Assembly: GCA_015709675.1 (NCBI GenBank)
Contig: CP054182.1
Location: 4,071,448-4,135,447, forward strand
Source of the DNA: Ignavibacteriales bacterium
GTDB lineage: Bacteria; Bacteroidota; Ignavibacteria; Ignavibacteriales; Ignavibacteriaceae
Length of the DNA: 64,000 nucleotides
Direction: 5' to 3'
The notes beneath the pieces are model-generated. The model saw only the letters and a program-made list of their open reading frames with translations, searched no databases and was not told where the DNA came from. Of the stretch, positions 1-64,000 are shown piece after piece; the first letter of the stretch is position 1; every line of letters begins with the position of its first letter. Made by a program: the position numbers and the translations under genes.

Positions 1-1006
1 CGCTGCTTCAGCCGAAGTTCCGGTGCAGCCGGGAGTGGTATACCGGTTCAGAGTCGCCGCTTTTAACGAAGGGGGAGAAAGTTTTCCATCCGAAGAACTG
101 TGTGTATATGCAGCTCCCTCAGCAAAAGGAACAGCCGCGCTGGTTAACAGCTTTGACAGAGTTTCAGGTCCCGCGACCGTGCGCACCCCCTCTTTCGCGG
201 GATTTCTTTCAACACTGGATGCCGGAATACCTGACCGCTATGATCTGGCTTTTACCGGCTATCAGTATGATTTTAATCCCGAATCCGCATTTATCACCAA
301 CGACCGGCCCGGACATGGTTCATCCGCAGCGGATTATGAAAAGCGTGTGAAACAGGGAAATACCTTTGATTACACCTATCGCCACGGACTGATATATAAA
401 GCACTCGGATGGTCGTTTGTCTCAGCTTCAGATGAGGCTGTGGAAACCGGAGACTTTCCTCTGAGTGAATACCGGTATGCTGATTTCATCTTTGAGCGGG
501 AAAAGACGACAACTCTGCCTGGCAGAAACCGTCTGGAACCAAAGTATCAGGTGATGACCTCATTGCTTAAAGACCGTCTTGCTGCTTATCTTGATGGCGG
601 CGGCTCACTGTTCATGAGCGGCGCATATATCGGCACGGATATCCATGCAGCGGGGAAAAGCGATACCACTCTGCCGCAGTTCGCCTCAGCATATCTGAAG
701 TGGCGGTGGAGCGCGGGCTTTTCACAAAGCAGGCTTCTGAAACCGGTACAGCGTGGTATATATCAGGAAAGTCCGCCGGTGCCTCTGGATTATAATGAAC
801 ATGAACCTTACATGAGGCTGCACTCTGCTGATTCTTTCACCGCTCTTCAGGGAGGAAGAACTTTGCTCCGCTATGCGGATAATGATTTTGCCGCCGGAAT
901 CGGCTTTAAAGGGAATTATAAAGTCCTGACTCTCGGATTCCCCCTTCTTTCACTTGAGAGGGAATCAGACAGGATAATGATTATTCAGAAATTTATGGAA
1001 TGGTAA
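1..1006 (+). CDS. C-terminal part of a secreted FN3/golvesin-type protein (5' end outside window)
   Basis: The frame is open from the left edge, so the gene starts upstream; the first start-like codon, GTG at 23, lies inside a domain and is not credible. The first ~30 residues (YRFRVAAFNEGGES) look like the last strands of a fibronectin type III domain. The remaining ~290 residues include LDGGGSLFMSGAYIGTD and resemble the C-terminal alpha/beta region of Bacteroidota secreted proteins often annotated as xanthan lyase or golvesin-like; many of those carry an N-terminal amidase, which cannot be seen here. There is no T9SS tail. The stop is one base before the ATG of the next gene, so the two are probably co-transcribed. 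Substrate unknown. Confidence 0.6.
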   Translation, partial: AASAEVPVQPGVVYRFRVAAFNEGGESFPSEELCVYAAPSAKGTAALVNSFDRVSGPATVRTPSFAGFLSTLDAGIPDRYDLAFTGYQYDFNPESAFITNDRPGHGSSAADYEKRVKQGNTFDYTYRHGLIYKALGWSFVSASDEAVETGDFPLSEYRYADFIFEREKTTTLPGRNRLEPKYQVMTSLLKDRLAAYLDGGGSLFMSGAYIGTDIHAAGKSDTTLPQFASAYLKWRWSAGFSQSRLLKPVQRGIYQESPPVPLDYNEHEPYMRLHSADSFTALQGGRTLLRYADNDFAAGIGFKGNYKVLTLGFPLLSLERESDRIMIIQKFMEW

Positions 1007-1007
1007 G

Positions 1008-2666
1008 ATGAGGAGACTCACGCTCTTTGCAGTGCTGCTGCTGCTTGCACCGCTTCAGGCACAACAGATTAACTTTTTTGAAATCACGAACCAGTACAGC
1101 CTGCCGGGCAATGTAAAGATATATAAAGGCGTCCGTTCCTCCCCCGCGCTGCAGTGCTGGTATATAGAGGTTGACCTGAAAAAACCGGGAGCCGTTGTAA
1201 AACCCTATTTTAATCCTGCGGGGAGAGAGGGCATTACTGCCTTTTCGAACCGGTTCAGCACCACGGCAGCCATCAACGGAGGATATTTTGACGTCACTAC
1301 CGGAGCATCATACTCGGCGCTGGTAAATCCTGATATGCTTCTGGCCAGGAACATCGCCTCGGTTGTACGTGACAGCCGCACCTACTACCTTACCCGCGGA
1401 TTCTGGAGCATTGAGGAAACCCGCGATATGGCGGTGGACTGGATTTACCATTTTGGAACCCGTGTTATAGATATATACCGCTTTGCGAATCCACTCAATA
1501 ATGCCCAGGGCACTCCCGTTCCGGCCCCGTCGCCTTTAAATGGTTCAGCTATGTATGAGATCAAGGCTGGCATAGGAGGAGGTCCTGTACTAATAAAGAA
1601 CGGACAGATTCGCGTTACTTATACTGAAGAAGTATTCTGGGGTTCAGGAGTCGGGCTCACCAACCGCGATCCGAGAAGCGCAATAGGATATACCGAGGAT
1701 AAGAGGGTAATTCTTTTCGTAGCTGACGGAAGACAGACAATCTCCGAAGGTCTTTCTCTGAATGAACTTGCGGCAGTTATGCAGTCCCTCGGATGCAGAG
1801 AGGCACTTAATCTGGACGGCGGCGGCTCAAGCCAGATGGCTGTGGGCACTTCACTCGTTAACAGACCCGAGGGGGGCACAGCGCAGAGGGCAATACCGAC
1901 AATGGTTGCAGTGGTTCTTCCCGATTCATTGCCTCTGCTCCCGGCTGCCTATTTAAACAACAAGTATGATACTGAAGATACCGCGGTGTGCACGATGACC
2001 GGAACCTGGACGCAGTCCGCCATAAGCGGCTGGTGGGGCGGTACTCCGGCGCGGGTTGCACAGGTTGGAACAGGAGATAGAACAGCTGAATTCAGACTGA
2101 ACCTCCCCGCTCCGGGAATATATACACTCTCAGCGTGGTGGGTGGCTGCTTCTGACCGGGCAAAAAATACGCCGTATATTATTCATCACGCCAATGGGGT
2201 TGATACAATCAGGGTGAATCAGTCAGTCAGTGGTGTAAGATGGAATACCCTGGGTGAATTTACTTTTACCGGTACCGCTGCTGACCGGGTTGTTATCAGC
2301 AATAATGCTACCGGAGGAAATGTCGTCTGCGCTGACGGATTGCGCATCCTCTCATTTGATTCCCTGCTGACCGATATCCAGGAGCCGGGTGATGATTTAC
2401 CACAGGACTTTTCTCTTTTAACAAATTACCCGAATCCATTTAATCCGGAAACAGTAATCAGTTATCAGGTCCATGAAGCAGGAATAGTCACCCTGAAAAT
2501 CTATGACCTGCTCGGCAGAGAGGTAAGCACACTCATTAACGAAAGCAAAGCCGCGGGTTATTATCAGGAACAATTTAACGGTAGTGGGCTGCCATCAGGG
2601 ATATATATAGCTGTACTGGTGACCGGATCGTTCAGCCGTTCGTTAAAAATGATGCTTATGAAATAA
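1008..2666 (+). CDS. Secreted phosphodiester glycosidase (NAGPA-like) with golvesin-like domain and T9SS tail
   Basis: The 552-residue protein has a signal peptide (MRRLTLFAVLLLLAPLQAQ). Residues ~90-305 match the NAGPA/phosphodiester glycosidase family, with AAINGGYFD, DPRSAIGYT and the family hallmark LNLDGGGSSQM. Residues ~310-450 resemble the golvesin/xanthan-lyase C-terminal beta domain (AEFRLNLPAPGIYTLSAWW). Residues ~465-552 are a T9SS type A sorting domain (NYPNPFNPETVISY, then SGIYIAVL and a Lys-rich end), so the protein should be exported and anchored at or released from the surface. The family cleaves sugar-1-phosphodiester bonds; the real substrate is unknown, and a wall or exopolysaccharide is a guess. 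It sits one base after the preceding gene. A repeat-filled gap follows. Confidence 0.85.
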   Translation: MRRLTLFAVLLLLAPLQAQQINFFEITNQYSLPGNVKIYKGVRSSPALQCWYIEVDLKKPGAVVKPYFNPAGREGITAFSNRFSTTAAINGGYFDVTTGASYSALVNPDMLLARNIASVVRDSRTYYLTRGFWSIEETRDMAVDWIYHFGTRVIDIYRFANPLNNAQGTPVPAPSPLNGSAMYEIKAGIGGGPVLIKNGQIRVTYTEEVFWGSGVGLTNRDPRSAIGYTEDKRVILFVADGRQTISEGLSLNELAAVMQSLGCREALNLDGGGSSQMAVGTSLVNRPEGGTAQRAIPTMVAVVLPDSLPLLPAAYLNNKYDTEDTAVCTMTGTWTQSAISGWWGGTPARVAQVGTGDRTAEFRLNLPAPGIYTLSAWWVAASDRAKNTPYIIHHANGVDTIRVNQSVSGVRWNTLGEFTFTGTAADRVVISNNATGGNVVCADGLRILSFDSLLTDIQEPGDDLPQDFSLLTNYPNPFNPETVISYQVHEAGIVTLKIYDLLGREVSTLINESKAAGYYQEQFNGSGLPSGIYIAVLVTGSFSRSLKMMLMK

Positions 2667-2737
2667 TTAGGAGTGACTAGTTAGTAATTAGTAGCTCGAC
2701 ATTGTCAATTTCCCAAAACATAAAACCCTTTTTGTAA

Positions 2738-2798
2738 AGACGATGCAAATGCTAACCGGAACTTATACCCCTCAGGAATTAATGCATTTGCGTCGTCT
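2738..2798. repeat. Hairpin element of the GAGACG family, GCAAATGC type
   Basis: The left arm AGACGATGCAAATGC (2738-2752) and right arm GCATTTGCGTCGTCT (2784-2798) pair at 14 of 15 positions around a ~31-base loop that starts with TAACCGG. Related hairpins occur at 38.2-38.6 kb and 54.6-54.8 kb. No T-run follows, so it is not a classical terminator. Confidence 0.75.
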
Positions 2799-2876
2799 CA
2801 TGGCCTTACCTTAATACAATAATAATCCCATACAATACGGGCAGATTGCAGATTGGCAGAAATTGTATAATACTAT

Positions 2877-3270
2877 GAACCTCATGATTTCTTGTCATTA
2901 GAACAGGTCGCGACCTGTCCCTTCGGTATATTATCAACCTGCAAATTATCCTGATTTATAATAATCCCGGAGGGACTCCATATTTGCAGAAATTATATAA
3001 TAATATGAACCTCATGATCTCTTGTCATTAGGACAGGTCGCGACCTGTCCCTAGGGTATATTATCAACCTGCAGATCATCCTGATTCATTACAATCCCGG
3101 AAGGATTGCATATTGGCAGAAATTGTAATAATAATATAAACCTCATGATTTCTTGTCATTAGGACAGGTCGCGACCTGTCCCTACGGTGTTAAATCAACC
3201 TGCAGATCATCCTGATTCATTACATTCCTGGAAGGATTGCATATAGGTAGATAATGTTGAAAACGACACC
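2877..3270. repeat. Three tandem ~130-bp units, each with a 20-bp perfect palindrome
   Basis: Units start at about 2877, 3007 and 3138 (spacing 130 and 131). Each contains AACCTCATGAT, then the core ACAGGTCGCGACCTGT at 2903-2918, 3033-3048 and 3164-3179. In units 2 and 3 the palindrome extends to GGACAGGTCGCGACCTGTCC. After it come TCAACCTGCA and a CCCGGA-GGA motif. Degenerate single copies of the palindrome occur near 38665 and 40450. I see no gene here. Confidence 0.85.
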
Positions 3271-3545
3271 CCGGCCCCGTCAGCGGAGACATACCTTTAA
3301 ACCCCGAATTCAATCCCGGAGGGATTGCATATTGGCAGATAATGTTGAACACGACACCCCGGCCCCGTAGGGGTCGCATATATTATTCTGCTTTCTGGTC
3401 TTATTTCCCCAGCCCCGTCAGCAGAGACATACCTTTAAACTCCGAATTCAATCCCGGAGGGATTGCACATTGGTAGAAATTGTAATAAACAAACCTACCC
3501 GGCCCGGCGGGGTCGCATATATAATGCGGCTTTCTGCTTTTTTTC
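3205..3545. repeat. Repeats with AATCCCGGAGGGATTGCA and CCCCGGCCCCG motifs
   Basis: At least three imperfect copies of a block reading CCGGAGGGATTGCA, then a TGGCAGA-like or GGTAGA-like stretch, then a CACCCCGGCCCCG or CCCGGCGGGGTCGCATAT motif, fill this stretch. AATCCCGGAGGGATT is itself a near-palindrome. An inverted copy is at about 38091-38160. Short open frames here are chance products of the repeat. Confidence 0.65.
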
Positions 3546-3557
3546 TCTTGCTCCCCG

Positions 3558-3623
3558 GAGACGCTGCAATCGCCGTGAAATTCTATAGTATATATGAACT
3601 TGTGGCGGCGATTGCAACGTCTC
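3558..3623. repeat. Hairpin element of the GAGACG family, GCAATCGC type
   Basis: GAGACGCTGCAATCGCCG (3558-3575) pairs with CGGCGATTGCAACGTCTC (3606-3623) at 17 of 18 positions around a ~30-base loop. It ends nine bases from the 3' end of the convergent GH9 gene, so its transcript could form a stable hairpin, but there is no T-run on either strand. Confidence 0.8.
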
Positions 3624-3631
3624 TACAAAAA

Positions 3632-6106
3632 TCATTCTTCATTTTTCATTTTTATAAAACCGTATCCCCGTTTTTTAAGATCGCCGATCAGACTATCAAG
3701 CCGGAGATAAAATTTATCGGTGCGGCGCGGGTCCGTGCCAATGTGCAAAAGCAGATGAAACCCGTTCAGGTTTTTAGATTCTTCATATTCCATAATTGTG
3801 GTGTATATCGAATCACTGCTGAAATAATAGCTGCCGCCGCTTTCTACCGGAACTGTCCAGTCCTGATTTGATCTTGTGCCAGGTGTGTGATTCATCAGTT
3901 TTAAGCCAAGGTATTCTGTCCACACAGAAATTGAATCATTGTACCACTCATACGGGGGAAGATAAAAGGGTGCATCGTTTTTTGTGATTCCAAACCGTTC
4001 CATCTCACGGTAATTGTCAGCAACATCCTTATTGAACTGATCACGGGTTACCAGGAGAGAATCACGGTTTTCCCAGGAACAGTACAAAAGATGCTTATCA
4101 CTGTGCGCCCCCAGATAATGACCATTCTCTTTCAGATTTTTAATCAGAGCGGCAAAATCCGGATTGCGATAAAAATCACCGGTAAAGAAGAACGATGCTT
4201 TCACCTGATGTTTTTGCAGAGCTTTCAGAATCGTTTCATATCCATCGGCAAATTCATGTCCGGTGAAAATTAGGGAAATTTCCTTTTTTGTTGTATCTCC
4301 CCTGATGAGGGCACCTTTGTGATATATAACATTCCTGTTCCGCTGCTGTTCAAGCTGACTGAAGTAATACGTGAGCCCTGCGGTACCGTCGTGGGTCGGC
4401 TCGTTGGTAACATAGTCGCCATAGTCATCATGATAGACAATCCATCCGGGCTGTGCGTCTGCAAACTCATCGCCGTTAACAACCTTCACCCACTGCTGTT
4501 TGTCATAAATTGTTTTATAAACAGGGCCGTCAACCAGTCCGCCGGTGAGTTTGTATTTGTATAGATGCGCAAGAGATGAGTGAGGGTCAAGCGGATATCG
4601 GGCACCCTCAGGAAAACCGATAATCATGCTCACACCCCATGGATTACATCCCAGCAGCCAGTCCCGCAAAGCTGTTTCAGTTTCCCGGTAGCGGTTATCA
4701 CCTGTCAGATCACGGTAGAGCATCATCTGTGTCATAGCTGCTGAGACAAGATTGTTAGAGCACCAGATAAAGGGGATGCCGATGCGGAAAGGATTTTTAA
4801 GTCCTCTCTGATAAAGCCGTTTTATCCCTTCCTTTATTCTGCTGTTTGCTTTCTCTTTTTTCTCACCGCGTACCATGCCGGAGTGATAATAGTGCGCAAG
4901 ATTAATAAACGGATACCACTGATAATGATTTGCGGTATCAGCCCCCATCCATGGGGTTACCGGCTCCATTTCCGCATAAACTTCAATATCGTTGAGATAA
5001 CTCCCCGCTCCTAAATGATTGAGAGCTGAGGTTGCCTTAACCATTTCGACTGAAGCAAGCTGCATATCATCGGCCCAGCTGTCTTCCTCATAGAAATAGG
5101 GAGCACGGCCGGGCGCAGTCTGGCTCTGGCCCGGATTTGCTTTCGCAAATTCAAATGCTTCTTTAGCCCTCCGGTAAAGTTCTTCCGATAGCTCCGGATA
5201 GTATTCTTTAAGTATATATGATGCTTTTCCGAACGCGGAAGCAAATTTTGCAACGGTAGATGCTTTTCCCTTTGTGCGGTTTTTGTAAGCAAACAGCCCC
5301 TGTACTTCACCATTGATGAAATAAACCGGTCTCCCCTTCTCACGGTCATAAGTTACGGTATCAAGATTAGGAAGACGGAATCCCCGATGGTCACGGTCAT
5401 CAGCAATCTGATTGTAATATTCACCCGGTGCTGGATTCATCTTCATCAGCCAGTCTATTCCCCACTTAGCCTGATCAATAATGTCAGGAATGCCGTTTTT
5501 ACCAGGCCTTCCGGATGAATCATATATATCAGAAAAGCCGCTCCGGTTCTGCTCATAGGCGAACATCATCTGATAAACCACTGATGCGCTGGTGGTTACA
5601 TAGCGGAGATAATCTGATGCATCATGCCAGCCGCCGACTACGTCAATTTCCTGAAACTGCTTTTCCGGATGGTAAATAATATAGCCATCATTGGTATGGC
5701 AGGAGTCATTCAAAAAAGGATTATAGCCGCACTGCTGCTGCCGCATGTAGGAGAGCAGAATATCCGTTGAGCCGTTATAAACATCCTCACCAATTCTGAA
5801 GACCTCAGAGCGGAATTCGCCGGCTCTGATATACCATGCGCCGCTTTTTGTGAAGGATGAAAAATCAAATCGCGCAGTGAAACGGTACTTATGAAACGGG
5901 GAATCATTGTTAACCGTGGTAAATCGCTTTTCTTCCCTGCCGGTCAGCGCATCATTCAGGGTAAAATATCCGGGCGTGGGAGTATCTTGGCTGATATATA
6001 CAGCGTTTTTTACGTCACCGGGGAGATATCCGGCGAGATTAACCCGGATGAAGGTCTGTCCGGAAGAAGCATATGCTGTCAGAAGAATTAAGAAAATTAT
6101 CCGCAT
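3632..6106 (-). CDS. Secreted GH9 glucanase fused to a NodB-type polysaccharide deacetylase
   Basis: The 824-residue protein starts with a signal peptide; the ATG at 6106 has a GAGAGGATT ribosome site directly upstream. Residues ~18-110 form a CelD_N-type Ig domain. Residues ~120-580 are a GH9 catalytic domain: GGWHDASDY supplies the paired aspartates (D162, D165), a degenerate substrate-binding signature lies around NPWGVSMIIGFPEGARYP, and E569 in YVTNEPTHDG fits the general acid. Residues ~608-820 are a polysaccharide deacetylase domain with metal-binding HSDKH (668-672) and LLLHIGTDP, but its first motif reads TGHEFADG instead of TFDDG. Together they suggest hydrolysis plus deacetylation of an acetylated beta-glucan, xylan or similar plant polymer (inference). 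No T9SS tail, so it is probably periplasmic or exported another way. Confidence 0.85.
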   Translation of the reverse strand: MRIIFLILLTAYASSGQTFIRVNLAGYLPGDVKNAVYISQDTPTPGYFTLNDALTGREEKRFTTVNNDSPFHKYRFTARFDFSSFTKSGAWYIRAGEFRSEVFRIGEDVYNGSTDILLSYMRQQQCGYNPFLNDSCHTNDGYIIYHPEKQFQEIDVVGGWHDASDYLRYVTTSASVVYQMMFAYEQNRSGFSDIYDSSGRPGKNGIPDIIDQAKWGIDWLMKMNPAPGEYYNQIADDRDHRGFRLPNLDTVTYDREKGRPVYFINGEVQGLFAYKNRTKGKASTVAKFASAFGKASYILKEYYPELSEELYRRAKEAFEFAKANPGQSQTAPGRAPYFYEEDSWADDMQLASVEMVKATSALNHLGAGSYLNDIEVYAEMEPVTPWMGADTANHYQWYPFINLAHYYHSGMVRGEKKEKANSRIKEGIKRLYQRGLKNPFRIGIPFIWCSNNLVSAAMTQMMLYRDLTGDNRYRETETALRDWLLGCNPWGVSMIIGFPEGARYPLDPHSSLAHLYKYKLTGGLVDGPVYKTIYDKQQWVKVVNGDEFADAQPGWIVYHDDYGDYVTNEPTHDGTAGLTYYFSQLEQQRNRNVIYHKGALIRGDTTKKEISLIFTGHEFADGYETILKALQKHQVKASFFFTGDFYRNPDFAALIKNLKENGHYLGAHSDKHLLYCSWENRDSLLVTRDQFNKDVADNYREMERFGITKNDAPFYLPPYEWYNDSISVWTEYLGLKLMNHTPGTRSNQDWTVPVESGGSYYFSSDSIYTTIMEYEESKNLNGFHLLLHIGTDPRRTDKFYLRLDSLIGDLKKRGYGFIKMKNEE

Positions 6107-6130
6107 AATCCTCTCGATTAGTATTTAATA

Positions 6131-6164
6131 AAAAAGCCGTCCGGAAATATAACTCCGGACGGCT
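6131..6164 (-). terminator. Intrinsic terminator of the methylmalonyl-CoA operon
   Basis: AGCCGTCCGGA (6135-6145) and TCCGGACGGCT (6154-6164) form an 11-bp perfect stem with an 8-base loop. Read on the minus strand, the stem is followed by TTTTTTATT, ~30 bases after the beta-subunit stop. It lies just before the GH9 start, so it separates the two minus-strand units. Confidence 0.9.
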
Positions 6165-6194
6165 GAATTAAAACAGTGAAGTGCTCTGTACCTG

Positions 6195-7355
6195 TTACAT
6201 CATAAAGCTGAGGAGAATACCTGCGGCAACCGCGCTGCCGATTACTCCTGCAACATTCGGTGCCATGGCGTGCATCAGCAGGTGGTTTGAAGGATCATAC
6301 TGCTGACCGATAACCTGCGAAACGCGCGCACTGTCAGGCACTGCTGAAACCCCCGCATTGCCAATCAGAGGATTGATTTTGTTTTCTTCCTTCAGGAAAA
6401 GGTTCATGATCTTTACGAAGACCACGCCTCCAAAGGTCGCGATAATGAAAGATATCGCTCCGAGACCAAAGATTCCAAGTGACTGAGGAGTCAGAAATAC
6501 ACTCGCCTGAGTTGATGCACCAACCGTCAGACCAATCAGAATGGTGACAATATCAATCAGCTGCTTCGATGCAGTATCAGCAAGCCGCTTTGTAACACCG
6601 CTTTCCTTCAGGATGTTTCCGAAGAATAACATTCCCAGAAGCGGAAGAGCGCTCGGAGTGATGAATGTGGTGAGTATCAGTCCGAATATCGGAAAGAGCA
6701 GTTTTTCAAATTTAGAAACTGCCCGCGCCGGTTTCATTCTTATGACCCGCTCTTTACTTGTTGTTAAGAGTTTCATTATCGGGGGCTGTATCACCGGAAC
6801 CAGAGCCATATAGGAGTATGCTGAGATAGCAATAGGGCCGACCAGTTCGGGCGCCAGTTTGGATGAGAGGAAAATTGCCGTCGGGCCGTCAGCACCGCCG
6901 ATGATTGCAATAGCGCCTGCCTGATTGATGGGGAAACCAATAAAAAGGGCAAGTATATACGCACCAAAAATGCCGAGCTGTGCCGCGGCTCCGATAAGAA
7001 TAAGCCGGGGATTTGAAAGCAGTGTTGAAAAATCCGTCATCGCCCCGATGCCCATAAAGATGAGGGGGGGATAGATGCCTTTAAGTACACCGAAATAAAG
7101 ATAATTCAGCACGCTCCCTTCTTCATAGATGCCTATCTGGAGCTTTGCGGTTTCAAGAAACGGTACATTACCGATCAGAATGCCGAAACCAATGGGAACC
7201 AGCAGCAGTGGTTCATATTCTTTTGTGATTGCAAGGTAGAGAAAGATCAGTCCCACACAGATCATTATGATGTGGCCGATGGTCACATTCGCGAATGAAG
7301 AGTAGGAGAAGAACTGTTCGAATCCGTGTTTCAGGAAATCTGCATATCCGGACAT
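6195..7355 (-). CDS. mmdB: Na+-translocating decarboxylase beta subunit (methylmalonyl-CoA decarboxylase type)
   Basis: This integral membrane subunit takes carboxybiotin, releases CO2 and drives Na+ out of the cell. The ~386-residue protein has about ten membrane segments and the family signatures GGADGPTAIFLSSKLAPEL, SYMALVPVIQPPI and, near the C terminus, GNAGVSAVPDSARV. I place the start at the ATG at 7355, preceded at 7366-7371 by GGAGAG with a 10-base spacer; a longer frame would need a TTG at 7373 that overlaps the biotin-carrier stop. It is the last gene of a six-gene minus-strand operon and is followed by a strong terminator. The family is shared with oxaloacetate and glutaconyl-CoA pumps; the neighbours point to methylmalonyl-CoA. 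Confidence 0.92.
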   Translation of the reverse strand: MSGYADFLKHGFEQFFSYSSFANVTIGHIIMICVGLIFLYLAITKEYEPLLLVPIGFGILIGNVPFLETAKLQIGIYEEGSVLNYLYFGVLKGIYPPLIFMGIGAMTDFSTLLSNPRLILIGAAAQLGIFGAYILALFIGFPINQAGAIAIIGGADGPTAIFLSSKLAPELVGPIAISAYSYMALVPVIQPPIMKLLTTSKERVIRMKPARAVSKFEKLLFPIFGLILTTFITPSALPLLGMLFFGNILKESGVTKRLADTASKQLIDIVTILIGLTVGASTQASVFLTPQSLGIFGLGAISFIIATFGGVVFVKIMNLFLKEENKINPLIGNAGVSAVPDSARVSQVIGQQYDPSNHLLMHAMAPNVAGVIGSAVAAGILLSFMM

Positions 7356-7362
7356 GGTATTA

Positions 7363-7806
7363 CTACTCTCCAATCTGGATGAGCATATCGCCTTCCATCA
7401 CCGCGTCCCCCGGGCGCACTTTAATGGAAATCACTTTCCCCTCTTTGTCGGAGTTGATATTGTTTTCCATTTTCATTGCCTCGAGCACAAGAAGCTTCGT
7501 TCCGATTTTAACCATATCTCCTTCCCGTACCAGCACTTCAAGAATAGTGCCCGGGAGCGGTGATTTGATATATCCGGTTCCCTTTGGAGCATCCGGTTTG
7601 GCGGTTTTAACAGTTGCGGCATGTGAGTCAGTCGAGGGAGAGACCACACTCCGGACCAGTTTAGGCGTTTTGGGCTGCTGTACGGTTTTTTCAATTTCAA
7701 CGGTATATACGGTGCCGTTTACTTCAACCTCGGCAATGCCGTCATCAACATCTTTAACTTCAACTTCGTATTTATTGCCGTGTATGGTGAACTTATATTT
7801 TTTCAC
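7363..7806 (-). CDS. Biotin carboxyl carrier subunit of the decarboxylase
   Basis: The 147-residue protein carries the biotin that shuttles CO2 from the carboxyltransferase to the membrane beta subunit. Residues ~75-147 form a biotinyl/lipoyl domain with the biotinylation motif LEAMKME (Lys of AMKM). An N-terminal region (residues 1-45) of alternating beta strands is followed by a Pro/Ala/Lys/Thr-rich flexible linker (QQPKTPKLV...KTAKPDAPKG), as in decarboxylase carriers. The start is GTG at 7806 with AAGGAA upstream. It sits between the gamma and beta genes with short gaps, and the ribosome site of the beta gene lies inside its last codons, which suggests coupled translation. Confidence 0.92.
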   Translation of the reverse strand: MKKYKFTIHGNKYEVEVKDVDDGIAEVEVNGTVYTVEIEKTVQQPKTPKLVRSVVSPSTDSHAATVKTAKPDAPKGTGYIKSPLPGTILEVLVREGDMVKIGTKLLVLEAMKMENNINSDKEGKVISIKVRPGDAVMEGDMLIQIGE

Positions 7807-7821
7807 TATGGTAATTCCTTT

Positions 7822-8205
7822 TTATCTTGGCCATTGACGCAGTCCGTAGATTTTTGAGCTCCACGGAGAGTACATTTTAGACATTCTGTTAATTGTCAGT
7901 ACGGTTTGTTCATTATCGTGCAGTTCATTCATATAAAGATGCAGCGCCATTGCAATGGCAGCATTCACTTCCGCATCAATCTGCTGTTTTGATTTTTTCA
8001 CTTCCGCACCCACCGCATCCTTTTCTTTCCTCTGGCGGTAAATCACTTTTGCAACATTCACCAGAAAAAGATACAGGATAATGAGCGCGATAAACACAAC
8101 GCTCATGCCGATAACCGTCATGCCGATACCGACCGGGTCATTCTGCTGCATAACCTCATAGATTTTTTTTGAGGAGGTTTGCTGGGCTATCAATAGATAA
8201 TTCAT
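7822..8205 (-). CDS. OadG-family gamma subunit of the Na+ pump decarboxylase
   Basis: The 127-residue protein has one membrane helix (residues ~26-52, GIGMTVIGMSVVFIALIILYL) and a charged cytoplasmic part ending YSPWSSKIYGLRQWPR, an ending typical of Bacteroidota gamma/delta subunits. It is expected to hold the peripheral carboxyltransferase and carrier against the membrane beta subunit. The start is 7 bases after the stop of the carboxyltransferase gene. Gamma subunits diverge strongly; the single helix, the AIAMALHLYM segment and the gene order make this assignment firm. Confidence 0.85.
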   Translation of the reverse strand: MNYLLIAQQTSSKKIYEVMQQNDPVGIGMTVIGMSVVFIALIILYLFLVNVAKVIYRQRKEKDAVGAEVKKSKQQIDAEVNAAIAMALHLYMNELHDNEQTVLTINRMSKMYSPWSSKIYGLRQWPR

Positions 8206-8212
8206 TAGGTCC

Positions 8213-9775
8213 TCAGAGCGGTATATTGGAATGTTTCTTCGGAGGATTTACATCCTTCTTGGTCGCAAGCGACTGCAGCGCCCTGATGACACGGAACCGG
8301 GTATTTCTCGGCTCAATCACATCATCGATATATCCGTATTTCGCGGCAACATACGGTGTCGCGAATTTGTTCCGGTACTCTTCTTCCTTTTCATTCAGGA
8401 ATTTTACCCGTTCCTTATCATCAGTAATTTCTTTCAGTTCTTTCTGATGCAGGACTTCGATGGCACCGCGCGGACCCATGACCGCAATCTCAGCATTCGG
8501 CCAGGCATAGTTTATATCACCGCGCAGATGTTTTGAACCCATCACATCATACGCACCGCCATAGGCCTTGCGGAGGATAATCGTCACTTTTGGCACTGTT
8601 GCTTCGCCATACGCAAAAAGCAGCTTGGCTCCGTGAATGATGATTCCGCCGTACTCCTGATTTGTACCCGGCAAAAAGCCCGGCACATCAACAAAGGTAA
8701 CCACCGGTATATTAAACGAGTCACAGAAGCGCACAAAACGTGCTGCCTTGCGCGAGGAATTAATATCAAGCACACCGGCAAGATAGTTCGGCTGATTTGC
8801 CACAATACCTACAGACATTCCGTTAAAGCGGGCAAATCCGGTTATGATATTGGGTGCATAGTTGCGGCTGATTTCCATGAACTCATGATAATCAACCACT
8901 GCATGAATCACATCCCTCACATCATATGGCTTATTCGGATTCTCCGGAATAATTTCATTCAGTGCATCCTCAAGCCGGTTAATAGGATCGTCGCACATAG
9001 CCAGTGGGGGATCTTCAAGATTATTTTGCGGCAAATAGCTCAGCAGTTTCCTGATCAGAAGAATTCCTTCTTCCTCATCTTCGGTTACCAGGTGAGCAAC
9101 ACCTGATTTTGAGCCATGCACCATTGCACCGCCCAGTTCTTCATCAGTAACCGTTTCACCGGTGACCGTTTTAACTACTTTCGGTCCGGTCACAAACATA
9201 TAGCTTGAACCTTTACTCATAATGGTAAAGTCAGTAAGAGCCGGTGAATAAACCGCACCTCCGGCGCATGGACCGAATATCGCGGAGATCTGCGGCACCA
9301 GTCCTGATGCTAATATATTCCTCTGAAAAATTTCAGCATAACCGCCCAGACTTTTAACACCTTCCTGTATACGCGCGCCGCCGCTGTCGTTAATGCCGAT
9401 TACCGGGGCTCCGACTTTCATCGCCTTATCCATAATCTTGCAGATCTTCATGGCATACATTTCAGAGAGTGATCCGCCAAACACGGTGAAATCCTGAGAG
9501 AAGACGTACACAAGACGTCCGTCAATAGTGCCGTATCCTGTAACCACGCCGTCTGAAAGATAATCCTGCCCCTGCAGGCCGAAATCTATACAGCGGTGGG
9601 ATACAAACATATCAAACTCTTCAAAGCTGCCCGGATCAAGCAGCATATCAATGCGCTCACGGGCTGTATATTTCCCCTTTTTATGCTGGGCTTCAATCCG
9701 TTTTTCTCCGCCTCCCTGCCTTGCCTGTTTGCGGAGATCCATCAATTCTTTGATTTTTTCCTGATTAACCGTCAT
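8213..9775 (-). CDS. mmdA: Methylmalonyl-CoA decarboxylase alpha / propionyl-CoA carboxylase beta-type carboxyltransferase
   Basis: The 520-residue protein is a full-length acyl-CoA carboxyltransferase with both crotonase-like halves. Recognisable segments are the N-terminal [21 protein letters not shown], the oxyanion region GGARIQEGV and [16 protein letters not shown], and in the second half [17 protein letters not shown] and the GGAYDVM motif. It transfers the carboxyl group between methylmalonyl-CoA and enzyme-bound biotin. Because the operon has biotin carrier, gamma and beta subunits but no biotin carboxylase, the expected direction is decarboxylation coupled to Na+ export; the pump may also run in reverse. 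ATG at 9775 is preceded by an ATATAT-rich leader rather than a strong ribosome site. Confidence 0.92.
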
Positions 9776-9808
9776 GATATATATTCAGCTTTCCTGTAAA
9801 TAATTCTG

Positions 9809-10216
9809 TTATTCCGCTTTTTCGCAGAGTTCCGTAAGAACGCCATGCGTTGAAGCCGGATGGATAAATGCGATATTCAGACCGTCTGCCCCTTTTCTCG
9901 GCTCACGGTCAATAAGCCTCATTCCCTGCTGTTCAATAGTATGCAGTGTTGAAGGAAGATCATTTACCGCGAAGGCAATATGATGTATCCCTTCCCCTTT
10001 TTTTTCAATGAATTTTGCCACAGGTCCGTCATCAGCGGTGGACTCAAGCAGTTCGATTTTTGTCTGCCCTACCTGGAAAAACGCCGTGCGCACCTTCTGG
10101 TCAGCCACTTCTTCAATTTTATAGCATTTCATGCCGAAGATATTTTCGTAATAAGCGATTGACTCCTGCAGGTTTTTTACTGCAATGCCGATATGTTCTA
10201 TATGCGTTGGTACCAT
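9809..10216 (-). CDS. mce: Methylmalonyl-CoA epimerase
   Basis: The 135-residue vicinal-oxygen-chelate protein interconverts (R)- and (S)-methylmalonyl-CoA, linking the mutase product to the decarboxylase substrate. Seen features are HIEHIGIAVKNLQESIAYY with the first metal His, QTKIELLE (Glu ligand region), GEGIHHIAFAVND with another metal His, and GVLTELCE at the end with the final Glu ligand. The length matches the family. It lies between the mutase and carboxyltransferase genes with gaps of 18 and 33 bases, so all three should be on one transcript. Confidence 0.93.
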   Translation of the reverse strand: MVPTHIEHIGIAVKNLQESIAYYENIFGMKCYKIEEVADQKVRTAFFQVGQTKIELLESTADDGPVAKFIEKKGEGIHHIAFAVNDLPSTLHTIEQQGMRLIDREPRKGADGLNIAFIHPASTHGVLTELCEKAE

Positions 10217-10234
10217 ATTCTTTTCCGGTATATA

Positions 10235-11914
10235 TTAGATAAAAACTGATTCCTTATACTCGCCAAAGACCCCGCGCATCGTGTTGCAGATTTCACCCAC
10301 ACTGGCATACACCCTGACAGCGTCAAGGATAAGCGGCATCAGGTTGGCATCCCCTTCCGCTCCGGCTTTAAGCGCGGCAAGCGCCTTCTGCACATCTTCG
10401 TTATTTCTCTGAGCGCGTATGGTCTGCAGGAATTTTGTCTGCTCATCCTGCACTTTCATGTCAATTTTCAGCAGATTCTTTGGCGGTTCTTCCTTTACTT
10501 TGAATTTATTCTGCCCGACGATTATCTGCCTGCCTGATTCAATTTCCATCTCAGTTTTATAAGCTGCTTTCTGAATTTCCCCCTGTATATATCCTGCTTC
10601 GATCGCGGGCACAACGCCTCCCATGGAATCAATCGTTTCAAGATAACGGACCGCCTCGGCTTCTATCTGGTCGGTCATTGCTTCCACATAGTAGGAACCG
10701 GCGAGAGGATCTGCCGTATTTGCGACACCGCTCTCATAAGCAACAATCTGCTGCGTGCGGAGCGCGATCTGCACAGACTGCTCTGTCGGCAGCGCGAGTG
10801 CTTCATCCTTTGAATTGGTATGCAGACTCTGGGTTCCCCCCATTACGGCTGCGAGTGTTTGAATTGTAACACGTACGATGTTATTGTCAACCTGCTGAGC
10901 GGTGAGCGTTGAGCCGGCAGTCTGCGAGTGAAAACGGAGCATCATGGATTTCTCATCCTTCGCGCCAAACCGTTCCTTCATAATACGCGCCCATAATCTT
11001 CTTGCCGCACGGTATTTGGCTACCTCTTCAAGCAGATCGTTATGCGCGTTAAAGAAGAAGGAAAGGCGCCCGGCAAACTCATCTATATCCATTCCGGCAG
11101 CAAGAGCAGCTTTAACGTATTCTATGCCGTTTGCAATGGTAAAGCCCACTTCCTGCGCTGCTGTGGAACCGGCTTCACGGATGTGGTAACCGGAGATTGA
11201 GATCGTGTTCCATTTAGGAACTTCTTTCGAGCAGTATTCAAAAATATTGGTGATCAGCCGCATGGAGGGCTTAGGGGGATATATATACGTTCCGCGCGCT
11301 ATGTATTCCTTTAGAATATCATTCTGAATGGTTCCGCTTATTTTGGTCTTTGGCACTCCCTGCTTTTCGGCAACGGCAATATACATCGCAAGCAATACCG
11401 AAGCGGAAGCGTTAATGGTCATGGAGGTGGAGATTTTATCAAGCGGGATTTCATTAAAGAGGATTTCCATATCGGCAAGGGTGTCAATCGCAACTCCGAC
11501 TTTGCCCACTTCTCCGTGACAGATGGGGTCATCACTGTCGTAGCCAATCTGGGTCGGGAGGTCAAAAGCTACGGAGAGCCCGGCCTGCCCCTGACCGAGG
11601 AGGAATTTATATCGCTCATTGGACTCTTTTGCCGTTCCAAATCCGGCATACTGGCGCATGGTCCAGAACCGGGAGCGGTACATGGAGGGATAGACGCCGC
11701 GGGTAAAAGGATAATGCCCCGGAAAGCCGAGTTTTTCTTCATAATCCGGATTTGCGTCAGCCGGAGTATAAAGGGGCTTTACGGGAGTGAAAGAAACGGT
11801 AGTAATGGGGGTCTGACGTTCAGGACTTTTTGCCGTTATCTTCTGATAGGAGTTCTGCTCCCACTCCTGATACGCTTTCTGAACTTTTAATACCGTTTCA
11901 TCTGCCTGAGCCAT
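10235..11914 (-). CDS. mcmA: Methylmalonyl-CoA mutase, catalytic (large) subunit without B12 domain
   Basis: The 559-residue protein is the TIM-barrel part of the coenzyme-B12-dependent mutase that interconverts succinyl-CoA and methylmalonyl-CoA. Seen features are [20 protein letters not shown] (substrate tunnel), [25 protein letters not shown] with the active-site His, and [14 protein letters not shown]. It stops before any C-terminal cobalamin-binding domain, as in the split two-subunit enzymes of archaea and many bacteria; the small subunit (with DxHxxG) is not in this window. It is the first gene of the operon, with a candidate promoter just upstream. The pathway is propionate formation from, or conversion to, succinate. 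Confidence 0.93.
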
Positions 11915-11933
11915 ATATATTCCTTTTGTTAGT

Positions 11934-11962
11934 CAAACATAATCAGCAAAAAGTATGCCCAA
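11934..11962 (-). promoter_or_regulatory. Candidate Bacteroidota-type promoter of the methylmalonyl-CoA operon
   Basis: On the minus strand TATGTTTG (11941-11934) fits the TAnnTTTG -7 box of Bacteroidota promoters, with a TTG (11962-11960) 18 bases upstream. It lies ~20 bases before the mutase ATG at 11914, preceded by AAAGGAATATAT. The rest of the 296-base divergent gap up to 12211 shows nothing else I can name. Confidence 0.4.
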
Positions 11963-12210
11963 GATGGGGGCACTTAAACCCTCTTTTAGCGGGTTTTCAT
12001 TTTTGAGAATTTCATAATCGGGAAAAAATGTTGAATTTTTCATCAATTGTAAAATACTATTATTTATTTAGAGAAAATCCGTCCGATGCCGGGCAGGGCA
12101 GGTATTTCGGAACTGATTCTCCCTTTTACCCTTCATTTTTCCTCATTTTAGGGATATATTTTAAAGTTTGAATCAAATTTCTCCGAAAACGATCAGCCGG
12201 AAAAAACGAG

Positions 12211-12789
12211 ATGGACCCGATTAATATTATCATAGGAATTAACATACTTGCCCTGTTTGGCGCAAACTTAGACGGAGCAAGAAGAGGGCTGAAAAGCTCG
12301 GTAGCCGAGGTGAAAGAAAAACCGAAATCCTGGCTGCAAAAGAATCCCCCTGCCCTTGCCGCCCTGATTTTGTTTGCCCAGATTCTGGGTGTCTTCAGCA
12401 TCGGTAACCTTGTGGCTCCCGAGGGCTCCGAAGCGCTCCGCTATTCCGGGCTGGCCGTCTATCTCATCTTTTCATGGTTTCAGATTTATGCCCTCCGCTC
12501 CCTGGGAAAGTTCTACTCTCAGGATATTGTCATCCTGAAAAAACATGAACTGGTTACCACAGGCGCCTACCGGTTTATCCGTCATCCCCACTATCTCGGT
12601 CAGCTAATTGCTGATATCGGATGCGGACTCGCGCTGTTTAATATTCCCGTTCTTCTGCTTGTTCTGCCGGAAACAGTTATGCTCATCATGCGGGCGCAGA
12701 AGGAGGAGTCGATGATAAAAAAACATTTTCCTGATCAGTTTGCCGCTTACCGCAAAAAATCCGGTTTCATGATTCCCTTTATCGGATAA
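12211..12789 (+). CDS. ICMT/PEMT-like membrane methyltransferase family protein
   Basis: The 192-residue protein has three to four membrane segments and the C-terminal signature of isoprenylcysteine carboxyl methyltransferase-like enzymes: LVTTGAYRFIRHPHYLGQL, then a hydrophobic stretch and EESMIKKHFPDQFAAYRKK. In this family the RHPxY/Glu-Glu block binds S-adenosylmethionine in the membrane. Bacterial substrates are mostly unknown; isoprenoid or lipid methylation is possible. The last base of its stop codon is the first base of the next ATG (TAATG), so it is translationally coupled to the amidase gene downstream. It starts 296 bases from the divergent mutase gene. Confidence 0.8.
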   Translation: MDPINIIIGINILALFGANLDGARRGLKSSVAEVKEKPKSWLQKNPPALAALILFAQILGVFSIGNLVAPEGSEALRYSGLAVYLIFSWFQIYALRSLGKFYSQDIVILKKHELVTTGAYRFIRHPHYLGQLIADIGCGLALFNIPVLLLVLPETVMLIMRAQKEESMIKKHFPDQFAAYRKKSGFMIPFIG

Positions 12790-14339
12790 TGCACGCAACC
12801 AATCCCATGAAGCAGTTTCTGATTCTTTTCCTGTTTCTTCTTGCGGCGGATTATGCACTGCCGCAGAATTATCAGACCGTGGAAATAAAATTCGGGCTGG
12901 AGAAAAAAAGCGTCCGGGCAGCCGAACGGAGAGGAGCGCTGTATATATCGGTGCGCGATTTTGCCTCAAAGTTCAAAGTCGGGCATTATTACTCAACCAC
13001 GAATAAGAAATCGGAACTGAAGTTTAAGGAAGCGGTTATCAAATTTACCGCCAAGAATCCGTTTGTGGTTATCACGCAGACCGGTACTAAGGTCCCCGCG
13101 GTTTATCAGATGCCATTGTCAGCGCTGTTTTATGATGAAGATATATTCGTGGAGTCGGAATCATTCCGCAAATATATCGGCAAGGCGCAGTTAAAGATGC
13201 TGAGCTATACCGGCAAACCAGTCCCCGTGCAGGAACCGGAAGTTAAAACTACTACGACAGGAACACCCCCCTCCGCCGGTTCACCCGTACGGTTTAATTA
13301 CTCGCAGCGCGCTAACGGCTCTGTGCTGAGAATCGGGACGGAGAGTGAATTCGGTTCATTCCGCCACTCCCTTAAGGGAAAAGTCCTGACCATCACACTT
13401 GATAAAACCACTGGCATCAGCCAGGGTATAAGACAGAGTTACAATGACGGCATTCTGGACAGTATATCCGTTTCGAATATATCCGGCGGCATACAGATGC
13501 GGCTGCAGACGGGAAAATCATTTGATGCCTATGATATTATCAAAAACAGCAATAAATCACTCACAGTCTCCTTCCGCAAAAAAGAAGACGCAGTTTCGCC
13601 TTCAGACCTGAGCGGTAAAAAGGAAAAATGGAAATTTGATGTGGTGGTGATAGACCCAGGTCACGGAGGCAAGGATATAGGGGCAACCGGAGTGGGAAGA
13701 ACCATCGAGAAGGAAATCAATCTCGCCATCGGGCTGAAGCTCGGCAGCATGATAAACAAATACCTGCCGGACGTTAAAGTAGTATATACCCGCAAGACAG
13801 ATACCTTTGTTGAGCTTCACAAACGGGGGAAGATCGCCAACGATGCCGGAGGAAAACTGTTCATCTCCATCCATTGCAACTCCGTCGCGGGAAAGAAACG
13901 GGCTCCTAACGGAACCGAAGTATATCTGCTCCGCCCCGGCAAAACGCAGGATGCAATAGAAATAGCCGAGATTGAAAACAGTGTAATTTCCTATGAAGAA
14001 GACCCTAAAAAGTATAAAGAGCTTAACGATGAGAATTTCATTCTCGTAAGCATGGCGCATGCCTCATATATGAAATACTCGGAAAAATTTGCTGAATTAG
14101 TTGATATCAATTTCCGCAACAAACTGGAAATCAACAGCCGCGGAGTAAAGCAGGCGGGGTTTTATGTACTTGTCGGAGCTGCCATGCCGGGAGTGCTGGT
14201 TGAAACCGGTTTCGTAAGCAACGAACGGGACGCTGCCTACATCCGCAGCGAACGGGGCCAGAACGCCATCGCCTCCTCCATCCTCGATGCAGTAAAAGCC
14301 TTCAAAGTCTATTACGAAAAACAGATGAAAGAAGAGTAA
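12789..14339 (+). CDS. N-acetylmuramoyl-L-alanine amidase (Amidase_3) with N-terminal AMIN-type region
   Basis: The 516-residue exported protein cleaves the bond between MurNAc and L-Ala in peptidoglycan. A signal peptide (MKQFLILFLFLLAADYALPQ, preceded by six residues if the coupled ATG at 12789 is used; a second ATG is at 12807) is followed by a copper-amine-oxidase-like/AMIN beta region (~25-270). The catalytic domain (~278-510) has VIDPGHGGKDIGA (Zn His), TIEKEINL (Zn Glu), SIHCNS (Zn His) and VETGFVSN with the catalytic Glu. An insertion around residues 375-420 (ENSVISYEEDPKKY) is typical of Bacteroidota/Chlorobi homologues. The start overlaps the preceding stop. Role: cell separation or wall turnover. 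Confidence 0.92.
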   Translation: MHATNPMKQFLILFLFLLAADYALPQNYQTVEIKFGLEKKSVRAAERRGALYISVRDFASKFKVGHYYSTTNKKSELKFKEAVIKFTAKNPFVVITQTGTKVPAVYQMPLSALFYDEDIFVESESFRKYIGKAQLKMLSYTGKPVPVQEPEVKTTTTGTPPSAGSPVRFNYSQRANGSVLRIGTESEFGSFRHSLKGKVLTITLDKTTGISQGIRQSYNDGILDSISVSNISGGIQMRLQTGKSFDAYDIIKNSNKSLTVSFRKKEDAVSPSDLSGKKEKWKFDVVVIDPGHGGKDIGATGVGRTIEKEINLAIGLKLGSMINKYLPDVKVVYTRKTDTFVELHKRGKIANDAGGKLFISIHCNSVAGKKRAPNGTEVYLLRPGKTQDAIEIAEIENSVISYEEDPKKYKELNDENFILVSMAHASYMKYSEKFAELVDINFRNKLEINSRGVKQAGFYVLVGAAMPGVLVETGFVSNERDAAYIRSERGQNAIASSILDAVKAFKVYYEKQMKEE

Positions 14340-14414
14340 AAAATAATTGATAATTGATAAGGGATAATGGAGAATTGTGAATTGAAATTTAATCATTAAT
14401 TGAATTTATGCTCT

Positions 14415-14775
14415 GAACCCGCGGAGCGGGTGACCTGTTAATAACACGCAATATATCTTTTCCCAAAATCAACCCGCAGCGCGGGTGACCCGTTAATAAA
14501 AATCAAAGACGAACAACTCGTTTGAACCCGCAGCGCGGGTGAACCGTTAATAAAAATCAAAGACGAACCACTCGTTTGAACCCGCAGCGTGGGTGACCCG
14601 TTAATAACACGCAATGTATCTTTTCCCACTATCAACCCGCAGAGCGGGTGACCTGTTAATAAAAATCAAAGACAAACCACTCATCTGAACCCGCAGCGCG
14701 GGTGACCCGTTAATAAAAATCAAAGGCGAACCACTTATTTGAACCCGCAGCGTGGGTGACCCGTTAATAAAATCA
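14415..14775. repeat. Seven-unit 54/55-bp tandem palindrome array
   Basis: Seven copies of AACCCGCAGCGCGGGTGACC start at 14416, 14471, 14525, 14579, 14634, 14688 and 14742 (spacing 54 or 55). The spacers are of two kinds: TTAATAACACGCAAT... after units 1 and 4, and TTAATAAAAATCAAAG... after units 2, 3, 5 and 6. This gives a 163-base higher-order period. Each unit has a CCCGC/GCGGG stem. The reverse complement of the same palindrome is one module of the array at 42991-43843. The rest of the 14340-15096 gap (a short AT-rich start, then 14776-15096) shows no gene. Confidence 0.9.
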
Positions 14776-15096
14776 TGGATAAACCTCAGTCAGAGTCAGT
14801 TTTTTAGAACGCAGTCTGTGAAAAATTAATCGTGAATTTACTTTTCCGTAAGAACTTTTTGGTACCCTTTTAAGTACTCAGGTAAGTTACCTGTGATTCG
14901 TACATTTCCCAGGGGCCTCCGGAACTGGTTCGCAAATTCAGGATAATCAGGGCTATCACTCCCGGCAGGCGCTCAATGCCTCCGGTAAAAAATTCTCTAT
15001 AATCCATTGTCCCCTGTTTTCTCCCTCCTTTTTCTGATGAAAACTTCATCATTTCGTGCTATTTTGCATAGATTATTAAAACAATTTTACGATTAC

Positions 15097-15525
15097 ATGA
15101 CAAAAACACAGATCTGGTCAACCATATTTTTAGTTTTATTTATAGCACTTTTTTTCCTTCACAAGGCAACCAAGGAAGAACCGGAAGTAAAGCCTGCCAT
15201 GGGTGAAAATTATGAAGAAACCCAGTCCGGTTCCGGTCCGGGTCCGGAGTTTTCCGCTCAGGAAGCAGTGGTTAACTGGGGCTGCAATACCTGCCACGGT
15301 CAGGACCTCCGCGGTACTCAGATGGCCCCGACTCTTTACGGTCTCAGTGAGTTTTATGACCGCGACCGCCTAACCAACTATCTTAGAAATCCCAATTCTT
15401 TCATGGACTCCGAGCGTTTTAAGGAGTTCAAGGCGAAGTATAAGAATATTGTTATGCCGGCTTATAATAATAAAGATATCAAAGAGCTCGGCAAGGTAGC
15501 CGACTACCTCCTCGGTCTGCAATAA
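15097..15525 (+). CDS. Membrane-anchored small c-type cytochrome
   Basis: From the ATG at 15097 the protein has 142 residues: an N-terminal membrane anchor (IWSTIFLVLFIALFFL, residues ~6-21), an acidic Gly/Ser/Pro-rich linker, and a monoheme domain with CNTCH at residues 63-67 and a likely axial Met at 120 in IVMPAY. It should carry electrons on the periplasmic face. I prefer 15097 over an upstream ATG at 15007 because the earlier 30 residues are not signal-like and would put a second unrelated segment before the anchor. It follows the repeat array and precedes an antiporter gene. Partner unknown. Confidence 0.85.
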   Translation: MTKTQIWSTIFLVLFIALFFLHKATKEEPEVKPAMGENYEETQSGSGPGPEFSAQEAVVNWGCNTCHGQDLRGTQMAPTLYGLSEFYDRDRLTNYLRNPNSFMDSERFKEFKAKYKNIVMPAYNNKDIKELGKVADYLLGLQ

Positions 15526-15678
15526 ATGTAAAATCACCCATGGCACACAAAGCACAAAAGCCCGGTACCATTAAAGTTTTCATACCGGATGCATTGTGTG
15601 CCGCGGGTAAGCTTTCCGGCTACATCCGCATACCCGCTCTGTTTCATTCCGAAGTATATCCCCAAGGAGCATGACCTG

Positions 15679-17649
15679 ATGGAAAAGTTCAGTATTATCA
15701 GAGAACTGGTCATTATCCTGCTTTTTTCCATCCCCATCATCGCACTTTTCCGGCGGATAAATCTTTCTCCCATTATCGGATTTCTCTTTACCGGCATACT
15801 GATCGGCCCCCATCTTCTCGGATTCATTAAAACCACTTCTACTATCGAGGTTATCTCCGAAATCGGCATCATTTTGCTGATGTTCAGCATAGGAGTGGAG
15901 TTTTCCGTAAGGCAGCTGATGCAGATGTGGCGCACACTGATTATCACCGGAGGAGCGCAGGTAGTCCTTACCATTCTGGCCGGATGGGGAGTAAGTCTGC
16001 TGACCGGCCTGCCGTTCAGAGAGTCACTTTTCATCGGTGTTCTGATTTCCCTATCAAGCACCGCGGTAGTACTTAAACTGCTTTCCGATAAAAATGAACT
16101 AGGAACCCCTCACGGCAAAGCAGCAGTGGGCATTCTTATCTTTCAGGATCTGGCAATTGTTCCGCTGATGATTCTGGTGCAGCTTCTCAGTTCGGATGCT
16201 GCCCTGAGCGGCACTGCTATATCAGCAAAGATTCTTCTCTCCTTCGGAGGCATTGCGGGAATTCTCTATATATCAGGCAAAGTAATGCCCGCGGTTCTGA
16301 AATGGCTAGCATCAGTAAGAATACGGGAAGCTTTCACTGCCGGAACCATTCTTATGATACTCGGCACGGCGTATATATCGGAAGAAATCGGCCTTACGTT
16401 TTCCATCGGCGCGTTTCTGGCCGGCATTATCATCTCGGAGTCTGATTACAGCCATCAGATTGTCTCTGAAATTCTGCCGCTTAAAGACCTTTTTAATTCA
16501 ATCTTTTTTGTTTCCATCGGTCTGCTGCTTAATGTTGCTTTCCTGATAGATAATATCATCCTTGTCACTTCTGCGTTTGCTGCTCTGGTAGTTATTAAAA
16601 CCGGCATCATTTTTCTTATTCTTCTCACACAGCACTACCGTCCAACCACAGCAATTATAACCGGACTATCACTGGCGCAAATTGGTGAATTTTCCTTCAT
16701 CATAGCGCAGACAGGTATTAAAGGAGGACTACTCTCAGCGGAGATGAACGATACGTTTCTGGCTGTTTCCATCTTTTCTCTCTTCTTCACTCCGATAATC
16801 ATGAGCACTTCCACACGGGTTGCCGGCAGGTTTGAAACATTCAGCGGTGAGCTTTCAGAAACCGCTGAGCCTGGGATGAAGGATCACGTCATCATTGCGG
16901 GATTCGGACTTAACGGAAGAACGGTTGCACGTGTGCTCAAAGATACCGGAATCAGGTATCAGGTGGTGGAATATAATCCGGATATCGTGCAGTATCACCG
17001 CAATCTCGGTGAAAATATTATGTACGGAGATATTACAAGAAAGGAAATTCTGCTTCACGCGGGAGCCGCGCAGGCACGGGTGATGGTCTTTGCCATATCA
17101 GATGAAAAAGCCACTATCGCCGCGTTGCAGCTCGCAAGGGAGATCAATCATGATATATATACGATAGTTCGGACCCGGTATGTCAGGCAGGTTGAGATTT
17201 TCCGCAGTCTGGGAGCATCCGAAGTGATACCCGATGAACTGGAAACCTCGCTGATGATCTTCAGCCGGGTGCTCAGAAAATACCGGTTCCCGACCAATCT
17301 GATTATGCGTCAGCTCAGCATACTCCGCAGCCACTCATACCAGTATCTGCTCACCAAACCGGATGACATTGCCATTCTTGATCATGTGCAGCGCGTTCTG
17401 GCTGAGGGACTCACCGAAACGATATATATTGAGTCAGGCAATCCGAATATCGGCAAAACCCTTAAAGACCTGAATATCCGCGCTCTGACCGGAGCAACCG
17501 TAATTTCCGTTATCCGCACAGGCAAAATCATTTCTGCCCCGCAGGGAACTGAAGTGGTCACTGAAGATGACCAGTGGCTGATTACCGGAAACCACAATCA
17601 GGTGGATGAAGCGGTAAAACTGCTCACCGGAAACGGGGATAATGAATAA
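15679..17649 (+). CDS. CPA2 family cation:proton antiporter with TrkA-N/TrkA-C domains (KefB-like)
   Basis: The ~656-residue protein has a CPA2 membrane domain (residues ~1-385; ~12 helices, with GFLFTGILIGPHLLG, SIGVEFS, SSTAVVLKLL and FFVSIGLLLN). It is followed by a Rossmann RCK/TrkA-N domain starting DHVIIAGFGLNGRTVARVLKDTG (GxGxxG, NAD(H) or nucleotide binding) and a TrkA-C domain (ETIYIESGNPNIGKTLKDLNIR to the end). It should exchange K+ or Na+ for H+ under nucleotide control. The start at 15679 has AAGGAG at 15664-15669 with a 9-base spacer; the longer frame from 15589 adds 30 non-membrane residues and is less likely. Confidence 0.9.
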   Translation: MEKFSIIRELVIILLFSIPIIALFRRINLSPIIGFLFTGILIGPHLLGFIKTTSTIEVISEIGIILLMFSIGVEFSVRQLMQMWRTLIITGGAQVVLTILAGWGVSLLTGLPFRESLFIGVLISLSSTAVVLKLLSDKNELGTPHGKAAVGILIFQDLAIVPLMILVQLLSSDAALSGTAISAKILLSFGGIAGILYISGKVMPAVLKWLASVRIREAFTAGTILMILGTAYISEEIGLTFSIGAFLAGIIISESDYSHQIVSEILPLKDLFNSIFFVSIGLLLNVAFLIDNIILVTSAFAALVVIKTGIIFLILLTQHYRPTTAIITGLSLAQIGEFSFIIAQTGIKGGLLSAEMNDTFLAVSIFSLFFTPIIMSTSTRVAGRFETFSGELSETAEPGMKDHVIIAGFGLNGRTVARVLKDTGIRYQVVEYNPDIVQYHRNLGENIMYGDITRKEILLHAGAAQARVMVFAISDEKATIAALQLAREINHDIYTIVRTRYVRQVEIFRSLGASEVIPDELETSLMIFSRVLRKYRFPTNLIMRQLSILRSHSYQYLLTKPDDIAILDHVQRVLAEGLTETIYIESGNPNIGKTLKDLNIRALTGATVISVIRTGKIISAPQGTEVVTEDDQWLITGNHNQVDEAVKLLTGNGDNE

Positions 17650-17772
17650 TTTACAATGTACAATTAACAATGGAGTATTGAGGATTAGAATTAACGCAAA
17701 TGTATATATATTCCCTCACAGTCCGGTTACATACAGCATATCAGCAATACATCCAACAAAAGCGCTCCAACC

Positions 17773-17957
17773 AGTCCCAGAGGGACGACATATTAATAAC
17801 CCACACATCTCCCGAATCTACCCAAAGTCCCGTAGGGACGACATATTAATAATACACACACCACCCGATTCCACCCAAAGTCCCGTAGGGACGACATATT
17901 AATAACACACACAACCCGATTCCATACAAAGTCCCGTAGGGACGACATATTTCCGTA
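17773..17957. repeat. Four-unit ~53-bp tandem repeat
   Basis: AGTCCCGTAGGGACGACATA begins at 17773 (first copy AGTCCCAGAGGGACG), 17826, 17879 and 17930, with spacing 53, 53 and 51. Each has the small palindrome GTCCCGTAGGGAC, followed by TATTAATAAC and a CACAC stretch. The rest of the 17650-18058 gap is AT-rich with no gene. Open frames across it come from the repeat. Confidence 0.9.
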
Positions 17958-18058
17958 ATGCCTGCGAGTTATATATACTATACTGCCAGCTTCCACGAAA
18001 CGGAAGCAACCTAATTATCATACTTTAAAAAGGAACAATGAATAGCAGCGGAACAGTA

Positions 18059-19222
18059 CTATACATATTCTTTTATCAAATCCCCCGCTTTAGCCAGTGG
18101 CACCACAAAAACATTTTCCTTAATTTGAACCGTATCTTTACCCGGATATATCACCATTCCGGTCTTACACCCAAGATCATCCATCCCCTGGAAAAATCCT
18201 TTTGATACCGCCGGAGAGGAGGAAAATTTTATTTCGATTCCGATAACCGGTTTTTCCGCCCTTGTAATTACCAGATCAATCTCAGCCCCGCCTGTTGTCC
18301 GGTAAAAATACCCGCTGCATCCTGCAGGCAGCGTGGAAAGAATCTGCTCGATCACATAACCCTCCCAGATATGCCCAAGCAGGGAGTTCCCCAGCAGCTG
18401 CTCAAGCGTTCCGGTCTGCAGAAGCGCAAGCAGCAGTCCGGAGTCCCGTATATATACCTTAGGTGATTTTACCAGCCGCTTGCCGATATTCTCATAATAC
18501 GGCATCAGAATTCTTACCAGATACGCATCCTGCAGTATATCCGCATATTTTCTCACCGTAGGCGCAGATATACCAAGCGCGGAGGCGAATGATGCTGAAT
18601 TCCACAGCCCCCCCTGTGATCGGGCAAGCATAGTCCAGAACCTCCTAACCAGTGATACCGGAAGTCCGATACCGAACTCCTGCAAATCTTTCTCAAGCAG
18701 TGTCAGAATAAATGCTGTCCTCCACTGCAGACTGCTCTCATCATCCTTTGCAAGAAAACTCTCCGGATATCCCCCTCTGAGAAAATGTCTCATGAGATTA
18801 TCCCCTTTGTCTGAAACCTCATCATAAGTAAGCGGAGTCAGTTCATAATTTATAATCCGTCCTGCAAGAGACTCCGAGGACTGTTTAATCAGATGAGGAG
18901 AAGATGAACCCAGGATGAGAAACCTGCCGGGCCGCCGGTTCCTGTCAATTACAGCTCTCAGAAGGGGAAATAACTCAGGACGCCTCTGTATCTCATCAAT
19001 AATAACAAGACGATCAGACACAGACTGCAGATAAAACTCCGCGTTATCAACTTTCAGATTATCGGAAGGAAGTTCAAGGTCAAGATGCACTGACTCAGGA
19101 TACTCTTTCATCATATGAAGCGCAAGAGTCGTTTTCCCTGCCTGACGGGTGCCAAGAATTCCCACGGCCGGAAAAATCTCCAGTCCCTTTCTGATGTCTG
19201 ATGCTAATTTTCTTGTAATCAT
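18059..19222 (-). CDS. AAA ATPase with DUF4143
   Basis: The 387-residue protein has an N-terminal P-loop ATPase with Walker A GTRQAGKTTLAL (~24-35), Walker B RLVIIDEIQRRPELFPLLR and a sensor-type LGSSSPHL. A middle winged-helix-like part (LGISAPTVRKYADILQDAYLV) and a C-terminal DUF4143 nuclease-like fold (EIDLVITRAEKPVIGIEIKFSS) follow. The conserved E/D-x(n)-EIK pattern resembles restriction-endonuclease-type folds. The biological role of this widespread family is not settled; defence or stress functions have been suggested. Four copies of an operator-like repeat lie directly upstream, next to the WYL regulator gene. Confidence 0.88.
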   Translation of the reverse strand: MITRKLASDIRKGLEIFPAVGILGTRQAGKTTLALHMMKEYPESVHLDLELPSDNLKVDNAEFYLQSVSDRLVIIDEIQRRPELFPLLRAVIDRNRRPGRFLILGSSSPHLIKQSSESLAGRIINYELTPLTYDEVSDKGDNLMRHFLRGGYPESFLAKDDESSLQWRTAFILTLLEKDLQEFGIGLPVSLVRRFWTMLARSQGGLWNSASFASALGISAPTVRKYADILQDAYLVRILMPYYENIGKRLVKSPKVYIRDSGLLLALLQTGTLEQLLGNSLLGHIWEGYVIEQILSTLPAGCSGYFYRTTGGAEIDLVITRAEKPVIGIEIKFSSSPAVSKGFFQGMDDLGCKTGMVIYPGKDTVQIKENVFVVPLAKAGDLIKEYV

Positions 19223-19243
19223 AGCCCCAAAATATGATTCATC

Positions 19244-19347
19244 TTTTCGATTTACAAGGTTAATTTTCCATTTTTATCCTTGCAAATCAAAAAGCTGCTT
19301 TTCGATTTGCAAGGTTAGTTTAAGCTTTTTAACCATGTAAATCGAAA
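19244..19347. promoter_or_regulatory. Four operator-like repeats (TTTTCGATTTGCAAGGTTA) in alternating orientation
   Basis: Copies are at 19244-19262 (TTTTCGATTTACAAGGTTA, plus), 19278-19294 (minus, CTTTTTGATTTGCAAGG), 19298-19318 (plus, CTTTTCGATTTGCAAGGTTAG) and 19329-19347 (minus, TTTCGATTTACATGGTTAA). They begin 22 bases upstream of the DUF4143 ATPase start and end just before the WYL-regulator stop codon, filling nearly all of the gap. This looks like a binding array controlling the ATPase gene; the binding protein is unknown. Confidence 0.7.
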
Positions 19348-19349
19348 TT

Positions 19350-20240
19350 CTATTTGTTTTTAGCCTGTTTTGGAGGTTTTTTATCCCTGTAGTTTTCCAG
19401 GGTTTCTTCGGCAAGGTGGATAACCAGTTCCCTCAGCTGAAGCGGGTTGAGTACTTCGCATCCCCTGCCCCAGCCCAAGATCCAGGTGGCAATTTCGTTC
19501 AGGTCGTTTACCGTGGCAGAGAAGATTACTGAGCCGTCCGGCTGTTCTTCAATCTTCTGGTTTTCGATAAACAACCTCGTTTTAATATACTGAGCACGCT
19601 CTTTGTCAAAACGGATTCTCACGGTGAACCTGAGACTGCTCACCCAGCTGCCCCATGCTTCTTTTAGCAGATTTTCAGGAGACTGCCTCTGAGAAATTGC
19701 CGGCAGCGTGGTGCACTCCACATTTCTGATTTTGTCCAGAAGAAACTGCTTGGTTCTTCCGTTTTCCTTTGCTGAAAGCCGCCACTGGCCATCATTAACA
19801 TAAAGCGCGGTTGGTTCAACCGTTCGTTCGGTTTCATCCCCCGCTTTCTTTTCATAGAGAAACTTTACACAGTAACGCTCCTCAAGGCAGTGTGCCAGAA
19901 AAACAAAATGGCGCAGTCCCTCAACGCCGTGGCGCTTAACCAGAAGATTTGTTGCCTTTACCACCGAGGGAGCAGGAAGGTTAAATGAGGCATATTCGAT
20001 GATAAGTTTTTTTGCTTTTTCTTCATCAAGTCCCGAATAGTATTTCACGCCAAGCTTTTTCCTGGCGCTTATTTGTATCCCCTCATCCCTAAGCTCTCTC
20101 AGGGACCGGTTAATGGTGACCGGTTCAACCCCGTAATAATCACAAAGCGCCGGAACTGATTTCAGGTTCTTCTTATCAGGGTCCATGGCAAAACTGAGTA
20201 TTTCAGCACGACGGCTTATTTTCTTCGCAAGATCAGACAA
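19350..20240 (-). CDS. WYL-domain transcriptional regulator
   Basis: The 296-residue protein has an N-terminal helix-turn-helix (residues ~20-60, VPALCDYYGVEPVTINRSLRELRDEGI) and a WYL domain (~130-210, where the motif is degenerate: EPTALYVNDGQWRLSAKENGR). A C-terminal WCX-like region ends LEENTL-like with a Lys-rich tail. WYL proteins sense nucleic acids or nucleotides and often control defence, DNA-damage or toxin genes. The start is TTG at 20240, supported by AAAGGAGGA at 20245-20253. It is transcribed toward the DUF4143 ATPase gene 127 bases downstream, with the repeat quartet between them; it may regulate that gene (inference). Confidence 0.85.
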   Translation of the reverse strand: MSDLAKKISRRAEILSFAMDPDKKNLKSVPALCDYYGVEPVTINRSLRELRDEGIQISARKKLGVKYYSGLDEEKAKKLIIEYASFNLPAPSVVKATNLLVKRHGVEGLRHFVFLAHCLEERYCVKFLYEKKAGDETERTVEPTALYVNDGQWRLSAKENGRTKQFLLDKIRNVECTTLPAISQRQSPENLLKEAWGSWVSSLRFTVRIRFDKERAQYIKTRLFIENQKIEEQPDGSVIFSATVNDLNEIATWILGWGRGCEVLNPLQLRELVIHLAEETLENYRDKKPPKQAKNK

Positions 20241-20418
20241 GTTCTCCTCCTTTAAAAATTATCATTGCATGATAGTGTTGCGGGAAAAGTAACAGGTAAT
20301 TTTCCCTAAACAATAATGAAATTTACTTTGCCCCGGCGAGATTTCCGAACGGGGAAAACTTCAGATAAAAAGAGGATACGATGCAACACGGGAAACGATC
20401 AGAAAACCGGACAGCACA

Positions 20419-20829
20419 ATGCTGCAGAATGAAAAAGAAAATAAAAATTCACCCCCTTGCGGCTGTGAACGGGGGAATCACAGCCGGCATGAAAAACTAA
20501 GAGTCGGGCTGAAGATGAAAGTAAAACAGGGAAAACACCAGCAGGGAGCAAACGAGACAGCGGAAGTTAGTCCGTCAGATATCATGTTTATGGCTGACGG
20601 ACGCTTCCTCTTTTTGCGGTTTATTGGAAGGAAAGTAGAACCGGTTCCGGTCACGCAGGAAGGAGTCAGATCAGTTATGGACTACTTTACTATTCCGGAA
20701 AAACTCTATAAGCGGCTCAGCACAGAAACCCGCTCTGAAATTCTGAATGATCTGCTCGAGTCTGAAACTGCTCCGTTTATAATTACCAGCCGTAAGGAAG
20801 GAATCATCCGGTTTTCCAACAGCGGGTAA
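20419..20829 (+). CDS. Hypothetical protein, 136 residues
   Basis: I do not recognise this protein. The C-terminal ~90 residues (SPSDIMFMADGRFLFLRFIGRKVEPVPVTQ...) look like a small folded domain with two beta strands and a helix pair; the first ~45 residues are Lys/Asn/Gly rich and not domain-like. A hairpin, CGGCTGTG...CACAGCCG at about 20460-20483, lies inside the proposed N-terminal part. The true start may therefore be a later Met such as the one at 20515, leaving a leader with a structured RNA. The next gene starts ~100 bases downstream on the same strand. No signal peptide or membrane segment seen. Confidence 0.5.
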   Translation: MLQNEKENKNSPPCGCERGNHSRHEKLRVGLKMKVKQGKHQQGANETAEVSPSDIMFMADGRFLFLRFIGRKVEPVPVTQEGVRSVMDYFTIPEKLYKRLSTETRSEILNDLLESETAPFIITSRKEGIIRFSNSG

Positions 20830-20928
20830 ATGCCGGCGGGGAACAGGCCAGCCCTGCTCTGCATCCGGAGTACTGCCGGAATTACATCGCCAAGGAACCA
20901 CCGGGGGAGAATCTGTTGTTTCTATTAT

Positions 20929-21522
20929 ATGCGACAGTTATTACTACTCTTATTGATACTTTCAGCGGGAGTTCTTTACAGCCAGGATGCAGCTTCCGCA
21001 AAGGAACAAATCCTCCGCTTTGGTGAGGCACACCGCGACCTGAACCGTCAGGGGATGTATGTCCTCGGCAGCTGGGCTTTGCTTAACATTGCAGCAGGTT
21101 CAGCTCTAAGTTTCACAGCCAAAGGAGCGGCAAGAGAATTCCACATTTTTAATGCAGCATGGAATACGGTGAATCTTGGCATTGCCGGATTCAGTCTCTA
21201 TGGGTCAGGAACGGTTCCCGGCAACCCGACTGAAATTCTTGCAGACTATTATAATCTGCAAAGTTTTTTTCTTCTTAATGCCGGACTTGATGCTGCGTAC
21301 ATCATGACCGGATACTATCTGAAGGAGCGGTCAAACAGAAGCACGGAACATAAAGACCGCCTGACCGGATACGGAAATTCGCTCCTGCTGCAGGGGGGAT
21401 TTCTTCTCCTCTTTGACGCGGCGATGTATATACTCCACCGCAGCAACGCTGAGATCATGCTGGTACCGGTTCTGCAAAAAACTCTCGACGGAGCTTCCCT
21501 TACCCTCATCATCCCATTCTGA
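20929..21522 (+). CDS. Small membrane protein, DUF6992-like
   Basis: From the ATG at 20929 the protein has 197 residues: a signal peptide (MRQLLLLLLILSAGVLYS) and about four membrane segments. The first half (GMYVLGSWALLNIAAGS and HIFNAAWNTVNLGIAGFSLY) resembles, from memory, the DUF6992 family of Bacteroidota. The longer frame from 20830 would add 33 Arg/Cys-rich residues before the signal peptide and is unlikely. Its stop TGA overlaps the ATG of the next gene (TGATG), tying it to the DUF2256, peroxiredoxin-like and photolyase genes. Function unknown. Confidence 0.7.
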   Translation: MRQLLLLLLILSAGVLYSQDAASAKEQILRFGEAHRDLNRQGMYVLGSWALLNIAAGSALSFTAKGAAREFHIFNAAWNTVNLGIAGFSLYGSGTVPGNPTEILADYYNLQSFFLLNAGLDAAYIMTGYYLKERSNRSTEHKDRLTGYGNSLLLQGGFLLLFDAAMYILHRSNAEIMLVPVLQKTLDGASLTLIIPF

Positions 21523-21683
21523 TGAAAAAACAGCATCTTCCGAAGAAGCCGTGCGCACATTGCGGCCGTGAGTTTGCATGGAGAAAGAAATGGGCAAAAG
21601 TGTGGGAAGAGGTAAAATATTGCAGCGATGCCTGCCGCTCCGCCAGGAACAAATCCCCTCTGCAGGGTGTTAAAGGGCTATAA
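21522..21683 (+). CDS. DUF2256 small zinc-ribbon-like protein
   Basis: This 53-residue gene starts at an ATG overlapping the preceding stop. It has the DUF2256 pattern: KKPCAHCGREFAWRKKWAKV, then VKYCSDACR, with four cysteines in CxxC...CxxxC arrangement that should bind zinc. DUF2256 genes are frequently found beside cryptochrome/photolyase genes, and here the photolyase is 1 kb downstream on the same strand. The role is unknown. The next start is 9 bases after the stop. Confidence 0.88.
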   Translation: MKKQHLPKKPCAHCGREFAWRKKWAKVWEEVKYCSDACRSARNKSPLQGVKGL

Positions 21684-21692
21684 GACGATTTT

Positions 21693-22685
21693 ATGAAAAC
21701 GGAAATGATTAAACATAACGGAAAAATGCATCCCCTCTGGATGGAGCAGTGGCTTAAAGCTGCAGCTCTCTATAATCTTTTATGGGGCGCATGGGTGGTA
21801 TTTTTTCCTTCCCATTTTTTTCTTCTGGCAGGTCTTCCCCTCCCGCAATATATACATATCTGGCAGGGAGTGGGGATGATTGTGGGTGTCTATGGCATCG
21901 GTTACGGCATTGCAGCGTATGACCCTTACCGCCACTGGCCCATTGTGCTGGTTGGTTTTCTCGGAAAACTTTTCGGACCCATCGGCATTATCTGGTTTGT
22001 CCTCCGCGGAGAAATGGATCCCGCATTCTTATATATAAACATCACCAATGATATCATCTGGCTTGTGCCGTTCGGCATCATGCTGTATCGTGCAGCCAGT
22101 TACCATCAGAACAGTGAACTGGAGCATGAAGTAAGTTTTAACGATTCAATCCGGAAAGTCCGTACCAATACCAGGCTTAGTCTCTATGAAGCATCAAAGC
22201 GCTTTCCCCTGCTGGTGGTTTTTCTGCGCCACTCCGGGTGCACCTTCTGCCGTGAAACAGCGGCTGAGTTAGCCGGACTTCAGACTCCCCTCCGTAAAAG
22301 CGGCAAACGGCTGGTGATTGTTTCCCTCATGCCTCATCAGAAAGCGGATGAGTTTTTAGGCAGTTACGGTATATACGACTACCATCATGTAAGCGATCCG
22401 GCCGGAGACCTTTACCGCGCGTTTAATCTGCGGCGCGGAAGCTTTCTGCAGTTATTCGGACCAAAAAACTGGCTGCGCGGTTTTGAAGCAGGCCTTCTTA
22501 AGAAACATGGCATTGGTATGCTTGACGGTGACGGCTTCAGAATGCCGGGCGCCTTCCTGCTTCACAACGGAAAAATCGTCAAGCAGTTCCGCCACTCCTA
22601 CGCGGGTGAGAAGGTTGACTATGCCTCATTTGCGGAGTTCACTCCGGAAGCCGCACGGAAACGGCCCAGTTCGGCCAGAAGGTAG
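21693..22685 (+). CDS. Membrane-anchored peroxiredoxin-like (AhpC/TSA-2, SelL-type) protein
   Basis: The 330-residue protein joins two parts. Residues ~18-135 contain four membrane helices (LYNLLWGAWVVFFPSHFFLLAG, IWQGVGMIVGVYGIGYGIAA, ...). Residues ~150-320 are a thioredoxin-fold AhpC/TSA-2 domain with FLRHSGCTFCRETAAEL, where GCTFC carries a CxxC redox pair like that of SelL/PRXL2 proteins. A Cys takes the place of Sec here. The protein should detoxify peroxides or exchange disulfides at the inner membrane. It lies 9 bases after DUF2256 and 11 bases before the photolyase gene, so a common light or oxidative-stress role is likely (inference). Confidence 0.82.
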   Translation: MKTEMIKHNGKMHPLWMEQWLKAAALYNLLWGAWVVFFPSHFFLLAGLPLPQYIHIWQGVGMIVGVYGIGYGIAAYDPYRHWPIVLVGFLGKLFGPIGIIWFVLRGEMDPAFLYINITNDIIWLVPFGIMLYRAASYHQNSELEHEVSFNDSIRKVRTNTRLSLYEASKRFPLLVVFLRHSGCTFCRETAAELAGLQTPLRKSGKRLVIVSLMPHQKADEFLGSYGIYDYHHVSDPAGDLYRAFNLRRGSFLQLFGPKNWLRGFEAGLLKKHGIGMLDGDGFRMPGAFLLHNGKIVKQFRHSYAGEKVDYASFAEFTPEAARKRPSSARR

Positions 22686-22696
22686 TATATATAACT

Positions 22697-23998
22697 GTGA
22701 CTGACCGGGCTAAAAAACGGATTCTTCTCTGGTTCAGGAATGACCTCCGCGTTCATGATAACGCTCTGCTCGCCTCGTTGCCGGCCGGAGCAGAAGCAAT
22801 ACCTGTATATATATTTAATCCGGTGCAGTACCGGAAGACAACGTACGGCTTCCCTAAAACCGGCGCATTCAGAAAGCCGTTCATTGAACAGGGAGTAACG
22901 GCACTGAAGGAAAATCTGAAAAAGATGGGAAGCTCGCTGATCATTCAATCAGGGAATCCGGCGGAGATTCTCAGCAATATTGCCGGCCGCACCAATGCAG
23001 ACACCCTGTTTTTTACCAAAGAACATACCGCTGAAGAACTGCTTGAAGAAGATCAGGTGCGTAAAGCGCTTCCCGGACTTCATATACAGTCTTTTGAACA
23101 GCGTTCGCTTATTCACCCATCAGATCTTCCTTTTATGCTTTCGCAGCTTCCGGATGTCTTTACACCCTTCCGCAAAGAAGCTGAAAAGAATCTGAAAATC
23201 CGTCAGCCGCTTCCGGTACCGTATATATTACCTCCGCTGCCCGCGGAGCTGCAGAACTATCCTGATGATTATTCCGCTCTTGGAGAGGTTGAATACAGCA
23301 TGACAGATGACCGCGGCGTAATGACCTTTCACGGCTCAGAAGAAGCAGGGCTCAAACGGCTTAACCGCTATTTCTTTGAAACGAAAGCAATAGCTACATA
23401 CAAGAAAACCAGAAACGGACTTCTCGGAGCAGATTACTCTTCCAAGTTTTCACCATGGCTTGCAACCGGCGCTCTTTCTCCGCGCCTGATCTATTCCGAA
23501 CTGAAGCGGTTTGAGCAGGAGCATGGCGCAAATGAGTCAACCTACTGGCTTCTCTTCGAACTGCTCTGGCGGGACTACTTCCGCTTTGTTGCAATGAAAT
23601 ACGGCAGTCTCATATTTCAGAGGCAAGGCATCAGGGGCTCAGGCGCAAATCTGAACATTAACCGTAAAGCATTTGATCTTTGGGCAGGGGCAAAAACAGG
23701 CGAGCCATTTATTGACGCAAACATGACCGAACTGAATACCACCGGCTTTATGTCCAACCGGGGAAGGCAGAATGCGGCATCCTATCTGATCAACAATCTT
23801 AAAGGAGACTGGCTTGCCGGTGCCGCGTATTTTGAATCCATGCTGATTGACTATGATCCCTGCAGCAACTGGGGCAACTGGATGTACCTTGCCGGGGTGG
23901 GCAACGATCCCCGCGAAAACCGTGTGTTCAACACCGCGCGGCAGGTGAGCATGTATGATCCGCAGGGGAAGTATATATCGCACTGGCTCGGTGACTGA
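22697..23998 (+). CDS. DASH-type cryptochrome / deoxyribodipyrimidine photolyase
   Basis: The 433-residue protein has an N-terminal photolyase alpha/beta domain (LLWFRNDLRVHDNALL, ~12-27) and the C-terminal FAD-binding domain: SKFSPWLATGALSPR, ELLWRDYFRF, FDLWAGAKTGEPFIDANMTE, TTGFMSNRGRQNAASYL and DYDPCSNWGNWMYLAGVGNDPRENR. The pattern TGxMSNRxRQxxAS with DPCSNWGNW is typical of CRY-DASH, which repairs cyclobutane pyrimidine dimers (mainly in single-stranded DNA) with blue light. The start is GTG at 22697. It ends the cluster with DUF2256 and the peroxiredoxin-like gene. A 1.3-kb FAD/MTHF-type enzyme of normal length. Confidence 0.93.
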   Translation: MTDRAKKRILLWFRNDLRVHDNALLASLPAGAEAIPVYIFNPVQYRKTTYGFPKTGAFRKPFIEQGVTALKENLKKMGSSLIIQSGNPAEILSNIAGRTNADTLFFTKEHTAEELLEEDQVRKALPGLHIQSFEQRSLIHPSDLPFMLSQLPDVFTPFRKEAEKNLKIRQPLPVPYILPPLPAELQNYPDDYSALGEVEYSMTDDRGVMTFHGSEEAGLKRLNRYFFETKAIATYKKTRNGLLGADYSSKFSPWLATGALSPRLIYSELKRFEQEHGANESTYWLLFELLWRDYFRFVAMKYGSLIFQRQGIRGSGANLNINRKAFDLWAGAKTGEPFIDANMTELNTTGFMSNRGRQNAASYLINNLKGDWLAGAAYFESMLIDYDPCSNWGNWMYLAGVGNDPRENRVFNTARQVSMYDPQGKYISHWLGD

Positions 23999-24185
23999 GC
24001 AACTCTGCTGAGTAATTCACCCGCTGAGTAAAATTCTCTCCTGCTTCCGGCGGGATCAGCCTCTTTCCCTTCTCCTGAACCGTCACAAGCCGGGTCATGA
24101 TTTTTTATTGTGTGCAATTCATATTTCGGTTATTTTCCGTGAGTAAATTTATTCATTCCTTAAGGTTTTTCCCGGACACACTGAG

Positions 24186-25655
24186 CTGAAAAGATTTCTC
24201 TACATCCTTCTGGTTTTTACCGCACTCCTCAGCTTTGCTGAACTGAGAGGGCAGGAAAAACTTCTCTGGGGAGCCGACCCGAGCGGCGGCGCTCCCTATG
24301 TGTTTGCTGATCCCTCCAATCCCCAGGTTTATATCGGTTTTGATGTTGAGGTGGCTGATGCCATAGCAAAACAGCTCGGCATGGAAGCAGAACTGGTTCC
24401 CACCGACTGGACCTCCATCGTCGAATCACTCAAGAGGAAAGAATTCAGAGTGATCATCAACGGATTTGAACCGACCTCCGACCGCGCGAAACAGATCAAC
24501 TTCAGCAAACCTTACTATATTTTTCAGCTTCAGCTCACGGTCAGAAAAGAACAGCAGGGCATAGACTCACTTGCTGACTGCATAGTTCAGAAAAAAACCG
24601 TCGGCACCCTTGCCAACTGCGCTGCTTCCCGCCTGCTTGCCAGCAGCGGAGCTGTATATATAGAATACCCCGATCCGGTCGCGGCCTATGTTGATCTTGA
24701 ATACGGACGCATTGACGCGGTACTGATGGATGTCCCCATGGAAATGTTTTACGCCCGCAAAAATCCAGCTTTCAAAAATGTCGGGCCTCTTTTTCATCCG
24801 GGCACTTATGTTGTCGGACTCCGGAAAGATGACACAGAACTTCAGCAGCGTATAGACAACGCCATTGATACACTTGTTGCCAACGGTACCATTGAACGGA
24901 TTATGAGAAAGTGGGAACTGTGGGATAATCAGCAGTATAACCTGCTCAGCGGAACCGGAGATTTTCAGATAACAGGCCGGACCTTTAACTGGAGTGAAGC
25001 ACTCATCAAACTGCTGAAGGCAGCGCTGGTAACCATACTTATTGCATTCGGCTCAATGATTATCGCCATGGTGCTTGGCGTTCCTCTTGCATTCGGGCAG
25101 ACCTACGGCTCTGCACCGGTCCGCTGGCTCTGCACTGCATATATAGAATTTTTCAGAGGCACACCGGTTCTGGTTCAGCTTCTGTTTCTTTATTTCGGTC
25201 TTCCCGTTATCGGCATTGTCTTTCCGGGATGGCTGACTGCACTCATCGGGCTTGGGCTGAACTATGCCGCGTATGAGTCACAGATATACAGAACCGCGTT
25301 TCAGGCAGTGCCGCAGCGGCAGTGGGATGTTTCCTACTCTCTTGGCATGAAGCCCTTCCTCACCTTCAGACGGATTATCTTTCCGCAGGCATTCCGCATT
25401 GCGCTGCCCCCCATGACCAATGATTTTGTTGCACTCTTTAAAGATACCTCAACCGCTTTTGCAATATCCGTATGGGAACTTGCAACTGCTTATCGTGAGA
25501 TGGCAAACGCTACCGGACAGTTCCTGCTTCTGGGTGTTGTTGTGTCAGTCTTTTATCTGATGATGAGTCTGCCTCTTGCCCACTATGCAAGAAAGCTGGA
25601 AAAGAAATTCAGCCCCTCAAAAGGGAACGGAAAGGAGGCGCTGCGCCTTGATTAA
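24186..25655 (+). CDS. Polar amino-acid ABC transporter, fused substrate-binding and permease protein
   Basis: The protein joins a signal/anchor, an SBP_bac_3 domain (~residues 27-265; IGFDVEVADAIAKQLG, FSKPYYIFQLQLTV, VGTLANCAAS) and a HisM/GlnP-type permease (~275-480; EFFRGTPVLVQLLFLYFGLP and the EAA-like loop region YESQIYRTAFQAV...GMKPFLTFRRIIFPQAF). Such fusions are known for glutamine uptake. The first standard start codon in frame, GTG at 24300, would cut off the hydrophobic leader (KRFLYILLVFTALLSFAEL) and the first binding-domain strand. The real start must therefore be upstream of that, most likely the CTG at 24186 or another non-standard codon after the stop at 24144. The ATPase gene overlaps its end. 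Confidence 0.88.
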   Translation: MKRFLYILLVFTALLSFAELRGQEKLLWGADPSGGAPYVFADPSNPQVYIGFDVEVADAIAKQLGMEAELVPTDWTSIVESLKRKEFRVIINGFEPTSDRAKQINFSKPYYIFQLQLTVRKEQQGIDSLADCIVQKKTVGTLANCAASRLLASSGAVYIEYPDPVAAYVDLEYGRIDAVLMDVPMEMFYARKNPAFKNVGPLFHPGTYVVGLRKDDTELQQRIDNAIDTLVANGTIERIMRKWELWDNQQYNLLSGTGDFQITGRTFNWSEALIKLLKAALVTILIAFGSMIIAMVLGVPLAFGQTYGSAPVRWLCTAYIEFFRGTPVLVQLLFLYFGLPVIGIVFPGWLTALIGLGLNYAAYESQIYRTAFQAVPQRQWDVSYSLGMKPFLTFRRIIFPQAFRIALPPMTNDFVALFKDTSTAFAISVWELATAYREMANATGQFLLLGVVVSVFYLMMSLPLAHYARKLEKKFSPSKGNGKEALRLD

Positions 25656-26394
25656 GATCGAAGGTCTGCGCAAGCGCGCCAACGGCGAATATATATTAAA
25701 GGATATCAACTTCCGGCTTCCATCGGGTTCGGTGCTGGGCATTATCGGCGAGTCCGGCAGCGGAAAAACCTCTCTGCTGATGTGCCTGACTGCACTGCAG
25801 AATTTTGACGCGGGCTCCGTTACCGTGAAGGATATGACCGTTGCCAGCGGATCGGTCAGCAACAAGGATGAATATATATGGAACTACCGCCGGCAGATCG
25901 GGGTGGTGTTTCAGCACTTGTATTTATTCCCGCATCTGTCGGTTCTGCAGAATATCATCGAAGCGCCGGTGCATGTTCTTCACCAGCCGCGCGCTGATGC
26001 CGAAGCCAAAGCCATGGAACTGCTCGGCAAAGTAGGCCTTAGCCATAAGGCGGATGACTACCCGGAAGACCTTTCCGGCGGCGAGCAGCAGCGGGTTGCT
26101 ATCTGCCGCGCGCTTGCCATGAATCCTGAAGTGCTGCTGCTTGACGAACCAACCAGCGCGCTTGACCCCCGCTACAGTTCTGATGTTCGCTCCCTGCTGC
26201 AGGAGTTCGTCAGCAAGGGGCATACGGTTATTATTGTCTCCCATTCGCTGAATTTCCTCCGCGGATTTGCAACGCATCTGATATATATGGAGAAGGGGGA
26301 GCTTATTGAGTTTGACACAGCAGAGAAATTCCTTGACTCGCCAGGCGATGAACGAACACGGAATTTTCTCAGCCATTTTCTGCAGGTAATCTGA
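25648..26394 (+). CDS. Polar amino-acid ABC transporter ATPase
   Basis: The ~248-residue ATPase energises the fused transporter encoded just upstream. It has Walker [10 protein letters not shown], the Q-loop [10 protein letters not shown], the signature [15 protein letters not shown], Walker [13 protein letters not shown] and a switch His in VSHSL. I place the start at TTG 25648, eight bases inside the permease gene, with AAGGAGG at 25632-25638 and a 9-base spacer; the longer frame from 25576 would overlap the permease by 80 bases. The overlap suggests coupled translation. Substrate: a polar amino acid such as glutamine (family inference). Confidence 0.92.
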
Positions 26395-26402
26395 TTCCGG
26401 CC

Positions 26403-28043
26403 ATGAAGTCTCTTGCCGGATTTCTCCTCCTCTTCACCCTTACCCTCTGCGCACAGCCGTTCAGGGTAACCTCATCAGGAAACATCACCTTCCGGGCAAC
26501 TCAGACTGACAGTTCCTTCACCGTCAGGTATAATGCTCTCTCAGAGAATACGAACCTGCTTATTGCATTTCCTTTCCGGCAGATACTTCCTCAGGATTAT
26601 GCTATTCACTGGAGTATCTCCGTCACAGGGCAGCTCACCGGTTACCGTATATACCTTTCAGATCAGGAGGGAGTCAGGTGGAAAGGTGTAAAAAAACTCA
26701 CTGCACAGCGCAGGGGTAAAGAGTCCGTCAGCAAAGCGCACTTCAGCCGGCCGTCTGATTCAGGCATAGTGTCTCCGGTGAGCATAGATTCTCTTTATAT
26801 ATCACTCTTTATTAAGAAAAAGGGGAAGGGTACGGTTACCTTCGGCGGATTCAGAACTGAAGAACTGTATCTCACCGCAAAACGGGAGATGATGCCGGTT
26901 ATGCTCACTCCCTCAGGCCAGGATATCGCATCTCTGCTGCTGGACGGTGACATAAACACCCATTATACATTTTTGCCGGGCAAACATCTGCTGCGGCTCG
27001 ATTACCACAATCCCCGCTCACCGGGGGCACTGGCAGTCAAGAGAAAAGAGACATCCCCTCTTACCGTTACTATCTACCGCTCTGAAGGTAAAAAGAGAGT
27101 TTTACTGGCCTCAGCGGAAAAGAGCAGCAGAGAGAAGATATATATTCCATTGTCTGAACATGAATCCGCGGAGTACCAGATTGAATTCTCCTTGCCGGAT
27201 ACACTCCGGCTTGCTGAAATTTCTCTCCTTCCGGCAGAGACGAACGATCACCCTGTTCATCTTTACCGCTTCATGGCAGAAGAAACAACTACCGGATATT
27301 ATCCGCGGGGATATAGCGGCAAAGCAGCAGAACGGACACTCCTCTGGAAGAACAGCGGCAAAGAGGTATATATAAGCAGTGACGGACAAATAGAGCTTCC
27401 CCATGCCGGATTCATGGTTGATCCTTTTATCAGAATCCTTGATGAAACCGGGACATACCGTACGGCGAAAAATTATCTCCGTTATGCTCCTGACTCCTCC
27501 AGAGTATATCATGTTAACAGAGCATATCAGTATGGGGAACTTTGGGTGCGCGCGTTTTGTGATTCCGTGAACGGAACTCCCTATCTTAATCTGATTTATG
27601 AAGCAGCAAATCTTCATCACTTTAAGATTAAAGGAAAAGTGTTCATCTCAGTCAGACCTCTTGGAAGTGCCCCTTACTCCGCGGAGAATATGACTGCATC
27701 TGATGATTTCCGGATATATTCAGCGGAACAGAAAGGTTCTTCTCTGCTCATCAATAAAACGCAGCAGGTGCATCTTTTGACCGGACCGCAGTCAGCGGGG
27801 GGATACGCTTTCCTGAAATGCGATTATATACCGGCCCTGCCGGGGAGCAGTCATTTCCCCTCTCTTCCCCTTGCCGATCCTTCCGGACTTGGCACTCTGC
27901 TTCTTTCGTATGATTTTACTCTTATCCCCGCTTCACGGCGTCTGATTTTTCTTTCGCTTCCCCTTGAAAAAGAGAAAACTCCGCTCCCGGAATCCTACAG
28001 GAATCCTGATCAGCGGATGAGGCCGTATCTTCCCGTTAAGTAA
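26403..28043 (+). CDS. Secreted protein of unknown function
   Basis: The 546-residue protein starts with a signal peptide (MKSLAGFLLLFTLTLCAQP). The rest is beta-rich: a region at ~20-165 reading like a galactose-binding-type sandwich (ITFRATQTDSSFTVRYNALSENT), then ~170-275 resembling a second discoidin-like block (LLLDGDINTHYTF), and a long C-terminal half with no motif I know. There is no T9SS tail or lipobox. It starts 8 bases after the ABC ATPase gene and may belong to the same transcript. I cannot assign a function. Confidence 0.65.
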   Translation: MKSLAGFLLLFTLTLCAQPFRVTSSGNITFRATQTDSSFTVRYNALSENTNLLIAFPFRQILPQDYAIHWSISVTGQLTGYRIYLSDQEGVRWKGVKKLTAQRRGKESVSKAHFSRPSDSGIVSPVSIDSLYISLFIKKKGKGTVTFGGFRTEELYLTAKREMMPVMLTPSGQDIASLLLDGDINTHYTFLPGKHLLRLDYHNPRSPGALAVKRKETSPLTVTIYRSEGKKRVLLASAEKSSREKIYIPLSEHESAEYQIEFSLPDTLRLAEISLLPAETNDHPVHLYRFMAEETTTGYYPRGYSGKAAERTLLWKNSGKEVYISSDGQIELPHAGFMVDPFIRILDETGTYRTAKNYLRYAPDSSRVYHVNRAYQYGELWVRAFCDSVNGTPYLNLIYEAANLHHFKIKGKVFISVRPLGSAPYSAENMTASDDFRIYSAEQKGSSLLINKTQQVHLLTGPQSAGGYAFLKCDYIPALPGSSHFPSLPLADPSGLGTLLLSYDFTLIPASRRLIFLSLPLEKEKTPLPESYRNPDQRMRPYLPVK

Positions 28044-28130
28044 ACCGTGCATCACAGAAGCCCCCTGCCCCTGAATAGGCGCTACCTGCTTATATTACCA
28101 TTGTAAATTTTAACCGTTATAAGGATTACC

Positions 28131-29315
28131 ATGTTTGATTTTCAGTCCGGCGCTCCCTTTTTTGCACAGGCACCCGGCATGATGGAAGAGATGTGCGAGC
28201 AGGAACTGAAAGAGCTTGGCGCGGAGGCAACCAGGGTAAGCTACCGCGGAGTCTATTTTAAGGCAGACCTCAAAACGCTTTACCGCATCAACTACTCAGC
28301 CCGGATGATCTCCCGCGTGCTTGCACCGCTGACCGGATTCTTCTGCCGCTCAACTGATGTGCTCATCGAAAAAGCGCGTAAAATTGCATGGGAAGAAATC
28401 TTTTCGCTGAACCAGACCTTCTCCATCACCGCATCAGTGGCAAAAAGCCAGATAACCAATTCCCTCTATGCTTCCCAGTGCCTGAAGGACGGCATTGTTG
28501 ACCACTTCCGTGATATATACGGCAGGCGTCCTGATGTTGACACGGTGAACCCCGATGTGCGCTTTAATCTGCATATCGAAAAAGATAAAGCGGTCATCAG
28601 TCTTGATACCTCAGGCGACTCACTTCATAAACGGGGCTACCGCCTGCTTGCCGGAGAAGCGCCGATGCAGGAGACCCTTGCCGCGGCTATCATCCGGGTT
28701 ACTGAATGGAACGGTGAGCAGCCGCTGTGGGATCCGATGTGCGGCTCCGGCACGCTGCTCTGCGAAGGACTGATGCACTATTGCCGCATTCCCGCTCAGT
28801 ATCTCAGAAAAAAATTCGGTTTCTTTGCTCTCCCCGGTTTTACTAAAGATGCATGGGAGCAGCTAAAAGCAGAACTTGACTCACAAATACGCCCTCTGCC
28901 CGAGGGACTGATCAGCGGCAGTGATAAATATCAGCGCATCCTTAACACCGCGCAGGATAATCTTTCACGCCTTCCTTTTGGTGATAAGGTAAAACTTTCC
29001 TGCCATCCTTTCAGCCATGTTAATGAATATAAAAACGGGGTGCTGGTGGTTAATCCCCCTTACGGCATCCGGCTGGGTGAAATTGAAGAAGTGCGGGTAT
29101 TATATAAAGAGCTCGGAGATTTCCTCAAACAGCGCTGCCCCGGCACCACTGCGTATATATACATGGGTGATCCTTCGCTGCGAAAAGAAATAGGACTGCG
29201 AACCTCCCGCCGCGTTCCTTTAGTTAACGGCAAACTCGAAGGAGTCCTGGTTAAAATCGAAAGCTACGAAGGAAGCAAAAAAGCCAAGTGGCGTGATGCA
29301 GAAAACACTCCGTGA
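28131..29315 (+). CDS. THUMP-domain rRNA (guanine-N2) methyltransferase, RlmL N-terminal type
   Basis: The 394-residue enzyme has an N-terminal ferredoxin-like part and THUMP domain (~1-160) for RNA binding, followed by a Rossmann methyltransferase. It shows DPMCGSGT (201-208) for S-adenosylmethionine and NPPYG (~304) as the catalytic N-methylation motif. It is the standalone form of the RlmL N-terminal half (YpsC/YcbY group) that makes m2G in 23S rRNA. The ATG at 28131 has AAGGATTACC directly upstream. The gene before it is separated by 87 bases. A repeat-filled gap follows. Confidence 0.9.
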   Translation: MFDFQSGAPFFAQAPGMMEEMCEQELKELGAEATRVSYRGVYFKADLKTLYRINYSARMISRVLAPLTGFFCRSTDVLIEKARKIAWEEIFSLNQTFSITASVAKSQITNSLYASQCLKDGIVDHFRDIYGRRPDVDTVNPDVRFNLHIEKDKAVISLDTSGDSLHKRGYRLLAGEAPMQETLAAAIIRVTEWNGEQPLWDPMCGSGTLLCEGLMHYCRIPAQYLRKKFGFFALPGFTKDAWEQLKAELDSQIRPLPEGLISGSDKYQRILNTAQDNLSRLPFGDKVKLSCHPFSHVNEYKNGVLVVNPPYGIRLGEIEEVRVLYKELGDFLKQRCPGTTAYIYMGDPSLRKEIGLRTSRRVPLVNGKLEGVLVKIESYEGSKKAKWRDAENTP

Positions 29316-29346
29316 GATACGCGGCAAGTTATGTTCCGGAATGTAA

Positions 29347-29640
29347 CACTAATTGCCACGAATTTGAAAACACTAATTTTCACGAACTGACTGCCCGGCT
29401 TTAGTGAAATTCGTGCTCTTAATTTGTGCAATTCGTGTTAACCTCAGTGCAATCTGCGTAATTCGTTTAATCCATGATCATAGTTTTACACTAATTGCCA
29501 CGAATTTGAAAACACTAATTTTCACGAACTTACTGCCCGGCTTTAGTGAAATTCGTGCTCTTAATTTGTGTAATTCGTGTTAACCTCCGTGCAATCCGTT
29601 TCATTCGTGAGATTCGTGGCAAAATACTCCGTGTAATCTG
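29347..29640. repeat. 142-bp duplicated block of the CACGAATTTG...AATTCGTG family
   Basis: Two copies begin CACTAATTGCCACGAATTTG at 29347 and 29489 (142 bases apart). They share the inner parts CTGCCCGGCTTTAGTG and AATTCGTGCTCTTAATTTG, and end with ATTCGTGTTAACCTC and runs like CAATCTGCGTAATTCG. Related copies lie at 38695-39000, 40415-40515 and 43890-43925. The second copy overlaps the 3' end of the small membrane gene at 29530-29805. Confidence 0.85.
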
Positions 29641-29805
29641 CGAAACCTGACGCTTGCGCTCTGACTCATCACGTTCAGCAGCCCGCTGCACTGCTGCCGG
29701 ATAAACTGCATAGGCAATAACTATAAAAAATCCCCCAAAAACAATTATGACCAGAAGAACCGGATAGACAATAGGATTTAAAGTACTAAAAAACTCCGTC
29801 ATCAT
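29530..29805 (-). CDS. Small single-helix membrane protein whose C-terminus runs into a repeat
   Basis: The 91-residue frame begins MMTEFFSTLNPIVYPVLLVI with one membrane helix (~12-38) and a charged stretch ending ERDESERKRQ. The C-terminal ~38 residues (QVSQITRSILPRIS...) are encoded entirely by the dispersed repeat at 29347-29640, and near-identical peptides appear from the unrelated repeat copy at 38.7-38.9 kb. So the first ~53 residues may be the original protein and the tail a product of repeat insertion. It lies 7 bases after the stop of the upstream membrane gene. No function known. Confidence 0.5.
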   Translation of the reverse strand: MMTEFFSTLNPIVYPVLLVIIVFGGFFIVIAYAVYPAAVQRAAERDESERKRQVSQITRSILPRISRMKRIARRLTRITQIKSTNFTKAGQ

Positions 29806-29812
29806 TCCTCAA

Positions 29813-30376
29813 TTATGTACGCGCAGGTATCTTTATCCGGTGGCCGTTCTGACCATAGATAAAAAAACAAAAGTAGATAGTAACCGCAACATTAAGCCAT
29901 GCAGACATAGTAAAATACTGGTCAACCACGCCGGCACCCTGCACAATAGTAATTATTCTTACCACTGAATTAATTTCCGACAGGGCAAAAACCGGAAAAA
30001 ACATCTTAAGTTCACCGGATTCTAACATATCCAAAAACGCATCCTTTAATATAATAATGGTAATAATGGTATGCAGCACGCCTATAATACTTAGCTGGGC
30101 CAGCAAATCTGCCGGAGTCAGCAGAAATACAACAGCCATGGTAAGCACTAACAGATAGAAATGCAAATCGTTTTTCTTTTTTACCGTCAGGAAATAAAGA
30201 ACCGGCACACCCAGCATAATATACCAATGATTTCCTTTTAAGCCCGCCACGCCATTAAATAAGGCGGCTGAAATTTCACCCAGCGCATACAGGGCGAATA
30301 TCATTCCGTATCTCGCCTTCCGTTGCCGGAAGGCAGCAATGATACTCACTGCAAGAATTGTAACCGGAAGAATCAT
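29813..30376 (-). CDS. Multi-pass membrane protein of unknown function
   Basis: The 187-residue protein has about six hydrophobic segments (MILPVTILAVSIIAAF, MIFALYALGEISAALF, HWYIMLGVPVLYFLTV, FYLLVLTMAVVFLL, LSIIGVLHTIITIIIL, SAWLNVAVTIYFCFFI) joined by short charged loops. I recognise no motif. The start is 19 bases after the stop of the upstream secreted gene (30396-30866), and its stop is 7 bases before the next start, so the three genes at 29530-30866 probably form one minus-strand operon. Role unknown. Confidence 0.6.
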   Translation of the reverse strand: MILPVTILAVSIIAAFRQRKARYGMIFALYALGEISAALFNGVAGLKGNHWYIMLGVPVLYFLTVKKKNDLHFYLLVLTMAVVFLLTPADLLAQLSIIGVLHTIITIIILKDAFLDMLESGELKMFFPVFALSEINSVVRIITIVQGAGVVDQYFTMSAWLNVAVTIYFCFFIYGQNGHRIKIPART

Positions 30377-30395
30377 CTTTTGCCTCTTCCTTTGA

Positions 30396-30866
30396 TCATT
30401 CTATACAATAAGGAGGACAGGGCAGGCCGACCTCCAGAATATATTCACCGCACCTGAGGGTAAACGCCCTCTCTCTTTGCTCAGCCGAAAGCAGTGCTGC
30501 CCCGCCCCGGGCAATCAATTCGGCGATCCGGGAAGTACTGTATATAGTCATAACCTTGTCACTGCTCAGCATAAAATTTCCGGGGTAAACAGCGCTCCTG
30601 TTTCTGTCTGCCACCACTATTTTCCCTTCGTTAATTCCAAACATCAGGTAGTCATCGGCGGTTTTTAGTATGTTTTCAAGCGACGCAGTGCTCATCTCAG
30701 CCCGCTCGGTTATTTTACCAAATCTTTCTTCCCTTTCACTCCGGCTGAAAATCTCTCCAACCTGAGCCCTTGTTTCTGTGTTACAGAGAAACAAAAGGAA
30801 CAAAATAACTGTAATTAACAAATATTTTCTTTCACTGACAAAAGGAACCAAATTATAACAGACCAT
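30396..30866 (-). CDS. Small secreted protein of unknown function
   Basis: The 156-residue frame has a hydrophobic export signal (YLLITVILFLLFLCNTETRAQ) and a ~120-residue mature part with the segments ADDYLMFGINEGKIVVADRN and SDKVMTIYSTSRIAELIARG. It ends CGEYILEVGLPCPPYCIE, with three of its four Cys in the last 21 residues. I do not recognise a family. It is the first gene of a likely three-gene minus-strand operon. Within the 288-base gap upstream, only the T9SS-associated element is notable. Confidence 0.55.
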   Translation of the reverse strand: MVCYNLVPFVSERKYLLITVILFLLFLCNTETRAQVGEIFSRSEREERFGKITERAEMSTASLENILKTADDYLMFGINEGKIVVADRNRSAVYPGNFMLSSDKVMTIYSTSRIAELIARGGAALLSAEQRERAFTLRCGEYILEVGLPCPPYCIE

Positions 30867-30970
30867 TTTTCTGCCTTTCTTTAAAGTTATGTATTCTATC
30901 CGTTTTTAATTTTTTTTCTTACATTTTTTGACCCCCTCCAGGAGACTTAACTATCATGTATTCTCAATTT

Positions 30971-31114
30971 ACTTCACCTGCCGTGAGTTTCATTTTCGGG
31001 ATCGACAGGGAAGCAAATTGCTTTTGTCATTCACCCCCAGTGCACATTCGCTGTAAACTGCCCCTGCTGCACCTCATAAAGCACGGCAGGGACAAACTTA
31101 AGTTCATAATTCAT
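30971..31114 (-). repeat. T9SS-associated 3' element, copy A (small coding-like repeat)
   Basis: On the minus strand this ~144-base element starts with ATG at 31114 and reads MNYELKFVPAVLYEVQQGQF to a TGA at 31031 (27 residues). A second frame then reads MTKAICF. Shifted frames continue the peptide of copy B (LSIPKMKLTAGEV), so copy A is a frameshifted relative. It lies 40 bases downstream of the stop of the T9SS gene at 31155-32897, in the same orientation. Confidence 0.6.
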
Positions 31115-31154
31115 GCTTAATTCCGCCTGATCATACTTCATAATTCATTTATTG

Positions 31155-32897
31155 TCATTTCATCAACAACATCTTGCCTGTCTCGCGGATGATTTTGCCG
31201 GTTTCCCTGCCTTTGGTCTCAAGCATATAAAAATAGACTCCGCTGGCAAGGTCGTCTATGGTGCCGGTTATCTCCGGGGAAAACAGATAGTTATACTCTC
31301 CTGCTGACTGCTCCTCATTCACTCTTATTTCTAATAGTTCACCACGCAGTGTGTAGATATATAACTTAACATAACTCCGCTCATTAATCGTATAGCGGAT
31401 GGTTGTGCTTGGGTTAAATGGATTTGGGTAGTTACCAACAATCTGGGTTTTTTCCGGAGTGGTTACCTCATTTCCGTTTTCCTTCGTTGAGGTCAGAAGG
31501 AGCTTAATGGGCTGGCTCGGCTTGGATTCATTAACAATACTATCAATCGCTGTAACAAAATAGTAGTAATTCCTGCCAGAGTCAGGCATAGGAATGGTAA
31601 AGTTGGTATCCTGTCCCGAATAGATAAGTTTATCAGGAAATGGCACAAACTGCTCTACGGTATCCTGATACAGCCGGTAGCCGGTCAGGTCGGTTTCATA
31701 GTTTTTTTGCCAGCGAAGGGTTAAACTGTTGGCAGTTATAATGGGAAGAACAGTAACCGGAGCACGAGGTGCAAGGTCAAGGTACTCATAACTCCTGCCG
31801 TAAGGCCCGCCAAGAGGACCAATGTCACTCCTTGTTCCGTCAACATCAAGTATATCAGGGTCACCAGCATCAATCAGAGGTGAATACTTCTGAAGCCGGA
31901 AATCCCCTGCATCTTCATCAACAAACATGGGAAAAAGAATTTTGTTAGTCGAGTCACCTTGAACACCGTCAAATAATTTGTTTACTTTCCATGCGGCATT
32001 GTATTTTATAACGGAAGGCTGTTGGGGGTCCGGTTTTATCGCAGCATCAGCATAGAGGATAAGATTATTGTACAGGTGATTTTCCAAACTGAGCGCTATA
32101 CCAGCTCTGGTAAATTTCCCAGATATAAAATTATTATAAAATGTAATTTTCCAACCCATTATTCCATAAAACATATTATGAATATTAATAGGATTATTAG
32201 GATTAATGATTATATTATTTGCGACCAGATGCGGACCACCCGATAGCGGTCCACCGCCACCAGCTTGTTCTTTTAAATTGAATACATTGTTTATCATTGT
32301 CATGCTCAAATAAAATGTCGCCCAACTTTCCCAAAGATTAAAGATATTACCAACCAACTTTAAGGATGCACAATCTAGTCCAAGGGTTGACAAGTTTGGT
32401 GAACTGCCAAACGACTTAGTCAATTGTACTCTGCCATTTGGCGTGGCAATGAAACTTCCAGCCGAAGAAAGATAACAATCACGTATATAGACAGTGTCAC
32501 CACATGGGGCTTTTACATAAATAGCTTTCGCATACGATTGATTAAAATTATTGACAACTCTCATTGCTTCTATAACAACCCCCTCATTAAATATATTTAT
32601 AATGCCCGGAGTTGTTTCATTAACTTCCGGATAGCGTACTATACAGCTATCCTGCCCGGAACCAATGAGGGCAATTCGTTTTTGTATGATAATTTGTTCT
32701 CTGTATTCTCCTTTATCAACAAAAATTGTATCACCTGCATTTGCAAAGTTTATACATTTCTGAATACTGTCACATGCTGTTGCCGGAGTGGTGTATGGTG
32801 GGGTTGAACTTCCATTCTTACTGACATACCGGATTTCCGCAGAATTACTAACGGTCAACAGAATTAATATTATTATCGTTTTCATAGTCTGCCTCAT
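31155..32897 (-). CDS. T9SS-exported right-handed beta-helix protein
   Basis: The 580-residue protein has a signal peptide (MKTIIILILLTVSNS). Its start is RYVSKNGSSTPPYTTPATACDSIQKCINFANAGDTIFVDKGEY, the DUF1565/pectate-lyase-type parallel beta-helix opening, and beta-helix-like turns continue to ~340. A fibronectin type III-like region follows (~385-485; APRAPVTVLPIITANSLTLRW). Residues ~495-580 are the T9SS type A sorting domain (NYPNPFNPSTTIRYTI, SGVYFYML). It should be a surface or secreted carbohydrate-active or adhesive protein. Its start overlaps the stop of the short gene upstream by ATGA. Position: AT-rich accessory region. No catalytic residues identified. Confidence 0.8.
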   Translation of the reverse strand: MRQTMKTIIILILLTVSNSAEIRYVSKNGSSTPPYTTPATACDSIQKCINFANAGDTIFVDKGEYREQIIIQKRIALIGSGQDSCIVRYPEVNETTPGIINIFNEGVVIEAMRVVNNFNQSYAKAIYVKAPCGDTVYIRDCYLSSAGSFIATPNGRVQLTKSFGSSPNLSTLGLDCASLKLVGNIFNLWESWATFYLSMTMINNVFNLKEQAGGGGPLSGGPHLVANNIIINPNNPINIHNMFYGIMGWKITFYNNFISGKFTRAGIALSLENHLYNNLILYADAAIKPDPQQPSVIKYNAAWKVNKLFDGVQGDSTNKILFPMFVDEDAGDFRLQKYSPLIDAGDPDILDVDGTRSDIGPLGGPYGRSYEYLDLAPRAPVTVLPIITANSLTLRWQKNYETDLTGYRLYQDTVEQFVPFPDKLIYSGQDTNFTIPMPDSGRNYYYFVTAIDSIVNESKPSQPIKLLLTSTKENGNEVTTPEKTQIVGNYPNPFNPSTTIRYTINERSYVKLYIYTLRGELLEIRVNEEQSAGEYNYLFSPEITGTIDDLASGVYFYMLETKGRETGKIIRETGKMLLMK

Positions 32898-33268
32898 TTC
32901 AACAAAATGGATTTTTTTACTGACCTAAAGCTGCCCGAAATTAGTTCGTAAAAATAAATTCCGCTGGGGAGCTCGGCTGCAGGTTTGTACGAGCGAAGCA
33001 TAGTATAATCTACCACTAAGTCCTTAATCTGTGAGAAATTATTGGTTTTGGCCCAACCAAAGGGCTGATTGGCCGTAACCACCCCGTAAGGGAACTTCTG
33101 CTGAGCGTGAAGATTAATTGCGGCTGCTATTGTTAAAAAAAGCACACTCAGAGCCATGGGAAACCGTGTGCATATGCAAGAAATTGTTATCTTACTCATA
33201 ATGAGTTCTTTCATTGTGTTCATTCTGGCAGAATGAATTTTAATAAGAAATCGTCTAAAGATCGACAT
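32894..33268 (-). pseudogene. Internally deleted T9SS protein: signal peptide joined to the last part of a sorting domain
   Basis: The 124-residue frame has a signal peptide (best start Met at 33199: MSKITISCICTRFPMALSVL, then FLTIAAAINLHAQQ). About 60 residues later comes AAELPSGIYFYELISGSFRS followed by VKKSILLK, the last ~27 residues of a T9SS sorting domain. The NYPNPFNP part and any functional domain are missing. It overlaps the next gene's start by ATGA. This looks like the result of a large deletion; it may still be expressed. Confidence 0.6.
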
Positions 33269-33561
33269 AGCAATCTTCCTTCACTTTCATTCTGACCTTG
33301 TCTGCCAGCAAGGTCATTTCTTAGTAAATTTTTGCTTTTAAGATTCTATGCTTTCTCCAGATTTCATTAAAAGTCCTTAACCAGTAGAAAAATTAGTCCT
33401 CTGTTCTCATTTCACTCAGATAATATAAACAGTTTTTTTTCAACGCAACTAAGTAGAAATACGTAGTCTCGTCACTTTTTTTTACTTTTTTCACCTTTTT
33501 ATTGATATCGGGCGGGGCTTTCTTCCCGCCGGATGATCTTTGTAGCGTTAATGCTCTGTTA

Positions 33562-33707
33562 ACTTCACCTGCCATGACTTTCATTTTCAGGATTGACAGA
33601 AAACAGTTTGCTTTTGTCATCCACACCCAGTGCACATTCGGTGTTAACTGCCCCTGCTGCACCTCATTAAGCACAGCAGGGCCAAATTCGAATTCACAAT
33701 TTACCAC
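33562..33707 (-). repeat. T9SS-associated 3' element, copy B
   Basis: On the minus strand this reads from ATG at 33707 as a continuous frame of ~50 residues through the element (EFGPAVLNEVQQGQLTPNVH, then WVWMTKANCFLSILKMKVMA, then GEVN). It starts 6 bases downstream of the orphan T9SS sorting domain at 33714. It matches copy A in position and orientation relative to a sorting domain, with nucleotide identity that is visibly high. Open frames beyond it (to 33393) look low-complexity. Confidence 0.6.
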
Positions 33708-33713
33708 TCACTA

Positions 33714-33986
33714 TTATTTGAGCAAGGTCATCTTTTTAGAGATTGTCTGCCCCTTGCCATAGCTGAGTTTATAGATATATACTCCGCTTGCGTGGCTGCT
33801 ACCGTCAAATGGAACGGTGTATCTGCCTGCTGAGTAGCTGCCAGTGGCAAGTGTTGCGATCTCTTTGCCGAGTATGTCATATATTTTTAGTGTAACATCA
33901 CTCTGCTCAGGGAGGGCAAACTCTATCTCAGTCACCGGGTTGAAGGGGTTGGGGTAGTTGCGCCCAATTAAATATTCATTGACAAT
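33714..33986 (-). pseudogene. Orphan T9SS sorting domain (gene remnant)
   Basis: After a TGA at 33987-33989 the minus strand reads IVNEYLIGRNYPNPFNPVTE, continuing IEFALPEQSDVTLKIYDILG and ending GQTISKKMTLLK, which is a full T9SS type A sorting domain. There is no signal peptide or upstream body, so the rest of the gene is gone. The first in-frame start is GTG at 33935, in the middle of the domain. Confidence 0.8.
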
Positions 33987-34135
33987 TCATTATTACCGAC
34001 ATTTACAGACAGATGAAATGATCTTTCGCCAAGGAATTCTCTTTTTTTTACTAAAATTATTAAGAATGAATTCCATTTCCAACTAAAACTTTACAACCAC
34101 GAGATAAAGTATTTTTTTCATTTTTGATTTCCTTA

Positions 34136-35296
34136 TTATTGTTTGTTACCCTGCACTACTGCATAAACCTGAGATGATCTGTCAACGGCAAGGAATATTT
34201 TTTTTGATTTCGTCTTTACCATTTTCCTGAATGTGCTGTAATAGCTGTACGGTACCAATTCAGTAATATTTACCAATTCAAAATTCTTGCCGTTATAATG
34301 TGCATACAGATAATATGATCCGAATATCCAATAATCATTCGGACTGAATAATTTTATTGATAGTCCCATTCTTTCCAAAGACCTCAGTGGATACCCCAAT
34401 TCTTCAAGATTAGTTGCCTTATATTTTAATTCTGAACCCTTGGATTGGAACATATAACTTTCCCATCCGCTCAGATAAATTGTTAAAGAATCAGTGAAAG
34501 CACACCTGCTCACAGCAATATCTGAATATACTGAATATCCACTATTAACCGGAATATCCAGATGGTTCCCGATGGAATCCTGAGAATCAAACAGTTTGGT
34601 CCATATATTATCGTAATGCCTCCACAATTGATAATAATTTAATCCGCCAACAGCAACTGATTTATATGCATATACATATATTTCATTTTTAGAAATACCC
34701 CTTACCTTAGTAAAATTGAACTCAGTCGGAGCTTTGGAATATACCCAGGAAGCAGTATACCCATCTTTGGTATAGACCATACCGTTATCACCAACCGCAA
34801 CAAAATACCCTTTCTCATCTGTCCAAACACTGCGCAGCTCACCTGCGGTTGAGAACTGATAGCCCTTCCATTTCTTTGTACGGTTATCGAATTCACCAAT
34901 TCCCGGTTTTGAGGGATTAATGGCCCAGTTACCTACTGATACCATATAAAAATCATCACCGGTTACATCATTTGCAACGTGTCTAATTTCTTCAACCGTT
35001 CCGTTTATATCCTTACTCCAGTGATTGCCATCCCAATGCAATCCAATATATCCTTTTCTGATACCATTTGAATCTAATTGAAAGATATCACCCATAACAT
35101 AAGCGTCACTGTCAGAAAATGCCCAAATACCCCCAAGCCAGGATGGGAAAATTGCAATAGTATCCATCCGCCAGGTGTAATTTCTATCACCTTCCTGATA
35201 GGTGCAAATCTGTGGCTCCTGCGGAGTCACGGGATTATCTTTGCTGCAAGAGTTGAAGAGAATGATAATTCCTACCAAAATTATTATCCGTTCCAT
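34136..35296 (-). CDS. Lipoprotein with beta-propeller-like repeats
   Basis: The 386-residue protein has a lipoprotein signal ending LFNSCSKDN (lipobox Cys 16) and short repeats of the form IGLHWDGNHW, GDNGMVYTKDG and YAHYNGKNFEL, spaced ~40-60 residues, typical of beta-propeller blades. It is similar in style to the protein at 36486-37742, suggesting gene duplication. It overlaps the upstream gene's stop by one base (TAATG), so the two are coupled. Outer-membrane or periplasmic location is expected; function is not known. Confidence 0.65.
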   Translation of the reverse strand: MERIIILVGIIILFNSCSKDNPVTPQEPQICTYQEGDRNYTWRMDTIAIFPSWLGGIWAFSDSDAYVMGDIFQLDSNGIRKGYIGLHWDGNHWSKDINGTVEEIRHVANDVTGDDFYMVSVGNWAINPSKPGIGEFDNRTKKWKGYQFSTAGELRSVWTDEKGYFVAVGDNGMVYTKDGYTASWVYSKAPTEFNFTKVRGISKNEIYVYAYKSVAVGGLNYYQLWRHYDNIWTKLFDSQDSIGNHLDIPVNSGYSVYSDIAVSRCAFTDSLTIYLSGWESYMFQSKGSELKYKATNLEELGYPLRSLERMGLSIKLFSPNDYWIFGSYYLYAHYNGKNFELVNITELVPYSYYSTFRKMVKTKSKKIFLAVDRSSQVYAVVQGNKQ

Positions 35297-36273
35297 TATT
35301 CACCTGAAATAGTAACTATTGTTGTCATACTTGAGATATAATTTTGCGTTGGATATTGAGAATTAAAATGCAGCGAATATATACTTTCAGCATTTTGTCT
35401 TTTGATTCGAACACGAGAAACCACTCCCAAGTAATTTGCCAAACCATCTTGTGCAGAAAAAATCACTTGGGCAGTGTACTTTCCCAATTCGCTATCAAAA
35501 GTTGCTGTTATTGGGAATGAGGGATTTATTTGCCAGGGAAACTCTTGAGAAGGTGTTGTCGAAAAACATTTCATAGACTCAATCGAAAACAGATTGTTAG
35601 AGATAATCTTTATATAAGTATCGCGATTAGAAGGCCTTTTCCATTGAAATGCATACTGTGGTGGTATTGATTCAATTGTTGGTGTTACAGTTAAATTCAA
35701 CTCTCCATTTGTAACCTGATATGATAGCGAAGGCAGTCCCTTCCATTTCACATCAGCAGTTTCAGACAATCTTACTGTTGATTGGTTTAGTACATTTCCC
35801 TGATAAATCACCCAACTGACAGGTGCGAGTAAATTTTCAATTTCATCCCTCAGCCAGGGAGCAAGAATTGTCAGCTCATTAATTTTTTCCTGAAGATTTT
35901 GATACTCCGTGATAATATTTGCGGCACTCAACGTTGACGCCGGCACATTAAGTGTGGGATTCAGGTTGACTGAGCCGCTATAGACAGGCGAGGCAGAAAT
36001 ATTTAAAGTAAGTACTATTTTTATAGCATTATCTGTGAGTGAAACTTGTGGTTTGTTCAACGAAATCATCCAGTTCACTCCTTGAGTTGTACCAGACCAA
36101 CTCGTATTCATCGAAGCCCATTGACCGGCGATAAACCTGTTAATACCAGTAGAAGAAATACTGAACGATACAGGAATTGATCGTTCTTGCTCCGATTGGG
36201 CGTTCATAAAAACTGTTGGTAATAATATAATCACAAAGAATAATCTGGTAATTTTAGCAACTATTGATCGCAT
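35296..36273 (-). CDS. Secreted protein of unknown function
   Basis: The 325-residue protein has a signal peptide (AKITRLFFVIILLPTVFMNA) and a Ser/Thr-rich beta-type mature region (SISSTGINRFIAGQWASMNT, NPTLNVPASTLSAANIITEY) with a central helical stretch (LQEKINELTILAPWLRDEIE). I see no known motif, lipobox or T9SS tail. Its stop overlaps the start of the lipoprotein gene downstream by one base. Both lie in the AT-rich region, and both use clearly AT-richer codons than the operon at 6-12 kb. Confidence 0.6.
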   Translation of the reverse strand: MRSIVAKITRLFFVIILLPTVFMNAQSEQERSIPVSFSISSTGINRFIAGQWASMNTSWSGTTQGVNWMISLNKPQVSLTDNAIKIVLTLNISASPVYSGSVNLNPTLNVPASTLSAANIITEYQNLQEKINELTILAPWLRDEIENLLAPVSWVIYQGNVLNQSTVRLSETADVKWKGLPSLSYQVTNGELNLTVTPTIESIPPQYAFQWKRPSNRDTYIKIISNNLFSIESMKCFSTTPSQEFPWQINPSFPITATFDSELGKYTAQVIFSAQDGLANYLGVVSRVRIKRQNAESIYSLHFNSQYPTQNYISSMTTIVTISGE

Positions 36274-36485
36274 ATTTTTTCCTGTTTTTTATTTGATGAA
36301 TAATCCGTATCGGATAATATATTTTTTCGTTAAGCAGTATTTGATAATTACTGCATTGCAAAATCTCAATGGTATATTTTATTTGCTTTTTCGTATTCGT
36401 TGTTAAATGTTTTTTGGTGAATAATAATTTCATCTTCTTCCCATGGTTAATACAGCTTTTGTGCCCTGACCCCCTGTTGCAATTA

Positions 36486-37742
36486 CTATATTGTTTTTAC
36501 AGCAACTCTGCCATAAGCACCATTATTTAGATAAGTTTCTGGCAAATAGCTATGCCAGGTAGAACCGTTATAATGTAATATCAGACCAAATGCACCCACC
36601 ACAAATATGTCATTAAGACCATTTGCCCTTACTGCGGTTTTATAGTAAGGTGGCTGGCTGATATCTCTTTTCCAAACTTCACTTGTGCTGGCTGAAATAT
36701 AAAGACCATCACCTCCAATGATGTATTTACGTCTTGTCTTAAACCAAATTGAATTGAGTGCCCATGAAAGACCACTGTCATTTATCGGGGTTGCCTTATT
36801 CTCTTCAATGCTTAATAATGTCCTCCCTTCATCTATAAACTGATTTGATCCAACACAATGAATTTCCCATTTTTTACTCATTGTATTATAGTCACCCCAA
36901 ACATCATTGATGTGCAGAGTAGTCCCGCTTTCAATTTTCTTCCAACTTGTACCGTTGTAATGGGCTATATTACCACTGTTGCCAACAATATATATATTAC
37001 CACTACTACTGCCCCAAATTTTATTTACATAGGAGGGAAAGCTTATATTCATTGGTACATGCTTAAATGTGACTCCGTCCCACCTAACACCACCACCAAA
37101 CCAAATGTCATTAGCATTAAATGCAAAAATTGCTCTTATCACAACAAATATTGGGTGGCCATTGTAATAGAATGGTATCCTTCTCAATTCCCATCTGCTC
37201 CCATCCCAATGAACAGCATTGTATGCATTCGGGTCAGGATTCCCCAGCGAATCTTTCATGTAAATTTCACCAACTGCACAAATATTATTTTCATCTATTA
37301 TAGCAACATCGTAAAGGGAACTGCTCCCGACTTCACCGAAAGTAAAGGTCTCCCACGTAAAATTATGGCTGGTAGTATCCATAGTTCTTACTTCTGCGGT
37401 GTTGCTTATTTTATCATCATTGCCGTCATAGCGGATGATTGCACGGAATGAGTTATTGGTGGAGGGTTCAAGGTCTTCAAAAACTAAGAGGGTGTCACGG
37501 TTGAGTGAGAGTATCCGGTGGTAATCTTTGCCATCTTTCTGGATTGCCACATTTGCCAGTTGAGTAAGATTGTTAAACTTAAGCTCAAGCCACACCTCGG
37601 TGCAGGAGGCATCTAATGCTTCAAGGGTGATTTCTGTCAGCCCATACTGGCTGGCGGGTTCAGAGCATGAGTAAGAACTTAGGGTAATAAGCCCCATAGC
37701 CGCCCAGAAGAGCAGTTTAATATGTATAACACGAACGGGCAT
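36486..37742 (-). CDS. Lipoprotein with FN3-like N-terminus and beta-propeller-like repeats
   Basis: The 418-residue protein has an N-terminal signal with lipobox-like SSYSCSEP, an Ig/FN3-like segment (~32-120; TCTEVWLELKFNNLTQLANV) and then repeats such as AVHWDGSRWELR, GGGVRWDGVTFKHV, GNIAHYNGTSWKKI and LILHYNGSTWHSY. These H-W/Y-x-G-x-W blades match the pattern of the lipoprotein at 34136-35296. The shared design and AT-rich codon use suggest the two are paralogues in an accessory segment. Function unknown. Confidence 0.65.
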   Translation of the reverse strand: MPVRVIHIKLLFWAAMGLITLSSYSCSEPASQYGLTEITLEALDASCTEVWLELKFNNLTQLANVAIQKDGKDYHRILSLNRDTLLVFEDLEPSTNNSFRAIIRYDGNDDKISNTAEVRTMDTTSHNFTWETFTFGEVGSSSLYDVAIIDENNICAVGEIYMKDSLGNPDPNAYNAVHWDGSRWELRRIPFYYNGHPIFVVIRAIFAFNANDIWFGGGVRWDGVTFKHVPMNISFPSYVNKIWGSSSGNIYIVGNSGNIAHYNGTSWKKIESGTTLHINDVWGDYNTMSKKWEIHCVGSNQFIDEGRTLLSIEENKATPINDSGLSWALNSIWFKTRRKYIIGGDGLYISASTSEVWKRDISQPPYYKTAVRANGLNDIFVVGAFGLILHYNGSTWHSYLPETYLNNGAYGRVAVKTI

Positions 37743-38090
37743 TGTTGCCTCATTTCTGTTTGTGAATAGAAACTTTTTTGTGCCAAAACAGGTAGTTTCA
37801 GCTGCATAAATACATCAAAAACCGCTAAAAAATGCAGTTTTGCAGTATTCTTAAAAACTCTTGGCTTAGAAATAAAAAAAAGGGGTTAACCTGTTCCCAT
37901 AATCCTCATCCATCACTTCCCAAAAGGTATTTCATTTACCCAGAAAAATGAAACTTGCAAAGATTTTTCTTACTGCCTGTTAAAACATACGAAGATATTC
38001 TTTGATTGTCAACAGATTTGCTCAAATGTATTTAATCATAGAAAAATTTTTATGAGAATTTGCAGATACCGGAAAACATTCGACCCCGCC

Positions 38091-38160
38091 GGGGTTGGGA
38101 AGGTAAGGTGTTCTATATATATCTACCAGCCTGCAATCCCTCCGGGATTGTAATTGTAAT
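38091..38160. repeat. Inverted copy of the CCCGG-type repeat
   Basis: ACCCCGCCGGGGTT and, 50 bases later, CAATCCCTCCGGGATTG form two small palindromes. They are the reverse-complement counterparts of the repeats at 3205-3545. The flanking 37743-38090 is AT-rich sequence with no gene that I can support. Confidence 0.55.
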
Positions 38161-38167
38161 TTTCCAG

Positions 38168-38593
38168 GACGTTGCAATCTCCGCCATTCATACATATATC
38201 AAGGCGATAGCAGCGTCTCAAATCCGGATGTCGTAAAAATCTTCATGTTCCTCCCTGAGACGCCGCAAATGCGATTAAGAATTATGCGTTATGAAGTTTG
38301 GATTATGAATTGATTTATTATTTTGGCAGAGACGTTGCATTCGCTGTGACAGATTTTTATATACCTATTATTTTTACGATTGCGTCGTCTCATTGTGTGT
38401 CTGCGTCTCACCGGTGTTTACAATCTATCTCCCCTGAGACGCCGCAAATGCAAAACATTGCCGTTAGCAAAATGTCCGGTTAGCATTTGCGACGTCTCTA
38501 CAAAATTGATATTCATTTTTTCGTAGAGACGTTGCAATCGCCGCCACAGATATGTATAATCACATGAACCATCACGGCGATTGCAGCGTCTCA
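38168..38593. repeat. Cluster of GAGACG-family hairpins
   Basis: Several imperfect inverted repeats follow each other: GACGTTGCAATCTCCGCC...GGCGATAGCAGCGTCTC (38168-38220), GAGACGTTGCATTCGC...ACGATTGCGTCGTCTC (38330-38391), GAGACGCCGCAAATGC...GCATTTGCGACGTCTC (38437-38498) and GAGACGTTGCAATCGCCG...CGGCGATTGCAGCGTCTC (38525-38591). The 38258 region has an unpaired half. Two kinds, GCAATCGC and GCAAATGC, are interleaved. Short frames here are products of the repeats. Confidence 0.8.
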
Positions 38594-38644
38594 GATCCAT
38601 CAAAGGACGACAACGACAATGAGGCAGGTCAAGACCATGCAATT

Positions 38645-39000
38645 GCTGTGGCAAAACATGGTATAGGACAGGTCGCAACTTGTCCCTAACGATTTTTTCC
38701 GTGTAATCCGTTTAATCCGTGATCCTCATTCATGAGATTCGTGGCAAAATACTCCGTGAAATCTGCGGAATCCGTTTAATCGGTGATCGTAGTTTTACAC
38801 TAATGACACGAATTTGAAAACACGAATTTTCACGAATTGTCTGCCCGGCTTTAGTGTAATTCGTGCTCTTAATTTGTGTAATTCGTGTTAACCTCCATAC
38901 AATCCGCGCATTCCGCTTCATTCGTATTCATTCGTGAGATTCGTGGCAAAAAATAATCCGTGCAATCAGCGTAATCCGTTTAATCCGTGATCAGAACCTT
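38645..39000. repeat. Degenerate palindrome and CACGAATTTG-family repeats
   Basis: A degenerate GGACAGGTCGCAACTTGTCC lies near 38665. It is followed by runs such as CCGTTTAATCCGTGAT, GAGATTCGTGGCAAAA and a block CACTAATGACACGAATTTG...CTGCCCGGCTTTAGTG like the repeat at 29347-29640. The block ends ~40 bases before the SDR start. Nothing else is recognisable in the gap. Confidence 0.75.
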
Positions 39001-39041
39001 TTTCCCCTGCCATCTGTTCTTCTGAATAAAAGCGAAGAATC

Positions 39042-39743
39042 ATGAAAACATATTACATAGCCGGCGGATCATCCGGCATCGGACTCGAACTGGTAAAACT
39101 CCTCAGCGAAAAAGGAAATTCAGTAAAAGTCTTCAGCCGCCAGGCAGGAGGCACAACCGGACTCCCAGGGGTTACCCACATCCCGGCAGATTTCTCAGAA
39201 GGCACTCCACATCTCCCTGATGCTGATGAACCGGTTCACGGACTGGTCTATGCCCCCGGTTCCATTAATCTTAAACCGCTTAAACTCCTTAAGCATGAAG
39301 ATTTTCTCGCGGATTTTAAGCTCAACCTGCTCGGAGCTGTTTCATTCATCAATACCTATCACCCGAACCTCAAGCTTGCGGGGAACTCCTCCATAGTGCT
39401 TTTCAGTACCGTGGCAGTGCAGACTGGTATGCCGTTTCATGCATCCGTTGCATCCGCCAAAGGAGCGGTTGAAGGACTCACCCGCTCTCTTGCCGCGGAG
39501 TTTGCTCCTTCGGTACGGGTCAACTGCATTGCCCCCTCAATAACCGATACGCCTCTGGCTGCAAAACTGCTTAATAATGAAGCAAAGCTGAAAGCATCGG
39601 AAGAGCGTCATCCGCTTAAACGGGTGGGGAGTGCAAAAGAGATGGCATCACTGGCGTATATACTCCTTTCCCCGGAATCATCATTCATGACCGGGCAGGT
39701 GATTAAGGCGGACGGCGGTATGTCATCCGTAAAGCTGTTATAG
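39042..39743 (+). CDS. Short-chain dehydrogenase/reductase with atypical active site
   Basis: The 233-residue Rossmann protein has the nucleotide motif GGSSGIGLEL at the N-terminus (~8-17) and a typical C-terminal end TGQVIKADGGMSSVK. The usual catalytic Tyr-x-x-x-Lys reads VASAK here: the Lys is kept but the Tyr is replaced by Val (FHASVASAKGAVEGLTRSLA). It is followed by the substrate-loop region NCIAPSITDTPLAAKLL. So normal SDR acid/base chemistry is unlikely unless another residue takes over. The flavin reductase gene starts 9 bases downstream. I expect a linked redox function, perhaps near photolyase or flavin metabolism (inference). Confidence 0.85.
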   Translation: MKTYYIAGGSSGIGLELVKLLSEKGNSVKVFSRQAGGTTGLPGVTHIPADFSEGTPHLPDADEPVHGLVYAPGSINLKPLKLLKHEDFLADFKLNLLGAVSFINTYHPNLKLAGNSSIVLFSTVAVQTGMPFHASVASAKGAVEGLTRSLAAEFAPSVRVNCIAPSITDTPLAAKLLNNEAKLKASEERHPLKRVGSAKEMASLAYILLSPESSFMTGQVIKADGGMSSVKLL

Positions 39744-39752
39744 GAGCCGCAG

Positions 39753-40379
39753 ATGATACTCACCCCTGAAGCTCTTGGCAGCATGGAAAAACACTACCGC
39801 GCAAATTTTGTGAACTCACTTTCCGGATTCAAAAGCGCAAACCTGATAGGAACTATCTCGGACAAGGGAGTTACCAACCTTGCTCTGTTCAGTTCGGTGA
39901 TTCATGTGGGGGCTAATCCTCCGCTGATGGGAATGCTTTTCCGGCCGGTTTCTGTTGCAAGGCATACTTATGAAAATATCAAAGCAGCCGGACAGTTTAC
40001 CATTAACCATGTTCACAGCAGTATATATAAGCGCGCGCATCAGACCTCGGCACGCTATCCGGACGGAGTTTCGGAATTCACTGAGTGCGGACTGACACCG
40101 GAATATACCCATGCGGTAAAAGCCCCTTATGTGAAGGAAGCACAGGTAAAAATCGGTCTTAGTTTTGAGGAAGAGAAACATATCCTGGCAAATGATACCA
40201 TATTCCTGATCGGAAGGATTGAAGAGATACTGCTGCCTGACAATTCCATTCTTGAAGACGGAGTGCTTGATATTGAAAGCGCCGGAACGATAGCCATCAG
40301 TTCACTGAACAGTTATCATACAACCGGACTGCTCGGCCGCCTCCCCTACGCCAAGCCGGATAAACCGCTTAAAGATTAA
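39753..40379 (+). CDS. Flavin reductase-like (FMN-binding split barrel) protein
   Basis: The 208-residue protein has the split-barrel FMN fold of flavin reductase/DIM6-NTAB proteins: SGFKSANLIGTISDKGVTNLALFSSV near the N-terminus (FMN phosphate/isoalloxazine strands), MLFRPVSVARHTYENIKAAGQFTINHV and a C-terminal GTIAISSLNSYHTTGLLGRLPYAKP. It would bind FMN and reduce or use flavin, and the partner could be the neighbouring atypical SDR. The gene is 9 bases after the SDR stop. A strong terminator-like hairpin follows 13 bases downstream. Confidence 0.85.
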   Translation: MILTPEALGSMEKHYRANFVNSLSGFKSANLIGTISDKGVTNLALFSSVIHVGANPPLMGMLFRPVSVARHTYENIKAAGQFTINHVHSSIYKRAHQTSARYPDGVSEFTECGLTPEYTHAVKAPYVKEAQVKIGLSFEEEKHILANDTIFLIGRIEEILLPDNSILEDGVLDIESAGTIAISSLNSYHTTGLLGRLPYAKPDKPLKD

Positions 40380-40382
40380 TAT

Positions 40383-40413
40383 AAAAAAAAAGCCGCCGGT
40401 TCAGTCCGGCGGC
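40383..40413. terminator. Bidirectional terminator between convergent genes
   Basis: GCCGCCGG (40392-40399) and CCGGCGGC (40406-40413) make an 8-bp GC stem with a 6-base loop. An A-run precedes it on the plus strand, so the minus transcript has a T-tract after the stem. It sits between the plus-strand flavin reductase gene and the minus-strand T9SS gene, with the repeat region in between. Confidence 0.8.
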
Positions 40414-40527
40414 ATAATTCGTGTTCATTCGTGCAATTCTTGGCAAAATAGGGTATAGGACAAGTCGCGACTTATCCCTGCGAAATATTCATTCGTGTAA
40501 TTCGTGGCAAAACAGGGTATACCTGGC

Positions 40528-40599
40528 TGCGTTCCCGGTAAACTGCCCCTGCTGCAACTCAATGAGCACAACAGAAGCAAACAAGAGTTCATAATTCAT
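40528..40599 (-). repeat. T9SS-associated 3' element, copy C
   Basis: On the minus strand the ATG at 40599 begins MNYELLFASVVLIELQQGQF and continues TGNAARYTLF; the first 20 positions match copy A in 11 residues plus the ATG. It is ~28 bases downstream of the stop of the T9SS gene at 40627-42699 in the same orientation. The part after ~40545 has diverged into the CACGAATT family. Confidence 0.55.
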
Positions 40600-40626
40600 T
40601 CCGCCGCGGCGGATAATACTTCATAA

Positions 40627-42699
40627 TTATTTAATGAGCATCATCTTTTTCACCTGTGTGATTTTGCCCGCTGATATCTTATAGTAATAGACCCCGCTGC
40701 TCAGCCCTGAACCGTCAAACACAATTTCTTTTTGACCTGCCGGCTCAATCTGATTAACCGGTGTGGCAATCAGTTCTCCTGATGCTGAGTAGATATCAAC
40801 ACGGACCTCCGTCATCTCAGGCAGATGATACCTGATAACGGTTGAAGGATTAAAAGGATTGGGATAATTCTGCTCAAGTACAAATCCTTCAGGAACTGCT
40901 GCTTCCTGATCAACACCCGTCAGCACGCCGTTAAGCGCTCTTCTATATACGCCGCCAAATGATGTGGAAGCGTAGAGCAGACTGTCATCCGCGGCGATGC
41001 CAAAGACATATCCGTCACTCAGCCCCTCGCTGATATTCACCCAGGTTGCCCCGAAATCAGTTGACCGGTAAACACCGCTTCCGAAGGTGCCTGCAAAAAG
41101 ATTCTGCTCAACCACGGTAAGCTCTTCGATATATTCATTGTCAATTCCCGCATCAGCGCTCACCCAGGTTTGACCGTCATTGGTTGATTTATAAATACCG
41201 CTTCCGAATGGGGCGGCATACAGAGCACCATTCAGCACAGCCATGTTCATAATAAAGCTGCCCTGAATTCCGCTGTTGCGGAAAAGCCAGGTTTCCCCGT
41301 TATTGCTGCTCATATATACACCTGCTTCTGTACCGGCGAAAATCAGATCTCCCTTCACCGCGAATGAGCGCACATTAAACCAGGAGAGCCCGGCTGATGA
41401 GGATGACCAGTTAAGCCCGCGGTTTGTTGACTTATATATCCCTCCGCTGAAGGTACCCGCGAAAAGGATTCCGTCTTTTTCGGTTACGGTGCGCACATCC
41501 GGATCAGTAAGACCGCTGCCTCTCTCTGTCCAGTTCTGCCCGTTGTCTGATGAGTAATAGAGTCCGTAACCTGTTGCCAGATATAACCCGTCATGTGCAG
41601 CCAAAAGATCATTAAGCTCCTGCGAAACAAGCCCGCTGCTCATAAACTGCCATTCGTTTCCTTTATCAGATGAGCGGTAAAGGCCCGCCCCACCGTCAAC
41701 CGCGGCATATACATACTCTCCTGCGGTTTTCACGAATCGGGTACTGTAATAATTGAGCCCTTTGCTGCTGAGACCCCATGCTATGCCTGCATTGACTGAT
41801 TTATACAGACCCCCTCCTGCAGTTCCGGCAAAGAGCAGAGCACCGTCAGCGAATATACTTCTTATCTCTTTGTAATATATCTGCTGTGAAACAGCTGTCC
41901 AGTTCTGCCCGCCGTTCACTGACCTGTAGATACCGGCTGAAGTGGTTCCCGCGTAGAGGGTATCTCCGCTTCCGCTGAGGGTATTTACAAAAGTTGACGG
42001 GAGCCCGCTGCTTACCCGGGACCAGCTGCTTCCCTGATTGGTTGAGCGGTAAATGCCCGAAGCTGTTCCGGCAAAAATACCGGCCGGGCTGATATATACT
42101 GATCCGGTGAATATGCTGGCAAGACCGTTATTCGAGAGAACCCAGGTTTCACCCCGGTCGGAAGTAATATATACTCCGGCTGTCGTTCCGGCTATCATCA
42201 GTTCATCGCGGATTGCCAGGCTCAGCGGAGTTGCATTCTCAGGAATCTGGGTTACCTTGTTCCATGTCAGAGCCCCGTCCCGTGAGAGGTAGAGTGCATT
42301 ACCCAGACCCGCGAGTATATACTGATCGCTGGCAGCCAGTGATACAACATAGTTTTGAGCAAGTTCGGGCGCGGTAAGATACCACGACTCCCCGCCGTCA
42401 TGGGAAACATAGAGTCCGCTTCCGGCAGTACCGGCTATCAGCATAGTGCTGTTGCCGGCGAGAACATCCACAAACAGATTCGGCAGCCCGGCATCTGCCT
42501 TATACCAGTTTTCCCCTGCATCGTAAGAGCGGTAAATACCGCCACCGGTTGTGGAAGCATAAAAGGTTCCGTTCTGGCGGACAATAGAGGTAACGGTCGA
42601 AGATACAGGCCCGCTTGTAGGAGTCCACTCTGCTCTGAGCCCGGTTACGGTTACTATGGTCATAAGCATCACTGTCAAAAACATCGAATTTCTTGTCAT
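40627..42699 (-). CDS. T9SS-exported BNR/Ycf48-like beta-propeller repeat protein
   Basis: The 690-residue protein has a signal peptide (MTRNSMFLTVMLMTIVTVTG) followed by ~14 repeats of ~40 residues with the form GIYRSTNQGSSWSRVSSGL and ALFAGT-like strands. These are the Asp/Asn-box (BNR/sialidase-type) repeats of Ycf48/VPS10-like beta-propellers. Residues ~605-690 are a T9SS sorting domain (NYPNPFNPSTVIRY, SGVYYYKI). A surface binding or sialidase-like role is possible, but I see no sialidase catalytic set. GC content and codon use match the core genes. The copy-C element follows its stop. Confidence 0.85.
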   Translation of the reverse strand: MTRNSMFLTVMLMTIVTVTGLRAEWTPTSGPVSSTVTSIVRQNGTFYASTTGGGIYRSYDAGENWYKADAGLPNLFVDVLAGNSTMLIAGTAGSGLYVSHDGGESWYLTAPELAQNYVVSLAASDQYILAGLGNALYLSRDGALTWNKVTQIPENATPLSLAIRDELMIAGTTAGVYITSDRGETWVLSNNGLASIFTGSVYISPAGIFAGTASGIYRSTNQGSSWSRVSSGLPSTFVNTLSGSGDTLYAGTTSAGIYRSVNGGQNWTAVSQQIYYKEIRSIFADGALLFAGTAGGGLYKSVNAGIAWGLSSKGLNYYSTRFVKTAGEYVYAAVDGGAGLYRSSDKGNEWQFMSSGLVSQELNDLLAAHDGLYLATGYGLYYSSDNGQNWTERGSGLTDPDVRTVTEKDGILFAGTFSGGIYKSTNRGLNWSSSSAGLSWFNVRSFAVKGDLIFAGTEAGVYMSSNNGETWLFRNSGIQGSFIMNMAVLNGALYAAPFGSGIYKSTNDGQTWVSADAGIDNEYIEELTVVEQNLFAGTFGSGVYRSTDFGATWVNISEGLSDGYVFGIAADDSLLYASTSFGGVYRRALNGVLTGVDQEAAVPEGFVLEQNYPNPFNPSTVIRYHLPEMTEVRVDIYSASGELIATPVNQIEPAGQKEIVFDGSGLSSGVYYYKISAGKITQVKKMMLIK

Positions 42700-42990
42700 G
42701 GTTATCCTGGAAAATTGTTATCTGGTTTTTTTGTGAATTTCTGTTTCTGCCTGTCTGGTCATCCTTCCGGCGCAGCGCAGAATAGTAAGAATACAAAGGG
42801 GTACATGCATGGTGACAAACAGATGTATTTGTCATGCGAAAATTACAGAGCGGAGATAGGTATTTTCAGCAGATTGGAAAAAACGGCATTATGCCTACAT
42901 GAGCGGTTTTTATAGTGGATGAGGATTGGGGTGAAAATAGAGCATACAGCACCGGCGGAGTATTATAATTTTACCAATTGCTCTCAACTA

Positions 42991-43843
42991 ACAGGTCACC
43001 CGCTCTGCGGGTTCAGGGGGATTATATTGTACAAATGATTCTATTAACCGGTCACCGCGCTGCGGTTCAGTTCGAGTTATTACAGAAATTTCATAAACCG
43101 CGTTAGCGGTGATCCATTCATAGCTATTCCTAACAGGTCACCCGCGCTGCGGGTTCACGGGGATTATATTGTACAATTGATTCTATTAACCGGTCACCGC
43201 GCTGCGGTTCAAGACCGGTTATTAACGAAATTGCATGAACCGCGTTAGCGGTGATGCATTCATAGCTATTCCTAACAGGTCACCCGCTCTGCGGGTTCAG
43301 AGGGATGATATTGCACAATTGATTCTATTAACAGGTCACCGCTCTGCGGTTCAAGACCAGTTATTAACGAAACTACATAAACCGCGTTAGCTGTGATGCA
43401 TTCATAGCTATTCCTAACAGGTCACCCGCGCTGCGGGTTCAGGGGGATTATATTGTACAATTGGTTATATTAACCGGTCACCGCGCTGCGGTTCAACATC
43501 AGTTATTAATGAAATTACATATACCGCGGTTGCGGTGATGCATTTATAGCTATTCCTAACAGGTCACCCGCGCTGCGGGTTCAGGGGGGATTATAATGTA
43601 TAATTGATTCTATTAACCGGTCACCGCTCTGCGGTTCAGTTCGAGTTATTACAGAAGTTGTATGAACTGCGTTAGCGGTGATGCATTCATAGCTATTCCT
43701 AACAGGTCACCCGCGCTGCGGGTTCAGGGGGATTTTATTGTACAACTGATTCTATTAACCGGTCACCGTGCTGCGGTTCAAGACCAGTTATTACAGAAAT
43801 TGCATGTACCGCGTTAGCGGTGACCCATTAATAGCAATTTCGA
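42991..43843. repeat. Six-unit 142-bp tandem array with three hairpins per unit
   Basis: ACAGGTCACCCGC starts at 42991, 43133, 43275, 43417, 43559 and 43702; spacing is 142, 142, 142, 142 and 143. Each unit has (a) CCCGC...GCGGG, (b) CCGGTCACCGCGCTGCGGTTC and (c) ACCGCGTTAGCGGT, so ~18 small hairpins in all, separated by AT-rich spacers (ATTATATTGTACAATTGATT and GCATTCATAGCTATTCCTAA). Module (a) is the reverse complement of the repeat at 14415-14775. The rest of the 42700-43951 gap (upstream of 42991 and after 43843) contains no gene; a CACGAATT-family piece lies at 43890-43925. Confidence 0.95.
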
Positions 43844-43951
43844 AAAACGATTTGTCCGAGCTCCGTTGGAGCGGCATCACCCGGGATTATAATTCGTGTT
43901 CTTAATTTGTGCAATTCGTGGCAAAAAAAACCCCGCCATAGATATCACAAT

Positions 43952-44470
43952 TTATTTATCATGCTTCACAAAAATCAGCTTTTCAGTCGCAAAACCCTTA
44001 TCCTTTGCAAAACTGAGCAGCTCATTTTTAATATCCTCAGGAATAGTTTTGGTGCGGGCGAGAATCCAGAGATAGTCTTTCGTATCACCGCAGATCAGAA
44101 CGTAGTGATAATTTTCTTTATCCAGTTTTATGATATTATATCCGCCGTAAAACGGACCAAAGAATGACACCTTCAGCCGGCCGAGAGTCGGCTCTGCTAC
44201 AAAAAATGCTTTTCCCTCTGCCTCACTCCACTCACCTTTTGCATCTTTAAATCCCCGGTTCAGGACTTTTATACCTCCGTCATCACGGCGGGCGTACGTT
44301 GCCGTCACATTGCTCAGCCCCCGCTCGAATGAATGGTCAAGCCGTGCGATTTCGTACCAGGTGCCAAGATAGCGTTCTAACTCAATACCTTCAACTGCCT
44401 GAATTCCTTCAGGTATATCAACCGAACAGCCGGCAAAGAACAGACTAAAAAATAACAACGCTTTTTTCAC
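43952..44470 (-). CDS. Lipocalin-family lipoprotein (Blc-like)
   Basis: The 172-residue protein has a lipoprotein signal MKKALLFFSLFFAGCSVD (Cys 15). The lipocalin fold begins with the G-x-W motif YLGTWYEIARLDHSFERGL (~34-52) and continues NVTATYARRDDGG and LKVSFFGPFYGGYNIIKLD. The YVLICGDTKDYLWILART segment is typical of Blc outer-membrane lipocalins, which bind lysophospholipids or fatty acids under stress. It follows the 142-bp array at a distance of ~100 bases and is preceded by a repeat-type gap at 44471-44794. Confidence 0.9.
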   Translation of the reverse strand: MKKALLFFSLFFAGCSVDIPEGIQAVEGIELERYLGTWYEIARLDHSFERGLSNVTATYARRDDGGIKVLNRGFKDAKGEWSEAEGKAFFVAEPTLGRLKVSFFGPFYGGYNIIKLDKENYHYVLICGDTKDYLWILARTKTIPEDIKNELLSFAKDKGFATEKLIFVKHDK

Positions 44471-44794
44471 GGCACACCTAAAAAATTATAATCATACAAT
44501 AAAGTTACGACTGAATGGCATTATGGTATCCTCCCTGCTTCCATTTGGGAGTTAAAAGTTATAAGATAAAAGTGAAAAGTTTTTTTCCGATCCGTTAAAA
44601 TCCGCGCTGCGCCAGCATCCGTTTAATCTGCGTCCCAATTGCGCGGCTTTACCTCTGCGATACTTTGCGGAACACTTTGCTCCCTTTGCGTTAAAAAACA
44701 CTGTTGCATTCTTCATTCTTTCATTCTTCATTATTCATTCCTCTTGTTCATTGTTTTTCCGTAAGTTTACTAACAACATTGTCCGGAGTTTGTC
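44471..44794. repeat. Intergenic stretch with CTTTGCGGA...CTTTGCG repeat
   Basis: At ~44657-44697 the sequence CTTTGCGGAACACTTTGC continues with CCCTTTGCGTTAAAA. A close relative, CTTTGCGGATAACTCTGC then TTACTTTGCGTTTCG, lies at ~47004-47037. The rest is AT-rich with TTCATTCTT runs. I see no gene. Confidence 0.55.
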
Positions 44795-45577
44795 ATGGAA
44801 AAACCATTCTTACAAATATTACTTCTTCAGTATGATCCGGTGTGGGAAGACAAAGAAGCAAATCAGACCAAAATCCTCAACCTGATTCACCATGCCCAGG
44901 TTCCTACTGACCTGATCATCCTTCCTGAAATGACCCTGACCGGATTCAGCATGAACGTTGAAGCGCTAGCCGAAGATGAAAAAGGCCCGACCTGCCTCTT
45001 CTTCAGCAAACTGGCGTATAAGTATAACACGCATCTGATTATCGGACTAATCCGAAAGTTTGAAGGAAAGATTTATAACTCACTGCTCCACTTTGACCGG
45101 GAAGGGAAAATCGTTGCCGAATACCGCAAGATTCACCTCTTCGGGCTGGCGGATGAAAACAAAAATTACTCAGCCGGCAGCGATCCGGTTATGACTGATA
45201 TCTGCGGCTGGAAGACAGGACTTTCCATCTGCTATGATCTCCGCTTCCCTGAACTCTACCGTTACTACGGCAAGCAGAAAGCCGATCTGATGGTTAACAT
45301 TGCCAACTGGCCGGTACCGCGCGTTCATCATTGGAAGCATCTGGCCCCGGCCCGCTCAATTGAGAATCTCTGTTACACCGTCGCCTGCAACAGAATGGGA
45401 AATGACCCCTATGTTGCTTACGACGGCTCTTCCATGGTCTGCGCTCCGACCGGTGAAGTGATTGACTGCCAGACCATCACTGATGAAACACTTTACTATA
45501 CTATTAATAAGCAGCAGATTGAGATGGCCAGGGAGAAGTTCCCCTTCCTGGAAGATATGGTATTGGTTAAAGAGTAA
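44795..45577 (+). CDS. Nitrilase-superfamily amidohydrolase (omega-amidase / YafV-like)
   Basis: The 260-residue carbon-nitrogen hydrolase has the Glu-Lys-Cys triad: E45 in LPEMTLTGFSM, K112 in YRKIHLFGL and C146 in LSICYDLRFPEL. It is similar in length and segments (NWPVPRVHHWKHLAPARSIEN) to the omega-amidase YafV/Nit2, which deaminates alpha-ketoglutaramate and similar amides. Exact substrate is not certain. The ATG at 44795 has GGAG 8 bases upstream. A bidirectional terminator follows its stop, separating it from the convergent outer-membrane gene. Confidence 0.9.
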   Translation: MEKPFLQILLLQYDPVWEDKEANQTKILNLIHHAQVPTDLIILPEMTLTGFSMNVEALAEDEKGPTCLFFSKLAYKYNTHLIIGLIRKFEGKIYNSLLHFDREGKIVAEYRKIHLFGLADENKNYSAGSDPVMTDICGWKTGLSICYDLRFPELYRYYGKQKADLMVNIANWPVPRVHHWKHLAPARSIENLCYTVACNRMGNDPYVAYDGSSMVCAPTGEVIDCQTITDETLYYTINKQQIEMAREKFPFLEDMVLVKE

Positions 45578-45640
45578 GCGAAGTCTGTAGAAGTCCGGCA
45601 AAAATGGTCCTGCCGGTTCTGTGAAAGAAAGAGCATAAAA

Positions 45641-45671
45641 AAACCGCCCCCGTGTCAGGCGAGGGCGGTTT
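45641..45671. terminator. Bidirectional terminator between convergent genes
   Basis: AAACCGCCC (45641-45649) pairs with GGGCGGTTT (45663-45671) around a 13-base loop. An A-run precedes it and TTTACTGAG follows, so both strands have a partial T-tract. It lies 64 bases after the nitrilase gene and 31 bases before the outer-membrane gene's stop. Confidence 0.8.
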
Positions 45672-45701
45672 ACTGAGCGTCGTAATGAAATAAAACTTCG
45701 A

Positions 45702-46733
45702 TCAAAAGATAAAGCTTATTCCAAATTTAAATGTGTCGTGGGCAACAGGCTCAACTCCGTTGAAGGGGAAGTTGCTCTCGTCACGACGAAGTTCATAAGC
45801 GCCGTAGATCAGCGCGCTGCGGAGGATAAAATTCATCACCGGAGCCACTGCCGGGGAGTTATGCAGTATTCTGTCAACAAATTCTTCTACTGCCCATCCT
45901 GCCACGCTTTCAGTAAGCAGAGATCCTGCGGTCTTCCAGAAAAGCACTCTCGGATATACAATTGCACGCTCATATCCGGCATTAAAGCTGAGGTTTGGAA
46001 TCGGTGAAAGACTGATGCCTGCTTCTCCTCTGATGCCGAATCTGTAAGCATCGCGGTAGTCGCTCAGATAGTTATAATCAACCGGATTAGCAACGGAATC
46101 AACAAGCTCCAGTTTAGACCATCCAATGCCAAAAGTGTTGTATAAATTCAGTGATGCATTGCCGCCGAGATTATATCCGTAACCTTCATCCCAGCCCATA
46201 CCGAAGCGGGTAAGTTTGCTTTCAACAAGGGCAGCATCTTTTTTCTCGCCGAACGTTGCAGACTGGATGCTGTATGTCAGATAGCTCGCATCGTAATTGG
46301 TAAGGAAATCTTTGCGCTTATATACCGTTGTACCGCCGTAACCGAGGCGAAGTTCCCCGAATGGCATATCGGAAAGATAACTCTGTTTAAAGCCTCCCTG
46401 GCCATACATAACACTGATGGTTGGATTATCATCGCTGTTCCATACGTTAAAATCAACATCCCAGTCTTCATCCCAGTCCCATTCAACCCACTCATCTTCA
46501 GTCTGGTTGTTGTCTTTTTTATTCTTCTTTTTTATGACAACCTTTTTATCTTTTTTCTTTTTGTCCATCTTCCACCAGTCATCATCATCGGATGAAATGG
46601 TAGTATCAATAACGGTTTCCTCTTCAACTGAATCCGTTAATGCGGGCAGGTTTTTCAGCAGCTCAGACGGTGCAGCAGATGTGAAGCCCGCGGTTAAAAA
46701 AAGGGCTAAAAAAAATGTAACAGCTTTTAGCAT
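45702..46733 (-). CDS. Outer-membrane protein with a charged Asp/Lys linker
   Basis: The 343-residue protein has a signal peptide (MLKAVTFFLALFLTAGFTSA). Next comes an unusual acid/base stretch (residues ~40-95: DDDDWWKMDKKKKDKKVVIK and NKKDNNQTEDEWVEWDWDED). After it, beta strands end in Phe (FKFGISFIF), as expected for an outer-membrane barrel. I place the start at 46733, where GAGAGGAAA is 5 bases upstream; a longer frame would start at 46778. No family known to me. The linker may be a coiled or metal/cation-binding segment (inference). Confidence 0.65.
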   Translation of the reverse strand: MLKAVTFFLALFLTAGFTSAAPSELLKNLPALTDSVEEETVIDTTISSDDDDWWKMDKKKKDKKVVIKKKNKKDNNQTEDEWVEWDWDEDWDVDFNVWNSDDNPTISVMYGQGGFKQSYLSDMPFGELRLGYGGTTVYKRKDFLTNYDASYLTYSIQSATFGEKKDAALVESKLTRFGMGWDEGYGYNLGGNASLNLYNTFGIGWSKLELVDSVANPVDYNYLSDYRDAYRFGIRGEAGISLSPIPNLSFNAGYERAIVYPRVLFWKTAGSLLTESVAGWAVEEFVDRILHNSPAVAPVMNFILRSALIYGAYELRRDESNFPFNGVEPVAHDTFKFGISFIF

Positions 46734-47040
46734 TGTGTTTCCTCTCAACAAATAAGAATTAATCAACTTATTATGCAATTAATATGCCTGAATTTCTGTG
46801 CGAAACTTACCCTGTTTTGAAGCACTGGGAAGTATTTTAGTGATGAGGGGTCTCCACGGTGTACAAAAGGCGGAAAGAAGTGTATGAAAGAATAGACAGA
46901 AAAATAGTTGATAATTGATAATGGAGAATGGATAATTGTGAATTGTTTTCCTCAGAACAGAAAAGATGGTTTTTCCGCCTTGTCTGACCTTTGACTCTGC
47001 GGAGCTTTGCGGATAACTCTGCTTACTTTGCGTTTCGTCC

Positions 47041-47211
47041 GGAACCATCCCTCGACTCCGCTCGGGAACCATCCCTCGACTCCGCTCGGGAACCATCCCT
47101 CGACTCCGCTCGGGAACCGTCCCCCGAACCCGCTCGGAAACCGTCCCCCGAACCCGCTCGGGAACCGACCTTCTTCTCGGTGTCCGAGCGGAGTCGAGGA
47201 CACCACCTCCG
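47041..47211. repeat. 24-bp tandem repeat with an inverted copy at its end
   Basis: Six 24-base units starting GGAACCATCCCTCGACTCCG begin at 47041, 47065, 47089, 47113, 47137 and 47161 (the last three with CCCGAACCC in place of CTCGACTCC). They are followed by the inverted piece CCGAGCGGAGTCGAG near 47184-47200. Because 24 is a multiple of 3, every frame stays open with an 8-residue period. The gap 46734-47040 before it holds a CTTTGCGGA-type repeat and no gene. Confidence 0.9.
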
Positions 47212-47240
47212 GCATTTTCCTTTTAAATAGTATCTTTAAG

Positions 47241-47999
47241 TATGAAAATAAGAAGAAATTAGAGGAGCAAAGCATCAGAGCGAGGTTAGTTAACCCGAAT
47301 CACTCTCTTATAAAAACTTTTGATCTGCTTTATATTGTGTTTTCGGTATTCTCACTGGCGGGTTCGATGGCTATAGGATTCCAGTGGTATATTTATATGC
47401 CGGGCATTTTTGGCTCCGGACTGTTTCTCGCCCGGTGGATTCTCTGGTTTTCCGGCAGACGGGTGATGGGAGATGCTGAAGCACTGATGAACGGCAGAGG
47501 GCTCATCGGCTCCTGGGTTCTGGATCAGGATGCGCTCAGGGAGTTTGCTGCCAATGAGTCAAAACGCCAGTCAGGTGAGGCACATGTTGCTTTCTGGGGA
47601 TTTTTATTTGCCGGAACTCTGGCAGCTTTTATTGATCTGATCCCCCTCCCTACCTGGGCAGGAGCGTTGCTCGGGGCAGGACTCGGAGTATTTGGTCTTT
47701 TAATTTCCTATTTTCACCGGCGCATTTCCTCACGGCTGATAACCGAATCTGACGGCTCTATATATATCGGCACTGACGGAGTTGTTCTTGGCAGTGTATA
47801 TCACGAGTGGCATACCATGGGGCGGAATCTGGATAAAGTTGAATACGATGAAAAAACCCGCTCTATCCTTTGCCGCATTATCGTAAGAAGCAGGAACGGA
47901 GCCCAGCAAAGAACCATCGCCATCCCCGTACCCCATGACCGGCAGCATGAGGTAGAGGGTATTTTACGGAAATTTGCCGAAGCATATCAAAACACATAA
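47241..47999 (+). CDS. Membrane protein with C-terminal soluble domain; start unresolved
   Basis: The protein has two membrane-helix pairs (LLYIVFSVFSLAGSMAIGFQ...GIFGSGLFLARWILWFSG and AHVAFWGFLFAGTLAAFIDL...GAGLGVFGLLISYF) and a C-terminal ~90-residue beta domain (SDGSIYIGTDGVVLGSVYHE...) that could be PH-like. In frame there is no ATG before 47367, which would cut the first helix. The frame stays open upstream through the 24-bp repeat to a TTG at 47007. An ATG at 47242 is in another frame and soon meets a stop, which suggests a small frameshift near the start. It precedes the Usp gene by 10 bases. Function unknown. Confidence 0.55.
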   Translation, partial: YENKKKLEEQSIRARLVNPNHSLIKTFDLLYIVFSVFSLAGSMAIGFQWYIYMPGIFGSGLFLARWILWFSGRRVMGDAEALMNGRGLIGSWVLDQDALREFAANESKRQSGEAHVAFWGFLFAGTLAAFIDLIPLPTWAGALLGAGLGVFGLLISYFHRRISSRLITESDGSIYIGTDGVVLGSVYHEWHTMGRNLDKVEYDEKTRSILCRIIVRSRNGAQQRTIAIPVPHDRQHEVEGILRKFAEAYQNT

Positions 48000-48009
48000 G
48001 AGCATATAT

Positions 48010-48846
48010 ATGAAACCTGAAATCAGGAAAATAGGACTCGCGATCAGCTTTTCGCCTAACTCTCTGGCGCATCTTGAACTCGCCCGCAAGTTATGCCGGC
48101 GGTGGAGTTCCGCGCTCACCCTCATCTATGCAGGCATTCCTGATGCAGCCATGAAGAAACGTCTCGAAGAAACAGAGGCTTCTCTCAGAAGCGAATCTAT
48201 ACCCGCCTCAGTCGTAACCGGATCAGGCAATCCGGCGCGTGTAATCCTGAATACAGCAAAAGAACAGAAATTTGATCTGCTGATAGCAGGCGCTCTTGAG
48301 AAAGAAAATCTGCAGGGCTATTATATAGGCTCAGTTGCCCGCAAACTCATGCGCAACACCCCCTGCTCGCTGCTCATTCTCACCCCCGATTTCAGCAAAC
48401 GGGGCGTGCTCAGAAATATCTATATGATTACTGCGTTTACTGAAGAAAATGAACCGGCGCTCAGCTATGCAGCAGATCTTGCAAGAATGTCCGGCGGCTC
48501 TCTCGGGCTTATCAGGGAGTTTCAGGTACCGGGGCTTGCCATGACCGTGAACGCGACCGGCTCACTCACCGAGGCTGAAGATGCTCTTGAGCAGTGGAAA
48601 AAGGAAGAAGAAGCCAAGATGGATATCTATATCCGCGAACATGACTTCAGCGGCATACCTGTTACCCGCACCTGCATCTACGGCAAGGAGGGTTTTGAAA
48701 GCAGCGCGTATACAAAAGAACAGAACGGCGACCTGCTGGTGATGACCGCTCCCGCGAAAAAACTCAGTCTGCTTGACCGCATTTTCCAGCATGATGTTGA
48801 ATATATACTAAAGGAGCTCCCCTGCTCCATACTGATGGTGCGCTGA
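48010..48846 (+). CDS. Tandem-domain universal stress protein
   Basis: The 278-residue protein has two Usp domains. The first (~1-135) has the ATP-loop-type signature VVTGSGNPARVIL...LLIAGALEKENLQGYYIGSVARKLM, then CSLLILTPDF. The second (~140-278) has YMITAFTEENEPALSYAADLAR and ends CSILMVR. The ATG at 48010 is preceded by CATATAT; a longer frame from 47974 overlaps the previous gene. The stop is one base before the next ATG (TGAAATG), so it is coupled to the antiporter-EIIA gene, which makes a joint role in ion/stress response likely (inference). Confidence 0.85.
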   Translation: MKPEIRKIGLAISFSPNSLAHLELARKLCRRWSSALTLIYAGIPDAAMKKRLEETEASLRSESIPASVVTGSGNPARVILNTAKEQKFDLLIAGALEKENLQGYYIGSVARKLMRNTPCSLLILTPDFSKRGVLRNIYMITAFTEENEPALSYAADLARMSGGSLGLIREFQVPGLAMTVNATGSLTEAEDALEQWKKEEEAKMDIYIREHDFSGIPVTRTCIYGKEGFESSAYTKEQNGDLLVMTAPAKKLSLLDRIFQHDVEYILKELPCSILMVR

Positions 48847-48847
48847 A

Positions 48848-50521
48848 ATGAACACCTCCGAAACTGCGCTCTTTCTGCTGATTCTCGGCATAATGCTCCT
48901 CCTGGCGCGCGGGCTTGGAGAGATGTTCCGCGCCATAAAACAGCCGATGATTATCGGTGAAATACTGGCCGGCATCATCCTCGGGCCGACAGTTCTTGGT
49001 ATGCTGGCACCTGACATATATAATCAGTTTTTCACCGCCAGTGCCGCGATAACCTCAGCACTTAATGGCCTTGCAATGCTTGGCGTTGTACTTCTGCTGA
49101 TCGTTTCAGGTCTTGAAGTTGACCTGGGCGTGCTCATCCGTCAGTCAAAGGTAGCCGGATTGACAAGCATAACAGGAATAGCGTTCACCTTTGCTGCCGG
49201 TTTCGGGCTTTCTTACCTTTTCCCTGCCTTTTTAGGAATGGCACCGGAGAAAAACCATCTGATTTTTTCTGTCTTTATCGGAACAGCGCTTTCAATCACC
49301 GCCCTGCCGGTTGTGGCTAAGATTCTGATGGATCTGAAACTCTTTAAATCTGAAATTGGATTCACGGTTATTGCGGCAGCAATGCTTAATGATATAACCG
49401 GGTGGATTATCTTTTCCATCCTGATTGCACAGATATCTGATTCAAGCCACGGTTTCTCACCGCAAACTACTGTTCTGCTGATGTTCACGTTTTTGCTGGT
49501 AACTCTGGTTTTTGGGAGGAAGTTATTCAACAGAATTCTTCCTGTTATTCAGAAAAAATTCTCCTTACCGGGCAGCGTTTTGAATTTCATCTTTATCGCT
49601 GGACTTGCCGGTGCCGCATTTACTGAATATATAGGAATTCATGCCATCTTCGGCGCATTCATCGTCGGTATTGCTATCGGTGATTCTGCTCATCTGAAAG
49701 AGGAGACCAGAGAAATCATTCAGCAGTTTGTAACAAATATCTTTGCGCCGCTGTTTTTTGTGTCAATCGGACTCCGTGTTAATTTTATTCTCAACTTTGA
49801 TTTCTTCCTGACACTCACCCTGATAGTTGTTGCAACCGCGTCAAAGGTAACCGGTTCAGCGCTCGGGGCTAGGGCAGCAGGCATGGGACAAACAGAATCC
49901 ATGGCAGTGGGGTTTGGAATGAATGCTCATGGCGCCATGGAAATTATCCTTGGTCTTCTTGCCCTAGAGTACGGCCTGATAGGTGAACGCACCTTTGTTG
50001 CACTTGTTATCATGGCCATCGTCACTTCGGTCATCAGCGGGCCTCTTATGTCTGTATATGCAGAGCGGCTCCGCAAACTGCGCACGCTCAAAGGTCTTCT
50101 CTCCCCCGCATCAGTATATATTACGGAAGCCCGTACAAAGGATGAAGTAATACGTGAACTGTGCAAAAAGGCGGCTGCCCGGTACCGCACGGATGAAACA
50201 TCACTCCGCATAGCGGTGCTGGCACGGGAGGAATCTTCTTCAACGGGTCTGGTTAACGGACTGGCGCTTCCCCATGCGCGCATAACGGTTAAGGAACCTC
50301 TCATACTCTGCGCTCTTTCACAAAAAGGGATAGAATTTGATTCCATGGACAGAGAGCCCTCACACATAATATTTCTGCTCATTACTCCCCTTGCCATGCC
50401 GGAACTTCAGCTTCAGCTGTTGTCTGACATTGCCAAACCGTTTGATAGTGATGAGCTGGCACTTGCTGTCAGCAAAGACCCCGGTTCGTTTTATGCTCTT
50501 CTTTCAGAGAAAATTACCTGA
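48848..50521 (+). CDS. CPA2 cation:proton antiporter fused to a PTS EIIA (type 2) domain
   Basis: The 557-residue protein has a CPA2 membrane part (residues ~1-395; EILAGIILGPTVLGMLAPDI, VSGLEVDL, FGAFIVGIAIGDSAHL, FFVSIGLRVNFIL). A C-terminal EIIA-type domain (~410-557) carries the phosphorylatable His in GLALPHARITV and the family segments LLITPLAMPELQLQLLSDIA. The EIIA domain of PTS nitrogen/fructose type could couple cation exchange to phosphotransfer state. It lies one base after the tandem Usp gene. Transported ion (Na+ or K+) is not known; fusions like this are known but functionally little studied. Confidence 0.88.
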   Translation: MNTSETALFLLILGIMLLLARGLGEMFRAIKQPMIIGEILAGIILGPTVLGMLAPDIYNQFFTASAAITSALNGLAMLGVVLLLIVSGLEVDLGVLIRQSKVAGLTSITGIAFTFAAGFGLSYLFPAFLGMAPEKNHLIFSVFIGTALSITALPVVAKILMDLKLFKSEIGFTVIAAAMLNDITGWIIFSILIAQISDSSHGFSPQTTVLLMFTFLLVTLVFGRKLFNRILPVIQKKFSLPGSVLNFIFIAGLAGAAFTEYIGIHAIFGAFIVGIAIGDSAHLKEETREIIQQFVTNIFAPLFFVSIGLRVNFILNFDFFLTLTLIVVATASKVTGSALGARAAGMGQTESMAVGFGMNAHGAMEIILGLLALEYGLIGERTFVALVIMAIVTSVISGPLMSVYAERLRKLRTLKGLLSPASVYITEARTKDEVIRELCKKAAARYRTDETSLRIAVLAREESSSTGLVNGLALPHARITVKEPLILCALSQKGIEFDSMDREPSHIIFLLITPLAMPELQLQLLSDIAKPFDSDELALAVSKDPGSFYALLSEKIT

Positions 50522-50551
50522 ATATATACTGCCGGAACATTAAACTGATTT

Positions 50552-51715
50552 TCACTGCAGTTCTAACTGTTCCGGTTCAGAGTAATATACCCTTCCCAGA
50601 TAGCGGTCAACGGTATATTCCCTGATCGCCATGATAAAAAATGGCAGCGGCAGGATAAAATAAGAGACATCAAACCGGTCCCTGAAAATTGCCTGCTCAA
50701 AACCGGTAACCGCGGCGGTGCTGAAAAATGAAACAAGCACCAGTCCAAAAAGAATTATCCCGGCTGAAAAATAAACCTCCTGATGATTCCCCGCCAGCCA
50801 TCCGGCGGCAAGTATCACCACCGGAGTGAGTAGATATACCCACTGAGGAAGATACATCATCTGAATGGCAAAGGGGCCTTTCTGCATAAACAGCTCCGGA
50901 TTCCACAGCCAGAAAGGTATTACAAGTGCAGTGAAAACACCAATGGCAACCGCCCCCGAGGTCATCATCCTCTTTAGATCCTGACGGTAAAAGAAGAGCA
51001 GAAAAAGCGCCCAGGGGATGGCAACTGCCAGCCGCGTAGCCAGAATGGCTCCCCAGGCCGCCGCCATCACATAATGAAATGCCTCGCGCTGCTCCGATGC
51101 TCTCCGGTCAGCGGTGAGTGAAATAAGAATTACCGCCAGTGACATATTAAAAATCAGTTCGCTCCGGGTCAGATATTCATAAGACACCAGGGGACTCAGG
51201 AAAAGAATAGTAAGAGAGACCACAACATCGCGGTAGGTTTTTTTCTCATAAATCACAAAACCTGCTAAAAGGGCTATACCCAGCGGTACCATCATTCCGG
51301 TATTGCCCAGGTAGTAAAACGGCAGTGCCAGTAAAAAAAGTACCGGAAACCCGGAAGGATTGGTCACCCCCCCATAAGGGAACCTGCCGTCATTAAAACT
51401 TTCAAGCCATTCGTTAATTGCGTAATATCTGCCGACCCGGGAATCCAGATCAAGCAGGAGCATACCAAAGGTGAATATCACACCAAGGTAAACCAGCAGC
51501 GGATAAATTTTTCCCCTGGACCTGATAATCTTCATCGGCTGGAAACGGTTTCCCGCCCATCCGGCGATAAACCAGATGGATGCGGCAAAAAGCAGAGCCG
51601 GAATGATGCTCCATCCCCCCATCACCCGCCAGCCATACTTTATGAGAAAAAGAACTCCTGTCCCTGTAATCAGGGTAAAGGAGATGCTATTGATAAATTT
51701 GTTAAATTGGAACAA
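50552..51715 (-). CDS. Integral membrane protein, possibly a GT-C glycosyltransferase
   Basis: The 387-residue protein has ~10 membrane helices. Around residues 85-120 (LLDLDSRVGRYYAINEWLESFNDGRFPYGG) an acidic loop after an early helix recalls GT-C-type polyprenyl-phosphate sugar transferases, but it lacks a clear signature, so this is only a suggestion. It is convergent with the antiporter-EIIA gene, 30 bases apart. No operon partner on its strand is visible. No known motif in the tail (YSEPEQLELQ). Confidence 0.55.
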   Translation of the reverse strand: MFQFNKFINSISFTLITGTGVLFLIKYGWRVMGGWSIIPALLFAASIWFIAGWAGNRFQPMKIIRSRGKIYPLLVYLGVIFTFGMLLLDLDSRVGRYYAINEWLESFNDGRFPYGGVTNPSGFPVLFLLALPFYYLGNTGMMVPLGIALLAGFVIYEKKTYRDVVVSLTILFLSPLVSYEYLTRSELIFNMSLAVILISLTADRRASEQREAFHYVMAAAWGAILATRLAVAIPWALFLLFFYRQDLKRMMTSGAVAIGVFTALVIPFWLWNPELFMQKGPFAIQMMYLPQWVYLLTPVVILAAGWLAGNHQEVYFSAGIILFGLVLVSFFSTAAVTGFEQAIFRDRFDVSYFILPLPFFIMAIREYTVDRYLGRVYYSEPEQLELQ

Positions 51716-51759
51716 TATACAGTACAGATTTTGTTTATTGGTAAAAATAAGGACAAACC

Positions 51760-52371
51760 ATGAAAATGAATACTATAATATTAATCGTTACCGGACTTTT
51801 GCTCGCCGGCGGTGCAGGTATGTACGGCTATTACAGCTATATGGCCTCCCCAGTTATTGCAAAACCGGGAGAAGGAGAAGGAATGAACAATAATATTTCA
51901 GATGTTACCATGAAGGATATTGACGGGAACCCGGTCAATTTTGCCGATTACAAAGGAAAGGTTCTGCTGATCGTTAATGTTGCCAGCAAATGCGGCTACA
52001 CCAAACAGTATTCCGACCTTGAAGCAATTTACCAGAAATATAAAGATCAGGGATTCCTCGTCCTTGGATTCCCCTGCAATGATTTCGGCAACCAGGAACC
52101 CGGAACCGCGGATGAAATTAAAGAATTCTGCTCAACAACTTTTAATGTAAGCTTCCCTCTGTTTGAGAAGGTTACCGTACTGGCAAATAAGTCACCGCTA
52201 TTCGAAAAGCTGACGAACAATTCAGTAACCGGAGACTCCGCCATCAGATGGAACTTCGAGAAATTCCTGATTGACAAAGAAGGAAACATTGTCGCCCGTT
52301 ACAGAAGCGGAGTTAAACCAACCGATACCGAAATTACCTCGGTCATTGAAAGAGAACTTTCCAAAAACTGA
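51760..52371 (+). CDS. Glutathione peroxidase family protein with N-terminal anchor
   Basis: The 203-residue protein has an N-terminal hydrophobic segment (IILIVTGLLLAGGAGMYGYY). It then has the peroxidase domain with the peroxidatic Cys at C78 in VNVASKCGYT, the family FPCNDFGNQEPG (Gln 112) and later IRWNFEKFLID (Trp-Asn tetrad). It is a Cys-type enzyme acting with thioredoxin rather than glutathione in most bacteria. The anchor places it at the membrane or in the periplasm. An intrinsic terminator follows its stop. Confidence 0.92.
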   Translation: MKMNTIILIVTGLLLAGGAGMYGYYSYMASPVIAKPGEGEGMNNNISDVTMKDIDGNPVNFADYKGKVLLIVNVASKCGYTKQYSDLEAIYQKYKDQGFLVLGFPCNDFGNQEPGTADEIKEFCSTTFNVSFPLFEKVTVLANKSPLFEKLTNNSVTGDSAIRWNFEKFLIDKEGNIVARYRSGVKPTDTEITSVIERELSKN

Positions 52372-52405
52372 CAACCAGCACTTACAGTTGTCCCAGAACA
52401 CACAC

Positions 52406-52437
52406 AAAAGCCGCTGCAAATAATACAGCGGCTTTTT
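52406..52437 (+). terminator. Intrinsic terminator of the glutathione peroxidase gene
   Basis: AAAAGCCGCTG (52406-52416) and CAGCGGCTTTT (52426-52436) form an 11-bp stem with a 9-base AT-rich loop and a following T-run (TTTTTT), 35 bases after the stop codon. Confidence 0.9.
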
Positions 52438-52707
52438 TATTTCAGGCAGCAAACCCTTTCGCAATCAAACCATTGATGGATTTCCAGTTGATTTATTAGT
52501 CCGGCAGTTCCGTATACTATGCCTGCAAGGATTTTCTTTGTACTTCCGAATTTAAGATATTGTCACACCTTGTAACCTTCAAAAAGTGACTTGCATGATA
52601 CAGTACTTTTTCTGAATTTTCGTTTACTGAGGAAATCTTTACGTCAAGCAGGTAAGGATTCTCCCTTACTCAGAGATTTTTGTATTTTACCTGAAAGGTG
52701 TTGTCCA

Positions 52708-53421
52708 ATGTCTCTTAAACGCTTTCACCATTTCGTTTTTACCGTACTTATTATTTTATCCGCTTCCTCATGTTCTGACCCCGTTGTCAATCCTCCGGGT
52801 GATCCCCCTTATGTAAGTCTTCAGACAGGTGATGAACGTCAGTTTGTTTTAACCACTGATAGTTCAACACTTCTCTACAGGATAACCGGCACCACCAAAA
52901 GAAGTGACAGCACGCTTGTTTTCCGTTCAGAATGGGTTTATGGAACTGATACAGCAATAAACGTTTCATACTATTTTATCAGAGATGGCTATTTCATTGC
53001 AACTGATTTAGACACCACGGAACAGGGTCATTCAGCAGTCCCCGGAAATCCTTTCAGAGAACAGAAACTGGCAAAACTTTATCCTGCTAATGGTGACAGA
53101 TGGAAAAGCATTGACGGCGATACATCTTCCATCTATTTTACCGCCTCTTTCACTGACAGCACGCAGACATTTGCGGGGAGATTTTCAAACTGCGTTTGTT
53201 ATTCGGCTGGTGATATACTTAAAATCTTCTATGCAAAGGGAGTCGGACACATTGCCTCTCATTTCAATCAAGGTGAAGGTAAATATCTTGCGAGTTATAT
53301 AAAAACAGGCGGCAAGGTATTTGGAAGTAAATTTCCGGCAAAATCACCTGCGGGATCTGAGCCTTTGTTTACACCTTCCAAGCGTAAGTTAGCCGAATCT
53401 TTGTTACTGGGGGCCATGTAA
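52708..53421 (+). CDS. Lipoprotein of unknown function
   Basis: From the ATG at 52708 (preceded by AAAGG) the protein has 237 residues. A lipoprotein signal (FVFTVLIILSASSCSDPVVN, lipobox Cys) is followed by a Pro/Gly start and beta-type sequence (YVSLQTGDERQFVLTTDSST, VYGTDTAINVSYYFIRDGYF). A longer frame to 52591 would put 39 polar/basic residues before the signal and is unlikely. I know no family for it. It stands alone on its strand. Confidence 0.65.
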   Translation: MSLKRFHHFVFTVLIILSASSCSDPVVNPPGDPPYVSLQTGDERQFVLTTDSSTLLYRITGTTKRSDSTLVFRSEWVYGTDTAINVSYYFIRDGYFIATDLDTTEQGHSAVPGNPFREQKLAKLYPANGDRWKSIDGDTSSIYFTASFTDSTQTFAGRFSNCVCYSAGDILKIFYAKGVGHIASHFNQGEGKYLASYIKTGGKVFGSKFPAKSPAGSEPLFTPSKRKLAESLLLGAM

Positions 53422-53868
53422 TTCTTTCATAAAAAGAATCATTTATGCTAAATATTTTTCCGATATCAGCGTTAAAGGAGTGTGCGTCCAAATAACAATC
53501 CGGCGTTTACCGGGAAATAATTTTAGTTAAAAATTTAGCTGGTATCTATCTTATAAATATCTTCACAGCGCCGGATTATCATCCGGCGGTACAAATATAT
53601 ACTCCCCTTCTCGCTTTTTCAAAGCATGCCGGCAGGTAACATTGCAAATAATTGCACCGAAACCACTGAGTAAGATTGCAAGGTCACAAAAAGGTATCAG
53701 CCGGTATCGGTGATCTGCATCACTTTCTGACTGCACTAACCTCTCTGACAGAGAAGATATACATTTGTCACAAATCACACATCCCCTGAGGCAATGTCAC
53801 GATCTTTGTTCAGTGAAAACTGTTGTTTTAAACTAAGTTATCACTAACATAAATACAGGAGTAAACCC
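53422..53868. other. Intergenic region; a weak minus-strand ORF only
   Basis: A 71-residue minus-strand frame (53563-53778; MICDKCISSLSERLVQSESD, Cys-rich start) is the only candidate and lacks a clear ribosome site or motif; I cannot support it as a gene. A small hairpin GCCGGAT...ATCCGGC lies at 53570-53587, without a T-run. Before the next gene, AGGAGTAAACCC precedes the ATG at 53869. Confidence 0.4.
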
Positions 53869-54555
53869 ATGAATAAACGGATTATTTTATTCACCCTACT
53901 GATTCCGGCAATGCTCTTTCTTACAGCATGCAAGGATGATCCGGTTGCACCCGCCGGGAATTCAGTTGCGGTAAGCTTTTATACCGATTACAGCGCTTTC
54001 AGCAAGTCGCTTGCTGATACGCTTATTATTGACTCGGTTAAAATTCTTATCAAATCAGTTAAACTGAAACCGGCGAACGGTAATGACAGCACGGATATAA
54101 AAGCTGGTCCTTTTGTAGTACGGCTTAATGCAAATAACACGCTGCATTCGCTTGGCTCAAACAGTATTCCGGCAGGCACCTATGACCGTGTCCGCTTCAG
54201 GGTACACAAACCCGAAGCCAACGAAGCATTTGTTGATACTGCTTTCTTTAACGGAACAGCGGAAGACCAGAGATTTTCTGTTATCGTGATGGGAAAATTT
54301 AACGGTATCCCGTTTGTATACCGTTCAAAGAAATCAGCCGACCAGTCAATAGTGTTTAACCCGGCGGTAACGATCGGTGCAACAGGCAGTGAAAATCTGA
54401 CGCTGCTGGTGAATCCGTATGCCTGGTTCAAAACCTCCGCCGGATGGCTGAACCCTGACAATGCTGCAAATGAAAATGATATTGATAACAAGATCAAAAC
54501 ATCATTTTTCAGGGCATACAAAGACAGTAACCGCGACGGCAGACCGGATAATTAA
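53869..54555 (+). CDS. DUF4382-like lipoprotein
   Basis: The 228-residue protein has a lipoprotein signal (LFTLLIPAMLFLTACKDDPV, Cys 21). A mature beta domain includes SVKILIKSVKLKPANG and, at ~105-120, IPAGTYDRVRFRVHKPEAN, a segment similar to the GTYD-type core of DUF4382 proteins. It ends with an acid-rich tail (DNAANENDIDNKIKTSFFRA, YKDSNRDGRPDN). AGGAGTAAACCC is a good ribosome site. Function unknown. A GAGACG-family hairpin region follows its stop. Confidence 0.65.
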   Translation: MNKRIILFTLLIPAMLFLTACKDDPVAPAGNSVAVSFYTDYSAFSKSLADTLIIDSVKILIKSVKLKPANGNDSTDIKAGPFVVRLNANNTLHSLGSNSIPAGTYDRVRFRVHKPEANEAFVDTAFFNGTAEDQRFSVIVMGKFNGIPFVYRSKKSADQSIVFNPAVTIGATGSENLTLLVNPYAWFKTSAGWLNPDNAANENDIDNKIKTSFFRAYKDSNRDGRPDN

Positions 54556-54603
54556 GCTGCCGATGTGTCTGTGTTTTACCGATTTTTTGCCCTCGATCTT
54601 TCC

Positions 54604-54818
54604 TGAGACGCTGTAAACACGGTAAAGAATTATATTTTTCGTAGAGACGATGCAATCGCTGCGACCGACTTTTATATACCTCAGGTTATTGCGATTGCGT
54701 CGTCTCTGCGCGTATCCGTGCTTTGTACATTCTTGGCTTGCTCATTCCTCCCTGAGACGACGCAAATGCAGAAGATCGTAATGATTAAAACCTCCGGTTA
54801 GCATTTGCATCGCTCTAT
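54604..54818. repeat. Two GAGACG-family hairpins
   Basis: GAGACGATGCAATCGC...GCGATTGCGTCGTCTC (~54641-54706) and GAGACGACGCAAATGC...GCATTTGCATCGCTC (~54753-54816; the loop includes CTCCGGTTA) are in the same arrangement as at 38.3-38.5 kb. A half copy starts at 54604. The gap 54556-54946 has nothing else besides a terminator. Confidence 0.8.
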
Positions 54819-54830
54819 ATCAAATCGAAC

Positions 54831-54860
54831 AAAATAAAAAGCCCCGGATATTTCCAGGGC
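54831..54860 (-). terminator. Terminator of the subtilase gene
   Basis: GCCCCGG (54841-54847) and CCAGGGC (54854-54860) form a 7-position stem with one mismatch and a 6-base loop. On the minus strand it is followed by TTTTTATTTT. It is ~87 bases downstream of the stop of the gene that ends at 54947. Confidence 0.75.
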
Positions 54861-54946
54861 CTTTATTCACAAAATTGAAGATTTAACGTTATATAAGCAT
54901 TTCAGACTTCATTTTTCATTCTTCATTTTTCATTCTTCATTTTTCA

Positions 54947-57900
54947 TTACTTCAGGATAACCATTTTCCTGCTCAGAGTAATGCTCCTGCCGCTTTCTTC
55001 TTCAACTGCCGTCAGCCGGTAAAGATATATGCCTGAGGAAAGTCCGTGTGAACCGGCTGATACATCTAGCGAGTAATATCCTGCTGACTGTTCAGCATTA
55101 AGCAGTGTTGCGATTTTCTGCCCGGTCATTTCATAGATTTCTATTACTACCTTTGAATCAGACGGAATCTGATAATCAATCCTGGTTGCGGGATTAAACG
55201 GATTGGGGTAATTCTGCCCGAGCGATATAACGGAAGGCATGCCAACCAATACTTCTCCTTCGGCAGTGATTCTTACGGTACCGTCAAAATCACGCTGCTT
55301 CAGGCGGTAGTAATAGGTCCCTGCTGTTTCAGGATAATCGGTAAACCGGTATTCCGCGGGTTGTGTTGTTGTGCCGCGTCCCTGAACCGTTCCGGCAGCA
55401 GTCCACTCCCCTTCCTTTTTCTTTCTTTCTATGATAAAGGATTCATTGTTCGTTTCTGTCGCGGTTGACCAGTATATATGCACCGCTCCTTTTTCGGCTT
55501 CGGTTCGGAATGAAGAAAGCTCAACCGGTATAACCCCGCTTGCCCACATCACCACGGGAACCGTCTTCACCGGAACTGCCGGATCAGTGGAACTTATTTT
55601 CATATCCATGGAGTACAGTCCCTGCGGAAAGTCACTTGCGTTAAAGGTAAGCACCACTGAAGCAGAGTTTCCGTTATAAAGCATCCCTGAGAAGTTCTGG
55701 GCCTGCAGCCAGTCAGGTTCGGCCTGAATGGCAACTGCATGATTGTTTTTTACATATACTGCGTTAAAGGCAACCGGAAGTCCGACTGTGCCGGTCAGAT
55801 TCTCAATGCCAACTGTTGCCGAGTTCAGTGTGGAAGAAGTCATGGTTTTATAATAAAACACGATCTTTCCGCTCTGATGCAGCACCACCTGAAAGGTTAA
55901 AGCCGAACCGGTTGTGCTGTAACGGGGCCAGTTGTTATACTGGATAACAAATGTATTACCCTCCTGCTTCGTATATACCTTTCCTCCGTTTGTGCCGTCA
56001 AGGTCATCCCAGAAAGGAGCAATAATGCCGTTTGGAGCAGTACTTGCGGGAAGATTTGCATTAGTAAAATTATTAGCCGTAGGAACTGCAAAGAGTATCA
56101 TGCCGTTGCTTGAAACATACACCGCGTTCTGAGTTTCACCGTAGAACTTAAAATTAAACGGAAGTGCAACCGGACCCGAATACCCTTCATCCCTGGCGCC
56201 GAAAGTGCCGGTTGATATCCAGTTTGTCAGCTCAGCTCCTGTGGCGGATATATCATTCCAGACAAAAGCCGGACCGGAGGGCTCATCGCTGTCAATCCAG
56301 GTATAGCCGAATGCATCCGGACCACCGCTTCCTCTTCCTGCCGCGCCGAAGGTCTGCGGCGGATTCTGCTTCACCTGCAGGCGGCTATCCTCACTGCGCG
56401 CAACCGATGATATGACTGCTGCTTTTAAAGAACCTGCCGGAAAAGTGTTATTCTCAAAAGTTACTGACCACTCCATGGTGGACTGATGCAGTGATATATT
56501 GGAAATCACGACTGAATCGGTGCGGGTTCCGTTCAGATTAAGATAATGGAACATACTGTCTGGTGCTGCGCTGAACACAGGCACCTGCCATGTAGTTACT
56601 GAAACAACATTAGAAATGTCAGACCAGTTAGCCCAGATGTCGTATGCTCTGAGTGCAAAATAGTATGTAGTATTAGGGGTAAGTCCGCTGACCGGGGCAC
56701 TTACCGGAGCTCCCGTGGTATCAGGCGTGTGAGAATAACTGACCGGAAGAGCAGCATTAAATGAAGCACTATCCGTGATCGGAGTAACTGCATAGCGGAT
56801 ATCATATCCCGCGACACCGTTTCTGGTGGTGTCCAATGGTGTTGTCCACTGCAGGCGCACTGATGATGATGTAACTTCCGAAGCAGCAAGATCCTGAACT
56901 CTTGTTGGTGCTATGGTATCAGGAGGCACCGCGATGGCAAGGAGAGCTTTATATATATTAAGACGACCGCCGGTTACCGTAATACCGTTTAAGGCGGGTA
57001 TCGGGTCTGTTGACGAAAGAAGATACTCTTTAAATTGCAAGGCCCCAAGTGCCGGATTCAGTTTATAAAATGACATGAGCTGCGGATTAGCCGCGGCAAA
57101 CATCAGTCCTATTGCGCCGGAGACCATGGGGGTAGCCATGGAAGTTCCGGTTAAACTTGAATAGCCATTATTTGGCACTGTGGAAAGTACTGCAGATCCC
57201 GGGGCTCCGAGATCAATAGTGGTAAGACCGTATGCCGCGCCTGAGTTTTTTGCATCGGTACGGGTTGTATTAGTAACGGAAACAAGAAAATCGCTTGCGC
57301 ATGCGGTTGGTATATCTCCCTGAAGATCAACGTTCACGTTCGCATTCGCCGTAGCGCCGCAGCTTAACACACCCTGCACTCCAAGTGAGTCATATACCGC
57401 GCACCAGAGCGGATAGTTTGAAGGCTGGCCGTAGTCAACACCGAAAGAGGCGTTGGTTGCAACCACAAAAGCCCCCTGCTGGCCGTTTGTCTGGTTATAG
57501 AGCTTTCTCATTTTAAGTATATAATTATATGCACGGAGGACAATGGCTTCCTGCCCCGAAGAACCGGCAACAGCCATCACCTTTACATTCCAGTTGACGC
57601 CTGAGACCCCGAGTGCATTATTCCCTTTTGCTCCGACAATACCGGCCACATGAGTGCCATGCTGGTCTGAGGGAATATTGCCGTTCTGGTCATACGCGTT
57701 CCATCCGTTATAGTCATCTATATATCCGTTCTGGTCATCATCGAGTCCGTTGCCGGGAATATCACGCCAGTTTTTATAATAATTAAGGTCCTGGTGGTTT
57801 AAATCAAATCCGCCGTCAACCACGGCAACCACCACGGTATCACCAAACGCGGTGAGTCCGCCGGTGTGGAAATCCCACGCTTCAGGAGCATCTATATCCG

Positions 57901-58327
57901 CATCAGGAGTGCCGCCGCTTTGTCCGGTATTATTCAGGCCCCACTGCTCGGCAAAACGGGGATCGTTCGGGGTAGTTGTAAAGGGTGAATTCCACGGTGA
58001 AGCAGTTTCGTTGTCAGGCACACCCGGACGGTGTGATATATAATGATTAAACTGTGCCGCATGTACATCATCATAATTCTTTACGAGCGAAAGAGCGGCA
58101 GCATCGCTGATCACCGACTCGTCATATCCGATAAGCCAGATATTCATTTCATCGGCTATCAGTTCTTTAATAGTGAGTCCGGCTGACTGATTCTGCATTG
58201 TCATAAGTCCGGGGGTCTTGCCTGCTTTCATCTGCACTAAAAGTTCACCGGGAACGTAATTGCGCGGCTGTGCATGAAGCAGAATACCCATCATGAGAAA
58301 AAGGGAAAAAGTTACGAAGGAACGCAT
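54947..58327 (-). CDS. T9SS-exported subtilisin-family (S8) protease
   Basis: The 1126-residue protein has a signal peptide (~1-19), an N-terminal prodomain-like part to ~120 and an S8 domain with the triad D171 (VVDGGFDLNHQDL), H223 (HGTHVAGIVG) and S396 (LTGTSMATP), plus the Asn of ATNASFG. FN3 (~475-575; PTRVQDLAASEVTSSSVRLQ) follows, then a nidogen/lectin-like block (~670-830; VSSNGMILFAVPTANNFTNA) and a T9SS sorting domain (~1045-1126; NYPNPFNPATRIDY). It should be a secreted or surface protease. A 3' terminator and the GAGACG hairpins follow. Confidence 0.93.
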   Translation of the reverse strand: MRSFVTFSLFLMMGILLHAQPRNYVPGELLVQMKAGKTPGLMTMQNQSAGLTIKELIADEMNIWLIGYDESVISDAAALSLVKNYDDVHAAQFNHYISHRPGVPDNETASPWNSPFTTTPNDPRFAEQWGLNNTGQSGGTPDADIDAPEAWDFHTGGLTAFGDTVVVAVVDGGFDLNHQDLNYYKNWRDIPGNGLDDDQNGYIDDYNGWNAYDQNGNIPSDQHGTHVAGIVGAKGNNALGVSGVNWNVKVMAVAGSSGQEAIVLRAYNYILKMRKLYNQTNGQQGAFVVATNASFGVDYGQPSNYPLWCAVYDSLGVQGVLSCGATANANVNVDLQGDIPTACASDFLVSVTNTTRTDAKNSGAAYGLTTIDLGAPGSAVLSTVPNNGYSSLTGTSMATPMVSGAIGLMFAAANPQLMSFYKLNPALGALQFKEYLLSSTDPIPALNGITVTGGRLNIYKALLAIAVPPDTIAPTRVQDLAASEVTSSSVRLQWTTPLDTTRNGVAGYDIRYAVTPITDSASFNAALPVSYSHTPDTTGAPVSAPVSGLTPNTTYYFALRAYDIWANWSDISNVVSVTTWQVPVFSAAPDSMFHYLNLNGTRTDSVVISNISLHQSTMEWSVTFENNTFPAGSLKAAVISSVARSEDSRLQVKQNPPQTFGAAGRGSGGPDAFGYTWIDSDEPSGPAFVWNDISATGAELTNWISTGTFGARDEGYSGPVALPFNFKFYGETQNAVYVSSNGMILFAVPTANNFTNANLPASTAPNGIIAPFWDDLDGTNGGKVYTKQEGNTFVIQYNNWPRYSTTGSALTFQVVLHQSGKIVFYYKTMTSSTLNSATVGIENLTGTVGLPVAFNAVYVKNNHAVAIQAEPDWLQAQNFSGMLYNGNSASVVLTFNASDFPQGLYSMDMKISSTDPAVPVKTVPVVMWASGVIPVELSSFRTEAEKGAVHIYWSTATETNNESFIIERKKKEGEWTAAGTVQGRGTTTQPAEYRFTDYPETAGTYYYRLKQRDFDGTVRITAEGEVLVGMPSVISLGQNYPNPFNPATRIDYQIPSDSKVVIEIYEMTGQKIATLLNAEQSAGYYSLDVSAGSHGLSSGIYLYRLTAVEEESGRSITLSRKMVILK

Positions 58328-58509
58328 CCGGGAAATCCTGTTTTCATTAAAACCTGAAAGTTACGGTATTTTTTTATTCTGACCACACCCTTTTCCGGTT
58401 TTGACCCCCTCAGGAGGAAGCCCAATTCTCACTCAATTTATTCTCATTGACGGCCGTAAGCAGCAAGTAACTATCTTCGCATAATGAATTATGAAATTTA
58501 CTTTTTAAT

Positions 58510-58959
58510 ATGAAGCCGTTCTCCTTCTCTCCGATTACCTCCGGTCACATCCCCCGTCTGCTGCAAATGATGGAAGATTTTTATAAAATTGACGGCTATC
58601 CTTTTGATTCCGCGCTCACCGGAAAAAACTGCCGTGATTTCCTCGAAAAGGAACACCTCGGCAGGGGCTGGCTTATTATGGAGGGGACAACGGTTATTGG
58701 TTATCTGCTCCTTTGCTTTGGGTTTTCCTTTGAGTTCGGAGGCCGGAATGCCTTTCTTGATGAACTCTATATTATTGAAGAGTTCAGAGGACGGGGTGCC
58801 GGTTCCCTGGCAGTGGATTTCATTTTGAAAGAAGCCCCGAATCACGGAGTAAAGGCACTGCATCTTGAGGTGGAATTAACCAACCACAGGGCGTTTTCGC
58901 TTTATAAAAGAAAAGGATTTACGGAGCACAAAAGGCGGCTGATGACGGTCCGGTTCTGA
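58510..58959 (+). CDS. GNAT-family N-acetyltransferase
   Basis: The 149-residue protein has the GNAT fold: beta-strand/helix start (SFSPITSGHIPRLLQMMEDF), the acetyl-CoA pyrophosphate loop ELYIIEEFRGRGAGSLAVDF (R/Q-x-x-G-x-G/A) at ~86-105 and the C-terminal LHLEVELTNHRAFSLYKRKG FTEH. The substrate cannot be inferred. The gene has no clear upstream ribosome site beyond an A/T-rich leader. The next T9SS gene is ~100 bases downstream on the same strand but probably has its own promoter. Confidence 0.88.
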   Translation: MKPFSFSPITSGHIPRLLQMMEDFYKIDGYPFDSALTGKNCRDFLEKEHLGRGWLIMEGTTVIGYLLLCFGFSFEFGGRNAFLDELYIIEEFRGRGAGSLAVDFILKEAPNHGVKALHLEVELTNHRAFSLYKRKGFTEHKRRLMTVRF

Positions 58960-59059
58960 TAGTTGATAATGCCGAAAATCTCAACAACTTTATTTTGCAC
59001 AGTTTAATTTTTCCCCTTATACTTCACATCATTGATTTAATTTGTAGGGTTCTCTCAAA

Positions 59060-61078
59060 ATGAACAAACTTTTACTTTCTTTCCTGCTGACAGGATTAGT
59101 GATTTCAGCTTCCGCCTTTCCGAAGCTCTCCCTTCTGGAAAGATTCACTAATTCCGGCTGCGCTCCGTGTGCCTCTATCAATAACTCCTGGTATAATAGT
59201 CTGACAGGTCAGATGGTGGCTAACGGCACCATATCCCATGTTATTTATAATGTTGACTGGCCGCAAAGCAATGATCCAATGTTTTTACTGAACTCTGCGG
59301 ATAATAATACCCGCCGCGGTCTTTACGGAGTTAATTCCGTTCCCTGGATTCAGATCAACGGTGCTAATACCAGTACCTCACAGGCGGCTGTTGAAGCGGC
59401 CGTTAATTCCGGAAACGCTGCATTCTCGCCGTTCAAAATTGAAATTGTGGCTGAAAAGTTTTCCAATAATGTTATCAGCGTAAACATCAAAATAACCCGT
59501 GACAGTTCGGATGTTACCACCTTTACTGCCACACGGCTTTTTATTGCGCTTACTGAGCGGATTGTGCAATATGCATCACCTCCGGGCTCAAACGGAGAGA
59601 GAATTTTCTTTAACGTAACACGCAAAATGCTTCCCGATGCCAAAGGAACTTCCTTTGAGATCCCTGCTCCGGGTGAATCAGTTACTGCAGATCTGATGTA
59701 TATACCTACGGAAAATTTTCTCTCAAAGGTCAGTATGGACAGTATCCGCGTTGTCGCATTCATTCAGAATACCTCAACCAAACTTGTCTATCAGTCCGCC
59801 TATGAAGATCTCAGACCGGCAAGCCGCCTGAATTCAGCATTTGCAGTGAATAAGAGTCTTGGCGCAGCGCCATTCGAAGTTTCTTTTACCGATTACTCAA
59901 CCCAGGGAGCCTCAGCCATTACCTCATGGGAATGGGATTTTAACAATGACGGAACCGTTGATGCAACAGTTCCCGCTCCGTCTTATATATATACGGATGA
60001 AGGAAACTACACGGTTTCCCTTAAAGTATCAGACGGGACGGCATCACATACCAGAATTATCAACAGTGCCGTTACCGCAATCCAGACCCGTGCCGATATA
60101 TTAGTGGTCAACGGCATTGAAAGAGCAACTTACCCGACGGAGTTTGCCAACTTTTACCTTAACTCAGGTCCGTTCGGAGAGTTCGAAGTGGACGTATGGG
60201 ATTTATTCGGCAATCAGGATTTTGACTATAAACTTAATGAACAGGTTCAGGGGGCACATTACTTTAACCGCGCTATTCCGGATGATATACTCAAAAAATA
60301 TCCGAGAGTAATCTGGCTGGGCAATAACTATGGCGGCGATATCGCCTTTTACAGTGCTGCTCAGGTGCTTGACTATGTGCAGTCAGGAGGAAACTTCCTG
60401 CTTGCAACCAGGCAGGGGCAGGATTTCTTCTCATCACAGCTTATGCAATATACCGGCGTGCAGTCAATTTCCGGACTTACTGATTTCACCTCAACAATTT
60501 TCTCTGTTGCCGAGGGGCTGCAGGATATGCCCGTGCTGCCAAACAACACGCGCAATCAGCTTGTTCTGGTTGATACAACCGCGGGTGCGGTACCCATCTT
60601 TAAGAATGATATGGCTTCAGCATGGTCCGCGGGTTTCAGAATCAAAAAGGACAGCGCGGGGGCGTTTATATATATCGCGGGAAGACCATACCGCTATAAC
60701 AACGATATTTCAGCAATGAATTATGATTATATTATCCGCAACTGGATGACTTATACACCCGCAGGAACCGGAGATCAGACAACGGATGCGCTTCCTTCAG
60801 AATTCCGTCTGGAGCAGAACTATCCTAATCCGTTTAACCCCTCAACGGTTATCAGGTTCTCGCTGCCGTCAGCATCCTCAGTCCGCCTTGTCGTCTTCAA
60901 TGCGCTTGGAGAGCAGGTAGCCGTACTGGTGAACAGTGAACTCAGCGCGGGAAATCATGAATCCGTGTTCGCCCCTCTGGGTGCATCGGGAATCTTTATT
61001 TATACCCTGGAAGCGGTTCCGGCTGATAAATCTTTCAGCCCGTTCCGCGGCTCTGGTAAAATGATACTCATGAAATAA
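59060..61078 (+). CDS. T9SS-exported Omp28-like protein with PKD domain
   Basis: The 672-residue protein has a signal peptide (MNKLLLSFLLTGLVISASAF). A thioredoxin-like Omp28 region (~20-260) follows with RFTNSGCAPCASINNSWYNS, where CAPC is a CxxC pair. A PKD domain (~262-340; NSAFAVNKSLGAAPFEVSFT, WEWDFNNDGTVDA) comes next, then an unassigned ~270-residue region (~345-580), and a T9SS sorting domain (~590-672; NYPNPFNPSTVIRF, SGIFIYTLE). Omp28-like proteins are outer-membrane or secreted proteins of unclear role; the CxxC suggests redox or cofactor binding (inference). An intrinsic terminator follows. Confidence 0.85.
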   Translation: MNKLLLSFLLTGLVISASAFPKLSLLERFTNSGCAPCASINNSWYNSLTGQMVANGTISHVIYNVDWPQSNDPMFLLNSADNNTRRGLYGVNSVPWIQINGANTSTSQAAVEAAVNSGNAAFSPFKIEIVAEKFSNNVISVNIKITRDSSDVTTFTATRLFIALTERIVQYASPPGSNGERIFFNVTRKMLPDAKGTSFEIPAPGESVTADLMYIPTENFLSKVSMDSIRVVAFIQNTSTKLVYQSAYEDLRPASRLNSAFAVNKSLGAAPFEVSFTDYSTQGASAITSWEWDFNNDGTVDATVPAPSYIYTDEGNYTVSLKVSDGTASHTRIINSAVTAIQTRADILVVNGIERATYPTEFANFYLNSGPFGEFEVDVWDLFGNQDFDYKLNEQVQGAHYFNRAIPDDILKKYPRVIWLGNNYGGDIAFYSAAQVLDYVQSGGNFLLATRQGQDFFSSQLMQYTGVQSISGLTDFTSTIFSVAEGLQDMPVLPNNTRNQLVLVDTTAGAVPIFKNDMASAWSAGFRIKKDSAGAFIYIAGRPYRYNNDISAMNYDYIIRNWMTYTPAGTGDQTTDALPSEFRLEQNYPNPFNPSTVIRFSLPSASSVRLVVFNALGEQVAVLVNSELSAGNHESVFAPLGASGIFIYTLEAVPADKSFSPFRGSGKMILMK

Positions 61079-61122
61079 CGGCAAAAGTCGTAATTGTAAA
61101 TAACGAAACTATTCACAGTGCC

Positions 61123-61157
61123 GGAGGCGGCACCCAAAAGGCCGCCTCCTTTATTTT
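61123..61157 (+). terminator. Intrinsic terminator of the Omp28/PKD gene
   Basis: GGAGGCGGC (61123-61131) pairs with GCCGCCTCC (61141-61149), a 9-bp perfect GC stem with a 9-base loop, followed by TTTATTTTT. It is 45 bases after the stop codon. Confidence 0.92.
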
Positions 61158-61277
61158 TGAAGCCATAAATCCCTTCATTTCTCCCGGCCTGTATTGAATT
61201 TCCCCCAATTTTTTATAGTTTAACAGCAGTTAAATTAATTTAATTTCTGGCAGATTACATGCCACCGTACAGAAAGC

Positions 61278-64000
61278 ATGACAGCAACAGGCAATACAGG
61301 CATATTTAAAAGATACCCGCTGATTATACCGGTGAGTATTTTCGCCGTATTCGCGCTGACCATAACCATTGCAGCATTTTACTACTATTTCTCTATACGG
61401 CGGGAAGTTGAGAACAGTTACGGAAATACCCTCTCTTCAATCACGAAACTGAAAATCAGGCAGATTCAGAACTATAATTCCGAGCGTCTTTCCGATGCGC
61501 GGTATTTGTTTAAAAATGCCGGATTTTCAGCAGCGATGCACCGCTTTCTGCAGAATCCCGGCGGCGAGGCTGAGATCAATGATATTCATGCCTGGCTTGA
61601 CCAGCTGCAAAAGAATCATAACTACAAGATCATCCAGGTAATCAATAACCGGAAAGACGTAATATTTGCAACCGGGCTCCGGGGAGGACTTTCCACGGAA
61701 GCTCCCGTACCCCGCAATCACTCTTTTGACGGAATGTACACTCCCTCATTTATTGATCTGCACCTCAATAAAAGCAGGGAATATATACACATGCAGACCT
61801 ATGTGCCTGTCTACTACGGGGGGGATAAGCCGTCAGATATAATCGGCGGGGTACTTTTCACGATTGACCCGTTTACCACATTCTATCCTCTGATTGCTGA
61901 GTCCCCGCTTCCCACGGAAACAGGAGAATCAATCCTCGTGCGGCTTGAACAGGATTCTGTGGTATATATAAGTCCGCTCCGCTTCTTTTCCGGAAATCCG
62001 TTTGAAGTAAGCGTCTCCCGGAGCGACACCTCCCGTGCGGTTGTTAAAGTTGCGAAAGGACTCGGAACCTACGGCAGCGGTTTGGATTACCGGGGCACTG
62101 AAATTTTGTTTTACGGGGAGATGGTTCCTGACCGCAACTGGATGATCATCACCAAAATGGATATTGATGAAGTATATAGCGGCATACGCGCAACATCCAT
62201 TTTAATCTTTTTACTTCTCTCAGCACTGATCGCCATCAGCGGAGGTGCTCTTTATATTTTTACAAAACAGCAGAATCTGAGATCCCTGCAATACCAGGCC
62301 GAATCAGCCATTGCGGTAGCCCAGCTAAATCGGCTCTATGAACTTATCAGTCTGGTTAACACCGCCATTGCCCGCGACACAAGCAAAAAAGAATTGCTCA
62401 AAACCATCACCAGCATCTCGGTAGATAAAGGGGGATACAGTTATTCTGTGATTACCTTATCAGAATCAGAGGGAGGCCAGCCGGTTATCACCAGTTACTC
62501 AGGACGCAATCCTGTACTGCCGAGCAAAGAACAGATTATATATGATCTTATTGCAGCAGCCAATCTGCTTACCGGACAGGACCAGAAAACCGTAATAGTT
62601 AATAATGTAAGGCAGACTTCTCTTCCTGAATCATCCCTGCGGTTATTTGAAGCAAACAACATCTGCGCGCTGGCATTTTTTCCGCTTCATCCCGGCGGAA
62701 AAAACAGCGGAGGATTCTATCTCTTCTCGGAAAACTGCGATCAGTTCAGTATGCAGGAAACCGCTCTGCTTGAAGAACTTGCTTCTGATGTATCCTTCGG
62801 GCTGCACAGTATATCCGAGCATGAAAAAATTCAGCTCTCTGAGCAGATTATCAAAGATTCAGAGCTGCGTTATCGTAACCTGATAGAGAACTCGCCGGAT
62901 GCAATTCTGATTAATCACCGGAATAAAATCATACTCGTAAACAAAGCGGCCGTTAAACTGTTCAAGGCTGCGCATGAAAATGATCTGGTTGGCAGGTCAC
63001 CTTTAAGTCTTTTCGCCGGCAATTATAAAGAGAGCATTGCAGACAGAATACGATTCATGAGAGATACCGGGTTAACAGTACAGCCTGCGGAAGAACAAAT
63101 CCGCTGTCTTGATGGTTCGTCAGCATACGTGGAAGTAGTTGCTGCACCTTACAAAATCGGTGAGGAACTTGCCATCCATGTTATTCTGCGAGATATTACC
63201 GGACGGAAAAAGCAGGAAGAAAAGCTCCGTGAAAGTGAAGAGCGGCTCCGGCTTTCTCTTGAAGCGGCAAATCAGGGTATATATGATCTGGATATGATTA
63301 CGGGTGAAGCAATTGTAAATGACCAGTATGCAACTATGCTCGGTTATGATCCCAGCGAGTTCCGGGAAACCAATGATGCATGGATTGAACGCATGCATCC
63401 TGATGACAGGGAACATACGTCAAAAGCATATCTTGATTATATCGGTGGGAAAATACCTGAGTATCGAATGGAGTTCAGGCAAAAAACCGCAGATGGCAGT
63501 TATAAATGGATACTCTCTCTCGGCAAAGTGATTGAACGTGACGAAAACGGCAAACCGCTCAGAATGCTCGGTACCCATACCGATATACACAAACAAAAAG
63601 AGGCGGAATACCAGCTTCTCCTGCAGTCAAGGATGCTTAATCAGGCGGGACAGATAATCACTGCAGTATCTACACGCGGACGCATTGTCTTCTGGAACAA
63701 TAAAGCGGAATCCGAACTTGGCTGGTCATCAGAGGAGGTAAAAGGCAAAAATCTGCTTGATATCCTCGTGCCGGAATACGAACAGCCGGATCTCAGGCAA
63801 ATTATACGTAATGCAGCATCCGGCAAATCATGGGACGGACAGCTTCTCCTGATGAGGAAGGACGGGACTGTGTTTACTGCCGAAATCCTTATCTCCCCGT
63901 ATTACAGTGGCACTGGTGAACTGCTAGGTCTTATTGCCCTTGGGCAGGATGTTACACAAAAGCTTGAAGACCAGCAGAAAATCAGGAACCTTTCCCGTGC
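61278..64000 (+). CDS. Multi-PAS/GAF membrane sensor protein, 3' end outside window
   Basis: The frame runs from ATG 61278 to the right edge without a stop (at least 907 residues). A first membrane helix (~15-38; PLIIPVSIFAVFALTITIAA) and a second (~303-325; SILIFLLLSALIAISGGALY) flank an extracytoplasmic sensor domain. The cytoplasmic part has a GAF-like domain (~350-520) and three PAS domains beginning near residues 529 (LRYRNLIENSPDAILINHRN), 655 (RLRLSLEAANQGIYDLDMIT) and 780 (LLLQSRMLNQAGQIITAVST). The missing end most likely holds a histidine kinase or GGDEF domain; that cannot be seen. It starts ~200 bases after the Omp28/PKD gene and has its own upstream AT-rich region. Confidence 0.88.
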   Translation, partial: MTATGNTGIFKRYPLIIPVSIFAVFALTITIAAFYYYFSIRREVENSYGNTLSSITKLKIRQIQNYNSERLSDARYLFKNAGFSAAMHRFLQNPGGEAEINDIHAWLDQLQKNHNYKIIQVINNRKDVIFATGLRGGLSTEAPVPRNHSFDGMYTPSFIDLHLNKSREYIHMQTYVPVYYGGDKPSDIIGGVLFTIDPFTTFYPLIAESPLPTETGESILVRLEQDSVVYISPLRFFSGNPFEVSVSRSDTSRAVVKVAKGLGTYGSGLDYRGTEILFYGEMVPDRNWMIITKMDIDEVYSGIRATSILIFLLLSALIAISGGALYIFTKQQNLRSLQYQAESAIAVAQLNRLYELISLVNTAIARDTSKKELLKTITSISVDKGGYSYSVITLSESEGGQPVITSYSGRNPVLPSKEQIIYDLIAAANLLTGQDQKTVIVNNVRQTSLPESSLRLFEANNICALAFFPLHPGGKNSGGFYLFSENCDQFSMQETALLEELASDVSFGLHSISEHEKIQLSEQIIKDSELRYRNLIENSPDAILINHRNKIILVNKAAVKLFKAAHENDLVGRSPLSLFAGNYKESIADRIRFMRDTGLTVQPAEEQIRCLDGSSAYVEVVAAPYKIGEELAIHVILRDITGRKKQEEKLRESEERLRLSLEAANQGIYDLDMITGEAIVNDQYATMLGYDPSEFRETNDAWIERMHPDDREHTSKAYLDYIGGKIPEYRMEFRQKTADGSYKWILSLGKVIERDENGKPLRMLGTHTDIHKQKEAEYQLLLQSRMLNQAGQIITAVSTRGRIVFWNNKAESELGWSSEEVKGKNLLDILVPEYEQPDLRQIIRNAASGKSWDGQLLLMRKDGTVFTAEILISPYYSGTGELLGLIALGQDVTQKLEDQQKIRNLSR

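Follow-up and report, generated by a model that had tools for sequence, protein, structure and literature searches.

Why does the same short stretch of DNA recur just behind three T9SS sorting tails in a 64,000-nucleotide segment (called the window) of an Ignavibacteriales genome, and is it a small gene, an RNA structure or a copied fragment? The first-pass annotation had placed three such elements on the minus strand behind sorting-domain stops, and both BLASTN within the window and a core 20-mer agree that they are present there. Copy A (31111-30960) matches copy B (33701-33551) with 83.6% identity over 152 bp (E about 1e-41). Copy C (40599-40532) resembles A and B across about 68 bp; the alignment of A with C has 75% identity over 106 bp including the common leader (E about 4e-14), and that of B with C has 78% over 59 bp (E 3e-8). 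The core 20-mer, GAGNTGCAGCAGGGGCAGTT, gives three matches in the window, where none is expected. The distance from the sorting-domain stop to the element is 40 bases for A, 6 for B and 27 for C. The core repeats, all on the minus strand, span 30960-31096 in A and 33551-33686 in B, both full length, and 40532-40581 in C, which is truncated at its 3' side, where the start of another repeat family (TTTGCCACGAATTACACGAATGAA; GCCACGAATTACACGAATGAA) forms its end.

Each of the three upstream neighbors named in the annotation does carry a sorting tail. Ahead of A lies a 580-aa T9SS cargo-type gene (31155-32897, minus strand) with a weak fn3 match, a NosD-like stretch and a Por_Secre_tail domain, and ahead of C a gene for a 690-aa BNR/sortilin-type beta-propeller protein with a T9SS sorting tail (40627-42699, minus strand). 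The supposed gene ahead of B turned out to be an orphan sorting tail in a 90-aa open frame (33714-33959, minus strand), one member of an approximately 250-bp DNA family that is 83-87% identical at five other loci of the same genome. We also noted a 124-aa ORF on the minus strand (32894-33268), in which a signal-peptide-like N-terminus leads straight into the final residues of a sorting tail; it is probably an internal deletion of a T9SS gene.

In all three copies the left boundary of the element falls inside or at the end of an AT-rich motif that is ordinary in T9SS 3' UTRs. The leaders, again on the minus strand, occupy 31097-31154 in A (AATTATGAAGTATGAT...ATGAATTATGAACTT, the source of the residues MNYEL), 33687-33713 in B (GTGGTAAATTGTGAATT) and 40582-40626 in C, where the motif includes a CCGCCGCGGCGGA insert and has the same layout as at two further loci (L129 and L139). 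The underlying sequence, ATGAATTATGAANT, occurs at 156 sites genome-wide compared with 0 for the reversed control, often repeated in tandem (period 7 or 14), and many T9SS genes of this genome have it as a normal component of the 3' UTR. Among the clusters listed, 5 of 53 are found no more than 75 bases behind a sorting tail, where about 0.3 would be expected for clusters falling anywhere. The sites listed are mostly on the minus strand below about 0.6 Mb and mostly on the plus strand from 0.9 to 2.4 Mb. Behind its tail, a paralog of the gene ahead of A, at 2,359,588, shows this same leader (AATTATGAAGTATGAT..ATGAATTATGAACTT) without the element. Because the leader motif is found genome-wide and also behind this element-free paralog, the MNYEL residues are contributed by an ordinary non-coding motif. 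The peptides quoted in the annotation can be read as given in A, B and C, whereas their attribution to the element itself fails at the 5' ends, which come from the AT-rich intergenic motif.

From these peptides it had been proposed that the element is a translated micro-ORF or a decayed gene of about 50 residues. In a wider form, the proposal is that a small protein of about 27-100 aa is translated after T9SS genes, or that the copies are remnants of one, and all three copies can indeed be read through the first 24 codons, with B open for 104 aa. Against this, the N-terminal residues belong to the genome-wide non-coding motif, B has no ATG, and A is interrupted by an in-frame TGA and differs from B by a 1-nt indel, so that the distal part of A changes frame, as the annotation had observed. 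C diverges after about 24 codons, leaving only the first half common to all three. In the synonymous/non-synonymous comparison suggested at that stage, the numbers of amino-acid-changing codons in the proposed frame were close to random for every pair (11 versus 10.7 for A/B, 7 versus 9.0 for A/C and 11 versus 11.0 for B/C), with no excess of synonymous change (P 0.70, 0.14 and 0.64, respectively). No protein family was retrieved for the element when the ORFs were compared with Pfam, NCBIfam and PADLOC, or when selected frames, forward and reverse, were compared with Pfam and PHROGs, and no relative matched. Since the codon test has little power on stretches so short, weak coding is no more than unlikely, and we regard a small protein or its remnant as very improbable; on present evidence the micro-ORF is rejected. 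Repeated, intergenic and devoid of a coding signal, the element behaves as a short intergenic repeat.

How widely the repeat is distributed bears on its tie to secretion genes. The annotation had proposed a search for further copies; in the complete, single-contig genome (4,212,902 bases) there are exactly three, all inside 9.7 kb and each behind a T9SS sorting tail (whole-genome statements here derive from genome searches and retrieved stretches). The genome contains at least 150 sorting tails, nearly all of them without the element, which points to a local duplication rather than to a general companion of T9SS genes. Hence, of the earlier suggestion that a mobile fragment had attached to these tails, the copied fragment fits, and a general association with T9SS genes does not. 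The search for relatives proposed with it gave no match in 146 relatives by DNA, including one congener (88% complete), in 295 relatives by protein or in 395 genomes sampled across the phylum, and no copy was found in the phages and plasmids searched. A model of the element's hairpin, run against 59 genomes, retrieved the same three copies and one marginal match (genome G014, E 0.007), which we treated as chance, along with brief 31-bp matches to two other genomes (E about 1e-3). Matches to the core 20-mer across phyla, 20 in number, were short, did not extend along the repeat and were near chance for the bases searched. An Rfam scan of 29.3-44.5 kb of the window gave no match up to E 1, PADLOC on the ORFs gave none and did not indicate a defence island, and our literature searches gave no account of intergenic repeats either from Ignavibacteria or downstream of T9SS genes.

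We then considered what normally stands at this position. At related sorting-tail genes the usual 3' end runs from the stop through the AT-rich motif to a terminator, most commonly of the form AAGCCCTGGTTNNCAGCCGGGGCTTTT, which has 16 copies genome-wide, at least 10 of them directly behind sorting tails. Six close relatives of the sorting tails (five in the same genome, one in the congener) show a like leader followed by a terminator and no element, whereas at the three copies such a leader runs into the element where the terminator normally stands. No canonical terminator was found within about 350 nt of the stops ahead of A and B; C has one (40392-40413, minus strand; GCCGCCGG-loop-CCGGCGGC followed by T9) 238 nt after the stop of its upstream gene.

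The first 38 bases of the element form a hairpin in all three copies, at 31058-31095 in A (a 16-bp stem register with one C.A mismatch), 33648-33685 in B and 40543-40580 in C, all on the minus strand. This raises the question of whether the three T9SS transcripts have their 3' ends defined or stabilized by this hairpin (TTTGnCCCTGCnGTGCT-loop-GGTGCAGCAGGGGCAG) in place of the usual terminator. The element occupies the slot where other T9SS genes have AAGCCCTGG..CCGGGGCTTTT, 93.8% of cells are paired in the 16-pair register compared with 40-58% in slid registers, and most changes in the 5' arm replace C by T and so preserve G-U pairing. Sixteen consecutive bases of the 3' arm are invariant, a run a little above the expected length (P = 0.02), and in 61-nt windows the RNA fold z values are -2.8 for A, -3.4 for B and -1.5 for C. 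However, no pair is altered on both sides among the three copies, so compensatory double changes are absent, and a recent common origin would preserve the hairpin without selection. The T-tract of an intrinsic terminator is missing after the stem in all three copies, C has its separate canonical terminator, the full-length z values reach only about -1.4 to -1.5 in A and C, and the hairpin model has no homolog among relatives in the 59 genomes beyond the chance match. We therefore consider it unlikely that the hairpin has taken over from the terminator; a residual 3'-end role may be possible, unproven as it is with three linked copies.

Taken together, the copied-fragment reading is supported: the element is probably a genome-private, non-coding intergenic repeat of about 135 bp that spread locally, through ectopic recombination, into the 3' UTRs of T9SS genes and is now decaying. 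A fragment would have entered one T9SS 3' UTR and been copied at least twice within 9.7 kb, into two neighboring 3' UTRs, via the AT-rich leader. The route may have been ectopic recombination, gene conversion or template switching between similar AT-rich T9SS 3' UTRs, after which the copies would have decayed, with the 5' hairpin perhaps persisting as a 3'-end structure of the transcripts. The tie to sorting tails would then reflect where homologous 3' UTRs are located and not a function. All three copies do lie behind sorting tails although T9SS genes make up only a few percent of genes, which counts against a purely local history, and with three linked copies a function and a shared local past cannot be told apart. 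Comparing the copies, whose boundaries lie in low-complexity sequence, by eye with element-free 3' UTRs, we saw no target-site duplication; a donor was likewise not found, which leaves the copying mechanism a proposal.

Another reading is a decayed, non-autonomous transposable element of the MITE type, with subterminal inverted repeats CCTGCCGTG/CACGGCAGG. The ends of A share a perfect 9-bp inverted match (P 0.006 by shuffling) that B retains with two G-T pairs, yet once wobble pairs are allowed the match becomes ordinary (P 0.17 and 0.22), and it does not lie at the very ends of the element. With no target duplication seen, no further copy or parent element found in the genome and no dispersal beyond one locus, the three copies being tightly linked, we find a MITE origin quite improbable.

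The surroundings of the copies are consistent with local rearrangement. Upstream of B, the congener's genes are 93-96% identical. Its T9SS gene at the B locus includes a body of about 1.3 kb, and the 3' side of this gene has no copy of the element and is followed by different genes; the window genome has just the sorting tail left there. The rlmL gene (28131-29315) adjoins the C gene in the congener and lies 11 kb from it in the window, so the A-B interval was gained, lost or moved. This interval of about 9 kb is flanked by direct repeats at 29346-29645 and 38698-38992, within which 29408-29645 and 38714-38974 match with 78.6% identity over 262 bp. The differences from the congener, the direct repeats and the deleted-looking ORF together indicate that the region has been rearranged and is rich in T9SS remnants. 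Other repeats are present in the window: tandem 142-bp units with CCCGC-rich inverted repeats lie at 42988-43840, and these inverted repeats also match a 54-bp tandem array on the other strand at 14414-14772. Intergenic repeat families of the GAGACGTTGCAATCGC and CAATCCCGGAGGGATTG types, often inverted, are found at 2741-3644, 38119-38560 and 54596-54834.

The repeat itself is minor, being three decaying copies in one genome, and its interest is as a marker that points to T9SS cargo 3' ends common to genes with unrelated bodies. The DNA that these 3' modules have in common starts at the NPFNP codons, or just ahead of the stop, and extends about 100 bases beyond the stop. Similarity mostly breaks off close to the terminator, and in several pairs the bodies are unrelated. 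Examples are the loci L128-L140 (e.g., 3777422-3777649, 1072890-1073117 and 1319471-1319698, with the window copy at 33714-33959), at which unrelated bodies are followed by a sharply bounded module of about 350 bp, consisting of sorting tail, AT-rich 3' UTR and terminator, with 75-87% DNA identity. Some T9SS genes have only the 3' UTR and terminator in common. Similar modules behind unrelated bodies show that 3' ends are common to different T9SS genes. Part of this sharing is protein constraint on the sorting tail. Fourfold sites in the tails are only about 60% identical, so that much of it must be old or still under way rather than the outcome of one recent sweep. Sharing of the AT-rich motif, the terminator and sorting-tail DNA could help to explain how at least 150 sorting tails have accumulated. 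One could go further and read the element as a 3'-end module of recent origin, an alternative that takes the place of the standard T9SS terminator and spreads by recombination at the common 3' UTR, its hairpin setting the transcript 3' end; if so, T9SS genes of this lineage would exchange sorting tail, 3' UTR and terminator as cassettes. We think that this stronger reading is rather unlikely to hold.

Among known systems, the element is closest in general class to REP/BIME- and ERIC-like repeats, being non-coding, about 135 bp long, multi-copy, located behind genes and able to form a stable hairpin; it differs in having only three linked copies, and no relation to a named repeat family, nor an Rfam match, was established. 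With the genome's own Rho-independent T9SS terminators (AAGCCCTGGTTNNCAGCCGGGGCTTTT) it shares the slot after the AT-rich leader, a GC-rich hairpin and a similar GCCCTG...GGGGC outline, whereas its stem and loop are longer, it has no T-tract and about 100 bp more of common sequence follow downstream. In Porphyromonas gingivalis, a T9SS organism, modular exchange of surface-protein domains and alleles has been described (PMC5266723). The likeness lies in recombination between T9SS cargo genes, with the difference that protein domains and alleles are exchanged there, while here it is a non-coding 3' segment.
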